NCBI GenBank assembly: GCA_018398815.1
Contig: CM031612.1
Coordinates: 5,537,366-5,601,365, forward strand
Length of the DNA: 64,000 bases
Reading direction: 5' to 3'
From: Conus ventricosus
Lineage: Eukaryota > Mollusca > Gastropoda > Neogastropoda > Conidae
Shown: positions 1 to 64,000 of the stretch, piece by piece
How positions within the stretch are numbered: position 1 is the stretch's first letter
Layout: every line of letters begins with the position of its first letter
Translations under genes and position numbers: made by a program
Notes under the pieces: model-generated
Seen by the model: the letters and a program-made list of their open reading frames with translations, nothing else
Told to the model about the DNA's origin: nothing
Databases searched by the model: none

Positions 1-426
1 AAAACGAGACTTGTTTTCATTCTGTGGAGTTGCATACCGTTCTTTGTGTGGGTGACCGTGGTTTTCATTTGCACCCCTCCCTCCACCACCCCATCCATCC
101 ATCCATCCCCCCCTCCCCTCCACTATACTTTGATGCCTGAAGAATAATGTTCAGCATCAGCAGATCTGTGGGGCCTGTCATTGTGTGGTGTTTTCATCCC
201 ATGTGGATTTTACCACGGAGCAATTACTGGGATCAATAGGGGCCACAGCAGGTGGCGGCTTGCGGCATTGTACTGAATCGTGACAGGTTTTCCTGAACAG
301 CTCCCGGCGGCAGTGTGAACAGGGTGTACTCCGGCGGGTTTCCTGGTGGCCATGCGACACCGATTGGATGGCTCCCCAGTGGAGTGCTGATGGTGGCATT
401 GTGGCGGAACACGTTTCGTTGTGTGT

Positions 427-509
<83 letters not shown>

Positions 510-511
510 CT
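427..511. repeat. (CT)n microsatellite
   Basis: An almost uninterrupted run of CT dinucleotides about 85 bases long. It creates long open frames of Leu-Ser or Arg-Glu on the two strands, which are not genes. Confidence 0.95.
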
Positions 512-798
512 GGATGAGTGGCATGAAAAACAGCATCACAGAATGGGTATGAAGAGGATGGTGCAGCAGAGAAGAAACTAACTCCCCCCCCCAAAAAAAA
601 ACACTTTCTTTTTTTTAGGTGTCGTAGATAGAAGTGCAGTTTGCTGAAGAGATGGAAGTGCAGTTTGCTGAAGAGATGGATTGAGGGGGAGAGTATTTCA
701 TGTATATACGTTGGAGCGGTTGGATAGGGGAAGAATTGAACAATGACCACCCCATTGAAGGGACAACGACCCACCCCATTGGTAACCACCTGCTACCC

Positions 799-799
<1 letters not shown>

Positions 800-854
<55 letters not shown>
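800..854. repeat. Poly-C tract
   Basis: About 55 consecutive C bases. Tracts of this length are rare and unstable. Similar C or G tracts recur in this window (19.7, 29.58, 42.81 and 51.9 kb), so their exact length should not be trusted. Confidence 0.9.
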
Positions 855-1961
855 ATTCCTACACTCTCCCCAGCCTCTCCCGCCCTCCACAGAAATAAAA
901 CTCCCCTCCTTTCCTCCCTCCTTGCCTTGTTCATCAACAGCGGCAGTTCTTGATCAGAACTGCAGAAGAATGGAAAGCCTGTTGGCCACTGACCAGCGCA
1001 GGACTCCAGTAAATACTAGACTGCTGTGTTAGGGCCAATAATCTAGACATAACCTCCAGCCCCTTCTCTCCCCTTACCCTTCTCCACCACATGAAAAGTT
1101 GTTACTAGCATCACTCTTAAAGGTCCAGATCCAGATCCAAAATTATCAGCATATGTTGAGGAGCGGGAAAAAAAAATCTTGACTTGAGTTTAAGGAAACT
1201 ATAAACTTTTTACCTTAAGTCAGGTTTTAAGATGTACGTAAATAAAAGTAATAGATAAATGGGCAGACATGGACAGTTGAAAAGTTGATTTCTTTGTTCT
1301 GACAAACGCCAGCTGTACAGAATGATGATGTAGCACTTGCGCTGTCTTAAACAAGTGAGAGATGATCACCAGACGGACTTAATTCAGAATTGTCATCGCG
1401 ATTGTTCCTGAACACATGTCCTCGAGTTTATATGGGGAACCACCCGCAGTGTGTGAACTTTGTGAGATTTAGAGTGTTTGACAGATAATAACATTTCTGT
1501 GGTGACTGCAGAGCATACTACATTACATTAATGTAGTATGCTCTGGTGACTGTTCCATGTGTCATTGACTTGTATTGCTGAAGAGTGTGTGTGTGTATGT
1601 GTGTGTTAGCGTACATGTGCGTGCGTTTGTGTGTGTGTGCAAAGTGGTTGGCAAAATATCTTAGCATCAGTGCCATAATCGGTTCTTTCAGAGTGGCAAA
1701 AGCGCTGTACTGACCTAAATGTCTAAAGAAGAAAATGTCTATGCTCCGCACGCGCGCGCGCGCGCGTGTGTGTAAAAGGGCACTCATTTCTGTAAGGCCC
1801 CTAATTGTTTGCATTTTCGTTATTTTGAGCAAATGTCTAAGCCTTCTGGTGTCGACTATGTCCATGGTTGCCCTGATGATTTTGTTATCTTTTGTCTTCA
1901 GGAGATGAATTGCCTAGTTTTCATTGTGTTCATCACGTTTTCCTGAAATAAATATGTTGTG

Positions 1962-2031
1962 ATGTGTGTGTGTGTGTGTTAGCGTGCGTGCGCTTGAGTG
2001 TGTGTGTGTGTGTATGTGTGTGTGTGCGCTT

Positions 2032-2077
<46 letters not shown>
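1962..2077. repeat. (TG)n microsatellite next to P4HA exon
   Basis: An interrupted TG repeat that ends about 70 bases before the first recognisable P4HA exon. Comparable (GT)n tracts lie at 1,583-1,640, 5,071-5,105, 5,739-5,773, 7,616-7,700 and 7,864-7,890, all in introns of the same gene. Confidence 0.9.
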
Positions 2078-2078
<1 letters not shown>

Positions 2079-2149
2079 CAAGGGTTGGTGTGTCTGCAAG
2101 CTGTGCACTGTTGCAATCCCTGCTCACAGTGACCTTTGTGACCCCGCAG

Positions 2150-2391
2150 AAGTCGCAGAGACACTGGCGATACAGAGGACACACAGCAGGTTTTACTCGC
2201 TGTGCCAGCACTTGATGAACACCAGCGACACGTCAGCACTGCGCTCGGAGCGATGCGAGTACAGGACTGGCTCCACTCCTCTGAGCCGATGGAAGACAGA
2301 GGTGCTCAGCGCCGACCCCCCGGTGGTGCTTTTCTACGACTTCATCACTGAGCGGGAGGCGGCCGTCATTGTGGATAAAGCCATGGATAAA
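2150..2391 (+). CDS. P4HA: Prolyl 4-hydroxylase alpha subunit, exon (start of catalytic region)
   Basis: First visible exon of a collagen prolyl 4-hydroxylase alpha subunit. This is the ER-lumenal, Fe(II)/2-oxoglutarate-dependent enzyme that hydroxylates X-Pro-Gly repeats in collagen and works as a tetramer with protein disulfide isomerase. The translation contains CEYRTGSTPLSRWK followed by DPPVVLFYDFITEREA, the typical entry into the P4Hc domain (compare the 'C.Y.TG..P...L.P...E.......P.ivlfhd.is..E' pattern of the family). The 3' splice site is taken at a CAG ending at 2,149; a CAG ending at 2,129 is an alternative. The exon ends in phase 0 at AAA|GTGAGT. Upstream exons are outside the window. 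The assignment rests on this exon plus seven downstream exons in correct order and compatible phase. Confidence 0.85.
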
Positions 2392-2469
2392 GTGAGTCCA
2401 TGTGTCCATGGATATTAAAACGTTAGTACAGGGGTCTGATACTTGGAACCTATATTCTAATGCAGAAGA

Positions 2470-2960
2470 ATGTTAAGTACTTCATACTGGAAAATCAAAC
2501 CCACAAATTATCAGAATGAAAATTGGGGACCCGGAAATAAAAGTTTCTAAATGTGAGGAAGACGTAGGTGTGGCTTTCAACAAAAGCTAGCTATTTGACA
2601 AACTTATTGCAAATAGTATTAACAAGGCCAACGGAATAATTGGAATAATAAAAAGAGCCTTTATATTTATAGAGAAAGGACACTTTCTTACAACTGTATA
2701 AGACATTAGTTAGCCTAGACCCATTCTAGAATATGGCAACACTGTATGGTATCCAATGCTAAAGAGACAATCAGAAGCTCTAGAACAGGTTCAAAGAAGA
2801 GCAACAATATTTACAACTTCCAACACTTAAAGCAAGAAGAGTAAGCGATGGATAAACATGAATCAATAACTAAAATAAAATATGACTTTGATGGATAAAT
2901 AAGACTGAGCTAGTCAACGACTGGACTTACAGGCACCAAAAGTGGAAGGGATGTGAAAAG
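2470..2960 (+). mobile_element. LINE reverse transcriptase fragment (3' part)
   Basis: Degenerate remnant of a non-LTR retrotransposon in a P4HA intron. With frame changes, the + strand reads stretches such as ANGIIGIIKRAF, RPILEYGNTVWYP and ALEQVQRRAT. This is the well-known C-terminal RT region of CR1/Jockey-like elements ('lvRp.lEY...vW.P......i..lE.vQrrat'). Multiple stops and frameshifts show that it is inactive. It is the same type of region as the LINE pieces near 26.9 kb and 48.6 kb, although not an identical sequence. Confidence 0.7.
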
Positions 2961-3157
2961 CCTGTGTAGGCTAAGTTGTTTAATACAACCCCCCGAATCC
3001 TGATCCTGACAAAATGAGTTCTGGTGTGGGATGTTATGTTGATGTTACGTATAATGTTTACCAGCAATGGAGAATTTGCAGGGAAAATTATTTTTGCATG
3101 TTTTTAAAATACTTTTTTTCATCTATTTTGGTTTAAACCACTGCTAATCAGAGGACT

Positions 3158-3370
3158 TGTCACAGTAGATCGTGTCACAGTAGATTTTGTCACAGTAGAT
3201 CTGTAGAGCAGTTGCTTTTGATTTTTTTTCTTTACTCGTTCTTTTTATGTTTTGATTTGGAAAAAAAAGTGAAATAAAACATTGATTTATTCATTTTCTT
3301 TTAAAATAAACATTGATTTATTCATTTTCTTTTAAAATAAACATTTTCTTCTTTTTCTTTTAAAATAAAG
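3158..3370. repeat. Short tandem duplications
   Basis: GTCACAGTAGAT occurs three times in 3,158-3,201. An AT-rich unit of about 30 bases containing CATTGATTTATTCATTTTCT is repeated around 3,280-3,365. Both are intronic. Confidence 0.7.
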
Positions 3371-4713
3371 TTTTATTGTGGTCAGCAAAGTTCACCAAGT
3401 GGAAATGAATCACCCACCTCCATTGCTGTAATTCTTAATTATATGTTGTGAAAGTGCTTGCTGCTTTGAAATCCTCATTAAAGGAACATACACACACCCA
3501 GACAGCGTTGAAAGGGTAGGGTAGGGAAGAGTGGGGGGGGGGGGGGGTAAAACTGAACCCTGTTTGAGTTTGAAGCCTGTCACTTCTGAAACGGAATCTG
3601 TTCTGCCTTCTGTCCTTGATCCTAGCAGTTACCATCCTAACTGTTGGCGTGTGGCCATCGCACATGCTGTGGATGTTGACCGCTTTGAATGCCTGAACAA
3701 TTTCTGCGTGTGACATTGTAATATGTCGCGCAAATTGTGCTGTTTTGATGTACTAAAATGAAAACAGATGTTACTCATGCATTTCTTTCAAGGTTTTTTT
3801 TCCCCTTTATACAAAATTTCACATTTTCCATCTCATTATTCCATCTGCAGACCTTGATCTACAGCCTCGGTTTGTCTCGGCACTCAGAGTAGTCTGTGTT
3901 TGTGCATGAGAGCATTAAAAAGCAGTTTATTTCATGATGTAGGCGATTTTCAATGGAAAATCTATGAGTGAAAGTACTAACATGGCCAGGAGACGGCACA
4001 GTTCCATGATGCAGGATTCTGCTAAGTGCCGACAATTATTGCACCCATTCACAAATAGCTCTGATACAAGACTTTTTCCCTCGAAGTTTTGCTCACAATT
4101 TCCATCCTTTCAAAGAATGTTTACTGACAGTACCAATCTGAGGAAGGGGTTACTCTACTGCCTGTGGTTGAACTACTCCAGGTAAGAATGTGAAACATAG
4201 TCCATCTCATTACTCCATCTGCACTGCTTCATTTACAACCTTGGTCTGTCTTGGCGCTGAAAATGGTCTTTCAGTCTGGATATAAGGACTTTCACATTCT
4301 ACTTCCTTTTCTGCTTTGGAGGCCATTACTGGCCATAAGCTCAACCGCACTGGACCTCTTAATCTGATCAAAGTGATATGGTCTTTTTTTTTACGATGAC
4401 TATTAATTAACCTTACAAATAAAGTATTTCATAGTGATCCTGAAATTATAATTTTGGGTAAAATTTTTGTGTTTGTGATTTTAAGAGATTTGTGGACACA
4501 TCCTGTGTGTGTTTGTTGAACAAGATTTGTTTTGAACAGTGATTGATACAAGTTATAACAATGTACCAGATATAAAATCTGTTTATTTAAAGGTTGCCAT
4601 ATTTCCATGAAGGAAGAATTCCATAATGTCTGAATAAAAGAAATGTGTGCGAAGAAAGAAAGAAACTAAAAGAAAATTTGCATGTGATGTTGGACGCCAT
4701 TTCTTTCCGACAG

Positions 4714-4784
4714 TTGCAGCAAGCGTACACAGGACCCACAGTGAACGACAGTGTGCTGAGAGTGCATCGCCGCCTGGGCAAAGT
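4714..4784 (+). CDS. P4HA: Prolyl 4-hydroxylase alpha subunit, exon
   Basis: Short exon encoding LQQAYTGPTVNDSVLRVHRR and then LGK. It corresponds to the segment of P4HA before the conserved 'S.AWL' block. It follows a good acceptor (TTTCTTTCCGACAG) and ends at AAAGT|GTGAGT, leaving two bases of a Val codon. That phase matches the next exon, which supplies the third base. The N-V/D-S-V-L-R-V-H-R order matches the family's '...v....R.s..' strand. Confidence 0.75.
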
Positions 4785-5576
4785 GTGAGTGTCTGTCAGA
4801 CATGGAGGGATCACTTAGTGATGTGTAGCGTGTCTTGTAACTGATTTTAATGCATATGATTTGGTCCTTTCTTCCTTTTTTTTAGTTTTTGCAAACAACT
4901 TGTTCACTGCTATCCTGCTTGTTTACCAAACACCTACTTTTGTTGAAACAGTTATTTACATCATCATTTTATTGTAATCTGGTGATTGGGAGATGAGAAC
5001 GCAAACACTGGAATAGGTTGGCTCTGCCTGTCCATTTTGAAGTGGCATTATCCAATAGGCATTTTTCATGAGTGTGTGTGTGTGTGTGTGTGTCCGTGTG
5101 CGTGCGTGTAGGGGGTTGGCATTGCAAAGTCCTTGTTCTCTTCTTCGCCTTTTTGCTCTCACACATGACCATACATACATGTACCTTGGTGGTCAGTGTC
5201 AGCTGTCGTTTTCTTAACTGATGTACATTTTTTTAGGCAGTTGTCTTTGTTTATTCCTTTATTTCAGGACAGGACTTTTTCTTTCTGTATGATAAGCTGT
5301 GAAAGGGCTCTGTGTAGTCATCTAGGCTGTAATGGCTCTGAAATGGCCCAACACAGAGTAAAGTGAAATGTTTAGAAGGAAATCTAAACTATTCAGATGT
5401 GATCTTGGCTGTATAATGAAGTGAGGTTCTCTGCTCAGCGCAACTCGGCTCAAACAGAACACACCCAGTCGAACGATCCACAAAGTGCAGTAAGAAGAGA
5501 CCAAAAAAAAGAAAAAATTTGGATAGATGTGAACGATCAGATCTTCAGTCATGGTTTCTGATTGGCTGTCCTCCAG

Positions 5577-5694
5577 AGCGTGGCTGCGCGATGTCAGCAG
5601 CCTCACTCTGCACCGAGTGACACGGCGGATCCAGGAGGTTGCCCGACTGCACGCCATCTACAGACCCCGCCGCAGCTTTGGAGAACATTTTCAG
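5577..5694 (+). CDS. P4HA: Prolyl 4-hydroxylase alpha subunit, exon
   Basis: Encodes AWLRDVSSLTLHRVTRRIQE followed by VARLHAIYRPRRSFGEHFQ. This is the canonical P4HA block in which 'S.aWl.......v..i..Ri...tgl......E.lQ' leads into the HxD exon. It begins one base before the Ala codon, completing the split Val codon of the previous exon, and ends in phase 0 at CAG|GTTGGC. The intervening intron carries a (GT)n tract. Confidence 0.85.
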
Positions 5695-5737
5695 GTTGGC
5701 TGGAAAGTGGAGAGAGGGACAGAGAGAGAGAGAGCGG

Positions 5738-5771
<34 letters not shown>

Positions 5772-5994
5772 AGGAGATGTGAGTCGGTGTGAGAGAGGTA
5801 GATGGGAGAAGACGCACATGCTGTAGTAACAATAGGATGTTCTTATTGTCCCTGTGGACATCCCAAATTCCATTCATTAAATTTGTATACATTCACTTAT
5901 CTGCCCCCATACACAGAACCACAACAATGCAGAAAAGAGAGGATGAGAAGAGTGTGACTTGTGTGTCCACACTCTGAGTACTAGCATACACGAG

Positions 5995-6300
5995 CAAAGT
6001 GTCCCTCAAAGGACATCAACCTCAACACCTGGGAGTCGCTTGCCCTGGACCGCCCAGCCTGGCAAAGCAGCCTCGCAAAGGGTGCATGTACATCAGAGAA
6101 GAGACGCACAGCAGAAGCTGAGAGAAAGCGAGCCGCGTACAAGGCCAGAGCTACCTCCACCTCCACTGTAGCACCCACTCACATGTGTCCCACATGTGGG
6201 CGTTCCTTCCAGGCCCAGATCGGCCTCACCAGCCACCTGCGGACCCATACTCGGCAATCTTCCATCTGAGATTGAAGTCATGGCCATCTTTGAAATCGAA
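5995..6300 (+). mobile_element. LINE 3' fragment with C2H2 zinc finger tail
   Basis: A degenerate remnant of the C-terminal end of a non-LTR retrotransposon polyprotein. Readable pieces are SLKDINLNTWESLALDRPAW (6,003 onward), an Ala/Arg-rich stretch AERKRAAYKARA, and then a C2H2 finger MCPTCGRSFQAQIGLTSHLRTH. Reverse transcriptases of invertebrate LINEs commonly end in exactly such a '..C.tCgR.f.aRiGL.SHlRtH' finger. The pieces lie in different frames, so the copy is dead. It sits in the P4HA intron between 5,694 and 7,807. Confidence 0.75.
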
Positions 6301-6738
6301 GGACGACCAACAACAACTAACATATATAAATGTGTGTGTGTGCTACCTGCAGATCAAGGGGTATGAATTAGTGTTGGTGCACAGACAGAAATGTTTTGTG
6401 CATGAAAAAAAAAGAGATGTTTATAAGTCTTGCAGTGTCTATCGGGACTGAGGAGAGAACTTGTCACGTATCCTAACTCATCCCCACCCCACCTTCCTCT
6501 TTTTCTCTCTCATCCCCTGCTCCATCTTTTGTGGGTTTTTGTGTGTGTTGATCTTGGGTAAAGTATGGAAAGCGTTAATAAATGAGCAGAGAGATCTCAC
6601 CGTGTGTAGAAGTGCTGAAAAATGTCACTTGCGATACAACCCTTGTGCACCCTTGTACACCTGTCTTATGAAAATACAGCAAATGGCTGATACTGAGGCT
6701 CCTGGTTTTTTTTTTTTGCCGAGTTGCACATCTTGAAA

Positions 6739-6850
6739 ATGGCATGCCACTTGTTGCAGGAGATTGTCTTGGAATAGCTTCATGATGTCTGTAATGGCAT
6801 GCCACTTGTTGCAGGAGATTGTCTTGGAATAGCTTCATGATGTCTGTAAT
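6739..6850. repeat. 55-bp tandem duplication (2 copies)
   Basis: Two adjacent, nearly identical copies of a 55-base unit that begins ATGGCATGCCACTTGTTGC. Intronic. Confidence 0.85.
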
Positions 6851-6981
6851 AGTCATTTGTTGTCCAGTGCACCTCATGCAGCAGGCCTGAACACATTTAA
6901 TGTCTTTTTAGTTTTAAAAAAAATTGCCGAACATTGCTTATGAATGGTCAGCAAGTGTGTCGCTCGTTCCCTGTGCTGCAG

Positions 6982-7437
6982 CGTGTTCCAGCTGGATGTG
7001 CTGAGCAAGGTCTGTGTTGTCTGCAGCTCACTGGGCCATGAGAGGGAGGAATATTTTCGTGTTCCAGCTGGATGTGCTGAGCAAGGTCTGTGTTGTCTGC
7101 AGCTCACTGGGCCATGAGAGGGAGGAATATTTTCGTGTTCCAGCTGGATGTGCTGAGCAAGGTCTGTGTTGTCTGCAGCTCACTGGGCCATGAGAGGGAG
7201 GAATATTTTCGTGTTCCAGCTGGATGTGCTGAGCAAGGTCTGTGTTGTCTGCAGCTCACTGGGCCATGAGAGGGAGGAATATTTTCGTGTTCCAGCTGGA
7301 TGTGCTGAGCAAGGTCTTTGTTGTCTGCAGCTCACTGGGCCATGAGAGGGAGGAATATTTTCGTGTTCCAGCTGGATGTGCTGAGCAAGGTCTGTGTTGT
7401 CTGCAGCTCACTGTGCCATGAGAGGGAGGAATATTTT
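6982..7437. repeat. 76-bp minisatellite, six copies
   Basis: Six head-to-tail copies with starts at 6,982, 7,058, 7,134, 7,210, 7,286 and 7,362, exactly 76 bases apart and almost identical. Each unit contains TGTTGTCTGCAG, a plausible 3' splice site sequence. The array lies in the P4HA intron about 370 bases before the HxD exon. The near identity implies recent expansion or homogenisation. Confidence 0.95.
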
Positions 7438-7806
7438 CCACATTTTGATGTAAGGCTTGAGTGCAACTGAGTGGATATGATACGCTTGAATGATTCGTTG
7501 TCTGGCACCCTTGGAGATATGATCAAGCTCGTATGACTACATTGATGTACTGGTTGGCAGATTGTGTGATGGGTGAAAGATAAATTTGTTCTTTTTGCTG
7601 TGTGTGTTGTGTTTGAGTGTGTGTGTGTGTATCTGTATTTATGTTTGTGCATGCGTGTGTGTATATATATGTGTTTGTTCATATGTGTGTGTGTGTGTGT
7701 TTAGTGGACTTGGCATCAAACCATGAAACATGTCTGTTGTTAGAGTGGTTTCAGAGAAAAAGGGATAAAAATGTATTAGCAGAGAACTGGTTTTCTGTCA
7801 TTGCAG

Positions 7807-7860
7807 GTGGTGAATTATGGAATCGGCGGCCATTACATTCCACATTACGATTACTTCAAG
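7807..7860 (+). CDS. P4HA: Prolyl 4-hydroxylase alpha subunit, exon with HxD iron motif
   Basis: A 54-base exon encoding VVNYGIGGHYIPHYDYFK. It is almost diagnostic of P4HA: the family consensus is Q-V-x-N-Y-G-x-G-G-x-Y-x-P-H-x-D. The His at 7,843-7,845 and Asp at 7,849-7,851 form the HxD pair that binds Fe(II). Acceptor TTGCAG and donor AAG|GTTGGT are both in phase 0. The donor is immediately followed by a (GT)n microsatellite, so the donor region itself is repeat-prone. Confidence 0.95.
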
Positions 7861-8452
7861 GTTGGTGTGTGTGTGTGTGTGTGTGTGTGTTTTATATTGA
7901 TTCGAAAAACTCAGTACAGTGTATGCTTGCTTTATTTGCATGCATGCACACATTGTGCGTGTGTGTGTGTGTTCTCGAGCGTGCGTGCATGTGTATGTGT
8001 GTGAGAGCTAGCGTGCATGCACACACGTATGAATAGGCATGTGTGCTCATATATTGTAGAAATGTATAGAGTGTGTGTGTGATTTACCTCACATAATCGT
8101 GTTCTTTGTATGCCTGCTCCTCCAAAAAATCATGCATTTTGTCATAGAATTAGCCTATATTTTGAAACCTTCTATTCTAAAAATTCTATTTCCTGCATTC
8201 CATCAAATTTATGTTCCGAGTTGGTTGACTTTACAGTGGTTGTTGATTTTAAAAATAAAAAGTGTCTTTAGATTCAGAATTCAAATCCAGAATGAGCAAG
8301 CGATTTGTTCAATTATACACATGACTATAACTTACTAATATATTTTGTAAGACATTGTGCAATTCAAAATTGCTGTATTCTGAGTTGAGAGTTAAAGACC
8401 ATCTAAGAGCCTTGGAAGCGCGGGGGTTAACATCTTGCCTCTTGGGTTCCAG

Positions 8453-8527
8453 CAGCGGAATGCTTTCAGTGAGGCTGAAGTCTACTTGCAGGACAGTGGA
8501 GACCGTGCCGCCACCTTCATGATCTAC
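8453..8527 (+). CDS. P4HA: Prolyl 4-hydroxylase alpha subunit, exon
   Basis: Encodes QRNAFSEAEVYLQDSGDRAA then TFMIY, corresponding to the '....f.....gnRiaT.l.YmsDV' segment of the dioxygenase core. Acceptor GGGTTCCAG and donor TAC|GTGAGT are both in phase 0. It joins in frame to the preceding HxD exon and to the following exon. Confidence 0.9.
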
Positions 8528-8973
8528 GTGAGTTTGCCTGAAAGTTTTTCACTCGACTCTGCGGTCACATTGAACAGTTCATGGCTGGTCAGGGACCCTC
8601 ATCTTGGTGGTCTGTTTCAGAGAGTTGCTTTCCCTCCCAGTTTTGATTTGTAAGAATTATTTCAACCCTGATTTGGGAAGTTTTAAAGGGTGAAAACCAG
8701 GTCCTGGCCTAGGCCATGGTTAGTGCGTGAATTAAGAATTTGTGTGTGTTTTCGTGCAGATTTTTTTTGGTAACCTTTGTAGTTTACACAGACAAGCTAT
8801 GAAATCAACCATTCTGAAATCCTCCCTTATTCAGATTCATGCAGGAAATTTGCTTGTACAGCAAGTCAGTTGTTTGTTTAAGATGTCCAGTCACAGACGC
8901 ATCACTGTCGGTACATCAGTTGCTGGTTTGATGTCTGCTGCCTGTATTCCCTCATGCTGTGTACTGTTGACAG

Positions 8974-9042
8974 CTGGGAGACGTGTCGCAGGGAGGGGCC
9001 ACAGTATTTCCTCGCCTGGGCATCGGAGCACCTCCGATTAAG
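8974..9042 (+). CDS. P4HA: Prolyl 4-hydroxylase alpha subunit, exon
   Basis: Encodes LGDVSQGGATVFPRLGIGAP then PIK, the highly conserved 'sdV..GGaTvFp..g....P.kG' block of P4HA. Acceptor TTGACAG; donor AAG|GTAACG, phase 0. The following intron is about 20 kb in this assembly and contains a LINE and the artefactual homopolymer region. Confidence 0.95.
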
Positions 9043-10559
9043 GTAACGTCTGACGAGAGAGAGAGAGAGAGAGAGAGATGATTTATTTTGGTAAAAGTTA
9101 AGGTTCTTAGTTGAATGCTTGCAGATCCACTCTGGAACTCCAGATGTTTCATATGTCAATTTTCTTGGCATCCAGCGAGCATCCCCAAAACCCGAGTGCT
9201 GTTTTAACCAGCTTATGTTGTTTCTTCAGTGAACATTTAGAATGTATTTACATCTCAAAAGCACTAATATGTAAAATTTGAACTCGAAACGGGTCATCCA
9301 GAAATTATTGGATAACCTGGCCAGTCCTCAACAACTGTCTTGCATTTGTGTGCACATACTCATGAGGTCATACAGCTTTTCATCGTAAGGCAGTGGGTGT
9401 ATTGTGAGGAGCTTGAGACTGCTATGCAAAATGCAAGTTATTTCAGTGCTTTCACACACACACAATTTTTTTTCTTTTTGTTTTTTTTAAGGGGGGGGGG
9501 GGGGGGTTTATGAGTACAATTGGGTATGTTCAACTTGAAATCTAAAGAAATTGGCTTTTTAAAAAAGTGATTTGCCTAGTTTCAAGCTAGCCAGGTAGTA
9601 TTGTTGGGACTAAGCAGTCCCTTTTTGCCAACACAAATTTTGGCATATGAAATTGGTTTTTCAATTTTAATGTAAATGATTTTATGTATGTGGAAATAGA
9701 GAGAGAGGGGCTTCTGTCCTGGATACATGAAAAGGGCGGAGATGTTTTGATGTGGCTTCAAGTATTCCGTCTTACTTATAAAGGAAGGAAGGAGAGAGGG
9801 ACTTGTAGCCAGGGTTAATTCAAGTATTGTCTGCCTTTCATACATTGAGGGAAAAGTAAACGTGGCTTTCATCCTGGGTTGAGTATTGTTGGTCTTGTGT
9901 GTAGAGGGAAAAGAGAGATGCTTTCAGTGTGGGGTAATATGTCTGTGTTGTATATAGAGGGAAAAGAGAGAGATGCTTTCAGTGTGCGCATGTCCAGCGA
10001 GGAGGCTGCCTGGCTTTTGGAGCTCCCGTTTTAAATTCATTTTTACATCTTTTATGCCTTTACATCTTTTATTCATACGAGTAACTGTGAATTTTAAATA
10101 TCAGCACTGTTGGCTGTTGTTAGTTTAATGCTAAATTTTATTTTATTTTAACGAAATTGTGTTTTAAACCCTTTCAGGTAAGGCGAGTCTTTTTTATTTG
10201 GCTTTTCAAGATGGCTACCGGCGTGTTCCTCAGCTTCGTTAAAAGTTTTCTATTTTTCCTTGCTGTTTTCACATGTGACAGGAACAACAATATCCCTAGC
10301 ACTCAGTTTAATTTTGAAATTTTAGATGTAGATGTAGACGCCTTTAGTTCCATTTTTGCAGGTTTTAAAACTTTGTGCAACCTGAACCATGTTAGTCTCC
10401 TGTTTTGCACCTGTGCCGAGTACTGTTCTCACGTCTATTACTAGGCCCAGATTTGAACCCCTGATTTCAATTAACATCAGAAATAGTACAGTGATAAGGA
10501 ATTGTTTGATTAAAAGAGTTAGACATAGAGGAGTTAAATCATGGCTTTTAAGCCTTATC
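9043..10559. other. P4HA intron sequence
   Basis: A (GA)n tract begins right after the donor (9,055-9,078). A (G)n tract lies at about 9,492. GGGAAAAGAGAGATGCTTTC is duplicated at about 9,907 and 9,959. From about 10,190 the sequence may already belong to the 5' part of the LINE described next. No exon is recognised. Confidence 0.5.
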
Positions 10560-11790
10560 TTGCTATCGGGAGAACATAGAACTTAATCCTGGTCCGTCCA
10601 CCAAAGTAAAATATCCATGCGGAGTTTGCAATTTGAGAGTCACATGGAAACATAAAGCAGTTGCCTGTGACGTATGCAATACATGGTATCACACTAAATG
10701 TATGTTAAGAATTCAGCAGTTTATGAAGCATTATGCAATAGTGATATATCTTGGACTTGTTTTACCTGTGGGCTTCAAACTTTAGTTCGAGACTTTTGAA
10801 ATTCTATTGAAGACTGCAGCTCAGAAAGCAACCGTTTTGACCCTATCTCACCAGACCCACCCCCAAAAGAAAACCTGAAATTTTGTCCTAAGTTTACATC
10901 CACCCCTGATTCTAAAAACTGATAAAATCCCAAATCATAAAGTGCAACTGAACCCCAAACCATTAAGAGAAAAAGAAAACTTAAATGCATAGTCGTAAAT
11001 TTTCAATCTCTTATCAAGAAAAGGAAAGAACTCAGTAATTTAGTCACCGAAAAAAACATTGATGTTGTAATTGGAACAGAAACTTGGCTAGAAACTGGAA
11101 CATCCAGCAGTGAACTTCTAATGGAGGATTTTGATATTTATAGAAAGGACAGACTTGGAAAAAGAGTGGGGGAGTCTTGATTGCCATTAGGAAGAACTTA
11201 GCCAGTGAGTTTTTATATTAAGGCAAAAATAGTGAAAGTTTATTTTGTAGGATTAATTTTAAGAATAAGAGACCTGTCATTGTTGGATCAGTTTACAGAC
11301 CTCCAGATTCAGATGAAAATGTATGTTCGTCTATCTGCAGAGACATTTTTAACATTGTTTTGGCCAATAGGAAGGCAATTTTATGGATTGGTGGAGACTT
11401 TAACTTACCAGATATTGATTGGGGTGAAGATGCCATACTTGGTAATCAATACAGTAAAAATATTAATACTCAGTTTTTTGATGCCACCAAAGACCTTGGA
11501 TTGGTGCAGTCATTGAAGCACCAACTCGTAAGGCATTCCTGGATTTATTTTTTACCAATTGTCCAGGCGCTTTAGGCAATCAGGAATTTTAAATTGCAGG
11601 CCTGGTGATCATGACATAATTCTCTTAGAGAGCAACTTTCAAACCCTTTCGAAGAAAACCCCCCTAAACGTACCATCAGACTCTGGAACCAAGCAGATTT
11701 ACCAAAAAATTTCGCAGGGATACTCATGATTTAAGTCGTCTTTTTTTGAGGTCCCATAGTGTTAAATAATGTCATGACTTTAGAAACAGG
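10560..11790 (+). mobile_element. LINE 5' part: 2A-like peptide, PHD finger, AP endonuclease
   Basis: Damaged but recognisable non-LTR retrotransposon. In order it has a 2A-like motif ENIELNPGP at 10,570-10,596 and a PHD-type zinc finger from 10,612 (CGVC, then VACDVCNTWYHTKC, then WTCFTC near 10,775). An apurinic endonuclease domain runs from about 10,981 (NFQSLIKKR, VVIGTETWLE, GSVYRPPD, WIGGDFNLPDIDW). A linker near 11,670-11,700 reads RLWNQAD. 2A-like sequences and PHD fingers at the start of LINE ORFs are established for CR1/L2-like elements of marine invertebrates. Frame changes occur throughout. The expected RT should follow within about 1 kb, but here the sequence degenerates into homopolymer runs, and RT is found only at 26 kb. 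Confidence 0.8.
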
Positions 11791-11939
11791 AAAACCGATC
11801 TAACTCGCCCGCCCTCACCTAGGTCGGGCTAGGCCCAGAATCGGTGTTTGCTTTCCAAAAATTCATAACAAAAATGATAAACACCGAGGGTTACTAAACT
11901 GCCCTAGCCCTCACCCTAGGTCTCGGGGACATAGCAGCC

Positions 11940-13240
11940 CGCATTTTGTTTTGGGAAAAAAAAATTTTTTTTAAAATTGGAAAAAAAGGGGGAAAAAAAA
12001 AAAATTTTTTAAAAAAAGGGGGGTTTTTTTTAAAAACAGCCCCAAAAAAGGGGGGGGGTTTTTTTTTGGGAAAATTTTTTTTTTTAAAAAGGAAAAATTT
12101 TTTTGGGGTTTTTTAAAAAATTTTGGGGGTTTTTTTTTTTAAAAACCCCAAAAAAATTTTAAAAAAATTTTTTTTTAAATTAAAATTTTTTTTTGGGGAA
12201 AAAAAGGGGTTTTGGGGTTTTTTTTTTAAAATTTCCAGGGGGGGGGAAATTTTTTTAAAAAAAGAAAAATTTTTTTGGGGTTTTTTTTTCCCCCCAAAAA
12301 AAAACCCCCAAAAAAAAGGGGAAAATTTAAAAATTTTCCCCAAAAGGAAATTTTTTTTTTGGGTCCGGGGTTTTAAAAAAAAAGGGGGGGGCCCAAAACA
12401 AAACCCCCCCCAAAATTTTTTTGGGGGGGAAAAAAACCCTTTTTTTTTTGCCTTTTTTAAAAAAAAAATTTTTAAAAAAAAAAACCCAAAAAAAGGGGCC
12501 CCCCAAATTTTTTTCCCCCCGGGGTTTTTGGGGAAATGGGGTTTTTTTTCCCCCCAAAAAAAAAAAAAAAAAAAGGGTTAAACCCCAAAAAAAAGGGGGA
12601 AAAAATTTTTAATTTTTTTTAAAAAAAAAAACCCAAAAAAAGGGGGGGGAAAAACCCCCCGGGGGGGGTTTTTTTTTTTTTCCCCGGGGAAGGGGAAATT
12701 AAAAAAAGGGGGCCCTTTTCGGAAAAAAAGGGAAAACCCACAAACCAAAAAAAAACCCAAAAAAAAAAAAAAAAAAAATTTTTTCCCTTAAAATTTTTCC
12801 TTTAAAAGGGGGGGGCCCCCCCAAAAACCCCCCCCAAAAAAAACCCCAAAACCAACCCCCCCCCCCCAAAAAAAACAGGGCCCGGCTTTCCCCCCCAAAA
12901 AACCCCCAAAAGGGGCCCCCTTTCCCCCTTTTCCCCCCCTTTTCCCCCCCCCTTTTTTAAAAAGTTTCCCCCTTTTTCCCCCCCCCCCCCCCCCCCAAAA
13001 AAAACCCCCCCCCTTCCCCCCCAAAAATTTTTCCCCCCCCCCCCCCCCCGGGGGGGGGGCCCCCCGGGGTTTTTTTTTCTTTTTTTTTTTAAAAAAAGGG
13101 AAAAGGGGGAAAAAAAGGGTTTTTCCCCCCTTTTACTTTTTTTTTTTTTTAAAAAAAAAGGGGGGCCCGGGGGTTTTTTTTTTAAAAAAAAAAAGGGGGT
13201 TTTTTTTTAAAAAGGGGGGAAAAAAAAAAAATTTTTTAAA

Positions 13241-13273
<33 letters not shown>

Positions 13274-16200
13274 TTTTTTTTTAAAAAAAAAAAATTTTTT
13301 TGGGGGGGGGAAAAAAAAAAAATTTTTTTTAAAAATGGGGGTTTAATTGGGAAGAAAAAAAAAAAAGGGAAAATTTTTAAAAAACCAAGGGTTTTTAAAA
13401 AGGGGCCCTTTTTTAAAAATTTTTGGGGGAAAAAAGGGGAAAAGCAAAAAAAAAAATTTTAATTTTTTTTTTAAAAGTTTTTAAAAAGGGGCCCCTTTTT
13501 AAAATTTTTTTAAACCAAAAATTTAAAGGTTTTTTTCCCAATTTTTTAAAAATTTTTTTTAAAAACCCTTTTTCAAAAAAAAAAAGGGGGGGAAAAGGGG
13601 GGAAAAAGGAAAAATTTTTAAATTTAAAATTAAAAAATTTTTTTTCCCAAAAAAGGGAAAAAAAAATTTTTTTAAAAAAAAAACCCCCCCCAAAAAAAAA
13701 AAAAAATTTTAAACAAAAAACCCCTTTTTTTTCCCCCTAAAATTTAACGAAAATTTTAAAAAAAAGGCCAAAAAAAATTTTTAAAAAAAAAACCCCAAAA
13801 ACCCCCCCCCCAAAAAAGGGAAAAAACCCCGGGGGGGTTTTTTTGGTTGGGGGCCCGGGAAAAAAAGGAAAAGCAAAAAAAGGGGGTTTCCCTTTTTTTT
13901 TGGGGGGGGGGGGGGGTTTTTTCCCCCCCCCACCCCCCCCAAAAAAACCCCCCCCCCAAAATTTTAAAAATTTTTTTGTTTTTTTTTTTTTTTCCCCCCA
14001 AAACCCCCCTTTTTTTTTTTCCCCCCCCAAAAACCCCCCCCCCAAAAAAACCCCCCCAAATTTTTTTTTTTTTAAAATTAAATTTAAAAAAAAAGTTTTT
14101 ATTTTTTTTTGAAAAAATATAAAAAAAATTTTTTCCCCCAAAAAATTTTTTTTTTTTTTTTAAAAAAAATTTTTTTTAATTTAAAAATTTTTTAAAAAAG
14201 AAAAATTTTCCCCCTTTTTTTTGCCCCCCCTTTTTGGGTTTTAAACTTTTTAAAAAAAAAATTTTTAAAAAAAAAAAAATTTTTTTAAAAGGTGGGAAAA
14301 TTTTTTTTTTTCCCCTTTTTTTTTTTTAAAAAAAATTTTTGGGGTTTTAATTTTTTTTTTTTTTTTTAAAAAAAAAATTTTTTTCCCCCGGGCGGGGTTT
14401 TTTTTCCAAAAAGGGAAATTTTTAATTTTTTTTTTTTTTTTTTTAAATTTTTCCTTTTCCCCCCCCAAAAATTTTTGGGGGGGCCTTTTTTTTAAATTTG
14501 GTTTTTTTGTTTAATTTTTTTTTTTCCCCCCCAAATTTTTTAAGGGGGGGGGGTTTATTTTTTTAAAGGGTTTTTGGGGTTTTTTTTTTTTTTTTTCTGA
14601 AAATTTTTTTCCCCCTTTTAAGGAAAAAAATTTTTTAAATTTAATTTTTTTTTTTTTTTTAAATTTTTTTTAAAACCCCCAAAAAAAAAAAAAAAGGGGA
14701 AAAAAACCAAAAAAAACCCAAAAAATTTTTTTTTAAAAAAATTTTTTGGAAAAAAAAAAATTTTTTTCCCCCTTTTTTTAAAATTTTCCCCAAACCCTTT
14801 TAAAAGGGGGGTTTTAAATGCGGGGCCCCAAAAATTTTTCCCAATTTTTCCCAAGGGGGTTTTTTTTTTTAAAAAAAAATTTTTTTGGGGGGGGAAAAAA
14901 TTTTCAATTTTTTTTGGAAATTTTTTTTTTCCCCCCAAAAAAATTTTTGGGGGTTTTAAAAATTTAATTTTTTTTTTTAAAAAAAGGGGAAAAAAATTTC
15001 CCCTTTGAAACCACCGGGGGGAAAGGTTTTTTTTTAAATTTTTTTAAAAATTTTTAAAAAAAAAAAATTTGGCCCCCCCCCCAAAAAAAAGGGTTTTTTT
15101 CCTTTTAAAAAAAAAAAAAAAGGGGGGGTTTCCCAAAAAAAAAAATTTTAAAAAAAAAAAAAAACCCCAAAAAGGGAAAGGGGGCCCCCTTTTTTTTTTA
15201 AAAAAAATTTTAAAAAAAAAAGGGGGGGGGAAAAAAAAACCCGGGGGGGAAAAACCCCCCCAAAAACCCCAAAAAAAGGAAAAGGAAAAGGCCCAAAACC
15301 CCAAAACGGGGGGGCCCAAAAAAAGGTTTTAAAAAATTTTTTTCCCCAAAAAGGGGAAACCTTTTTCCCCTTAAAAGCAAAAAAAATCAAAAAAAAAAAA
15401 AAAAATTTTTTTTTGGGTTTTTTTTGGAAAAAAAAAAAAAAAGGAAAATTTTTTTTCCTTGGGGGGGGCCCCAAAAAAAAAAAAAAAAATTTTCCCCAAA
15501 AGGTTTTGGGAAGGGAACCCAAAAAAAAAAAACCTGGGTTAAAAAAAAAAAAAATTTTTTTTAAAAAAAAGGGGAAAAAAATTTTTTTACCCCCCTTTTT
15601 TTTTTTAAAAAAAAAAAAAACCCCCCAAAAAAATTTTTCCAAAAAAAAAACCCATTAAAAAAAATTTTTTTCCCCCCCAAAACCAAAAAAAAAGGGGTCC
15701 AAATTCCCCCAAAAATTTTTTAAAAAAAAATTTTTTTGGTTTTAATTTTTTAAAATTTAATTCCTTTTTTTGGGGGGGGTCAAAAAAATTTTTTAAAAAA
15801 TTTAAAAAAAAGGGCCCCCCCCCCAAAAAAATTTTTTAAAACTTTAAAAAAAATTTTTTTCCCTCCCAAAAAAGGGGCCCCAATTAAAATTTTTGGAAAA
15901 AAAAAAATTCCCCAAAAAAAAAAAAAAAAAAGGGTTAAAACCCCAAAAAAACCCCGGGAAAAAAAATTTCCAAATTCCGGGGGGGGGGGGGGGGAAAAAT
16001 TTTTGGGGGAAAAAACCCCCCCAAAAAAGGGGAAAAAAGGTTTTTCCCCTTTTTTAAAAAAAGGAAAAACCAAAAACCCCCCCAAAAATTTTTTTAAAAA
16101 AAAACCCCAAAAAACCCCCCCAAAGCCCCTTTTTAAAAAATTGGTTTTAAAAAGGGAAAAATTTTTTTTTTTTTGTTTTTTAAACTTTAAAAAACCCTTT

Positions 16201-17320
16201 TTTTTTTCCCCTTTTTTAACCCCGGGGTTTTTGTTTTAAAAAAAAAAGGGGTTCTTTGTTGAAAAGGTTTTTAAAAAAACCCCGGTTTTCCCTTTTTTTT
16301 TGGGGCCCCGGGAAAACCTTTTTTTTTTTTTTCCCCCCCCAAAAAAATTTTTTAAAAAAAAAATTTCCCTTTAAAACCCCTTTTTAAATTTTTTTTTAAA
16401 AAGGGGTTTTAAAAAAATTTTTTAGAAATTTTTCCCCTTTAACCTTGGGGGAAATCAATACAAAAAAAATTTTTTTTAAAATTAAAAAAAAGGGTTTTGG
16501 AAAATTTTAAAAAACAAAAAAATTTTTAAAAAAAAAAAAAAAAAAAAAAAATTTTTTTTAAAAAATTTTTTTTCCCTTTTTTTTTTTTTTTAAAAAAAAG
16601 GAAATTTGGTTTTTTTTTTTTTTTTCCTTTTTTTTTCCCTTTTTTTTCCCCCCCTTTTTTTTTTTAAAATTTTTTAAACCAAAAATTTTTTAAAAATTTT
16701 TTTTCTGGGTTTTTTTCTTTTTTTTTTTTAAAATTTTTTAAAAAAGGGAAAGAAAAAATTTTTAAAAAATTTTTAAAAAAAAATTTTTTTAAAAAAATTT
16801 AAATATTTTTTTTAAAAAATTTTTTTTTTTGGGGGGTTTCCCCCTTTTTTTTTTTTGAAAAAGGGGTTTTGGGGGGTTTTTTTTAAAATAACCCCCCTTT
16901 TCCCGGCCCCCCGGCCCAATTTTTAAACCCTTTTGTTTTTTTTTCCGTTTTTTTTAAAAATTTTTTCAAAAAAAAAGGGGGGGCCCCCCCCCAAAAAAAA
17001 AAATTTTTTTAAAAAAAATTTTTTTTTTTTTTTAAAAATTTTTTTTTTTTTTTTTTTTCCCCCCCCCCCCCTTTTTTTTTTCCCCTTTTAAATTTTGTTT
17101 TAAAAATTTTTAAAAAAAAATTTTTTTAAAACCCCAAAAAAGGGGCGAAATAATGGGGGAAAAATGAAAAGGGGATCCGGGGAAATTTTAATTTTTTTTC
17201 CCCAAAAACCCCCCCCAAAAAAAAAAAATTTTTTTTGGGGGGTTTTTAACCCCCCCCCCTTTTTTTTTTAAAAATTTTTTTTTTTTTTTAAAAAAAACCC
17301 TTTTTTTTTTTTAAAAAAGG

Positions 17321-17359
<39 letters not shown>

Positions 17360-19340
17360 GGGGGTTTTTTTTTAAAAAAAAAAAAATTTTTTTTTTTTTT
17401 AAAGGTTTTCCGGGTTTTTGGGAAAAAATTTTGGAAAAAAAAAAAGGTTTTTAAAATTAAAAAATTTTTTAAACCCTTAAAAAAATTTAAAAAAACCCCT
17501 TTTTTTTTAAAAGGGGGGGGTTCCTCCCGGGGGGGGAAAATTTTTTGGGGGTTTTTTTTCCCCAATTTTAAAAAAAATTTTTGGGCTTTTTTTTTTTTAA
17601 AATTTTTTTTTTTTAAGGGGGCCCCCCCCCTTTGGGCCCCCTTTTTTAAAAAATTTTTTTTGGGGGGGGAAAAAAAACCCCCTTTTTTAAAAAATTTTTT
17701 TTAAAAAAAAAAGGGGGTTTTTCCTTAAAAAAAAAAGGGGGTTTTGGGAAAAAATTTTTAAAACCCCCCAAAAAAGGGGAAAAAAGGGTTTTTCCCCAAA
17801 AAAAGGGGGGAAAATTTTTTTGGGGGAAAACCCCCCTTTTTTTGGGGGGGGGCCCCAAAAAAAAAAAAGGGGTTTTTTTTTTAAAAAAAACCTTTTTTTT
17901 TTTTTGGGGGGAAAAAAAATTTTTTTTTTTTTCTTTTTTTTTTTAAAGGGGCCCTTTTTTTTTTTTTAAAAAATTTTTTTTCCCTTTTTAAGAAGGGAAA
18001 AACCCCTTTTTGGGTATAAAAAAAGGGGGGGGGGGAAAAAAATTTTTTTTAAAAATTTGCTTTTTGTTTTTTTCCCTTTTTTGGGTTAAAGGGTTTTTTT
18101 TTTTAAAATTTTTCCCTTTTTTTTTTTTTTCCAAATTGTTTTTTGTTTTTAAACCCAAAAAGGTTTCCCTAAAAAAAAAAAATTTTTTTTTTAAAAAAAA
18201 AAACCCCCCCCCCCTTTTTTGGGGAAAAACCCCCTTTTAAAACAAAAAAATTTTTTTTTTAAAATTTTTTTTTTTTTTGGGGGGGGGGGGAAATTAAAAA
18301 TTTTTTTTTTAACTAAAAATTTTTTCCCCACCCCCCCAAATTTTTCCCCCCCCCCAAAAAAAAAAACCCCCCCAAAATTTTAAAAAATTTAAAAAAAAAG
18401 TTTTTTAAAACCCCCCCCCTTTTTTTTTTTTTTTATTTTAAAAAAAAATTTTTAAATTTTTTTTTTTTTAACCGGAAAAAGAAAAGCAAAACCCAATTTT
18501 TTTTTTTTAAAAAAAAATTTTTTTTAAAATTTTTTTTTTTAAAAAAATTTTTCCCGGTCCTTCATATTTTTTTTCCCGGATTTTTTTTAAACCAAAATTT
18601 TTTAAATTCAAAAAAATAATTAATCAAAAATTTTTTTTGGTTTTAACCAAAAAAAAAAACCCCCCCGGGGTTTTTGGGGTTTGGGGGGAAAAAATTTTTT
18701 TTTTTTTTTTAAACCTTTTTTTTTTCCCCCTTTTTAAAAAAATTTTCCTTCCTTTTTTAAAAAATTTTTCCTTTTGTAGTCATCAAAATGGGCCCCAAAA
18801 AAAAAAATTTTTTTTCCCCTTTTTTGAGTCAGGGGTTTAATTTTTTTGCTTAAAAAATTTTTTTTTTTTTTTTAAAAAAAATTTTTTTTTTTTTTTTTTT
18901 TTTTTTCCCCCCCTTTAAAAAGGGGGAAAAAAACCCCCCCCAAAAAAGGCTGGGGCCCCCCAGGGGAAAGGAAAACCCCCCCGGGCCCCGGGGGAAAAAA
19001 AAATTTAACCCGGGGGGAAAAAACCCGGGGGGGAAAAACCCTTTTTTTTTTTTTTTAAAAAAAACCCGTTTTTTTGAATTTTTTTTGGTTTTAAATTTTT
19101 TTTTGGGGTTTTTTTTTCCCCTCTTCCCCGGGGTTTTTTTTTTTTTTTTTCCCTGTCCCCAAATTAAAAAAAAAAAAAAAAATTTTTTTCTTTTTCTTTT
19201 TCTTTTAATTTTTTTCCCCCCCAAACCTTTCCCCCCCCCCAAAAAGGGTTTTCCCTTTTTTTTAAAAAATTTTTTTTTAAAAAAAAACCCAAAAGGGGGG
19301 TTTTTTCCCCCCTTTGTTGGACTTTTTCCCCTCCCACCCC
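11940..19340. other. Homopolymer-run sequence, probable assembly/base-calling artefact
   Basis: Nearly the whole 7.4 kb consists of alternating runs of 3-15 identical bases (A, T, G and C), with almost no isolated single bases or dinucleotide steps. This resembles no known satellite, because there is no repeating unit. It starts abruptly at about 11,940, after normal sequence. Reading frames here encode only Lys/Phe/Gly/Pro strings and are not genes. I interpret it as extremely low-quality long-read sequence kept in the consensus. Confidence 0.85.
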
Positions 19341-19692
19341 CAAACAATTTTTTTTATTTCGTCAAAAAAGATAAGGTCTAAGCCCCCTAGCGTAGATTTT
19401 GGTTTGGGCTGCCTCAATTGTACATTGAAAATTTCGGTTTTTTTTGGATTTAAAAAACCCTTTTTATTGCTCTTGCGAAAGGGTTTTTCATATTTACAAA
19501 AGCAAATAAAAATACCTTTAAACGATTTTTACTGCGACATAAGAATTTAAAAATTCCCTATAGCGTTGCCCTGCTTTTAGGAAAAGTTGAATGATGACGC
19601 ACGTTTTCGTAATATATTACTAATTGTGATCATATTTGGTTTCTCCCAAAAAACCCCTTTCTAAAATTTGAGTTGCTAACAACCCCCCCCCT

Positions 19693-19784
<92 letters not shown>

Positions 19785-22700
19785 AAAACCCCCCCCCCCC
19801 CCAAAAAATTTTTTTCCCCAAAAACGGCATTAAAACTTTTAAACAAAAACCCCAAAAGGCCCTTTTTGGGCTTGCCTTTAAACAAACCCTGGAGGCCGGG
19901 GGGTTCGGCGTTATTCTAAGTTTTAGTGCTTCTTCATTGCCGATTCTTGAAAAAGCACGATCTTCCCTTTTTTCGCGGTTTGCCCTTTGATCAGAAAAAG
20001 GTTAAAAAATATGTCTTTCATTGTTTAAAGAAAAAACTTCTTGCCCCTAAGTTTTACCCGAAAATTTTTTTTCCCATTGCCCCCCCCAAATTCTGGAAAA
20101 ATTCTTTTTTGGGGGCTGTTTTTGAAGCGAGTTCTATTTTGAAAAAATAAAACCCCTTTCGAGCCGGCACAATAAATCATCCGCTCCAAGGTCTGGAAAT
20201 CAAAAAGAAAAATTTGAAACTGCATCAATAGTAGATGGATTAAATTTGGGAAAAGTAAATATTCCCTTTATTTTTTCAAAGACGGGGTTTCTTTTTAGTC
20301 CCTTTTATCGGGGCAAGAATTTAAACCATAAAACTTGTGACATTTTTTTAAAACAAAATAAAAATTTAAATTTTTTAAAAAAAAGGCGGGCCTTGAAGAA
20401 GAAGATTATATTTTTTACGATCCTGCCCGGGGCAACTAGATGAAAAAACCTTTTAACCCCAGCCCCGCTCGGGATCTCCCTTTGGGGGTGAAAAAAGCTG
20501 AAGGGGGGGGAAAGGGGTGAATTAACCGAAATAAATCAAATCCCTTATACCAAAGTTTAAAGGGCTTTAAAAACCCTGAAACAAAATACCCCGATGATTT
20601 TTAAAAAAAAAGAAAACCATTTGTTTTGTGAAAAAAGGCCCAAAAGGAGAAAATTGTTTTAGCTTAAAGGGATAAACTAAACTCATAAAGGGTTTTTAAC
20701 AAGGGTACAATTAGACAAAAGCCCCAGTGCAAGCGAGCCCGGGATGCCTTTGGGTTTACTAAACCCAAAAATTAATACGGAAGGGGGTTGCTAAAAATTC
20801 AAAAAAAACCCTACAAGAACTCCCCAAAAATAACCCAAAAAGCAAAATAGAAATTTAAAAATTTAAGTTAACAGCGGGCGAAGTAAAAAAACAAAAGTAG
20901 CAAACCACTGGGGAAAAAGAAGAAACAGCATTTTAAAAACTATACATGATCCCCCGAAAAACCCATGAGGAATTATTAGCCCTTGATCGTTTCTTTTTTG
21001 AAACCCTCAAAGGCGAAAATTAAAAAAAACAATGTGCAAAACAAGGGGAACTAGATGAGAAATAAAAAAAGGGGAAAAAAAAAAATCGCCCGAGACTGAC
21101 GACCGCAACGTAGGGCTGAGATTAAAGAAAGAAAAGCCCAAAACTAAAAAATTTTTTGAGCAAAAAAGATCAGCAAGACTTTAAAAGGGTAACTACTTTA
21201 AACCCAGACCAAATTTCGAAACCCCAAAGGGAAAAGAATAAGAAAACTATCGAAAAATTTTTATGAAAAACACGCAAACAGAAAGAATAAAAAAAGCAGT
21301 TTTGAGAGGCAGGGGAAATCACATTAGCAAGCGTTAAACGGCCCAAAAGGGTTTGCAAAAATACGTTGGGTTTGGGTTTTTACGGGGGTGGTGGGGGGCA
21401 AAAAAGGGAGTGGGCCCCCAAACCCATCGTCTGATAAATCCCCTGGGTAAAAAAAACAGCTTGAAACATCTTGCGGTTATTAAAAAAATTAAAACTGGTA
21501 AAGCTATAAAACCTTTTCCCGGTTTTATTAGGGATGTTATTGGGTGGCTTTTGTCTACTGCAAACAAAAATAATTTGGGGTTTATGGCCAGTTATGGGGT
21601 TTTGTTCCCCTTTTAAAAGTTGGGGGTTTTTTTTTTATTTAAAATAAAGACCAAAATACTTCCCAGGGGGATTTCCAATAACCAAAAGCTTTCTTTTTTA
21701 TATTCATTTGGGCTCGCGAACAAAGTCCACGTCTTTACGGGCTTTGGGGTTTGAACCCCGGGATTGGAGGGCTTATTCTTGGGGTTTTTTTTTTATTGTT
21801 TGTAATATTCTGGCTCAGAATTTTGTCGTTTTTTTTTTCCCACCCCTTTTGTTTAAAATTTCCCGCTTTCAAGGATTTTAAATTTTTGTAGTTTAATTTT
21901 TGTTCCCACCCGGTTCCCGAGGGAAAAAGGCCGCATTTTATAAACCAGGCCAACAGCAAAAATCTACTTTTTTGATCTTGCTTTTTTTAAAAAAATTTTG
22001 AAAACCCTTTTTTTACTTTAATCAAAAAAAACTGTTTAAATTTAATTTGGGGTCCTCAAAAAATTTGCCCAAGTATTGTTTTTGTGCAACAAAGCCAGTA
22101 AAAAGGGTTTGTTATGATCGACCCTTTTTCTGTAAATTTCGAACCTAGGGAAACACCAAACGTAATTACGAATATCGTTTTTTCGGGGACTAAATTTCCC
22201 CCTTTAGTTTGGCCCTCAGATGTGTCTAAGATTAATGTTTCCAAGCGTTTTTTTGCTCTTCCCTAAGGGGCCCAAGGGGGAACACCTTGCCGAAGAGAAA
22301 AAAGTGTAAGGAGGGTTCCAGTATTTGTTATATTTTCTGTGCGCCCCCCCAAATTTAAAAGGGGGCCTAAGCCCTGATTAAATCCGACTTTTGTCTAAAG
22401 TCTGTCTTAAAATTTTTAATTTTAATTGCGACAATTTCCTTTTTAAAAGCTTCAGTCTATTCTGTTTTCCCGAATTTGGGTTAAAACGTTTTAGTCATTT
22501 GGGAAAGGTGCTCGCAGTTCAGTCAAAAAACGTCTGAAGTGTAATAGGAAAAAGAAATCGAAAACCCGACCCCACCCAAAGGGTCGGATGATTTTTAAAA
22601 AAAAAGCATACGATCCCCCACACCCCGTTGTTGCACAAAAAACCCGCAAAGTTCCCCTGGTTTGATAAATTTAAAAGCATCGGGTGCTAAACCCCCCTTT

Positions 22701-25700
22701 TTCGATGTAGTCTTTTTTAAAAGGAAAGGGGTTTAAAAAACTTTCTTAATGGAGTACTCACCTTCCCCCGAAAGGGGTCCCCCCCTGGGGACACAATGTC
22801 CAAAAAATCAGTTTCTATATTTTTAAGAATTTTTAATTTTCGGCCCCAACAGAATATTTTGCAATTTTTTAAAAAAAATTTAAACGCGCTCAATTTTTTT
22901 TTTTGTTTTTTTTTTTGTTTATTTTGTTTAAAAAAAGTTTTTTAAAAAATAACCCAAATCAGAAATCCTTTGTTTTTTTTAAAAATGCTGTTTAGAACGA
23001 TTTTGGGGGAACCCAAAATTTGGCGCACTTTCCGAAAATTTACAAAATTTGTTTTTTTAAATTTTAAAATGAAACCCAAAGGGGAATAAAACGATTCAAA
23101 AAATTGACAAAACAGGGGACATAGTTGGCCGGTTAAACCCTACCTGATGGTTATTTGGGTTTTTTTTTGCTAAAAGAACAATGAGTAACTTCGACATTAC
23201 TCTCAAAAAATTTAAAAAGCAAATTTTAAAAAAAAATGTTTAAAATTCAAAGAAGAAGAAGACACACTACCTTTTTGATGTGAGCAAACTAAAATGTTAA
23301 AGGCCCTTTTCAGGAAATTTTTTGAATTTTTGAGTTTTCACCCCGACCAAAAATAAATTTTGAGGGAGGAAAAACCCCTCGATCCTTTAATTATTTTATT
23401 ACTCATGTTTATTTAGATAGCTGAGACATGAAAACTTAAAAAAGGAAAGGGGGCCCAAATGTTTTAAAGCCCCTTTCCCTGGGGAAAGCTGCAATTGCGA
23501 AATTTTTTAAATTTAAAAAATTCCCTAATTTACAGTTTTTTAAAAAATTATTTGTGGGGGGTCGGAAACATTAATATAAAAAACAAAGACAAAAAAGGGA
23601 AAAAAATCTAAATGTTGGGTAACCGCCCCATTGGGTTTTTGGGAAAAACAAAAAAAAAACGTCCCAAAAAATGCGCGGGGGCCGAAGAACCAGGAGTTAC
23701 ATTTGCGCCTGTAAGGTGCATAGCCCTTTTTAAATTTAAAAAACCTTGGGAGACGTTGCGGCCCTTTTAACCCCCAAGGTTAAATAGGGAATTTGTTGGG
23801 TTTTTATACACCCAAAATGGTGAATTTTTAACGCAAAAGGTTGGGGACGAAAAATTTTTCCCAAACCCCAAAAAACTGCGAATCAAAAAGAAATAAAAGT
23901 TGGCCCCGTATTAAAAAAAAATAGTTCGAAAACCTGACCTCAAAAAGGCAAATTTTGGGAAACCCAAATTTTTAAAAGGGAAAAAAAATTTTTAAAAATA
24001 AGCCCATTTTCTTTTTTAGCCCCCAAAAAAATTTCAGAAAAACATTCAAAATCCCGGGCCCTTTTCATGTAAGTCTTATGCCCGATAAAAAATAGTCGGG
24101 AAAAAAATTAAAATAAAGTCGAAAGGAAAAAACCGTCCCTCCTCCACAGAAAAGAAACGGTTTTAAAAAAAGGTACTCAAAATTACAGTTCTTTTCCCAA
24201 ACAGAAAATTTTGGAGACACTTTTACAAAGATAAATTGGGAAAAAACGCCCTTTAAAAAAAGGGGGAGAGGGATTGGGGGTTTTGGGGGCAGTGAAGTCC
24301 TTTTAAAAGAATTAATTTTTAGATGGAAAAAATTGGGCGTTTAAAAATCTTTAAAATTTCCTTTAACGTTCTTTACAAAAGGGGAGGATGTTTAAAATCA
24401 TAACAACAAGCAACAAAAAAAGAGTTGACCCTTTAAAAAGAAACCCAAACTTACAGAACTGAATTGGGTTTTAAAGGTTTTCCAATTTTGGCCCAAAAAG
24501 GTTTTATTTTTCGAAAAAGGCTAACAGAGAGTATGAAAAAAACATAATAACTGAAATTTTAAATTTAAAATTTTATTTTAAAAAATGGGCAGTTTTAAAA
24601 ATTTTTTGACAAAAACCCCTTTATTGTTCATTAATTTGTGGACAAACTGGTTGTGGAAAAAAAATATTTAACCCCGACCGTTACCCAAAAGTTTAATTGG
24701 GAAAAATTTTGATCATATTGTGATTTTTTTTCCCCCCAAAAATTTAAAAGGGAAAAAAGCAAATCATGATAGAAGGTTTTTATTGGCTGATGAAAACATA
24801 TTTTTAGTTTTAAACCTAGCAATTTAAAAGAGTGAGTGCCTTTGAACGCTTTTTTATATTGTTTTTAAAGGGAAAGCAGACATATTTATTAAAGATGACG
24901 TTCCCGCTGAAAAGAACTAGTTAAAAAAAAGGGAAAAACTTTGGCAAAATAGCCTTTTGCGGAAGAAAGCTGGGAAAAGTGTGTGGAAATTTTTGCCAAA
25001 AATATAACTCTTTTTTAAAAACTTTAGAGAAAAATTTAAAAGGGCTGTTTGTTTTTTTCACATGAAAAACCCGAGATGCATTTTATGAAGTTTGCTTGGG
25101 AAAAAGAGTTAATTTAAAATGACCCCGGAAAAAAAAACAGAATTTAAACCCAAAAATTTAAAATCTAAAAAGTTTTGAAATTTGAAATTAAAAAAAAATA
25201 CCCTACACATTTTGTTTTTTTTTGTAGATAAACGTTTTTTTTTGAAAAAAAAAGTCTTTTCTTGTCAGAGAAAAGGGAAAACCCCCAAAGGTCGCCAACC
25301 CGAACCCAGGTGGGGCTAGGGTGGGTTAGAAACGGGGTTTTTTTTTTCCCGTTCTCCCTTTGGGAAATTAAAAAAACCCAACTTGGAATTTATTATGGGT
25401 GACAAAAACCAAATAAAAAAACTTCAAAACCACCCCCATGGATTAATAAAAAACTAAACCCTTTTTTGAGAAAGGGAAAAAACTTTTTTTTAAAAAATTG
25501 AAACACACCAAAATTTAGAAAAAATTCTGGTTTTGGTATAAAAAGTAAAAAAAAAGAAGGTGTCAAAAGAGAATGTAGGCCCTTTTCCCCACTCCAAATT
25601 TTGTTAAATTTAATGAATTTTGAAAGGGGATCATCAAAAAAAATTTTGGGGCTACCTAAGGAAAGGGGAAAAAGATAGGAAACATTGGGATTCCAACCTG

Positions 25701-28700
25701 AAAACAAAAGAATAACCCAATACAGACGCTGGGAAGGGGAAAACAAACTTACAAAAAAGCCCGTTTTGTTTATTTTCCCCAATCCAAACCTTTAATTAAC
25801 GTTTGAAAAAAGATGATGTTAAAAATCCCGAAATGCATAACATCAAAATAAAAAAAAACAGGGGAATTAAGTTACGACCCAAAAAACAATGAAAAAAAAA
25901 GCTAAATGGTCCCCCGGCGCCTGGCAAGCTCTTAAAATTATGTCAAGAATTGATGAGGTATAAACCAAAACTTTACTGGATCAAGGGTAAAACCTGAAGA
26001 TTTTTGAGATGCGGGGGCAATTTTTCCCCTTTTTCAAAAAGGGTTTACAAACAAAAGCAGAGAAATTTTGACCTGATCTCTTAAAATCCATATCACTAAA
26101 ATACTTGAAAAACATAATATAAAGTAGCATAATGACCTCTTGGACAATAGGGCTTCTTTAAAAAACGCCCAAACAAGGGGTTTTTTTACGCGAATGAGTT
26201 TTTGAGACCCAACTTATAACAAATCTTTAATAAATTTTTTTTAACTGTCTTAACAACAGACAGCAAATAGGGGCAAATTTTTTTAAACTTTTTTTAAAGC
26301 CTTTGATAAGGTTTACCATGAGGCCGCTTTTTAAATAAAACATATGGGCATTTGGGGGGTTTTTTTGCTAAAAAAGGGGTAAATCATTCCCCATTGGGAG
26401 AACGCACAAATTGTTGGGAAGGGTTTGTATCCCATTTTAAACCCGTCTTGTCATTTTACCCCAGGGGAAATGTTCTCCCCTTGTTTTTCTTTAAATTTTA
26501 AAAAATGACAAAGTAGAAAAACTTCCCCCTGGAACACTAAAAAAGGCTTTTTGCAATGAAAGTTTAATATAGAACAATTAGAAGGGAAGAATGATTCACG
26601 CAAATTTTACAAGATTTTAAAAAAGCTTTTTCAAGAGTGGGAAAAAAACTTGGAAAAAGGAATTTTTATCCCCCAAAAATGCCCCAAATGTTGCGTAAAA
26701 TTTAAAAAAAACGCTCACCAAAATTTGATCCGATTATTCAAATTTAAATACTATTTTTTAAGAAAATAATGCTGCCAAAAAAATTTTGGGTGTTTTTGAT
26801 AGTCGTCTCAAATGGAAAAAAACATTACAATTTGTATGTAAAGAAAAAAAATAAAAAATCTTAGCTTTTTTATACAGGAAAATCAATGAACCCGCCCCCC
26901 AAAAGGGTTTAAAAAGACTGCTAAAAAACACTGGTTAGACCAGTAAGGAATAGGGTTTCCAGTTTTTGGGGGCCTTTACCATCTAAAAGGGTATTGATAA
27001 ACCCCGAAAAGGTTCGAAAAGAGCGCACGGTTCGTAAAAGGGGAACCCCTCAGAGAAAAGGGGAATACTAGGAAGAACAAGAGGGAAATTTTGAATGGGA
27101 AAACCCCTTTGAAGGAAAAAGAGCTTTTAAACAAACTTAACATCTTTTTCAAAGGCGAAATAAAGTAATTGAATTTCCCAAAGGAACAACTAAATAATTT
27201 AATAAAAATAGCAAAAAGGGGTGGGTCAATGTTTTAACCCTACCCCGCATCAAATAATTTACAGCCACTTACCTTCTTTTTTTTCCCAGTTCTGTACGGC
27301 TTGGAAAAATCACTGCCGGGGGCCCCTCAAGAATTTGCCACAAATGCAATTCATTTTCAAAACAAATTGATTCGACAGTTTTGAGATCTTTCCATAATTT
27401 TTTGATTTTTTTTTTTTTTACTTCCCCAAGAATTTTTAAATTTCCTGGGCCCGAGTTTGGCCATTTTTTTAAATTTTTAATTCCCAGTGTGACCCCTTGT
27501 TGCCAAAAATTTGGGTCCCGGGGGAAAAGCTAGTCGCAAAGTTTTATGTTTTTTTAATTTTAAAATTTTTTAAAAGCCGCTGGTGACCCCACTCGTTTTT
27601 AGTGAACCCGTGTTTTAGGAAGAAAAGAAGAAGTTTTTCTGTTCCCTTTTTTTAGATAGGGGAAAAAGGCCCGAAAGGGTCTTGGCCTGGTTACGTATTT
27701 TTGTCTTGTAAAAGAGGAGGGGGAAAAAAATGGGGAAATTTTTGCCTTGTCAATTTTCTTTTTTTGAGTATAAACAAAGGGGAAAAAAAAGGGTCTGTGG
27801 GGGGGAGGGGGGGGAATTAAGAGGTGGGAAAAATTTTTATACACACAAAAAAGGGGGGGGGAAAAAAGAGGAAAGGGGGGGGGGGGGGGCAGGGCTTTTG
27901 GTCCCGATGAAAAAATTTTTTTTACAAATTTAAAAAAAAGGGGAAAAAGAGAGGCTTTAAAACCCGTTTCCCAAAAATTTTCTTTTTTCTTAAAAAGGGA
28001 AAGATTTGAGGAAAAAAATTTTGGCTATAAAAAACCCGTCCTGTATTTAAAAAAAAGACTTCAGCCTTTGAAGCACTTTCATATGTATACAAAGAGGGGA
28101 AAAGGGGGGAGAGGGCTTTTTTTGCGGGGGAAGTATTTTAAAATTTAAAAAGGGGAAAGACTAATGGCCCGAGGTAAATATAATTTATGTATGTTAAAGG
28201 GGGAAAAAAAAGGGAAAAAAGGCTTTTTGCCCGGGTGGGTAAATTTTGTCTGATTTTTTTTAAATCTATAAAGAATAGGAAAGTTGGGAAAAACTAACCA
28301 ATCTTGCAGAAAGTTCCAAAAATGGCATAAAAAACCGGGGGTTTGCCATGGGTTTGAGTGGTGACTCATGATCCGGGGGGTCGGGGTTTGAATTTTTGGA
28401 CAGGGGGGGGGTTTTTTCCTTTGGGGATAACTTTGGTTCTGACTCCCTTCCCCCTTTCAGTCCTTCGAAAGGGGACTGTAAAAACCCCAAAGGGTTTCCC
28501 TGTTGAACGCACGCACAACACTTGCACACAAAATAAAAAACCCCTCAAATTTCGGAAGGGGAAAGGGCCCTTTGGCCTTTTGGAAAAGGGTACCTGGGTT
28601 TTCCCTAGCATGCACCTTCCCCCAAAATAAAGGGGAGGCTGCCTTTAAAAAGGGGAGATAAAAAACGGTTTAAAACACACAAAAGTGTCAGAATCTTCAA

Positions 28701-29090
28701 CTGAGTGAAGGGGAAAAAAATTAAAAAAAAGAAGAAACAACCCCTGCAGACTGAAAGGGAACAGGAAAAGAGCGGGAAATTTTTCTGGCATTTTATGGGA
28801 AAATGGGTAAACTTTGCTGGGATTTCATGCTGGGGGAAACTGGGTGAGAACTTTGCGGCATTTCATTCTGGGTGGAAAAATGGGGGGGATTTAACCAATT
28901 GGGGGGGATTTTTATCTGGTGTAAACTGGGTGAGAAAATTTTTCTGGATTTCTTTCTGGGTGGAAACTGGGTTTAGAACTTTGTGGGATTTCATGTTTGG
29001 GTGGAAAATGAACGGGGAGAAAAGTTGTACCCTTCCCCTGATTTTGGTGGGCGTTTAAAACAATTTTCCCATCATTTCGCTTTTTTCAAA
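19341..29090. other. Partly degraded sequence with inflated homopolymers
   Basis: Here the sequence regains complexity but keeps inflated runs (AAAA, TTTT, GGGG, CCCC) and frequent frame changes. It includes an approximately 84-base C run at 19,699-19,782. A LINE RT can still be traced at 26.05-27.38 kb. Nothing else can be named with confidence. The degradation fades toward 29 kb, where a P4HA exon with extra bases in two homopolymers is recognisable. Confidence 0.75.
26050..27380 (+). mobile_element. LINE reverse transcriptase, error-ridden
   Basis: On the + strand, discontinuous frames give RT landmarks in order: ISLKYLKNI, FFKAFDKVYHEA (the 'D.skAFD.v.H' block), TPGEMFSPCFSL (equivalent to the 'PQGs.L.P.lF' block), and a degraded YADD region near 26,550. 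Then follow KLFQEWEKTWK, KTLVRPVRNRV...WGP and an 'LEKVQ'-like stretch around 27,005. The order and orientation match the endonuclease half at 10.6-11.8 kb. Both probably belong to one LINE insertion in the P4HA intron, with artefactual sequence between them. Confidence 0.65.
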
Positions 29091-29134
29091 AAAGATCGAC
29101 GAAGAAACCAAAACCCGTTGTACATGGTTTGCAG

Positions 29135-29231
29135 AGGCAGCTCTTTTTGGTACAAAATTCCCGCCCCGATGGTGCACCAGACAGCCGCAGTCTGCACGGA
29201 GGTTGCCCCGTCGTCATTGGAGAAAAGTGGG
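29135..29231 (+). CDS. P4HA: Prolyl 4-hydroxylase alpha subunit, exon with catalytic His and Lys
   Basis: Frame-broken but unmistakable exon. It begins after TGGTTTGCAG, shows F-W-Y, and after the break reads SRPDGAPDSRSLHGGCPVV followed by IGEKW. The His at 29,195-29,197 and the Lys ten residues later at 29,225-29,227 are the third iron ligand and the 2-oxoglutarate-binding Lys of P4HA. The break lies at the homopolymers TTTTT/AAAA (29,143-29,158). The exon is about 3 bases longer than the phases predict, consistent with inflated runs rather than gene loss. It ends TGGG|GTGAGT in phase 1, matching the last exon, which starts with TG. Confidence 0.85.
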
Positions 29232-29567
29232 GTGAGTTGGGAGAAGCAGGGCGATTCAGAAGCGGGGCGATTCAGAAGTGGGGGTGATTTGGGAGATGTG
29301 GGGTGAGTTGGGATATGTGGTGTGATTTGGGAGAAGTGGCGTGATTTTGGGAGATGTGGTGTGATTTGGGAGATGTGGTGTGATTTTGGAGAAGTGGGAT
29401 GAGTTGGGAGTAGTGGTGTGATTTGGGAGATTGGGGATGAGTTGGGGGAGGGGTTGAGAGAAGTGGGGTGAGTTAGAAGTGGGGGTGAGTTGGGAGAAGT
29501 GGGGGTGAGTTGGGAGAAGTGGGGGTGAGTTGGGAAGTGGGGGTGGAGTTGGGAAGTGGGGGGTGAG

Positions 29568-29606
<39 letters not shown>

Positions 29607-29790
29607 GGGAAAGAAAGTGGGGGTGAGTTGGGGGAAGTGGGGGTGAGTTGGGAGAAGTGGGGGTGAGTTGGGAGAAGCGGGGGTGAGTTGAGGGAAGGGG
29701 GGTGAGTTGGGGGTGAGTTGGGAGAAGTGGGGGCGAGTTGGGAGAAGTGGGGGTGAGTTGGGGGAAGTGGGGTGAGTTGGGACAAAAAGG
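29232..29790 (+). repeat. Minisatellite built on the P4HA splice donor, with poly-G core
   Basis: A degenerate 17-20 base unit, approximately GGGGTGAGTTGGGAGAAGT, is repeated more than twenty times directly from the exon's 5' splice site onward. The exon ends GAAAAGTGGG|GTGAGTTGGGAGAAG, so the authentic donor is effectively the first repeat unit. Most later units contain another GTGAGT. A 36-base G run interrupts the array near 29,570-29,605. Confidence 0.9.
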
Positions 29791-31044
29791 AGTGTTTGTG
29801 CATGGAGTGGGTTAACGGTAATTGGACAGAGCAGAACTGGGACCATTTTTTGCTTATGAATTATGAGAGAAAAACTATCAATAGACTTTCAAACGAGTGG
29901 AACAAGTGATAGTGTATTTGTTACACTCCTTTCACTGTTTAAAAAACTCTTTTTTCATTCTCTTGTTTGAACTGCAGTACTTTCTGCAGTCGACCTTCAG
30001 ACTATTGTATATTTGTGCGTTTGTATGTATGAACCTGTTTGCAACTGTGTTTGGGACGGTGCTTATGTGCTCCTGTATGTAGAGGTGTGTGTGTGAGAGA
30101 GAGCGAGAGAGAGAGAATGTGTGTGGTAGTAGTGCAAACATTGGTTAAGTAGTACCAGTATATTTTCATTTTAATTTTTCATAAAGTGTCTCACCGATAT
30201 GAAATTAGTGGGAAAGACTGAAAGAGTATGAATATGTGCATTTACATGCATGTGTAGATTTGTATGTGCGTGTGTGCCACCTAAAACTGTAACAACCTCT
30301 GGATCGCAGAAAACGCCAATAACTGGACAAACGAATTAAGGAAAACTTATTTTCAATTGGAAAAAAATTTAGAAATAGCGATTTTTTTTTTTTTTTTAAT
30401 GACCTAAAGGCAAACATCAACATAGATATGAACACCATCATCGCGTGAATAGGTTTTATACACAGCTGCAAACCGAACATCAGTCAGCCATGTTTCATTG
30501 TGCTGCCTCGTATGTTGCTCAACAGGATTGATCTCAAAAGAAAAATCCACCCACCCACACCCACATACTCTTACACACCCTTTGTTACCAGTTCATATGA
30601 AATCTGCCAAATTCATTACTGCATTAGTTTTTAAAGAGAATGTTAACACCAGAATGATCATATGATGATAGAGTTTGTCCAACACTTTAAAGATGCAAAA
30701 CCTTTTGTAACCATCCAACCATATCGATACACTTTAGGTGGTACACATAACGGCTGTGTAGAATCCGCATAGCACGTATGTACGTGTTTGCATGTGAATT
30801 TACTTTGCCTGTATGTACATTATATAATTGTGTAGGAAATTATGGGAAAATGAGTGGAAAATAAAAATGGCGAAAAAAAAAAAAAGCTTCAGCACTAGAT
30901 TTTGTTTTAATTGCACACACATTTTGTAGCATAACTATTTTTGGTTTTGAAGCATCAATCTTTAGTCTATGAAGTGGCTTCTGCTCACGCCTGTATGTGT
31001 GTGTATGCATCTGTGGTTGTGTGTGTGTGTGTGCTTGCACACAG

Positions 31045-31226
31045 TGGCCAACAAATGGATCCACGAGATCAGCACGGCCATGACCAGGTCCTGCCAAACC
31101 ACCCCCTGGAGGCCAGACACCACCCAAGGCCGGAAGCCGGACACGGCCTCGAGGACGGAAGCCCTCTTGGTCGTCAGGAGCTGCACCCTCTGCCATCTAG
31201 TCCCGAGGACTGTCCAACCTTGTTGA
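31045..31226 (+). CDS. P4HA: Prolyl 4-hydroxylase alpha subunit, terminal exon
   Basis: After a (GT)n-flanked acceptor (TTGCACACAG), the exon supplies TG to complete a Val codon and reads VANKWIHEISTAMTRSC. This matches the universal P4HA ending 'v.NKWihe'. The usual continuation 'rGQefrRPC' is not present. Instead the frame runs about 50 further residues, with several Arg and Cys, to TGA at 31,224-31,226. The tail could be a lineage-specific C-terminus or a downstream frame error. The following approximately 1.3 kb is probably 3' UTR. Confidence 0.8.
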
Positions 31227-32520
31227 ATCGTTGTGCTTGTGCTGGATCAGGTGCCAGGGATTTCACCACCTTTTCAGACAGGGCTTTTGCAATAATCTTG
31301 TGCTTTATCCTGAGCAAGAAATTCCTATTCATCTTTCTCACACGGAATTTCAACGATGCCAAGATTTATCGGACTTTTTTTTTTTCTTTAGTCATCATTC
31401 CGCATGGGATTTTAATAATCCTGTGATTTGTCCTGTGCTGGTGATTTCATTGTCATTCCATATGGGATTTTCACAATCCTGTATCAAGGATTTCACAGAC
31501 GTCTTTGCAGCGTTTTTGTTCCAGTCCTCCGATTAATTGTGAGGGGCACAATCAGTGGAGATGTGGTCTGATGAATTGAGTTTGTTCAATGGATGGATGT
31601 GTTCAGCGATGTGTGTTGGTCACTCGTCGCTTCATGTTCTTTGCAAACAATAGTATGCTTGGCATGCTTGGCGTGTACGATCACATCATCACTTCCATTT
31701 GTTTACTTGTCAAGTTTCTTTGAATTTGTATTTCCATCAGTCTTTCATCAGATATGGAAAGTATGTTTACAGTCCAATAGAATCTACACACACTGACGAT
31801 ATTGCTGTTCAGCAGTCAGTGGGTTATACCTGAAAATGGCATACCATTGTTGTTTGACCCTCAGAAGACAAAAAAAAAAAAAAAAGATTTGGAAGCATTG
31901 GTGACCTGTGGTCAGCCTAGTCATTTTTCTTTTTTTCTAATTTAAATTTCATGTTGGCGAACAAACTGCTGTTCATGTGACAAATAGCATCACATATGCC
32001 TTTAATTTGGTCTTTGTTGTCTGCCCGCCTTCATCAAGTTGAAGATTCTGGCAACAAGGGGGTTCCGGTTTGCTGTGGGAGTTTGGGTCAGTTTATGCAG
32101 CCAGTGCTCACTACCTAACTGCATGGACAGTGGGCAGGGGAAGTGGGGGCCACCACACTCACTATTTCAGGCCTCTAACCATACTTTGGTAGGCCCTACT
32201 TTGGAGTGGGTGGGGAGGGTTGTACTCTAGGCATGGGGTGGGAGGGGATGGGTCGGGGGTGAATGGGGAGTGGGTGGGTGGGGGGGCAAATCAGAGGTAG
32301 GACTGAAAGTCCACCACTGCGGCTGATTGAATTGCCTCAGGTGGGAGCTTATTAAACTCCCTGGTGGTGCGGGGAAAGGAGTGTTTTCTATAGTTCCTGC
32401 TGTTGGACTCCAAGGCATACTGGTGTTCATGAAAGTGCCGAGTGGCGTATCCAGTTTTCAGGAGTCCTGGTCATCATGAGGAACGATTTTGATGTTCTTT
32501 GAAACCATGACAGCAAATTT
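31227..32520. other. Probable P4HA 3' UTR and downstream sequence
   Basis: Non-coding sequence after the P4HA stop. It contains loosely repeated phrases such as CATATGGGATTTTCACAATCCTG and CGCATGGGATTTTAATAATCC, and a G-rich stretch at 32,225-32,290. No other gene is seen. Confidence 0.5.
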
Positions 32521-32524
32521 GAAA

Positions 32525-32640
32525 ATTTTTTGAGAAAGCTCCGCCCAAAAAGCGTTGACAAACGAATCGCAAGACAAAACACGACGCGTTTCGACCTCTT
32601 GGGTCTTCTTCAGGCAAGAGACGCAACACTGAAGACAACA
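32525..32640 (+). repeat. Solo copy of the dispersed foldback-arm family
   Basis: The sequence CAAGACAAAACACGACGCGTTTCGACCTCTTGGGTCTTCTTC matches one arm of the large inverted repeat at 44,877-45,110. A more degenerate relative lies at about 35,915-35,975. Three related copies in one window show that this is a dispersed repeat family, not a unique hairpin. Confidence 0.75.
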
Positions 32641-34519
32641 AAAATCAACGAGCAATCACTTAGCTTCATCCAATTCGACGCAAGATGGGTGTTGAATGAA
32701 AACAAGGCTGCCAGGAAGCTAGTCCATGTTCTCCGCCGGCAATGAAAATTCTGCCAAAGGCTCGAAACTGGTCAGCTCTTGTAAACAACTGACATAGTTT
32801 ACTCAAAGAGAAAGTACAGTCAGATGCACAGACTAGATTATTTTTTCTGAATATGTGCACATGCATTTGTTTGCCACGACATTCAGACTATCTGTTTTAG
32901 GCCAATGATGGGGCCCTGTGATGTCATGTGGTGATGAAGCAACAAAGGAGAATGTGGGCTCTCAAAATGAACGGTGTCCCAGGAGGCACCAAACTCCAGG
33001 ACAATTCTCCACTCTCCTTCCTGCAGCTTGAACAGTCAGCACTTGCAGTAAGCAGTCTGACATGTGCACACCTCTTCATTTGCCTGTGTTGGTTGGGGGC
33101 GGGGTTTGTGAAAACAGTGAACAGGACAGTGAATAGCAACTGACACTGATTTTGATTTGTTTTGAGTGAACAAGACGGCGTGAGCATCAGAAGTAAGGAT
33201 CAAAGAGTGATACTGGACAGGAAATGGATGAGTGTGTTGATCATGCAGTCAGTGTTGATGATGCAATCGGTGTAGATGATGCAGTCTGGACACATGCTTC
33301 CAACATTCATCTCGTCACTTCATCCAGACATCAGTTGGCGACATGGAGAACTGTTTTTGTGTGTGTGTGAATGTTTTCTTTACACAAGATTGTGTTTACT
33401 CAATGATTGTGTGATGTCATTCACATGTGTTGTGAAATACGACGGGTATTGTGAAGATGGCTTATCAGTTTAAAAAAGAACAAAAAGATTACCAGTACTG
33501 TGAAACTGGATGTTGATTCATTTGTATCAGTATGCCTCATATGCATACAATGAATGTCCAACACTGCTTTGAAGCCATTGGTGCTTAGGTTTTGTAGGTT
33601 AAATATTAAACTTAAAAGTCTTGTACATTCATGTTGAGCACCATTTTGTAGGTTTAACAGTTTTATATTTTATATGCATTCATGTTGAGCACCGTTCTGT
33701 AGGTTAAATATCAAACTTAAAGTTTTATACCTGAACGTAGACCTTTACTTAAAGCGGGAAGTGAATACGCCTGTCGTACCACTATCTGCTCATGTCAAAT
33801 TTCAGATGCAATGAATTTCTGACACATTACAGTTCACCTAAAATAAATAGCAATAAAGCACAATTGTAAAAAGTGATGAACACTCGCTGCCTTGATGTCG
33901 GGCTCCATGCCAGCTCCAATCCCAGCCTGGATTGCTGCTGTAGTGTCAACGGGGTGACAGACAGCTCCCCTCCGCCTCCCTCCCTCTCCATCCAGGAACA
34001 AAATTAGTTACAACTGGTAGAGAAAGGGAGGTAATGATTTGTAGAAAGAAATGGAAAGCTGTGCTGTTTTGTTCGTCATGATCACAGGTACTGTTGGTGG
34101 TGCTCTTATTTCTGCAACACGGTTAACTGGGAAAACGGGCGTGTGCAAGAACAAGAGCTTTTTGTTTGTTTTTCAAAAGAATGCACAATGTTTACTGCTG
34201 GATTGTTTACACTAAGTGATGTGGTGTTCACTAGAACCAACGGTGGCCAAGGTAGGACAGCACTGTGAGCTCGGGTTAATCGGTGCGTCATCAGAAGAGT
34301 GGTAGCAAGTCGTGTTTAATTAGTCATAGAAGACCCACTTGTCCCGTTCGTAGAAGATGCCTCTTCATAATAGTTCAAAGTTCTCTCTTCCACTTCATAC
34401 AAAGCACAGGCCAGCTGTGTCCAGTGTTTTGTGCTCCAGTTCCACAGTAATGAACTTCAGGATCATTCCCCCCCTAGTACCACCACATGAAAAATGGTGA
34501 AACGGCTGTAATGGATTAT

Positions 34520-34730
34520 AGCATGATGGTGCCTGATGGGAATGTATGATAATGTTATGTTAATGTGTGATAATGCTATGGTAATGTGTGAGATCATGCT
34601 ATGGTAATGTGTGTGTGATCATGCTATGGTGATGTGTGCGTGATCATGCTATGGTGATGTCTGCGTGATAATGCTATGGTGATCATGCTACGGTAACATA
34701 ACGCATGTATGATAATGCTATGGTAATACA
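34520..34730. repeat. Degenerate ~25-bp tandem repeat
   Basis: Repeated variants of TGTGTGATCATGCTATGGTAA, about eight copies with drift between GATCATGC and GATAATGC. Confidence 0.8.
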
Positions 34731-37100
34731 ACCATCAAATGAATATGTTATCTTGAAGTTCGCATTGGAAAGGTCTGTCAGCAGAAGGTCAATTTAGTCA
34801 GCAGCAGGTCAATTTAGTCTGAAGGTTGCCACAGGTTGGCATGGTCGTCAAAGCTGCAGGTGTGTCTGGGCATAACATAAAAACGGGATCATAAAAGTGG
34901 ATGAGTATAAAACGATGTATGAAGCAATTTATAAATGCGCCATGGATGAGCAACTTGTCCGATGCTCCTTGTTTCTTCATTTCATATTTGTGCCATTTAT
35001 ATCGAGCCCTTGAAACTGAAAAGCACAGCTATTGGACTTGGTTTCCTTTTGAGTCTGAAGGCACCGCTTTGTAGCAGTTTTTTTTTTTTTTTTTTTTTTC
35101 CAAAGTATCCAAACATTTGCTGTTCATTGAACAAACTGGAAGGGAGAAGGAAACCACATCCAAAAGATACGCCTTTGGCGAGACAAAATATTCTGACGAC
35201 TAACACACGCTCGCAAATTTTTCAGACGTGTAATGACTGCTAATGTTTGTTTTTTTTTTTAATTGAAACCAGCTAAGTTTAGATGAACATGGTCATCCAA
35301 AAACAAATGAAATAACAGGCAAAAAAAAAAAAAACGGCCAACCATCACACTGACCATTTTCACAGCACTGGTTGCATTTATACAGAAATTTCACTTTGTC
35401 AGCATGCAATGGCATGCTCCTACTGCTCCTACTGTTGTTACGTTAAACGTTAATTCCCTTAGCTTAGTCGTAAGGACAATGAATTGTTTGGGGCATGGTG
35501 GAGGGAGTTGCACATCCACACTATACTTCCACCGCATGATCTGAAGCAGGTGCCCCAATTACCACATCCATACTATACTTGGTCATAAAACCCCTCAAAG
35601 ATTTTCACTTGTTTCCACATATTGAAATAATGGTCAACAGATGTTTTTAATGGGCCTTTCAGTTCTGAATGACCTAGGGGACTTGAAGAGGCCCCCAGGT
35701 AAAAAGAAAACAAAAAACTTCAATACAGGAATACCACTGTATTCAATACAGGAATAATTCCACTATTCAATACAGAAATAATTCAATACAGGAATAATAT
35801 CACTGTATTCAATAGAAATACCACTAATTTTGTTAGTTTCAAAGTGAGGCGACTAAATATGTAAACTGAAACAAATTTTGAAAATTACTGCCGAGTAGGT
35901 TAAATGGGCACAAATTGCAAGACGAAACATGACGCACTTTGGTCCAATTCAGGAGATAAACGACATTCAGGACAATGAAAGGATCAATTTGATAAGATGA
36001 GCGATTGCCCCTTCGCTTTCCTGCATTCACCTGCCCGTATTATTACATGTGCAATTCGCAATTGTTCTAATCACTTAATACTCATTGTGTATTGCACCGT
36101 AAGTGTATTCTGAAAAATGGGCCGACTTTTAAGAAGAAAAAACCCGATTTTTAAGGAAGTAACCAAAAAAAAAACTGAAGCAAGATCATTGTTTTGCATT
36201 TAACTTTAGAATTTACTAAACCGGGCCTAGCACTCTAGCAGCATTAAAAGTGGTTTTCTTTTTCATGCTTGCCTTTGGCAAACAGGTGCAGCAAAGGGGA
36301 GGGGGCAAAAAAACGATGTAAAGATGCTACAGAATTTCTGCTTTTCACTTAAACATGAAATTGGTTAAAAGGAAAAAAAAAAATCCTGGATTAAACGACT
36401 ATACTTCAATGTTTAGACAAGGCAGCTTGTACCACATACCCACTCCAGTTTTGAGTTCCACACAATATTATCATGGGTGAAACCTACAAAACTTGATTTG
36501 ACTGAAATTAGGCAGGGGCCGCGGCGGGGTACAGGGGCGAAATTGATTTTTTAGGCCAATTTCGTTGGCTCTCCTGCACCAGAAAAAGCTTAATTGTAAC
36601 ATGATTTCTGCAGTAAAAAGCTTAACTGCAACATGATTTTGTGAGTTACTGTTAGACTTTGTTCCATTAATTCATTTAAATGAATAAAAATAATATTCAT
36701 GGCTTATTGTACAAGCTCAGAAAAGTTAGTCTAAAAGTGTAGAAATAAACCAGAATATAAAAACTCAAAGGAAATTTCTCACCCAATCTGAACTGATCAA
36801 AACATTCCAAAAATCAATTTCCCCACAAATTGTTTAAAAAATGGTCACTATTACTATTTGAAATCAAGACTGTAAAAAGAATATCCATGCTCACACATTT
36901 GAGATGCACAATGAGGAACCAAAGTAGCCTTATTCTTGCCGCCACCATTTGTCTTTTAAGTCCAAAGAATCACACCATTTTAAATAAGGAGAAATCAAAG
37001 TTGACATGTTGTCAGCACATTTTCTCTTTCCTAGCAACCACACCACATATAGAAAATGGATGAACAAAGGTGGCCTTATCTTGTCGGTTCCTCACTGTCA

Positions 37101-37257
37101 AGCCACCATATACATGAAGTATAATTCATCCTTTCAATCATTTTCAGAATTGTCCAATAAAGTGCAAAGCTGTCATGTCAAAAAGCCACCATACACATGA
37201 AGTATTCATCCTTTCAATCATTTTCAGAATTGTCCAATAAAGTGCAAAGCTGTCATC
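37101..37257. repeat. ~83-bp direct duplication
   Basis: Two adjacent copies of a unit running from AAGCCACCATA to AAAGCTGTCAT. They differ by a few bases. Confidence 0.85.
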
Positions 37258-39859
37258 CACATTTCTATCATTTTCCATGGTGTCAAACAAAAGCAAGGAC
37301 GAGTCATGATTCCTGTTGATTTTGATTAAGCAGTCGTATATTAATGAAATTCTCTTGCCCTGTCAAACAATGAGTGGTAAAGAAAACTTTCTTTTTTTTT
37401 TTTAAAAGTCAGTCCAGTAGTGGGCGCTTGAAAAACTGCCTGTCTGCAGCACCAGCTTTTCGTTTTCTACTGGAGCCAGGTACTGGAGACAATGGAACAG
37501 ACTGAACATGGCGGGGCACAGATGGACATACAGATGTTGACAGGTGGGGCTGCAGCTGGAAATAGGCTAGACGTGGAGGAGACGGCTAAATTTTTTTTTT
37601 TTGCTGCTTGTGATAAATATTCCAAGGTGGGAATTGGTGAAAAAAGAAAAATAGGGAGGATTCAGGTCATTTCGGTTTTTTCACCTTTTCTTTTCCTAAA
37701 AAAAGTATAACAAACATTTTTTTTAAAGAAAGAACTAAAATAAATAAATAATGAAAACTGACAACAACAAAACCCCCACACAATAATAACATTCTAATCC
37801 CATCACCCCCACCTGAAAGTAATATATAAAAAAAAATCCAAATAAAATTGAAAAATTTTCCACCCCTGATATACATTAAATTACTCCCATCCCACCAAAA
37901 ATATCAACTAAGTATAATTAGCGCGCCCCCCCCCCCCCCCCCCCCCCCCATCAACTTTTTTAATTTGATTCTAATTACTTTAGCAAATACAAAAATGTTA
38001 ACTCGCCTTCATGTTTTTCTTATGCTCTGGTGATCAGCATGGCTTCGAAGTTTCTTTTTTCCTGTTCGCTCCGTAACTGATCGTTTTTGAACAGAAACAC
38101 GTGCCGGCCACATTTATTTTCTTGCACCACTTGCTATATTCATTGCCGTCGTCATCGGTTTCGTTTAGCCATTGTCATCTCCATTTTATAATTTGGCCTC
38201 GACGCATGCTACTGGATTTTCTTCAAAAAAGCCATGACTACATAATTTCTGGAGCACCGTGCAAACTTTTCGTTGTCAGTCAGACGCGCCAATGTTAGCC
38301 TGTGAAGATGCCGGAGACACAGAAACGGCTACTTCCGGTATGAGATGGAAAACTTGGATCGAACACAAAATCGGAACCGATAAATCAGGTTTTTTTTTTA
38401 AATTGATGATAGTTCCGTCAAGACTGAAAGTCATTTTGACGGATTTCCGTCCATAGACGGAAAAGCTTCACCCATGTATCACTTCGACAACTGTTTCCCC
38501 CACATAGAATCGGGACCATTCCACTGGGTGCCCTTTCCACCCGTTGACTTCCACATATTCAGACACCTTGTCTGGGATTGCCACAGCACACAATGGAAGC
38601 CTCCGTTCAGGATGACGCTTCAAATCACAACAGCCGTCTTCTGCAGTCTTTCAAAATCGCCCCCTCCCGTTGCGTGACGTGTATATAAAACAAAGTTTGT
38701 CGAGATAATTTTTGCAACTGTCATGGGGAAAAAGAAAAACAAAGCAGGGCTTTCATCTTGTGTACCTGCAAAAAAGATAAAATATGCTTGCAAACATCTC
38801 TGGTAAACCCACCTATCTCTGTATGCATCTTTGGCAATCAATATTCTCGATAATCACACCTCGTATTTCACAATGATTGTACTGCTCTGAAATCCTACAG
38901 GTTCACAGCACGAACCAACTTTATTCATAAGTTATCTAAAAACAAACATTTCCATTATATTCTTTGAAATATGCCTTTTTTTTTTTCATTGTCTTTTTCA
39001 CATCTAATTCTGGTACATCATCACATCACCATTTTCACAATAAGAGCTACAAGACTGCTGGGGAAGTCACAGTAGTATGAACTTGATTAATTTTTCTCAA
39101 TTCTATGGGGTGGCTGCACTCTTTCTCAGAAGCATAGCAGATCCACGTCATTACAGCGCAAATTTCAATCACCAATGCCAACAGTTCAGTGCAAAGTGTT
39201 GCCACAAACCATAATAATCACATTACCTTGCAGATAAACGTCGGTATACATCTATGGATCATCGACTTTACCATCTTGTACGCATCTTTGGTAATCGCTA
39301 CTCTTGCCAATCCATCTCCTACAATGGGTGTATTACCCCAAAAGCCCACGAACAAGTCTATACCACTGGCCAACTTCAATTTACATGTTCTTTACAATTA
39401 ATGAACATTTCCATTTTTCAAATGGGCTTGGGTTTGTTTTTTTCACATGTTACCATTTTTGTTGTTGTACACCATCCAACAACTCTTTTCACAGACAGCC
39501 CTAGAAGACCTGCCAGAGAACAGACAAAGCACCACAACTGACCATCTCTTGGCCACAACTGACCTCCCATCTCTTGGCCACAACTGACCTCCCATCTCCT
39601 GGCCCATTGCCGATGCCAGTGGTATGGAAAACAGCTGCCACCATCACATGTTAAGTTTTAACTCTGGGGAAAAAAAGCTACCAAAGCGCACACAAAAACA
39701 AAAAAAATCAAACTGTGACAACTGTCACCCAGCTGCTTGAGAGATAGGTCGTCCTAAGGCAGTTAAATTCAGTTTGTTTCCCCCCCCCCCCTTCCCCCCA
39801 TATTCGTGTTTTTTTTTCACAATGACATCTTTACAACTGTGAGTGGTATTTTCAGGCTT

Positions 39860-40290
39860 AGGCTTTGTGTCCACAGACCCCGCACAGACCATACTTTTTG
39901 CGGGCCAGAAAAGGTATGGACAGAAAGGTGCGGTTACCCGTCTCCACAGGGTCCGCATAGTTCTGCCCGCTTTGCAAGATGGCGGTGACAAGGAAGCGCA
40001 AGATTTTTCTGCTCCGGTGGTGGTACAAAAGAAGATCTCTAGCATCCAAACGACGTTTTTGGGTGCACCCAATTTGTAAAGATCGGGGAGCACGCAAATC
40101 ACGACCTTTTCTGCCCGTACAGACCAGAAAATGTCTGGCATGCTTGACGCCACCCAGATTGTGCGGAACAGGTAAAAGTCTGGCCGTAGCGGACTGGCTG
40201 CTGTGGACAAGTCTAGTAGTAAAATATAGTGTTGAACGCAACCGCACTTTTTCTGTACGGTCTGTGCGGGGTCTGTGGACACAAGCGCCT
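39860..40290 (+). mobile_element. PIF/Harbinger-type deletion derivative (MITE) with perfect TIRs
   Basis: A 26-base perfect terminal inverted repeat: the segment starting TTGTGTCCACAGACCCCGCA at 39,865-39,890 recurs as its exact reverse complement at 40,259-40,284. Both ends extend imperfectly to TAGG. Inside, from ATG at 39,979, the + strand reads MAVTRKRKIFLLRWWYKRR and then RRFWVHPICKDRG. A basic N-terminus leading to 'W.vhp....R...g' is the start typical of Harbinger/HARBI1-like transposases. The rest of the transposase is missing, so this is a non-autonomous copy retaining the transposase 5' end. A target-site duplication is not clear. Confidence 0.75.
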
Positions 40291-41710
40291 ATGATATAAT
40301 TTTCAACTTTAAACAGCAGTTTTAATTTCTGACCACTGCAGAAACAAGGAGAAATGAAAACCAAAGAAATTTAACCACTCCAACAATACCAGCTGAAACA
40401 TGAAAGGGCGATACCTCGGCTAGCGAACAAACACATCAAATATTTCTGAATGTAAACGGGTTTTACAAGAAGGTTGGACAACTATAATACAGGCTCCGAA
40501 ATGACCATTAAACAGCAGGAGCAAAGAAGTCAAAGACTCCATCTTAAATAGTCGAAACCATCACTCTCAGGTTTTGAAGTGGCACTATGAAAAATGCAGG
40601 CCCAGGTACATCACATACATGCATGCACACGTTTTTTTGTCCTATGCCAATTTTTCCAAGGAAACGGCTCATGAAAACACCCAACACATTTTTTGTGTGG
40701 TAACAAACGGTCAACACTTTCATTTATCTACATACTGTTAAAAAAAAAAGCACAAATGATTCATTAAATATACTACCAGTTCGAAACGTACAAATTTATA
40801 AACTGGAAGAAAGTTCCCCCTCCGCTCCCCCAATTAAAGTTAGACCGAAGGTAAATTTGAACCACTGGATTGCAGGTTTTGCAGTCCTAAAATCTCAGAT
40901 GATCATCATTCTTTGCCATCAGTTTTTGCTCCATCCACAGGGCAACACAACCAACCAGAAACCTTAAAATCTGGATTTGAATTTTAAACAAATCCAACCT
41001 ACGGGCTTGCTTAACCCTCTTGCATTTGCATTTTTCAGCTTCAAACTGCTGCTAGTATTCATATTTTCCTGAGAAATCGATGGAACGCGGTCAGTTCACG
41101 ACCCTAGTCTTTGTGAATTGTTAATTTCCCACACAACTGCCAAGATTTCATTGGACACCTCTCAGGGATGCCCATTAATTTTGGCCAGCCTTGACTTCAA
41201 ACAAGGTCGCAGAGTGAGGGAAAGCAACACGGCACGTGCAACAGGTTGCGGCCATAACAAACACCAGGGGAGACAAACGGAGCCGCCGGATATGGCCGTA
41301 ACAAATGCAAGAGGGTTAAGAACAAAAAAATGAGAATGAAACGAAAATAGAAAAGTTTATGTTCTGCATGTCTGGTTTAAAAATGCCCATCATGTGAAAG
41401 GTATCCCACCGACAAATCTCCTCTCTTCAATAAAGTCGCAGTCTCTTCATTTCTTTCTGGCAAAAACTGAGCTGCAGACATTCTCCGTTTCCACCTGCTC
41501 TCGGCAAGCAAGCTGTTTTCACTGGCTGCGAGGCACTGGCAGGAGAAGCGGCATGCAGTGAATCGCCAGCAAAGGAACAATTCAATTTGTACTGCGCACC
41601 CTCGGTACTTAGGACTTCCAGGAATAGTTTGCTGTGAGAGCTTTACGCCCGACCACCTCATGAGCGGCCACACACTCTCATTGCGTGACAAGGAACGACT
41701 AGAAATACAG
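40291..41710. other. Non-coding, possible JARID2 3' UTR or intergenic
   Basis: No exon or element is recognised on either strand in this 1.4 kb. Sequence complexity is ordinary. Confidence 0.5.
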
Positions 41711-41920
41711 CAGCACAGTCCACATCCGATGCAGACTGACTAACGGATCAGCACAGTCCACATCTGATGTAGACTGACTGACCAACGGATCAGCACAGTC
41801 CACATCCGATGCAGACTGACTGACCAACGGATCAGCACAGTCCACATCCGATGCAGACTGACTGACCAACGGATCAGCACAGTCCACATCTGATGCAGAC
41901 TGACTGACCAACGGATCAGC
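41711..41920. repeat. 42-bp minisatellite, about five copies
   Basis: Unit CAACGGATCAGCACAGTCCA plus CATCYGATGCAGACTGACTGAC, 42 bases, five head-to-tail copies. The unit is a multiple of three, which is why long frames run through it; these are not genes. A CTGCAGCACAGTGGCTTCC triplet repeat follows at about 41,981-42,030. Confidence 0.95.
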
Positions 41921-42139
41921 GCCAAGTCCTGACCCCCACGTGTGAACAGACCCTGTGGACTGCACAGACAGGCTGGCTTCCTGCAGCACAGTGGCTTCCC
42001 TGCAGCACAGTGGCTTCCCTGCAGCACAGTGTTGGCAAGCCTGACCAGCACCTCTCTACTGGTTCTTTGGTGCTGTGCCCTTCCTATACCATGCTCTGTG
42101 CTCATTTCAAAAGCCTGTCCGCCATCTCCACACACCTGC

Positions 42140-42680
42140 TCCATCATCTCCACCAGCCATCTCTGCAAGCCAGTCAATCATCTCTACAATCTGGTCAATC
42201 ATCTCAACAATCCAATCATCTCCACAAGGCAGTCGATCATCTCAACAATCCAGTCAATCATCTCCACAGCCCAATCTGTCAATCGTCTCCACAATTCAGT
42301 CGATCATCACCACAAGCCAGTCAATCATCTCCACAAGGCAGCCAATCATCACGAAGCAGGCAGCCAATCATCACGAAGCAACCAGCCATCACTAACCAGC
42401 CCAATCATCACTCTGAACCAGCTTTTGACCCAGGCAAGCCAGCCAACAAGCCAGGTCAGCCGTCACCAGCAGTCGGGCCATCGTCTCCTGTAAGCCAGCC
42501 AGTAACCCTGGCCAGCCCACCAGTCATCACAACAAGTTGGCTACACAACCGCCATCAGCCAGCCCACCACCCCCTCCCCCTCTCCAACCAGTCAGTGATC
42601 ACCACCAGCCCATCGGCCATCTTCATGAGCAAGCCAAGCCAGCAACAACGCCCCAAACAAGCAAACCATCCCCACGAGTG
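42140..42680. repeat. Degenerate CATCTCCACAA/CCAGTCAATC repeat region
   Basis: More than twenty loosely conserved copies of phrases such as CAGTCAATCATCTCCACAA and CAGCCAATCATCACGAAGCA. Frames through it give Ser/Gln/His/Pro-rich low-complexity translations with no domain. Confidence 0.85.
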
Positions 42681-42807
42681 ATCCCAACAAGGTAACCAAC
42701 CGACCATCATCCCATCAAGGCAGCAATGCATCCCTGAAAGCCAGCAAATTATCCCCCTTAAGCCAGCCGATCTCGGAGAGTTCTGCCAGTCCATCCCAGG
42801 GGTGGAA

Positions 42808-42843
<36 letters not shown>
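42808..42843. repeat. Poly-G tract
   Basis: 36 consecutive G bases just downstream (in gene sense) of the JARID2 stop codon, so probably in its 3' UTR, where the transcript would carry a C run. Confidence 0.85.
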
Positions 42844-42844
<1 letters not shown>

Positions 42845-42888
42845 GAGGGGGGGAAGCTCGGCAGACTGCACACGACCATGTCGGCACT

Positions 42889-43011
42889 TCATGACTTGCT
42901 GTCCTGCTTCTTCAGAGTTCTCTTTTTGGCCAGGGCCGCACAGTTGTTGGTCCCGGCGCTGAGCGCTGCCACACGTTCGTTGGTGGTCTGCACCAGCTCT
43001 GTTAGCTCCTC
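42889..43011 (-). CDS. JARID2: JARID2, terminal exon
   Basis: Last coding exon on the minus strand: EELTELVQTTNERVAALSAG followed by TNNCAALAKKRTLKKQDSKS and TGA (42,889-42,891). It follows the acceptor CCCCAG at 43,012-43,017. Together with the previous exon it makes the 'YRYtEeelteLV...' segment that aligns with the C-terminus of JARID2. JARID2 is a catalytically inactive jumonji protein that recruits and modulates Polycomb repressive complex 2 in the nucleus. The Lys/Arg-rich tail is typical of the end of the protein. The assignment comes from motif order over five exons. Confidence 0.85.
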   Translation of the reverse strand, partial: EELTELVQTTNERVAALSAGTNNCAALAKKRTLKKQDSKS

Positions 43012-43369
43012 CTGGGGATGAGGGGAGAGGAAACAAACAATTATTCCTATAGCAAATGCAACTCCAGTTCTAGAGACAATGCGTGTATTTTCTATCTGCA
43101 TGGTATTTACAAAATGACACTGGAGGCAAAGAGTATCTCAATAAAATCAACCGATTCAAAGACACACAGAAAATGACGCATAAAAATGAAGATGCATAAA
43201 CAACATGTTTCAGCTTGCGTGTTTGTCAGCATGTGCATGTGCATGACTGTGAAGGTATAATTTGTTTACTGTTGCTGTTCGATTACAGGTTTTCAAAGAA
43301 CCAACAAAGAAAAACAAATCGGACACTCTGCAGTTAAGTCAGCCTAGGAAACCAACAAAGCCACATCAG

Positions 43370-43625
43370 GGCTGCAGTACTAAAATCATACAGACCTAAC
43401 GTAGATAGTAATACAAACCAAGGAAGCCACATCAGGGCTGCAGTACTACAGTCATAGACCTAACGTAGATAGTAATACAAACCAGGGCTGCAGTACTACA
43501 GTCATAGACCTAACGTAGATAGTAATACAAACCAGGGCTGCAGTACTACAGTCATAGACCTAACGTAGATAGTAATACAAACCAAGGAAGCCACATCAGG
43601 GCTGCAGTACTACAGTCATAACATA
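43370..43625. repeat. Minisatellite in JARID2 intron
   Basis: Four to five copies of a 54-74 base unit containing GGGCTGCAGTACTACAGTCA and AGACCTAACGTAGATAGTAA. Some units carry an additional AAGGAAGCCACATCA segment, giving a higher-order pattern. Confidence 0.9.
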
Positions 43626-44100
43626 GTCATACATATGCATGCACACTCACAAGTTTTGTTTTGTCACTTTTCTAATGAGCCACATAATTCTAATGACAGA
43701 TTTACAATGAGGGGAAAAAGTCTTTGTTGACTTATTTTCACAGCAACGGCGCCACAAAGTGGACACGAAAGAACAGACTGTTATGTTACATATCAACACA
43801 TGGTCTTTCTAGTTTCTTAATCACTAGACACACCATGTCATTGTATTGCAACACACGTCATCTTTCTTAATTATAACGAACACAGTTCTCCCTAGATCAC
43901 TACGCTCATTGTCTTCCTTTAAACTATATGTTGTCTCTCTTCATTGCTATACACATTTTTTGTAAATTGCTACACAAACAGCATTTCCAAATTTGAGCAT
44001 ACCGTCTTTCTATACACAACACTTTCTATATGATAGCAAACGTCCTCTCTCTTCATGACGGCATACACAAACCTCCGACGACAACCAAAGGGGAGCTTAC

Positions 44101-44208
44101 CTCCGTGTACCTGTAGAAGAGCTTGGCTGCCTTGACGTGGCGCTTCCTCTGCACATGCCTCAGTCCATGCTCCAGACACAGAATCTGCTCGTCATGCTCG
44201 TTCAGCAC
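44101..44208 (-). CDS. JARID2: JARID2, exon with second half of the zinc finger
   Basis: A 108-base, phase-0 exon encoding VLNEHDEQILCLEHGLRHVQ followed by RKRHVKAAKLFYRYTE. Family JARID2 proteins read '..vvfCleCaLrHv......gLkl.YRYdEeqi'. The Cys, the two His and the YRYTE motif supply the second half of the C5HC2-type zinc finger. Acceptor GTGCAG and donor GAG|GTAAGC. It joins in frame to the exon ending CYLSM and to the terminal exon. Confidence 0.9.
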
Positions 44209-44876
44209 CTGCACTGACAGACAAGGCTTGTGCTCAGTGCCCTCGGCAGCACCCCTTCCCAGTCAAGTCATGCCGACCCACCACAGAGGTTGCATCATAA
44301 CTAGTACTTCTACCAGACCTGCCCTCCCTTCATCAGACTTGAGAGGAATCTCTTCGAAGAAGAAGAAAGGAACATGTGACGGTAGACAGGTATCTATGTG
44401 CGGCATCACATCCTCAATGACAAAAAACCCATGAAACTTTTCTTTTGCAATTCTGCGTACCGTTTTCTTCATCAAAAATTTTTTTTTTTAACAAAACAAT
44501 CATTTTTTAACATCTGCCTCGGTTTCTTCTTTTTTTCTTTTTAAACATTTCTGTGTCAGTCTCAAAGTCTCTATGGCAGCAACGGCCATCTGACCACTAA
44601 ATCTATCTTAGAGAGATGCTGAAGTGGCTTTTTTACATTTCAGCAGTAAACTGCCACCTTTTCACACTTCAGGACCATCAATGCCTTTATAGTGTCTTTG
44701 CCCAAAAAAGGCTGAAAACCTGCTCTTTTTTTTTGAGGGTTTGCATGAGGATGGACCTCTAAACAACCTCCATGTGAAATTCTGAAATGCATGAGGCACT
44801 GTACTTCAAGAATGATGTATAACCAAAAAAAAATAGATCTAGTTGCAAAGCCAGACGACTGCAGGCGGAAATCTAA

Positions 44877-45110
44877 ACAAATCTTAAATAAATGTTAGCG
44901 AACCGCCCAGAGAACGTTGGACAAACGAGTCACGAGACAAAACACAACGCGTTTCGACCTCTTAGGTCTTCGTCTGGTGATAAATAAACGAATAAAACAA
45001 TGAAAATTCACCAGACGAAGACCTAAGAGGTCGAAACGCGTTGTGTTTTGTCTCGTGACTCGTTTGTCCACGTTCTCTGGGCGGTTCGCTAACATTTATT
45101 TAAGATTTGT
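44877..45110. repeat. Near-perfect ~104-bp inverted repeat (foldback)
   Basis: Left arm 44,877-44,980 and right arm 45,008-45,110 are reverse complements that differ by a single-base deletion, separated by 27 bases. The arms contain ACGCGTTTCGACCTCTTAGG. A transcript across it (the JARID2 intron) would form a hairpin of over 100 bp. The sequence family also occurs singly at 32.5 kb. The near-identity of the arms implies recent origin or gene conversion. Confidence 0.95.
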
Positions 45111-45261
45111 CAAAAAAAAATAGATGTGAACAATACACAGATACATTTCTGTGCACTCAGAGCTGAACGTCTGTTCAATTCTGATTTTCTTTGGCCCAGG
45201 GAGACATTAACCAGCATCACACTTCAATATGATGGCGGCAGCACATGAACTAAACGGAAGC

Positions 45262-45652
45262 TGCTGACCAGACCTTCAACTGCTGACCAGACCTTCAACT
45301 GAAACTGCTGACCAGACCTTCAACTGCAATGCTGACCAGACCTTCAACTGAAACTGCTGACCAGACCTTCAACTGCTGACCAGACCTTCAACTGAAACTG
45401 CTGACCAGACCTTCAACTGCAACTGCTGACCAGACCTTCAACTGCAACTGCTGACCAGACCTTCAACTGCAACTGCTGACCAGATCTTCAACTGAAACTG
45501 CTGACCAGACCTTCAACTAAAACTGCTGACCAGACCTTCAACTGAAACTGCTGACCAGACCTTCAACTGAAACTGCTGACCAGACCTTCAACTAAAACTG
45601 CTGACCATACCTTCAACTAAAACTGCTGACCAGACCTTCAACTAAAACTGCA
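45262..45652. repeat. ~24-bp minisatellite
   Basis: About sixteen copies of CTGCTGACCAGACCTTCAAC plus TGAAA or TGCAA variants, some truncated to 18 bases. JARID2 intron. Confidence 0.95.
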
Positions 45653-45761
45653 AACCCGTGACATACACAGCAGCTGTGTGAATGTAACAATGATGGAAAA
45701 AAAAACCCTGTTCTTTTTCCTGGAGTGGGCAGAATTTTTTTTTTTGTGGTCAAGCAGAATG

Positions 45762-46164
45762 AAGTGAACCCCAGTGGGATGAATACTGCCCCAAACAGAA
45801 CAAAGTCGACCCCAGTGGGATGAATACTGCCCCAAACAGAACAAAGTAACCCAGTGGGATGAATACTGCCCAAAACAGAACAAAGTGGACCCCAGTGGGA
45901 TGAATACTGCCCAAAACAGAACAAAGTAACCCCAGTGGGATGAATACTGCCCAAAACAGAACAAAGTGAACCCCAGTGGGATGAATACTGCCCAAAACAG
46001 AACAAATTGGACCCCAGTGGGATGAATACTGCCCAAAACAGAACAAAGTGGACCCCAGTGGGATGAATACTGCCCAAAACAGAACAAAGTAACCCCAGTG
46101 GGATGAATACTGCCCAAAACAGAACAAAGTAACCCCAGTGGGATGAATACTGCCCAAAACAGAA
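45762..46164. repeat. ~40-bp minisatellite
   Basis: About ten copies of a unit containing CCCAGTGGGATGAATACTGC and CCAAAACAGAACAAAGT, 39-42 bases each. It produces three overlapping long frames on the minus strand that are repeat artefacts. Confidence 0.95.
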
Positions 46165-46351
46165 GGGTGGGTGGGTGTGGATAAAGCACAACCATGAATA
46201 GAAAGCACTTTCAGGTCAGGATCCATGGACACTGTCAGTCATGTCTTGGATGTTTAGCCAACCACAGAGGCCACAAGACGACGGTGTGGGCACACAGAGC
46301 CACCCAGGCCTCTACAGCACCAAGTGTGGCATTTTGACATGCTACCTGTGA

Positions 46352-46879
46352 AGCTGCTGACACACGAGCCTTTTCGTCCGTACAGTTGAGACGGAACGTT
46401 TGAACCTGTGCGGTCCGACCAGTCAGTGTCGAACAGACGGAGTGCTTCACGATAGTTTTAAAACCTTCGAGTTTGATCTCACATGCCGCTTCAAAGGACT
46501 GTACAATTGAATACGAAGCTTTTTCTCGAATACTTAGATTCTTATAATTTTATGAGTTGACATTCCATAGCACATCATGGCCTTGGTATGATTCAATCAA
46601 AATTAATGTTTGGTCTCCGAATCGGACAGTCTGACCGCCTTGCTGGACAACGCCATTTTTCCTTTGTCATGGGTGTTGGCTCAATGCTGAGCGTTGATTG
46701 GTTGGAGGATACTAATTGTCCGTTTCGAATAGATCACGGTGTATCTCGAACGGTCGGGTTCAACTGGATGCCGAAGTCCGTTTCAGATGTACATTTACTA
46801 TGACAGACGCTACGTTTGGGATCGGGTTCGACCGGTGCTTCCGAAGCGTACGGGCGGGGAGGCTCGAGTGTCAGCCGCT
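46352..46879. mobile_element. Putative MITE with imperfect 32-bp TIRs
   Basis: The left end (46,352-46,383, beginning AGCTGCTGACACACGAGCC) and the reverse complement of the right end (46,848-46,879, AGCGGCTGACACTCGAGCC) match at 26 of 32 positions by eye. The interior is CpG-containing and carries no recognisable transposase. The size (528 bp) and TIRs fit a non-autonomous DNA transposon. The superfamily is not determined. Confidence 0.6.
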
Positions 46880-47385
46880 ACACACTCCAACTCTAAGTCT
46901 ACTACTTGCATGGCAACACATCACAAGTTGGACGTAACATCACTTTCTGGTGCACTTCACTTCCATTATGACATGCTGGCAGACTAAGGAGACGGAAATC
47001 TTGCTGGATATTGCATGGTTTTGACCTGACCTACAAAGTACTAAAATGGCAGACAAAAAACAAACAAAAACCAATCAATAAGGCAAGTGAAATTGGGATT
47101 GTCTTCACAGATTTTTCTTCTGCTTTTTTTCTTCTTCCATTCACTGAACTTGGCCATTTTGGGACAAAACAAGTTTACAATGTAAAGATTAAACTGGTTC
47201 CGATTAAGCTGCTACTGACACCATCAAGAGGGTTTTCCTCTTATCTGTCAGTTCCTTTCTTGCTCTCTCTTATCCTTTATCCAGTTCATTTTCTTCCTTT
47301 TTTTTTCTTCAGTTATAGTACTGACAAACAGACAAAAAACCAGTATACTGACAAGACATTACACCACCAGTCAGTCTACACACTC

Positions 47386-47918
47386 CTGCCCCTTACCATG
47401 GATAGGTAGCAGATCCCGTAGCACACTTCGCACACACTGCCCCTTACCATGGACAGGTAGCAGATCCTGTAGCACACTTCGCACACACTGTCCTGCCCTT
47501 ACCATCGACAGGTAGCAGATCCTGTAGCACACTTCGCACACACTGTCCTGCCCCTTACCCATGGATAGGTAGCAGATCCTGTAGCACACTTCGCACACAC
47601 TGTCCTGGCCCTTACCATGGATAGGTAGCAGATCCTGTAGCACACTTGGGCACACACTGTCCTGCCCCTTACCATGGATAGGTAGCAGATCCTGTAGCAC
47701 ACTTGGGCACACACTGCCCTTACCATGGACAGATAGCAGATCCTGTAGCACACTTCGCACACACTGCCCCTTACCATGGATAGGTAGCAGATCCTGTAGC
47801 ACACTTCGCACACACTGCCCCTTACCATGGATAGGTAGCAGATCCTGTAGCACGCTTCGCACACACTGCCCCTTACCATGGATAGGTAGCAGATCCTGTA
47901 GCACACTTCGCACACACT
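47386..47918 (-). repeat. Ten-copy repeat of the JARID2 zinc-finger exon end plus splice donor
   Basis: On the minus strand the unit is ATG|GTAAGGGGCAGTGTGTGC plus GAAGTGTGCTACAGGATCTG and CTACCTATCC, basically 51 bases with some longer variants. The copy at about 47,870-47,918 is the genuine 3' end of the JARID2 exon and its 5' splice site. The other nine lie in the intron just downstream and keep both the Cys codons and the GTAAGG/GTAAGG-like donor. The 51-base units keep the reading frame. Confidence 0.95.
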
Positions 47919-48051
47919 GTCCTCAGTCAGGTCATGAGAGCGTTTCCGAGCCAAGGACGCTGAAATCCCTGGAGAGTCCTCCACCGCCAGCCGACGCTCG
48001 CACTTCAACCCCGCCAGCGACAACTGACGTCGCTCCTCCAACTCTCTGGCC
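47877..48051 (-). CDS. JARID2: JARID2, exon with first half of the zinc finger
   Basis: Encodes ARELEERRQLSLAGLKCERR, then an Arg/Ser linker, then EDSVCEVCYRICYLSM, ending ATG|GTAAGG in phase 0. JARID2 family members read '.lr..El..RrqL...gl....' followed by '...C..C...CYlSm', so both the spacing and the CxxCxxxC start of the zinc finger fit. The exon begins one base before the Ala codon and completes the split Val of the preceding exon. Its last 45 bases and donor are amplified in the adjacent minisatellite, so alternative downstream donors are available. Confidence 0.9.
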
Positions 48052-48326
48052 CTGTACCAAGGCAGGATATTCAATTTCAGTTCTGTCTATACTTAAAAGC
48101 TGTTTTAACAGCAATCTTTACTGCAAGTGTTCATTAAGACAAACCTATGAACTTTTCATGTGTTACTGCACCACTACACACAGCACCTGTTTTGTTTAAC
48201 AGATTTCCCAGAAACACAAACAAGGAAGTGTTCAATGTTTGTTTTCACCCTGTGACCAATCTGAGAAAGTTTATACTTCATAATCAGATCATTATTCTGG
48301 ATGGCAAGACACCCATCAGGTAAAGG

Positions 48327-48515
48327 ACAGATACTTCTGGAAATCATCAACCGTAAGTGGCATTATGTCAGCCATAACAAAAGAAGCCAACAGATACTTC
48401 TGGAAATCATCAACCGTAAGTGGCGTTATGTCAGCCATAACAAAAGTAGCCAACAGATACTTCTGGAAATCATCAACCGTAAGTGGCATTATGTCAGCTA
48501 TAACAAGAGAAGCCA
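48327..48515. repeat. 63-bp tandem repeat, three copies
   Basis: Starts at 48,327, 48,390 and 48,453. The unit contains ACAGATACTTCTGGAAATCA and CCGTAAGTGG. It adjoins the LINE fragment that follows. Confidence 0.9.
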
Positions 48516-48519
48516 ACCC

Positions 48520-49080
48520 CATCCTATGCTTCCCCAACATCTTCACACCTACTCGTACAACAGCAAGAGAACAGTATTTTATTGCCCTGGTGCCATCCAC
48601 CCTTGAAAAGGCTGCAGTCACATGGGACCCTCAACGACTTGGCCACATAGATGAACTGGCTGCAGTCACATGGGACCCTCAACGACTTGGCCACATAGAT
48701 GAACTGGCTGCAGTCACATGGGACCCTCAACGACTTGGCCACATAGATGAACAGGCTGCAGTCACATGGGACCCTCAACGACTTGGCCACACTGATGAAC
48801 TGGAGCAGTAGGCACATCATGCTGCCAGATTCATCGCCGAGTACACATCAAGAGTCAGGAACTGTGTGAGCCATGCTGAACGACTTGCAGTTCCTGCTGC
48901 TCCCTGAGAGACACCGTGAGCCCTGCAGGCGCCTCTTCAGCAGTCACGGAGTGAGCCAGGCACGTCATGTCAATACTCCTCTGTTCAGCCCACTTCCTTT
49001 TTCCCTGCTCCCGGATGGTCAGCTCAGCAGTTGAGGACAGTACTTCTTGAGGTCCCACAGGCACTTGCAAGTGCATCTTT
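48520..49080 (+). mobile_element. LINE RT C-terminal fragment with internal 48-bp amplification
   Basis: The + strand carries the C-terminal part of a non-LTR retrotransposon RT. VPSTLEKAAVTWDPQRLGHI and DELEQ correspond to 'v.stLEYa..vWdP.....i..lE..Q'. HHAARFIAEYTSR corresponds to 'rRAARfv...y'. MLNDLQFLLLPERHREPCRR then corresponds to 'ml..L....L..RR....l'. Four exact-length 48-base copies (starts 48,610, 48,658, 48,706 and 48,754) encode AAVTWDPQRLGHIDEL repeatedly, in frame. Frame changes elsewhere show it is defective. It lies antisense within a JARID2 intron. Confidence 0.8.
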
Positions 49081-49964
49081 TCTTCTTCTTTCTAGTTGAT
49101 TTTTACACACACCCCACCCCCTTTCTTTGCTGCTGGAAATCTTCAGAATGCCATTCCCTGATTTTTTCTTCCCATAAGTAATATGAAAAGTAACTTGTTG
49201 AAAGTATATTTCAAAGCAGCATTCAATCGTGAATCAGGTGCTCTAGAGCACTGCCTGTTGGTTTTTCTCACCTCTAATTCCACTCCTCCCCACCACAAAC
49301 ATCCATGGGAAATAAACATTTATGGCCTCTGCACATAGCTGCTTTGAATCAGCCCCCTCTCGGCCTCCCTCTCTACTCCACCACTCCTCCCCTCATTCGT
49401 CAATCCCACCCCCCTTCTCCCCTCTGTTATACTGCTCACACATTCATACTGCAGACAATGAACTGTTTCATTCATTCGGAAAATTCAAGTTTAAAGAAAT
49501 TGTTGAATATAAACTGGGCTTATTTTCCGCTACCAAAACAAGTCTTAACAAGTGATAACAGAACTAACTAATCAACTTGTATGGTCAGAATCTCTGATCA
49601 CAGCAAGCAGCAGTAAAAGTTAATTAGTCCTACATTCAACAGTTAGAAAATTAATAAACATGTAAAGTATTTCAGAAAAGTCGTTAATCTTTAAATTCAT
49701 GCCTGAAAAAGATTTCATACTCTTTCTGTATCTATCTACTTGAGATCTTGTACGTAACTGCAATATGCACTGAAGGACATATGAAAATGAAATGATTAAT
49801 TTAAGAAAGGCCACGTGCTTTACTTGAATTAAAAAAGGGGTCTGTTCTTGCTTAGGAAAGGTTTACAGTCTAATACTGGATTAAAAAAAAAAAAGGTTCC
49901 ACTGTGAAAACAGTACAAAGGAAGAACGGCAGCTATAAGACATGATCCTCAGCGGTGTACTCAC

Positions 49965-50086
49965 ACAATGGTCTGCAGCAGCGGCAGGGCGGCACTCAGG
50001 GTGTCCAGGTCGGCAGAGTCCTGGCACAGCCCACACACCAGTGTGTCCACCGAGAACAGCTCCTTCTCCCCGCTCACACACAGCGC
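49965..50086 (-). CDS. JARID2: JARID2, exon between JmjC and zinc finger
   Basis: A 122-base exon encoding ALCVSGEKELFSVDTLVCGL followed by CQDSADLDTLSAALPLLQTI and two bases of a Val codon, ending at GT|GTGAGT. It corresponds to the helical segment after the JmjC fold of JARID2 ('....fsmekLl..ia......l.tl..a.p.L..i'). The acceptor CTGTGTGCAG is in phase 0 with the upstream exon. GC-rich codon use contrasts with the AT-rich introns. Confidence 0.85.
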
Positions 50087-51189
50087 CTGCACACAGCGCA
50101 CAACACCTGGCCTCCACACCTGGCTCACTGCACTCGTGAACTGAAAAGTTCTTCACTAGATGCATAGCATTAAGCAAGGTACTTCCATTAGCCTTACCTG
50201 CAGATCAAATCCTATACCTTTTCATACACACAGGTATTGTCTAAAACTTTCCATCAAATGTGTTTGTGTGACAATCATTTTCTTCAGAGTTCATGCTGAT
50301 GACTGTTTGCTCAATGTTATTATCCTCTATTCTCCAAAACGAGGTGATAGGATTTAAACATTATCCATCGTTTCTTGCTAACCTCTTCAGTCAGGCCTTT
50401 GCTATTCTGTCTTCACTTGAGAGTCTGTGCATCTGTACCAGGTCTGTCTAGTTGTCGTCAAATCAGCTGGTTCTCTGGCTTCCCTTACAAGGTGTCTCAC
50501 AGAACAGTCTTTTCTCTGTGCTCAGTGTCTCTGCATGTTGCAGGCCGCTATCCTGAGCGTCAGGTGTGAGGAAGTGGTGGGGAGGCGAGGCCTTTCATGA
50601 AGGCAGTGGACAACTTTCTCACACAAGGTAGTCCGCATTGCCATGAATCACAAAGACTGATCACTAGGTCGACCTGTTAGGACAATGCATCTTCACTTCA
50701 ATTTGTGATAATACAGATTTATGACTTGTAACTTCTGTTTGTTTGTAAGCACAACAGTTCTAACTGATTTTGTACATTCTCATAGCGATCGTCAAGGCGG
50801 GCAAATCTGGTAGTTGGGTAGTTGTTTTACAAGGCAGTATACTCTCACGCTCTCCAATGATCCTGCTGAACCTACATACAAATGCTCTACACAGCATACG
50901 TGGAAGCACACACATATGGTGTCATAAATCCGATTTGCAGCTTTGTTCCGAGAGTCAGAAAGAAATTATGCATCTTATAAAGATGAAATCTAAAGCAAGT
51001 GTCTATTATCAAAAACGCCGAAGGATTACAGAGGAGGTGTATGTGCATCAAAGAATGCTGAAGAACAGTTCAGGAAAAGATACATGCACAGTCGGCAGAG
51101 AAAGTCGGCAAACGTCCAACAGGGAAACAAATCCTCCGTATACTAACACAAACTTCTGCGTAAAGATGAAGATGTTACCATCATGGTGA

Positions 51190-51530
51190 CCTGCCTGTGA
51201 ACTGTCTTCAGCCTTTCTCCCTCATCGTCACCTGCCTGTAAACTGTCTTCACCTGCCTGTAAACTGTCTTCACCTGCCTGTCAACTGTCTTCAGCCGTTC
51301 TCCCTCATCACTACTGCCTGTAAACTGTCGTCAGCCTTTCTCCCTCATCACTACCTGCCTGTAAACTGTCTTCACCTGCCTGTAAGCTGTCTTCAGCCTG
51401 TCTCCCTCATCGTCACCTGCCTGTAAACTGTCTTCAGCCTTTCTCCCTCATCGTCACCTGCCTGTAAACTGTCTTCGGCCTTTCTCCCTCATCACTACCT
51501 GCCTGTAAACTGTCTTCGGCCTTTCTCTTT
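51190..51530. repeat. ~40-bp minisatellite in JARID2 intron
   Basis: About nine variants of CACCTGCCTGTAAACTGTCT plus TCAGCCTTTCTCCCTCATCG, some units shortened. Confidence 0.95.
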
Positions 51531-52031
51531 CAAAGGGTCTCTCCATACCTTAACAGGTTAACAAGGTGACAGGCACTGTTGCTATTATAAGATCCACACA
51601 TTTATTCACATTATCGACCTGCTTACCCCAAATTCATGTACCTGTAATATTTCAGACAAAAACCTGTAATAAAAAACAACAACCCGTAATCTTCGTAATC
51701 GCAATACTTTCGCAACTTTAGAAGATTTGGAAGAACTGACTGTTGGCCCGTAAGACCGTTTCGTCACCATCTTTGACAAGGTAAATGATGCAAGGCACGC
51801 TGGGAAATGTCTTTTTACTGCTTTTGACCGAAATGGTAGCAGACGAAAATCCGCGTTTAACAATGTTCTTTCTTTGATTACTTCCCCCTAATTGGGGGGG
51901 GGGGGGGGGGCAGATGTAATTTCCGTTTTTTTTTTTCCCCTGTAAAAATTATGGCAAAATCGTAAGGGTAAACAGGTCCGACATGATAACACAGTGAAGA
52001 GCACTCAGATCACCAGAGGGTCCCTACACAC

Positions 52032-52214
52032 CTTGGCAGCTTCCAAGCCCACCGACAGCCACTCCGTGGTGGCGTAGTGGACAGACTCGCAGACGTTGTA
52101 TCCGCACGACACGGTGGCTGTGTACACGTCAGGGAACACCACCACGAACTGGCGGGGCTGCTGCACGCAGCGCACGACACGTACGCCTTTGGCCTTGAGA
52201 AGTTCCGGGTTGAC
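52032..52214 (-). CDS. JARID2: JARID2, exon encoding C-terminal part of the JmjC-like domain
   Basis: A 61-codon, phase-0 exon: VNPELLKAKGVRVVRCVQQP, RQFVVVFPDVYTATVSCGYN, then VCESVHYATTEWLSVGLEAA and K. It matches JARID2 over its length ('.p.vL...Gi.v.r.vQ..gqFVv.FP......v.cGYNvsEtvhfAt..W...G.e.ak'). In catalytic JmjC enzymes the segment reads '..yHsGfNqGyN'; here the iron-binding His is replaced by Thr (V-Y-T-A-T), as expected for the inactive JARID2 branch rather than KDM5. Acceptor CACCAG; donor AAG|GTGTGT. This is the most upstream JARID2 exon found in the window. Confidence 0.92.
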
Positions 52215-53733
52215 CTGGTGACAAGCGACGCTGCGTTTTTAGATGTGCTGTCTCCAAAATGACAAAAAAACTGTGATTTGGAAAATCTTGCTACTAAAAT
52301 TCAGCACTTGCAAGTATAGTTTAATTCTGCTGGAACATCTTAGACACAGTGCAGTCACACTAGAAATACAGAAATACAGAGAACAGCAACTGAGAGGAAG
52401 GCAATACACCACAGAATACTGTACAACTGAAAATAAAGCTGTCAGATCATCTTGTCAAATATTTGGTCATCAATGTTCATCGCCCTAAATAACTGCTGAA
52501 ATTTATTAAATTTCAATCTCACACGTCCACTTGAACCTTGCCTTTTTCAATGTTCTAAAATAATTCTTTATTCAAAGGCAATCTCACATTTCAATCAATA
52601 TGGCTTTGTCACAAATTTTTAGTCAATGACAGATTGACTTTTCAATTTGACCAAAACTGGCTTTGTCAATGTCTATGTCCAACAATGTTGGCAATAAACA
52701 ACTTTATTTCTACACGAACATCATCAGTTTCACTGCTTGATACTTTTTGGAATAAATCTGCTCATTATGTGAAGTTCATGCTGGTAATGCTGCAGTCTCC
52801 ACTCGACAGAACTTCAGTGTCCACTAACTGCCATCACTAATCTCAAGGATTCTTACAGACTTCCAAACAAAATAATTTTTGAGGACTTTTAACATAGAAT
52901 TCAAGAAATGTAATATAAAAAAATATATGCCTTTATGTCTAATTCAGTTGCTTCACACAGTCATTTCAGTGGAATCTGGTAAGAAGCAGATGTTAAAGAA
53001 GTGGACACTTTTAGCAGATCAACCCAAAGCTTTTAAGCATATTGGGTACATCATTTTTTCTGTATAAACTTGTTGTTTTGTAAAACCATCTGTGTCTTCA
53101 TTTTCACACACTCTGACATAGTCATATGCACTGAAAGCTAAATTTCTAGGACTTTTTAAGTCCTTGAAAAGGGGTCCACAAATTCAAGGACTTTTAAAGG
53201 ACTTTCAACTTGTGTAACCCTGTCCTCTTATTTGCTTAAAAATCAATTTTACCTGAAATGTGGGGTCACTTCCACTTGAAATGTTGCTGAATCATCGCTG
53301 GTTTCAGTGACAATCCACTAACAGCGTGACCAGTCTACTGTGCTTCTCACGTGAGTAACAACACCTATGCGTATCACTGACATGCGTTTGTCCCGACCAA
53401 TAGGAGGGATTATATACTGGCGCATTTCCTGGTGCCCAGGATAGCCTATGCAACAGCACGTTTTCCCATCGAGAAGGGTTAGTACAGCCAGTTGGCCAGT
53501 TAAATTTGTTGAAATGAGGAATGTGTGAGTCTTATGGTAAGTGTGTCTACTGTGAATGCGTCAGTATCTACGCATTGTTCAAGTGTGTGCTGCATTTCAG
53601 TGCCTGATGTTAGAATTGTACGGTGGATCTAAGAAAAGATCATTGCTGTTAGAGGTCGACTGTGTCAAGGGCACATCATTATGGAAAGCAGAATCCATTC
53701 CTCTCCTTCTGTCTCCTCAACCTCCCCTGAATC
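52215..53733. other. Non-coding, probably JARID2 intron
   Basis: No further upstream JARID2 exon was recognised. The sequence is AT-rich and of ordinary complexity. Confidence 0.5.
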
Positions 53734-54142
53734 AGGGACCCACTTCTGGCTGCCTTGACAGAGGATTTTCAGGGACCCACTTCTGGCTGCCTTGACAGAG
53801 GATTTTCAGGGACCCACTTCTGGCTGCCTTGACAGAGGATTTTCAGGGACCCACTTCTGGCTGCCTTGACAGAGGATTTTCAGGGACCCACTTCTGACTG
53901 CCTTGACAGAGGATTTTCAGGGACCCACTTCTGGCTGCCTTGACAGAGGATTTTCAGGGACCCACTTCTGGCTGCCTTGACAGAGGATTTTCAGGGACCC
54001 ACTTCTGGCTGCCTTGACAGAGGATTTTCAGGGACCCACTTCTGGCTGCCTTGACAGAGGATTTTCAGGGACCCACTTCTGGCTGCCTTGACAGAGAGGA
54101 TTTTCAGGGACCCACTTCCGGCTGCCTTGACAGAGGATTTTC
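53734..54142. repeat. 37-bp minisatellite, eleven copies
   Basis: Unit AGGGACCCACTTCTGGCTGC plus CTTGACAGAGGATTTTC, 37 bases, eleven almost identical copies; one carries a 4-base GAGA insertion. No spacers, so it is not a CRISPR-like array. Confidence 0.97.
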
Positions 54143-54524
54143 AAGTCATAAATATTGAACCCACTACTGATCTGAATGCATAACTCTCCGCTCTGCAGGC
54201 CAACATTTAACCATCAGAGAATGTAAATATACGGGTTCAAGACCACCCATGTTATTTTGCACGAAAACCCCCCTTTTCACATCTAAATCACGTCCATCAC
54301 ATGTCAATTTTGGCCAATTTTAACACCTGTTTTTAAACAAAATTAACACCTCAAAACCTCTAAATATTGACGTTATTAACACATTGAAACGGGGGCTTAC
54401 GTGCTAGATAAGATTTGGTGATTGTGAACTGTATATTTACCTTCTCTCCCAGACATATAAAATGAACTAAAAATGTATATGTATATGGCTTAACAGTTTA
54501 CTACAAACTGGTCCTGCCGCCGTC

Positions 54525-54592
54525 GTTACGCGACACCGCAATTACTGCCCCGTCCTGTGTTACGCGACACCGCAATTACTGCCCCGTCCTGT
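54525..54592. repeat. 34-bp direct duplication upstream of the 54.8-kb gene
   Basis: GTTACGCGACACCGCAATTA plus CTGCCCCGTCCTGT is present twice in tandem (54,525 and 54,559). It is CpG-rich and lies 90-175 bases before the CCAAT/CRE elements, where upstream enhancer-type repeats would be expected. Confidence 0.9.
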
Positions 54593-54682
54593 GTTGGGCG
54601 GCCAGTCCCGTCAACACTGCAGCGGTGTCAGCAACACCCCTGCAATGCGGCAAATTAGTATTCATTGCGCGATGCACGCCGA

Positions 54683-54707
54683 CCAATCAGAAGGAGGTAT
54701 GACGTCA
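54683..54707 (+). promoter_or_regulatory. CCAAT box and full CRE palindrome
   Basis: CCAAT at 54,683-54,687 and the complete CREB/ATF site TGACGTCA at 54,700-54,707 lie 132-156 bases before the start codon of the 54,839 gene. The spacing of a CCAAT box and a CRE just upstream of a transcription start is typical of a TATA-less RNA polymerase II promoter. Direct function is inferred from motifs only. Confidence 0.6.
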
Positions 54708-54838
54708 TTTTTGGTCGACAGGCTCGCAGATCCCCAGCCAGTCTGCCATTTGTGACCGGGACGCCACATTGGAAGGTTGTGTGCTGTGTGCAGGCGCGTG
54801 CATTTTCTGTGATAGAAGTGATTTTACCAGAAATATTT

Positions 54839-55696
54839 ATGTCTCAAGACAGCATTTCTTCAGAATTAGAGAGAGAACTTCTGGAATCGCAAGTTGCTCA
54901 TCAAAATTTATTAGATTTTTCAACACAGCCATCAACTTTAATTTTACCTGATATGGATCAAGCTTCTACCTCTAAACAAGCTCAAAATCTCCTGCTACCA
55001 CCCCCAACACCAACGGAATTGTGGACTGAAGAAGAAATGTGTATTTTGCGGGAGAATCAATACTACTTTCAAAAAATGATAGAAATAATAGAAAAAGCAA
55101 AAACAAAAGGGCCACAGAAATTGCCAAAGAAGCCTAAAACAACACTCCAACATTTGTTTAAAGAAAAGGAAGGCAAAAAGACAAGCAGGAAAGAGTTAAC
55201 ACAAGGTGAGCTGCATAACTATCTTATGTCAAGTCAGGCTGACGTTCAATCAGCTATTTTGAGAGAAGCATTTTCTGAAGATCTTTTTTCAATCACAACA
55301 GATGAAAATGAAGTTGTGGACAGGTTGCAAAAGGGGGTGAGAAATCTGAAGAAGCAGGATGCTCAAACAATCATGATCTACGTTCAGTTTGGGAATTTCT
55401 TGAATCTTTGCAAAAACTGGCATGAAGAGGCAAAAAAAGCTGGAATGATAAAAGAAACTTGGGGTCAGTGGCTTAAAGAGAAATGTGGATATTCTGATGA
55501 TCATGCTCGCAAATTGCGTGCTGTTTCAAAAGTGCTTTTTGGGTATCCTCAGTTTTACACTGTTGGCCTCCCCTTCAGCTTTATTTTCAGCAATTTAAAA
55601 CAAATTCAAACCATGCTGCAAGCCCCTCAATTTGGAGACTATTGGAAAAAACCTCTCAGTCTACCTCCAACAACTACCCTGCAAGCCTCCCAGTGA
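54839..55696 (+). CDS. Uncharacterised intronless protein, 285 aa, basic linker and HTH-like C-terminal region
   Basis: Intact frame from ATG 54,839 to TGA 55,696. The frame is open further upstream, but only from TTG, and the CRE lies there, so the ATG is preferred. The protein starts MSQDSISSELERELLESQ and has an acidic/polar N-terminus. A basic nuclear-localisation-like linker at residues about 95-130 includes KLPKKPKTT. The C-terminal helical region (about 150-270) includes W-H-E-E-A-K-K, WGQWLKEKCGYSDDHARKLR and FGYPQF. The '.W..WL.e..g.S...A.k.r' pattern resembles DNA-binding HTH proteins of mobile elements and phages (DUF3102-like), but I cannot name it. No introns, no poly(A) tail, good codon continuity. 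It is the only unbroken gene of the right-hand cluster. A role as early/regulatory or DNA-binding protein is inference. Confidence 0.75.
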   Translation: MSQDSISSELERELLESQVAHQNLLDFSTQPSTLILPDMDQASTSKQAQNLLLPPPTPTELWTEEEMCILRENQYYFQKMIEIIEKAKTKGPQKLPKKPKTTLQHLFKEKEGKKTSRKELTQGELHNYLMSSQADVQSAILREAFSEDLFSITTDENEVVDRLQKGVRNLKKQDAQTIMIYVQFGNFLNLCKNWHEEAKKAGMIKETWGQWLKEKCGYSDDHARKLRAVSKVLFGYPQFYTVGLPFSFIFSNLKQIQTMLQAPQFGDYWKKPLSLPPTTTLQASQ

Positions 55697-56052
55697 ACGC
55701 CACAAACGCATGACGTGGGTCTAGCGGTTTTGCAAAACCGCCAAGCTATTGATCGTGTGTCGCCCGACCGGCCCAAGCTGCGCCCGCACCTTCTTCACTT
55801 ACAAAGGCTGCCTTCGGGTGGCCGCCAATAGAACTGAAACAGATCCTGTGATTATTGATTCAGGATTCTGCTAAGTGCTTTTGGTGGCTGTCTCGAATTC
55901 ACGATATTCAAGTGTGGACAACAAAAATCCCCCTTCACATTTTCCCCACAAGCACCTTCCCCATCTATTGTGTGTGTGTGTGTTTGTTTGTTTGTATTTG
56001 TTTGTTGTTTGTTTGTGTTTGTTTGTTTGTGTGTATATTGTGTGAGAGAGAG
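55697..56052. other. Non-coding spacer after the 285-aa gene
   Basis: Contains an 18-bp palindrome (separate entry), GC-rich sequence to about 55,830 and a (TG)n/(TTTG)n tract at 55,968-56,040. No coding tract was seen. A phrase AGGATTCTGCTAAGTGC (55,862) also occurs near 4,014, indicating a dispersed repeat. Confidence 0.55.
55724..55741. repeat. Perfect 18-bp palindrome
   Basis: GCGGTTTTGCAAAACCGC reads identically on both strands. It lies 27 bases after the stop of the 285-aa gene and is surrounded by GC-rich, CpG-containing sequence. It could be a dimeric protein-binding site or part of an origin or terminus. Confidence 0.9.
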
Positions 56053-56310
56053 CGTTTTGCCATACAAAGCAATGCAGTAATCCAGGTCAAAAAGACCTGC
56101 TATTGATTAACATAATTAATTAAACCACACACGCCCCACCCCACCCCACGCACGCACACCCCCTACCCCCACCCCCTGCTACCACTCCCACCCACGCACG
56201 CACACCCACTCACGTTTTGTCCTACAAAGCAATGCAGTAATCTAGGTCAAAAAGGCCTCGAGCTGATTAACCTAGTTGATTAAACCACTCCCTGCCCCCG
56301 CACGCACACA
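56053..56310. repeat. 160-bp-period tandem duplication
   Basis: Two copies (from about 56,053 and about 56,213) share ACAAAGCAATGCAGTAATC, AGGTCAAAAA and TGATTAAACCAC, separated by CA/CCCCACC-rich sequence. The second copy ends only about 25 bases before the stop of the 56,337-57,093 gene. Confidence 0.85.
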
Positions 56311-56336
56311 TATAACTTCTTCAGTTTCTTACACTA

Positions 56337-57093
56337 TTAACGTCCGCGGGACTGAGCCCTTGCTACTTTTCTAGTATGCTCTTCTACTTCTAGCTCTATT
56401 AATAAATCAGAACAAACAACTGGCTTTCCATCTTGATTAGTTATTTTTACATCCAATGAATTTATAGTATCCCAAATTAATTCTTTAAATTGGCTGTCTC
56501 CATCAAAACTATATAACTGATAATCGCAAAACCCTGCCCTAGTTGGTAGCAAAACCTTTAGAACTGTAGATGGATAGCCGGCAAACAAATTAGCACATGT
56601 TTTTAACTGTTGTAAATTAACATACAAAATTGGATTTACGAGAAAATCAGATGGTCTATTACCTAAATATTTATAAATGCCCCATTCTACAAGGCCGTGT
56701 GTGCTGAAGCTATATGTTTCACCACTGCCATAAAAGCCCAAAATTCTAGCAAGGCTTCTAGGAAAAACATACTCCTTTTTTTCTTTAAGTTCTGGAAAAT
56801 TTATAGTAATTTTGAGGTTTGCTTCGTTAATTGTTAACAATATACTATATTCGCTAAGTACTTCTTTTTAAAGAACAAAAGTTGTAGTAGCCATCGGGTA
56901 TTTTTAAACGTTTTAATATATTGCCTTGTTCGTCCTTAACATTAATCCAGTTATTCTGAGCCTTTTCAGATATGTTAGCCCACATAACTTTAAACCCAAT
57001 TTCTCTAAGGGCAGCCCTATAATTACCGCGTCTATTGTCAATTGGGTAGGTTAAGGGCACACGTTTGTTTTGTTGGTTTATATAGATGCGCAT
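56337..57093 (-). pseudogene. Virus-like structural-protein candidate, beta-rich family, one frame break
   Basis: Read from ATG at 57,093: MRIYINQQNKRVPLTYPIDN, then RRGNYRAALREIGF and GYYNFCSL. After a one-base frame offset at an A-run near 56,855-56,860 the sequence continues through INEANLKITINFPEL, FPRSLARILGF, NRPSDFLVNPILYVN, GYPSTVLKVL and INSLDVKITNQDGKP to a stop at 56,337 (about 250 codons in total). The order 'DnRrG...aL......gyYnf.......v.i.......LaeiLGF.....g.rp.dF.....lyv.l.ql.t..N...G.PStvL.v......f..l......l.v.i.d.dGk......l..eleI' recurs in uncharacterised invertebrate proteins that I have seen beside virus-like genes. Function is unknown; a capsid or particle component is inference. 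Head-to-head with the next gene. Confidence 0.65.
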
Positions 57094-57128
57094 CTTTTTT
57101 TATAACTATTTAAAAAATTAATTTAAAA
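57094..57128. promoter_or_regulatory. 35-bp divergent intergenic region
   Basis: The start codons of the minus-strand and plus-strand genes are separated by only 35 very AT-rich bases (TATAACTATTTAAAAAATTA and flanks). TATAA- and TATTTAAA-like motifs on both strands could serve as a shared bidirectional core promoter. Such spacing is typical of viruses and unusual for host genes. Confidence 0.5.
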
Positions 57129-58354
57129 ATGGGAGCATTTAAATATGATGAAAATGCTGCTTACAATGTAGGAGCGTTTTATAACCCCAAATCTTTGGAC
57201 TTCAGTTTACTAACCATTGCAGTAGATGGATCATACGGCTTCCAATTTAGACTTGTAAACCCACTAACTAGATATTTAAATCCGCCAATAAAGAGTGACA
57301 GAGTGCCATCAGCATGGTCATCCCACCCTATGGCTTTTTTCCAGAATCAGTTAAATTTTGTCATTTACTGCGCAACTACTGGCTGCGGTGTTTCATATGC
57401 AGACCATTTAAACCATCCTAATCTTTTAGTAAGGTCAGTATATAACTTTCATGTTTATTACCAGTACAGGCGAATACTAACTGAACTACAAGTGCCCCTC
57501 CCTAACGACAACGCGTTTTATCCATTTAACAGCCCAATGGACAATAATGCATATGAAAGAATTTGCAACGAATTTAACATTAATCCTTTAACTGATTTTA
57601 GACAAAAGTTAGACCTCAATCATGGGTTAGGCACATTGTATTTGTGGGGCGAACGTAGAGAATATAATTATGACTACTGGCCTGGCCACACCTCCTTCCA
57701 ATCAAACGCACAAGTTCGATTGGGATCCATAGAACAAAAACACCCTAATGCTTGGACAACATTTATCTTAGATGAAAGTAAAGGCCTAACAATGGCAGGA
57801 GTGCAAAGACTTAATGACTCCATAAGGACATTTGGTGTCTATTAGGAGCGCAAGCACAGACCAAGTCTAGCATATCTGATCAATCTACAGGCTTTGATGC
57901 TAGAAAACAATTTCTAGTTAATTTAGAAGATGCTATTAACTCTGCTGTTAATTTACCTGCCAGCATACAAAGGTATCAAGACGTTCTTGCACATGCTAGG
58001 TCAAAGGTTGACTTTGTTGTAGGCCATGGATTATACATGCTACCCTCTGACCTTAGACTACAGATTGGTATGATACAGAATTATAACAATGAAATCCTCA
58101 TAGCTGGAGACGACCAAGACTTAGGGCACAATAAATACTTAAACACAAGGCCCGCTCCATCCATTTTAAAGAAAGTACCTAGCCCTGAAGAAAGCAGCCC
58201 ACAACCAGAAAGCGTCCCACAGCCAGAAAGCAGCCAAGAAAGCACACCGCCTGTTAATGTACCTTACACTGACAGTCATACTAGCGAAAAGACAGCCCTT
58301 GTTGTATTTTTAACTTTTGCTGGTTTAGCCTTACTTTATTTCACTAAAAATTAA
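57129..58354 (+). pseudogene. Virus-like protein with C-terminal membrane segment, one frame break
   Basis: The first frame runs from ATG 57,129 (MGAFKYDENAAYNVGAFYN) for 238 codons to TAG at 57,843-57,845. A frame offset by one base continues without a gap as GAQAQTKSSISDQSTGFDAR, NLEDAINSAVNLPASI, ARSKVDFVVGHGLYMLPSDL to TAA at 58,354, about 408 codons together. The junction motif ...QRLNDSIRTFG / GAQ...SS falls inside a block that I remember as continuous in related invertebrate proteins, so this is probably a broken single gene rather than two genes. The C-terminal part has a Pro/Ser/Glu-repeat linker (PQPES repeated) and one hydrophobic segment (ALVVFLTFAGLALLYF) before the end, suggesting membrane anchoring. 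Function is unknown; a virion protein is inference. Confidence 0.65.
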
Positions 58355-58408
58355 TCCAGAGTAACGCTCTAACGTCACAGATGGTCGGCCATATAACCAG
58401 CCACCTTA

Positions 58409-58630
58409 CTATAGTAGACAAACCCAACTAACAACACTGCCAATTATTCCAGTCAGAGCATCAAGCGTTTGGCTGTAATTCTTTATCAGTTTGCTAGGTG
58501 GTGGTTGTAATTGTTTTTAATCAATTTTTCCAGGCTGAGGTGTTGGAGGCGTTATGGCCTGTTGCGCACCAACTGTTAAAGCATAAACGTGTGTGGAGAT
58601 AGCAAACCCAACGGGCTGTTAACTATCTAA
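58409..58630 (-). pseudogene. Small Pro-rich protein with hydrophobic end, broken
   Basis: The minus strand reads VNSPLGLLSPHTFML, then in another frame VGAQQAITPPTPQPGKID, a stop, and QLQPPPSKLIKNYSQTLDAL followed by the hydrophobic TGIIGSVVSWVCLL, ending at TAG 58,409-58,411. Convergent with the preceding gene, with a gap of 54 bases. One frame offset and one in-frame stop. No family is recognised. The layout, a Pro-rich segment plus a single hydrophobic helix, could be a small structural or membrane protein. Confidence 0.45.
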
Positions 58631-58660
58631 CTATTGTTAATCCCTGTTCCCTGACAGTCA

Positions 58661-59366
58661 TTATTCTTCAGCTAGGTAGTGTTTTATAAAGTTTTGGTTT
58701 ATAAGTTTCTCTTTTCTGCTTGTTTGCGCTGTAGTGCACTTGTTATCAGATAACACTTCTAACCTGGATTTTCTTTCTTCATTAAATTTGTATTTTCTGC
58801 AGTATCTAGCTTTTTTCTTGACCTAAATTTGTATAATCTGTTTAGCCAGCTTATTTTTTCTTCTTCTATCTCTCTATTCCTTTTCTCGCTAAGTTTTGTT
58901 AAATTGTTTTTCTAGTTCGCCTCTTATTGCATTTAGGCGTTCATAAGAGTAGGAGGTCAAGCATAGGCCTATGGAGGGATCGTCAATTGTTCTAATGTTT
59001 TTTCTGACTGGTTTCTCACTTAAACTCGTTTCCACTTTCTGTTGTGCATCATTTATTTTGATCTTAAATCTTCGAAAAAAGTGGTCATTTCTATTTTCAG
59101 ATTGCTTGGGCAACTCTTGCCTACGTTTTCGTAAAAGGACTAACAGCCTCAGGCCTTAAATTTAAATGTTTATCGCCTTTGGTCGGCAACAGGGACCTCT
59201 GTTTAAGTTGTTTAGTTTTAAAATTAAAAACTTGTTGGGTCTGGCGGTGTAGTAATCTTACAAAATTTCCTCTGCTAGTTTTATATAGAGGGTTGCTTTT
59301 ATCTATCTTAAAATCAAAGGCTATGACCTTTGGCGGCTCCAACTCCTGACGTTTATGTAGAATGAG
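58661..59366 (-). pseudogene. Basic, charged protein, several frame breaks
   Basis: Open on the minus strand from 59,366. No ATG is found before EPPKVIAFDFKIDKSNPLYK, RGNFVRLLHRQTQQVFNFK. A first break near 59,121 leads to QELPKQSENRNDHFFRRFK, SLSEKPVRKNIRTIDDPSIG. A second, near 58,900 at a T-run, leads to KLSEKRNREIEEEKISWLNR. A third, near 58,775, leads to EERKSRLEVLSDNKCTT and a stop at 58,661-58,663. Strongly Lys/Arg/Glu-rich, possibly coiled-coil or nucleic-acid-binding. No family is recognised. Confidence 0.45.
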
Positions 59367-59405
59367 TTAATTTCTATTGCAATAGTTCTGACGAGATGCC
59401 GGGGG

Positions 59406-59707
59406 CTAACTGAGGGGTGTTTCTGCTTCTTCTATGAGGGATTGAAGAACTGCTTTTGCTCTTTCAAGTTCTTCGCGCATTGAAGGGCCTAATTCTGTTT
59501 CATCTTCTTCAAATGAAGGCCTGCAGATTCTTTTTCTTCAATAGGTTCATCGCGTCTAAATTTAATCCTCTTTTTATTTTTTATATTTCTTTTTTGTTTT
59601 ATAAAAAATTGAATCATATGGTTGTGACCTCGATCCATACAGACAGAGAAGGAAACCCATGGCGTGAAGGTATAAGGCAGGTCTGTAATTAGTGTAAAAT
59701 ACTCCAT
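59406..59707 (-). pseudogene. ~100-codon protein with acidic helical C-terminus, one frame break
   Basis: From ATG at 59,707: MEYFTLITDLPYTFTPWVSF, MDRGHNHMIQFFIKQKR, a basic NIKNKKRIKFRRDE segment. After a break near 59,520-59,530 at a T-run it continues PSFEEDETELGPSMREELER and AVLQSLIEEAETPLS to TAG at 59,406. A TTG at 59,728 would extend the frame slightly. It is immediately upstream of, and parallel to, the 58,661-59,366 tract. Unknown function. Confidence 0.45.
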
Positions 59708-60040
59708 CAACAATTCATCCTGGGACAAGATTTATAGTATGTTCTGATCTTGGCTTGACGATGTTATAATGCAGGCACTGCTAAACTATCATTCAAATAG
59801 TTATTACATCGGCAGATCTAATGCTTCGTTGTTGCTAATTTAGGCAGCGCAATCTTAATTCACATATAATAAAACTGGGAGGGTAATGAAGTCTTGTGTA
59901 CTAAGAGCGGCAGGATATTTTTGCTTTATTTGATTGTGGTTGCCTAAAAGAAAGGAAGAGAAAGTTTAATCAGGAATACATAAGCCAAACGGCCTAAGCA
60001 CAGGCTTAAGAGGTGATGCAAGGATGAGTGTTAAAAGATG

Positions 60041-60882
60041 AGCAGTAGGGCAGAGCTTTGGCACAGATTCTGCATCCTCTAGATTGAGTGTTAAAGACGC
60101 ATATGCATATTACCAAGGCGCACTAATAGAAAAACTACGTATAATGACATTTAATCTAGCAGTTTGTTGTTTTGTCAGAAAGATCCCTTAGCTACATACG
60201 CTGTAGCGACATTTATCTTGGAAGTTTGGATGTTGTTATAACCTGGGACTGGCGTAGAACTAATCTTAACCAGAATAAAACGGTTGAACGGTTATTTATT
60301 ATGAAAACGTTATACAGCATTACAGAAAATAAAAACAAGCGAGCACTCTCTGGAACATACATCTAAATACAGTCTCTGAAGTCTTTAAAAGAATTTTTGT
60401 TTTATTTACGAAGGAAACAACTCCTTTCAGAGAGATTCCAGACGTGTTTTATAATCCAAAAATTGAGAAGTTGACTGTGTAATAATTGGCAGGTCTGATC
60501 GGATGTATCAGGGCGGGACTTTTACCTCACCAAACTTTGTGAAATAAGAAAGTTGTTCGCTGGGGCAGGCTAAGGGATCTGCGTTGTTCGTGTTATGAAA
60601 AAACTTCGCCTTTATGATGTAAGACTCGAAGAACTACTTAATAAATAAATTTGGGCTGTGCTGTGGTTGGATTTTTAGATATACATTTGGACTATACAGA
60701 TTGGTTTGGAAGTGGAGAAAGGATAGGCAAGATGGTATAAAAATAAATATTCACAAGGAAAAAGCAGAGGGAATCGGCCAACCAATACGTTGCACATTTT
60801 TATGGTTTGTTGTTGTCAGTTAAACATTGAGGAAAACAGACTAAAAGATATGACCTTCTCAAATGAAGAAGAAATATTATAA
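60041..60882 (+). pseudogene. Virus-like large structural-protein candidate, multiply broken
   Basis: Successive + frames read in order: SFGTDSASSRLSVKDAYAYY (to 60,191); SDIYLGSLDVVITWDWRRTN and NKNKRALSGTY (to 60,366); VSEVFKRIFVLFTKETTPFR followed by EIPDVFYNPKIEKLTV (60,369-60,482); IIGRSDRMYQGGTF; EIRKLFAGAG; RLYDVRLEELLNK; AVLWLDF; DWFGSGERIGKM; DGIKINIHKEKAEGIG; QLNIEENRLKDM (to 60,882). This block order ('f...t..fr.iP.vyYnP.IEk.t......d....irk.F......l....WlD.R......HGsGr.ie...i...i.k.aE..g') matches an uncharacterised invertebrate family that I remember. At least five frame breaks. Capsid-like role is inference. Confidence 0.6.
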
Positions 60883-61559
60883 TAATAACTTGATGGTAGC
60901 TTAAAGTTTTCTGCAAAAGATCGCATGTTCTTCTTATCTGTGGGGGATTAAATTGGTTGTGGAAAACTGTCTTCGTATTGATTGTACCAACAATATATAG
61001 GTTTCAGTACGGAACTTGGTTATATTATGCACAATATTAAGTCAACAGTTTACATAGAAAGGTAGTTTATTTGACAGTTGAGTATATATTTCTAAGTGTT
61101 CCTAGCGACAAAAACTGAGCAATGTTTTTTTAGAACATTACATAGACTATTTGAGGGAATGAAACCAGTTATGATGATGATGATCGCTGAAGAGGACATT
61201 GATTTAAAAGAAAAGCTCTGTCAATGTAGCTTTGCGGTGCCACGCCTTAGTTTCTGTGTGGCTCTTAACTCAAAAATACAATGTGTCTAAAAGACTTTAG
61301 ATCGCAGTTAATTTAAAATCAGTTTTGTATTATTTTACATAGGACAAAGATAGTTTGAAGAATGTTTAGGGAAAAATTATATAATAAGGGACAAAGATGA
61401 GTTACAAAAATAAAGAAGCAGTTAGAACAATCTAAGCACGCTATGCTAGGCTTACGGACTGACCCTCAAGTTCGATACGTTTGTTTTTGTAGATTGTTTT
61501 AATATTAATTGCTTATAAATTTGTTTATTATATTTTGTTATTAAAAAAGAATGTCTCGA
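60883..61559. other. Poorly resolved part of the element
   Basis: A + frame at about 61,120-61,290 reads FRTLHRLFEGMKPVMMMMIA and EEDIDLKEKLCQC and may be coding debris. The rest is AT-rich, without a coding signal that I can support. Confidence 0.35.
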
Positions 61560-62520
61560 GGGCCAGAATCAAAAGTGCAGTAGTCTAAATGCACTGCAGT
61601 AGAGCTAACGGACCTAGGAGAACAACTGAGTTTGATCTATAGGAGTGCAAGGGAAATGTTTATGGATTTGAGTTCAGACTGAGGGGTTTACAACGACAGA
61701 AATTGGAAGACAAAAAAGACAGCAACATTTTTTTTTTGGCCCTGACGAGATAAGAAATTTAAGAGCGGAAAGACTTTGGCAAACGCGAATACAATTCATA
61801 AAAGAGAGAATGTTTGGGCTTTTGCTTCAGAAATTGACTGGAATTTAAGTTTGAAAACTACGATAGCCAAGCCCAATGTATATACGTAAGAAAACAATTT
61901 TAGAAAAGGTTTGAATGAAGGCCTTTTGTGAGCTAGTCCAGGAACACAACAGAAAAAACAGGTTGAAATAAATAGGCAGGGTTCGGAATCTATGCTTAAG
62001 AGAAGAAAGTCTTTGCTGAATGGGGGGTGACTCCGTAGGCTTAGAATATACCCCAAAATAGAATCACTACCTAGGCAAATGACGATGATTTTTCGTTATA
62101 TATTACTCGAGGGGGGCGATATAGTTTTGGCAGACTTACGTTTATTAGGAGGCATAAAATTAAAGGTGAAAATTGGATGAACCCGTTTAGTCGTTATGTT
62201 ATTACTAAAAGGAGTGAAATAAACGATTGATCATCTGACAGGTTATGTGATGGTTGACAAAGTCAACACTACTGTACTCGACATTATTTTCTTAAAGTAT
62301 TTTGATTTTTTGCGTTTTACTCTGTTGTTGAAGTGCCTGCCAGAAGGATTATTAAGAAGTTATATTTAAGATTAATTAATAAAAATAATTTAGTTAAAAA
62401 ATGGAGGTTCATCAGTTTAGGTTAGAGCCATAATGATCTTTCAAAAGGAAATAGAAATGACTTGGATAAGTTATGAGTTACTAGCCGGCCTCTGTACGCA
62501 TTAAATACTCTTTCTTATGT
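61560..62520 (+). pseudogene. Decayed coding tract, unknown
   Basis: The + strand shows successive coding-like pieces in changing frames: VELTDLGEQLSLIYRSARE (from about 61,600), FEFRLRGLQRQKLEDKKDSN, FGPDEIRNLRAERLWQTRIQ with FIKERMFGLLLQKLTG (about 61,735-61,850), RYILLEGGDIVLADLRLLGG (about 62,095-62,150), VEVPARRIIKKLYLRLINKN and WRFISLG (about 62,326-62,420). No family is recognised. At least five frame changes; probably one or two broken genes. Confidence 0.4.
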
Positions 62521-62634
62521 AATCCTGGCTTCTGCTTATTAGGGTAAGTGCTGGGTTGGTGTTGCTCTTTTGCTAGTGGGGTCGGAGCGCCAGCCTCTTT
62601 AAGCATTAGGGGTCTTGGTTTAGGTTAGGCCGCC

Positions 62635-62931
62635 ATGACTATGATTGTAAGTGTGCTGTTTAAAAAAATTAAGTCCTAAAATTACAAAAGCACACAGCCA
62701 TTGTATCCTAGCATCGGCAAAACTTGTTTAATTAAGTTTAGAATAAGCAAATCATTAAGGATGAAATACATTTCGGACGAAGAATTTCCGAAGCTTATGG
62801 CCGAATGGCGATGATTACAGACGGAAGAAAATTGAACTTCAAAAAGGGTGGAGAAAGACTTTTACTTCACGACAGGTAGACATGATGCAAATTAAAAGAA
62901 CATTGAAAAACACTACACATGATCGGTTTTA
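62635..62931 (+). pseudogene. Small basic protein, one stop and one frame break
   Basis: Starts with a textbook initiation context, GCCGCCATGA, at 62,635 (MTMIVSVLFKKIKS, then a TAA near 62,677). It continues in the same frame as STQPLYPSIGKTCLIKFRIS and MKYISDEEFPKLMAEWR, then changes frame at about 62,810 to RRKKIELQKGWRKTFTSRQV and DMMQIKRTLKNTTHDRF, stop near 62,931. The second half is strongly basic, suggesting nucleic-acid binding. No family is recognised. Confidence 0.45.
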
Positions 62932-62996
62932 AACCCAAAATAAGCCAAAAAAAATAAGTTTAACAAAAAATTAAAATATAAGTTTACGCACAAACT

Positions 62997-63092
62997 ATGT
63001 TTTTTGTTATCACTGTGTTTGGTGGACAAATTGAAATCATCACGAACAAAGATCTTTTAGGGGCTGGCTTTTTAGACGTGTTGCGCCGCTAG
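62997..63092 (+). CDS. Possible 31-codon small ORF
   Basis: ATG 62,997 to TAG 63,090-63,092: MFFVITVFGGQIEIITNKDL then LGAGFLDVLRR. It is intact but very short and may be the remains of a larger gene following the preceding basic tract. Function unknown. Confidence 0.3.
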   Translation: MFFVITVFGGQIEIITNKDLLGAGFLDVLRR

Positions 63093-63141
63093 AAGAGAGG
63101 TCTCTCTTAAATAATACACGGAGGGTCTGTTTTCATAATTC

Positions 63142-63345
63142 TTAAACTTCATATACGTCTACGCTCATATAGGTCTGTGGCTCTAATTCAACATCCCTTT
63201 GCTCTCAGGAGCATACTCGTATTACCGTTTAGGTTCAAAGGCAGGAGTTTTTGATTACTTGCCATTCTTCTGTAATGCTAATTTTTTTTACTTTGATTGC
63301 GTTTACTGGTTTAAGACCTGTTGCTTTAAATTCTTCATTGTTCAT
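63142..63345 (-). pseudogene. Short broken minus-strand gene
   Basis: From ATG 63,345: MNNEEFKATGLKPVNAIKVK followed by KISITEEWQVIKNSC. A stop and frame changes follow at about 63,235, then YEYAPESKG and DVELEPQTYMSVDVYEV to TAA at 63,142-63,144. About 65 codons. No family is recognised. Confidence 0.4.
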
Positions 63346-63379
63346 GGCACGTTAAGATGTGGCAATCTCCTAACATTCT

Positions 63380-63960
63380 GTGATTGGTTCTCTGTACTTT
63401 CGTAGTGTCCATAATTTCTCTGTGGATATTGATAGGTAAACAGGCGTTCGGCTAGAATTTTATTAAAGTTTCTACAGGGCTTGTGATCGATGGATGCTGG
63501 GATCCTCTCTTAATCTGTAACATGATGTTTTAAAACCAGTGGTTGGCAGTCCTTTAATACTCTTTCCATCATCAACCTGAATCTTCTAGGATACTGTAAT
63601 GGGTCGCATGTATTATTTTGTTGTAAAGCACAGCCACAGCAGTTGAGGCTTTTATCCGTTAAAGGTTCGGGTTTTGTATCTTGACAGCCATGTCAAAACT
63701 GTCAAGGGCATACGTAAACTGTTTTCTTCTAATTGATATGTGGAGATACAGCAAGTCATCTGCGTGGGTGTCATTTGGAAATGATGTTAACAATCTAGGC
63801 CATTATTCTTTTTGGGGGGGCAGTATATTTGCCAAATTGCTTGTTTATGAAAGCCGTCTTTCGCATCTGATTAGAATCTAGCAGCTTTACTGAGTTTTTC
63901 AAATAGCAGTCTTTCCTTTCCAATACCTATTGGAGGAATAATTATTTTGTGCTTATCCTA
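63380..63960 (-). pseudogene. Broken minus-strand gene with a Cys cluster
   Basis: Pieces in order on the minus strand: IIIPPIGIGKERLLFEKLSK, QMRKTAFINKQFGKYTAPP, SFPNDTHADDLLYLHISIRR followed by KQFTYALDSFDMAVKIQNPN, TDKSLNCCGCALQQNNTCDP followed by RRFRLMMERVLKDCQPLVLK, then ERIPASIDHKPCRNFNKILA and ERLFTYQYPQRNYGHYES. Four or more frame breaks. The C-C-x-C...C cluster could bind zinc. The tract may continue beyond the window. No family is recognised. Confidence 0.45.
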
Positions 63961-64000
63961 AGAAGGATGTTTTTTAATTGGATTTTAATTGTTTGTGCAA

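What the first reader, a model, noticed from the sequence alone, without database searches (positions are those of the whole stretch)
56337..63960. Compact virus-like gene cluster of unnamed type embedded in an animal genome
Seen: about ten intronless coding tracts on both strands with 35-90 base gaps, divergent and convergent pairs, and one protein with a C-terminal membrane segment. None of this looks like the neighbouring host genes. From memory: three tracts (56.3, 57.1 and 60.0 kb) follow motif orders (GYYNF...LGF...PSTVLKVL; QRLNDSIR...GAQ...ARSKVDF; REIPDVFYNPKIEK...GSGERI...QLNI) that recur together as 'uncharacterised' proteins in cnidarian, mollusc and other invertebrate genomes. Inference: they form the structural module of a virus or virus-like transposon lineage that has not been given a clear identity.
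Basis: partly seen in the sequence, partly recalled or inferred. Interest (0 to 1): 0.88.

Follow-up and report, generated by a model that had tools for sequence, protein, structure and literature searches.

The report
High-copy Polinton-like virus transposon, partly decayed
The gene cluster is the left half of a roughly 21-kb Polinton-type element, a virus-like jumping gene with capsid, DNA-packaging, polymerase and integrase genes that exists in very many copies in this animal genome and differs from textbook Polintons in the mark it leaves on insertion.

Summary
It is the left 9.8 kb of a 20.8-kb element (window 54216 onward, ending 11 kb beyond the window) with ~245-bp terminal inverted repeats (TIRs), 98.8% identical. 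Sister copies and the right half carry a B-family DNA polymerase, rve integrase, A32-type ATPase and a major capsid protein weakly matching a giant-virus capsid family: a Polinton/Maverick-type gene set. Only 56.3-58.35 kb is well preserved here. In the core (59.8-62.5 kb tested) 13-20% of sites differ where sisters agree: a mosaic of young ends and old core. The 3.52-Gb host genome holds 1,044 exact TIR-end matches. In 14 of 19 end pairs the flanks duplicate exactly 5 bases; published vertebrate Mavericks have 6. The ~400-residue protein at 57.1 kb, often with a C-terminal hydrophobic segment, has 62 relatives but no known family. No maturation protease was found among frames scanned. An older relic of the lineage lies at 19.3-25.1 kb. 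Verdict: new variant of a known kind.

The parts
54216..54460 (+). left terminal inverted repeat (about 245 bp; starts AGAGAA; itself a hairpin of two ~62-bp arms, about 54216-54276 / 54385-54447)
   Evidence: Homology stops at 54214-54216 in 8 of 8 sister copies; inverted copy at L026:771-1015 98.8% identical, the left TIR's best other match among 40 scored; 5-bp flank CCATC at both ends
54665..55696 (+). accessory open frame, 343 aa, unknown function; present in some copies only
   Evidence: Pfam DUF3102 E 0.062, below cut-off; PHROG 15609, unknown function, E 5.9e-4; 40-48% aa identity to L012:7285-8125, 26% to L027:3664-4245. In 5 of 8 sister copies (L011, L015, L021, L022, L025) the TIR directly adjoins the 56.3-kb gene
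56337..57099 (-). gene of ~246 aa next to the 57.1 gene, candidate minor capsid (penton-like) protein; split by one frame change in this copy
   Evidence: intact relative L002:2239-2976, 71-85% aa identity; no significant Pfam, PDB or protein-database relative. The penton role is inference from position and recalled motif order
57129..58354 (+). '57.1' protein: family of mostly ~380-415 aa, often with a C-terminal hydrophobic segment; one frame change at about 57.83 kb in this copy
   Evidence: 62 relatives, best 66% identical over 99% of the query; 150 of 150 scored genome copies 82-100% identical; C-terminal segment above KD 1.6 in 24 of 38 members of at least 380 aa
58418..59700 (-). decayed coiled-coil protein gene (matched part 58418-58612); sister protein has one hydrophobic segment at residues 291-316 of 395
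   Evidence: 60% aa identity to part of L018:7696-8880; hydrophobicity; 'coiled-coil' is my reading of the sequence; upper limit inferred from sister gene order
59605..60834 (+). decayed major capsid protein gene
   Evidence: 34-36% aa identity in several frames to sister MCPs L018:6773-7672 and L020:6606-7835; family evidence
61241..61366 (+). remnant of A32-type packaging ATPase gene
   Evidence: 55% aa identity to L024:6111-6638, itself Pox_A32 E 1.8e-14
61545..62366 (+). decayed gene(s) of unknown function in two overlapping frames
   Evidence: 45% to L018:4871-5698 and 42% to L013:2807-3169
62432..62929 (+). decayed gene of unknown function; sister protein has hydrophobic segments
   Evidence: 44% to L013:3179-3754; hydrophobicity
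63011..63940 (-). decayed rve (retroviral-type) integrase gene
   Evidence: 32-68% aa identity to L013:3815-4348 and L013:4386-4826; the latter matches Pfam rve E 9.3e-6
19318..25104 (.). older relic of the same lineage: MCP (-) 19318-20304, coiled-coil (+) 21242-21640, 57.1 family (-) 22494-22862, ATPase (+) 24580-25104
   Evidence: tblastn E 1e-18 to 6e-6, 24-42% aa identity

Best explanation
The cluster is the left half of an endogenous Polinton/Maverick-type element: a self-synthesising DNA transposon that is probably also an integrating double-stranded DNA virus. Inferred mechanism: the element-encoded B-family polymerase copies the linear DNA from its inverted repeats; the rve integrase inserts it with a 5-base staggered cut, leaving 5-bp duplications; the MCP, a candidate minor capsid protein (56.3 kb), the ATPase and accessory virion proteins (57.1 protein, coiled-coil protein) build and fill a capsid. 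Shown: the gene set by sequence, the terminal repeats, the 5-bp duplications, more than a thousand exact ends, and dN/dS below 1 between copies. Inferred: polymerase action, packaging, particles, and the virion role of the 56.3 and 57.1 proteins. This copy is defective: young arms enclose an old decayed core, most simply explained by recombination or gene conversion between a young and an old copy.
For: The two TIRs are 98.8% identical; the left TIR's best other match among 40 scored is this copy's own right TIR (99%), next 95%. 14 of 19 end pairs have exactly 5-bp duplications, 0 of 342 mismatched pairs do. DNA_pol_B_2 E 2.4e-9, 37.1 bits, above cut-off (L020:540-1427); polymerase motifs DANNLYG and YTDTDS (motif names recalled). 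Pox_A32 1.8e-14. rve 9.3e-6. Capsid_N in 29 of 52 MCP relatives. dN/dS 0.29 for the 57.1 gene over 28 pairs of the 8 best-matching copies and 0.14-0.57 for ten other gene pieces. Of 19 end pairs 8 are 14.4-16.9 kb apart.
Against: TSD is 5 bp, not the 6 bp published for vertebrate Mavericks (passages). No adenovirus-type protease seen in the ORFs scanned. The rve match (26.3 bits) is below its curated cut-off; of the two Capsid_N matches whose bits I saw, P0066 is above (28.2) and P0132 below (16.8) the cut-off of 24, and the reference relative P0063 has none. The PDB profile searches with the MCP and 57.1 alignments found no significant relative. No fold test was possible. Pattern-based IMG/VR scans confirmed no relative, so there is no independent sign of a free virus.
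Confidence: 0.92

Rival explanations
1. A chimeric 'meldvirus': Polinton-type replication and integration genes joined to a capsid module from a different (giant-virus/pox-like) lineage, as proposed for Meld23486 by Buck et al.
For: A32-type ATPase and Capsid_N-type MCP of only ~426 aa; Buck et al. describe such a chimera (Results and legend read).
Against: The 2014 Polinton MCP paper already links Polinton MCPs to PBCV-1 Vp54 and places the Polinton ATPase with those of viruses with double jelly-roll MCPs, so no chimerism is needed.
Confidence: 0.25
2. A cellular gene cluster or domesticated host genes unrelated to mobile DNA.
For: dN/dS below 1 between copies.
Against: Terminal repeats, target duplications, over a thousand exact ends, different flanks in the nine copies examined.
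Confidence: 0.01
3. The mosaic of young arms and old core in this copy is an assembly error joining two copies.
For: Fall in best-sister identity from 94-100% (56.2-58.2 kb) to 74-89% beyond 58.6 kb, and a duplicated segment at L009 1.5-2.5 and 4.3-5.4 kb where identity rises again; a stretch with abnormal homopolymers elsewhere in the window shows the assembly is not flawless.
Against: Both ends carry the same 5-bp duplication and very similar TIRs, as one insertion should.
Confidence: 0.2

Closest known systems
Polinton/Maverick elements (Krupovic et al. 2014, PMC4028283, parts 1-2 of 4 of the text read; Barreat and Katzourakis 2021, PMC8097293, passages read)
   Same: 15-20 kb scale, terminal inverted repeats (here starting AGAGAA; published end motifs (AG)3 or (AGT)2), B-family polymerase, rve integrase, packaging ATPase, MCP with a second candidate capsid gene nearby, intronless genes on both strands
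   Different: 5-bp instead of 6-bp duplication; gene order differs from the vertebrate Maverick order in the passage read; no protease detected; TIR is a hairpin (not compared with published TIRs); carries the unassigned 57.1 protein
Cnidarian Polinton MCP types that fall outside the main Maverick-Polinton cluster (Bellas et al. 2023, PMC10120064, passages read)
   Different: not tested; here the host is not stated and the only named relative seen is from the sea slug Elysia marginata
Meldviruses such as Meld23486 (Buck et al. 2024, PMC11071296, abstract, Results and legends read)
   Same: adintovirus-like PolB and integrase with a capsid module resembling larger DNA viruses
   Different: sequence relationship not tested; here shown as a high-copy genomic family

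Membership tests
Polinton/Maverick | about 15-20 kb with terminal inverted repeats | tested here: met
   window copy 20,800 bp, C27 copy ~15.1 kb, both with ~245-bp TIRs; of 19 end pairs 8 span 14.4-16.9 kb, others 0.3-9.9 or 20.8-33.3 kb
Polinton/Maverick | B-family (protein-primed type) DNA polymerase | tested here: met
   DNA_pol_B_2 37.1 bits over cut-off 25.8; protein priming and terminal-protein domain not tested; no single full-length frame shown
Polinton/Maverick | rve-family integrase | tested here: met
   rve E 9.3e-6 in L013:4386-4826, 26.3 bits, below the curated 32.6; the frame covers only part of the domain
Polinton/Maverick | FtsK/A32-type packaging ATPase | tested here: met
   Pox_A32 54.3 bits over cut-off 22.8; Walker A motif
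Polinton/Maverick | double jelly-roll major capsid protein | tested here: inconclusive
   Capsid_N matched by 29 of 52 relatives at E <= 0.1, best 1.7e-6; no PDB sequence relative; fold prediction unavailable
Polinton/Maverick | single jelly-roll penton protein | not testable with these tools
   56.3-kb gene has no significant sequence match
Polinton/Maverick | adenovirus-type cysteine protease (74% of Polintons in Krupovic 2014) | tested here: inconclusive
   no protease family among ORFs scanned; a genome search with PF00770 found none but its controls were silent too
Polinton/Maverick | 6-bp target site duplication | tested here: not met
   14 of 19 pairs exactly 5 bp, 1 poly-G of at least 6 uninformative, 4 without
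Adintovirus (Buck definition) | PolB with OTU-like domain, Hexon recognisable by BLASTp, integrase with chromodomain | not tested
   reference sequences not held; Starrett 2021 not in the library

The most novel reading that the evidence does not exclude
This is a distinct animal lineage of Polinton-type viruses, defined by a 5-bp integration footprint, a ~426-aa capsid protein, a conserved hydrophobic-tailed 57.1 protein and hairpin-shaped TIRs that can also move alone as 277-394-bp mini-elements. It has no relative in IMG/VR by our pattern scans and has recently been active, with 1,044 exact ends in one genome.
Probability: 0.4. Interest if true: 0.65.

Novelty: new variant of a known kind. 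Interest (0 to 1): 0.5.

Why it matters
It ties gene families that lack any name or Pfam entry (57.1 protein, 56.3 protein) to one mobile virus-like unit with a capsid gene that has almost two thousand database relatives. A Polinton-type integrase with a 5-bp footprint, if it holds in other species, would separate lineages by a simple measurable mark. The many copies with open frames make the family a good place to look for Polinton transcripts or particles.

Tried and rejected
Considered and rejected: host genes; phage origin (MCP tblastn against 50,697 phage records: no match); hypermutation of the core (substitution types broad, few CpG changes); amplification of this mosaic as a unit (nearest of 39 other scored copies of its MCP stretch is 88% identical). 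A protein search with the 176-aa 56.3-kb frame found nothing at E <= 0.001. The first-look candidate numbers (34,611 for the 57.1 protein, 45,124 for the PolB piece, 4,575 for the TIR, 3,086 for MCP DNA) are not used as copy numbers; only 150, 76, 40 and 40 candidates were scored. PolB as one full-length frame was not shown: the 1,317-aa frame in L081 gave no Pfam match at E <= 0.01 and ends in a microsatellite. A further copy chosen for a TSD check showed no right TIR in the 4.5 kb fetched (L028).

Dropped or adverse rows: of 19 end pairs 4 show no duplication (one faces an N run, one lies in TG/CA repeats, one has inverted flanks, one is unexplained) and one is poly-G; one mismatched control pair shares 6 bases. 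A further group of facing ends on C2 near 89.81 Mb with two possible partners was left out. The left TIR of a copy is closer to its own right TIR than to every other end in 9 of 12 copies; in one it ties and in two it is not. dN/dS: one search used the 8 best-matching copies only, one of them with a stop codon that was skipped; one search kept only matches of at least 75% identity and about 45% coverage, and 5 of its 10 values rest on a single pair. The coiled-coil gene also varies among sister copies (best 84% at L018:8001-8400), so low identity at 58.6-59.4 kb is not by itself a sign of decay.
Full report
What is there. The protein at 57.1 kb has 62 relatives in the protein collection, the full-length ones mostly 380-415 aa, the best 66% identical over 99% of the query. 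It has no significant Pfam or PDB match; with 52 relatives scanned only weak Pfam hits appeared, the commonest a tri-helix bundle model in 12 of 52, best 5.5e-4.

The whole element. The 57.1 protein matches the host genome massively: 150 of 150 scored matches are 82-100% identical, and by my hand count of the table about 47 of 150 have no stop inside and an open frame of at least 380 aa. I fetched eight sister copies. DNA comparison shows that homology begins at window base 54214-54216 in 8 of 8, with different flanks in each. To the right, homology continues through the neighbouring sequence L009 to L026:1015, where an inverted copy of the left 245 bp ends. The element is therefore C18:5591581-5612380, 20,800 bp. 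The C27 copy is about 15.1 kb. A genome search with the left TIR returns this copy's own right TIR as best other match of 40 scored candidates (99%), the next at 95%.

Insertion mark. An exact 35-place TIR-end pattern (31 fixed letters) occurs 550 + 494 times, the reversed control 0 times. Only the first places were listed; from them I took 17 pairs of facing ends, plus the window and C27 copies. Fourteen of 19 have exactly 5 duplicated bases, one lies in poly-G, four have none; 0 of 342 mismatched combinations show exactly 5. Two of the pairs are only 277 and 394 bp long and carry 5-bp duplications, so the hairpin TIR seems to move on its own (inference). Within-copy TIR divergence ranges from 0.4% to 14.7% in 12 copies; the window copy has 3 differences in 244. 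Vertebrate Mavericks are described with 6-bp duplications (PMC8097293, passages). Two paper searches for Polinton with 5-bp wording gave none and one paper; its passages concern Ginger and TDD elements. This does not show that such a mark is unpublished.

Gene content. From natural frames of sister copies, in window order: accessory gene (variable), candidate minor capsid gene (-), 57.1 gene (+), coiled-coil protein (-), MCP (+), ATPase (+), two or three small genes (+), integrase (-), three small genes, PolB (-), TIR. No one copy showed all of these open. Family matches: Pox_A32 1.8e-14, rve 9.3e-6, DNA_pol_B_2 2.4e-9, Capsid_N in 29 of 52 MCP relatives. The MCP has 1,959 relatives at E <= 0.001, the best 120 listed, one named 'Major capsid protein' from Elysia marginata. 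P0002 and P0063 both list a longest contig of 13,209 bases, and P0012 and P0092 both 13,194, which suggests that the two families share contigs elsewhere; this was not verified. No protease family appeared in the ORFs scanned.

State of the window copy. In 400-base chunks the best sister is 94-100% identical at 56.2-58.2 kb and 94-98% along the PolB arm (L009 7.2-10 kb), 86-88% at 58.2-58.6 kb, and 74-89% from 58.6 kb to L009 2.4 kb; the TIR itself is 86-91% like the sisters listed. L018 against its sisters is 94-98% over L018:4801-8000, which covers MCP to ATPase and beyond. Private substitutions in the tested core stretches (59.8-62.55 kb) are 13-20% against 1.5-4.4% in sisters, with a broad spectrum; the left arm could be compared with one copy only (7 of 1,058 sites). 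The nearest other copy of its MCP stretch is 88% (40 scored). The simplest reading is recombination or conversion between young and old copies; a misassembly is not excluded.

Selection. dN/dS summed over 28 pairs of the eight best-matching copies of the 57.1 gene is 0.29, about 0.2-0.3 for the more distant pairs and 0.4-0.8 for the closest. Ten other gene pieces give 0.14-0.57, five of them from a single pair. This fits a lineage that replicates with functional genes while individual insertions decay.

An older relic of the lineage lies at 19.3-25.1 kb of the same window with the same MCP, coiled-coil, 57.1 order (24-42% aa identity), supporting long-standing co-localisation; its ATPase piece is out of place.

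Comparison. Gene content, size and TIRs are those of Polintons/Mavericks; the 5-bp mark, the missing protease evidence, the gene order and the 57.1 protein set it apart. I therefore call it a Polinton-type element of a variant lineage, not a certified member in every defining feature. Three pattern-based IMG/VR scans found no relative (57.1 protein; MCP).

Noticed in passing
window 12001-19000: 80-88% of bases lie in homopolymer runs of four or more, against 12-18% in five ordinary 1-kb stretches counted; it looks like a sequencing or consensus artefact and coincides with long low-complexity frames.
   Followed up: partly
window 19318-25104: Second, older relic of the same element lineage, beside the artefact region.
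   Followed up: partly
window 53658-54170: 37-bp tandem repeat array just left of the element's left end.
   Followed up: no
L059 (C3:121443481-121443817) and L060 (C4:31552182-31552635): Mini-elements of 277 and 394 bp with TIR ends and 5-bp duplications.
   Followed up: partly
L002:2239-3629: The candidate minor capsid gene is duplicated in tandem in the C6 copy, the second frame shorter.
   Followed up: no
L022:7170-8545: The C25:38.79M copy sits directly against a polymerase-arm fragment of another copy, suggesting nested insertion; the other half was looked for in L028 and not seen.
   Followed up: partly
L018:124-2102: A second, more divergent copy of the coiled-coil and MCP genes (44-70% and about 60% aa) lies near the C28 copy.
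   Followed up: no
window 1966-2418: Host-like coding piece with a GT-rich start; it resembles a prolyl 4-hydroxylase alpha exon by recall only.
   Followed up: no
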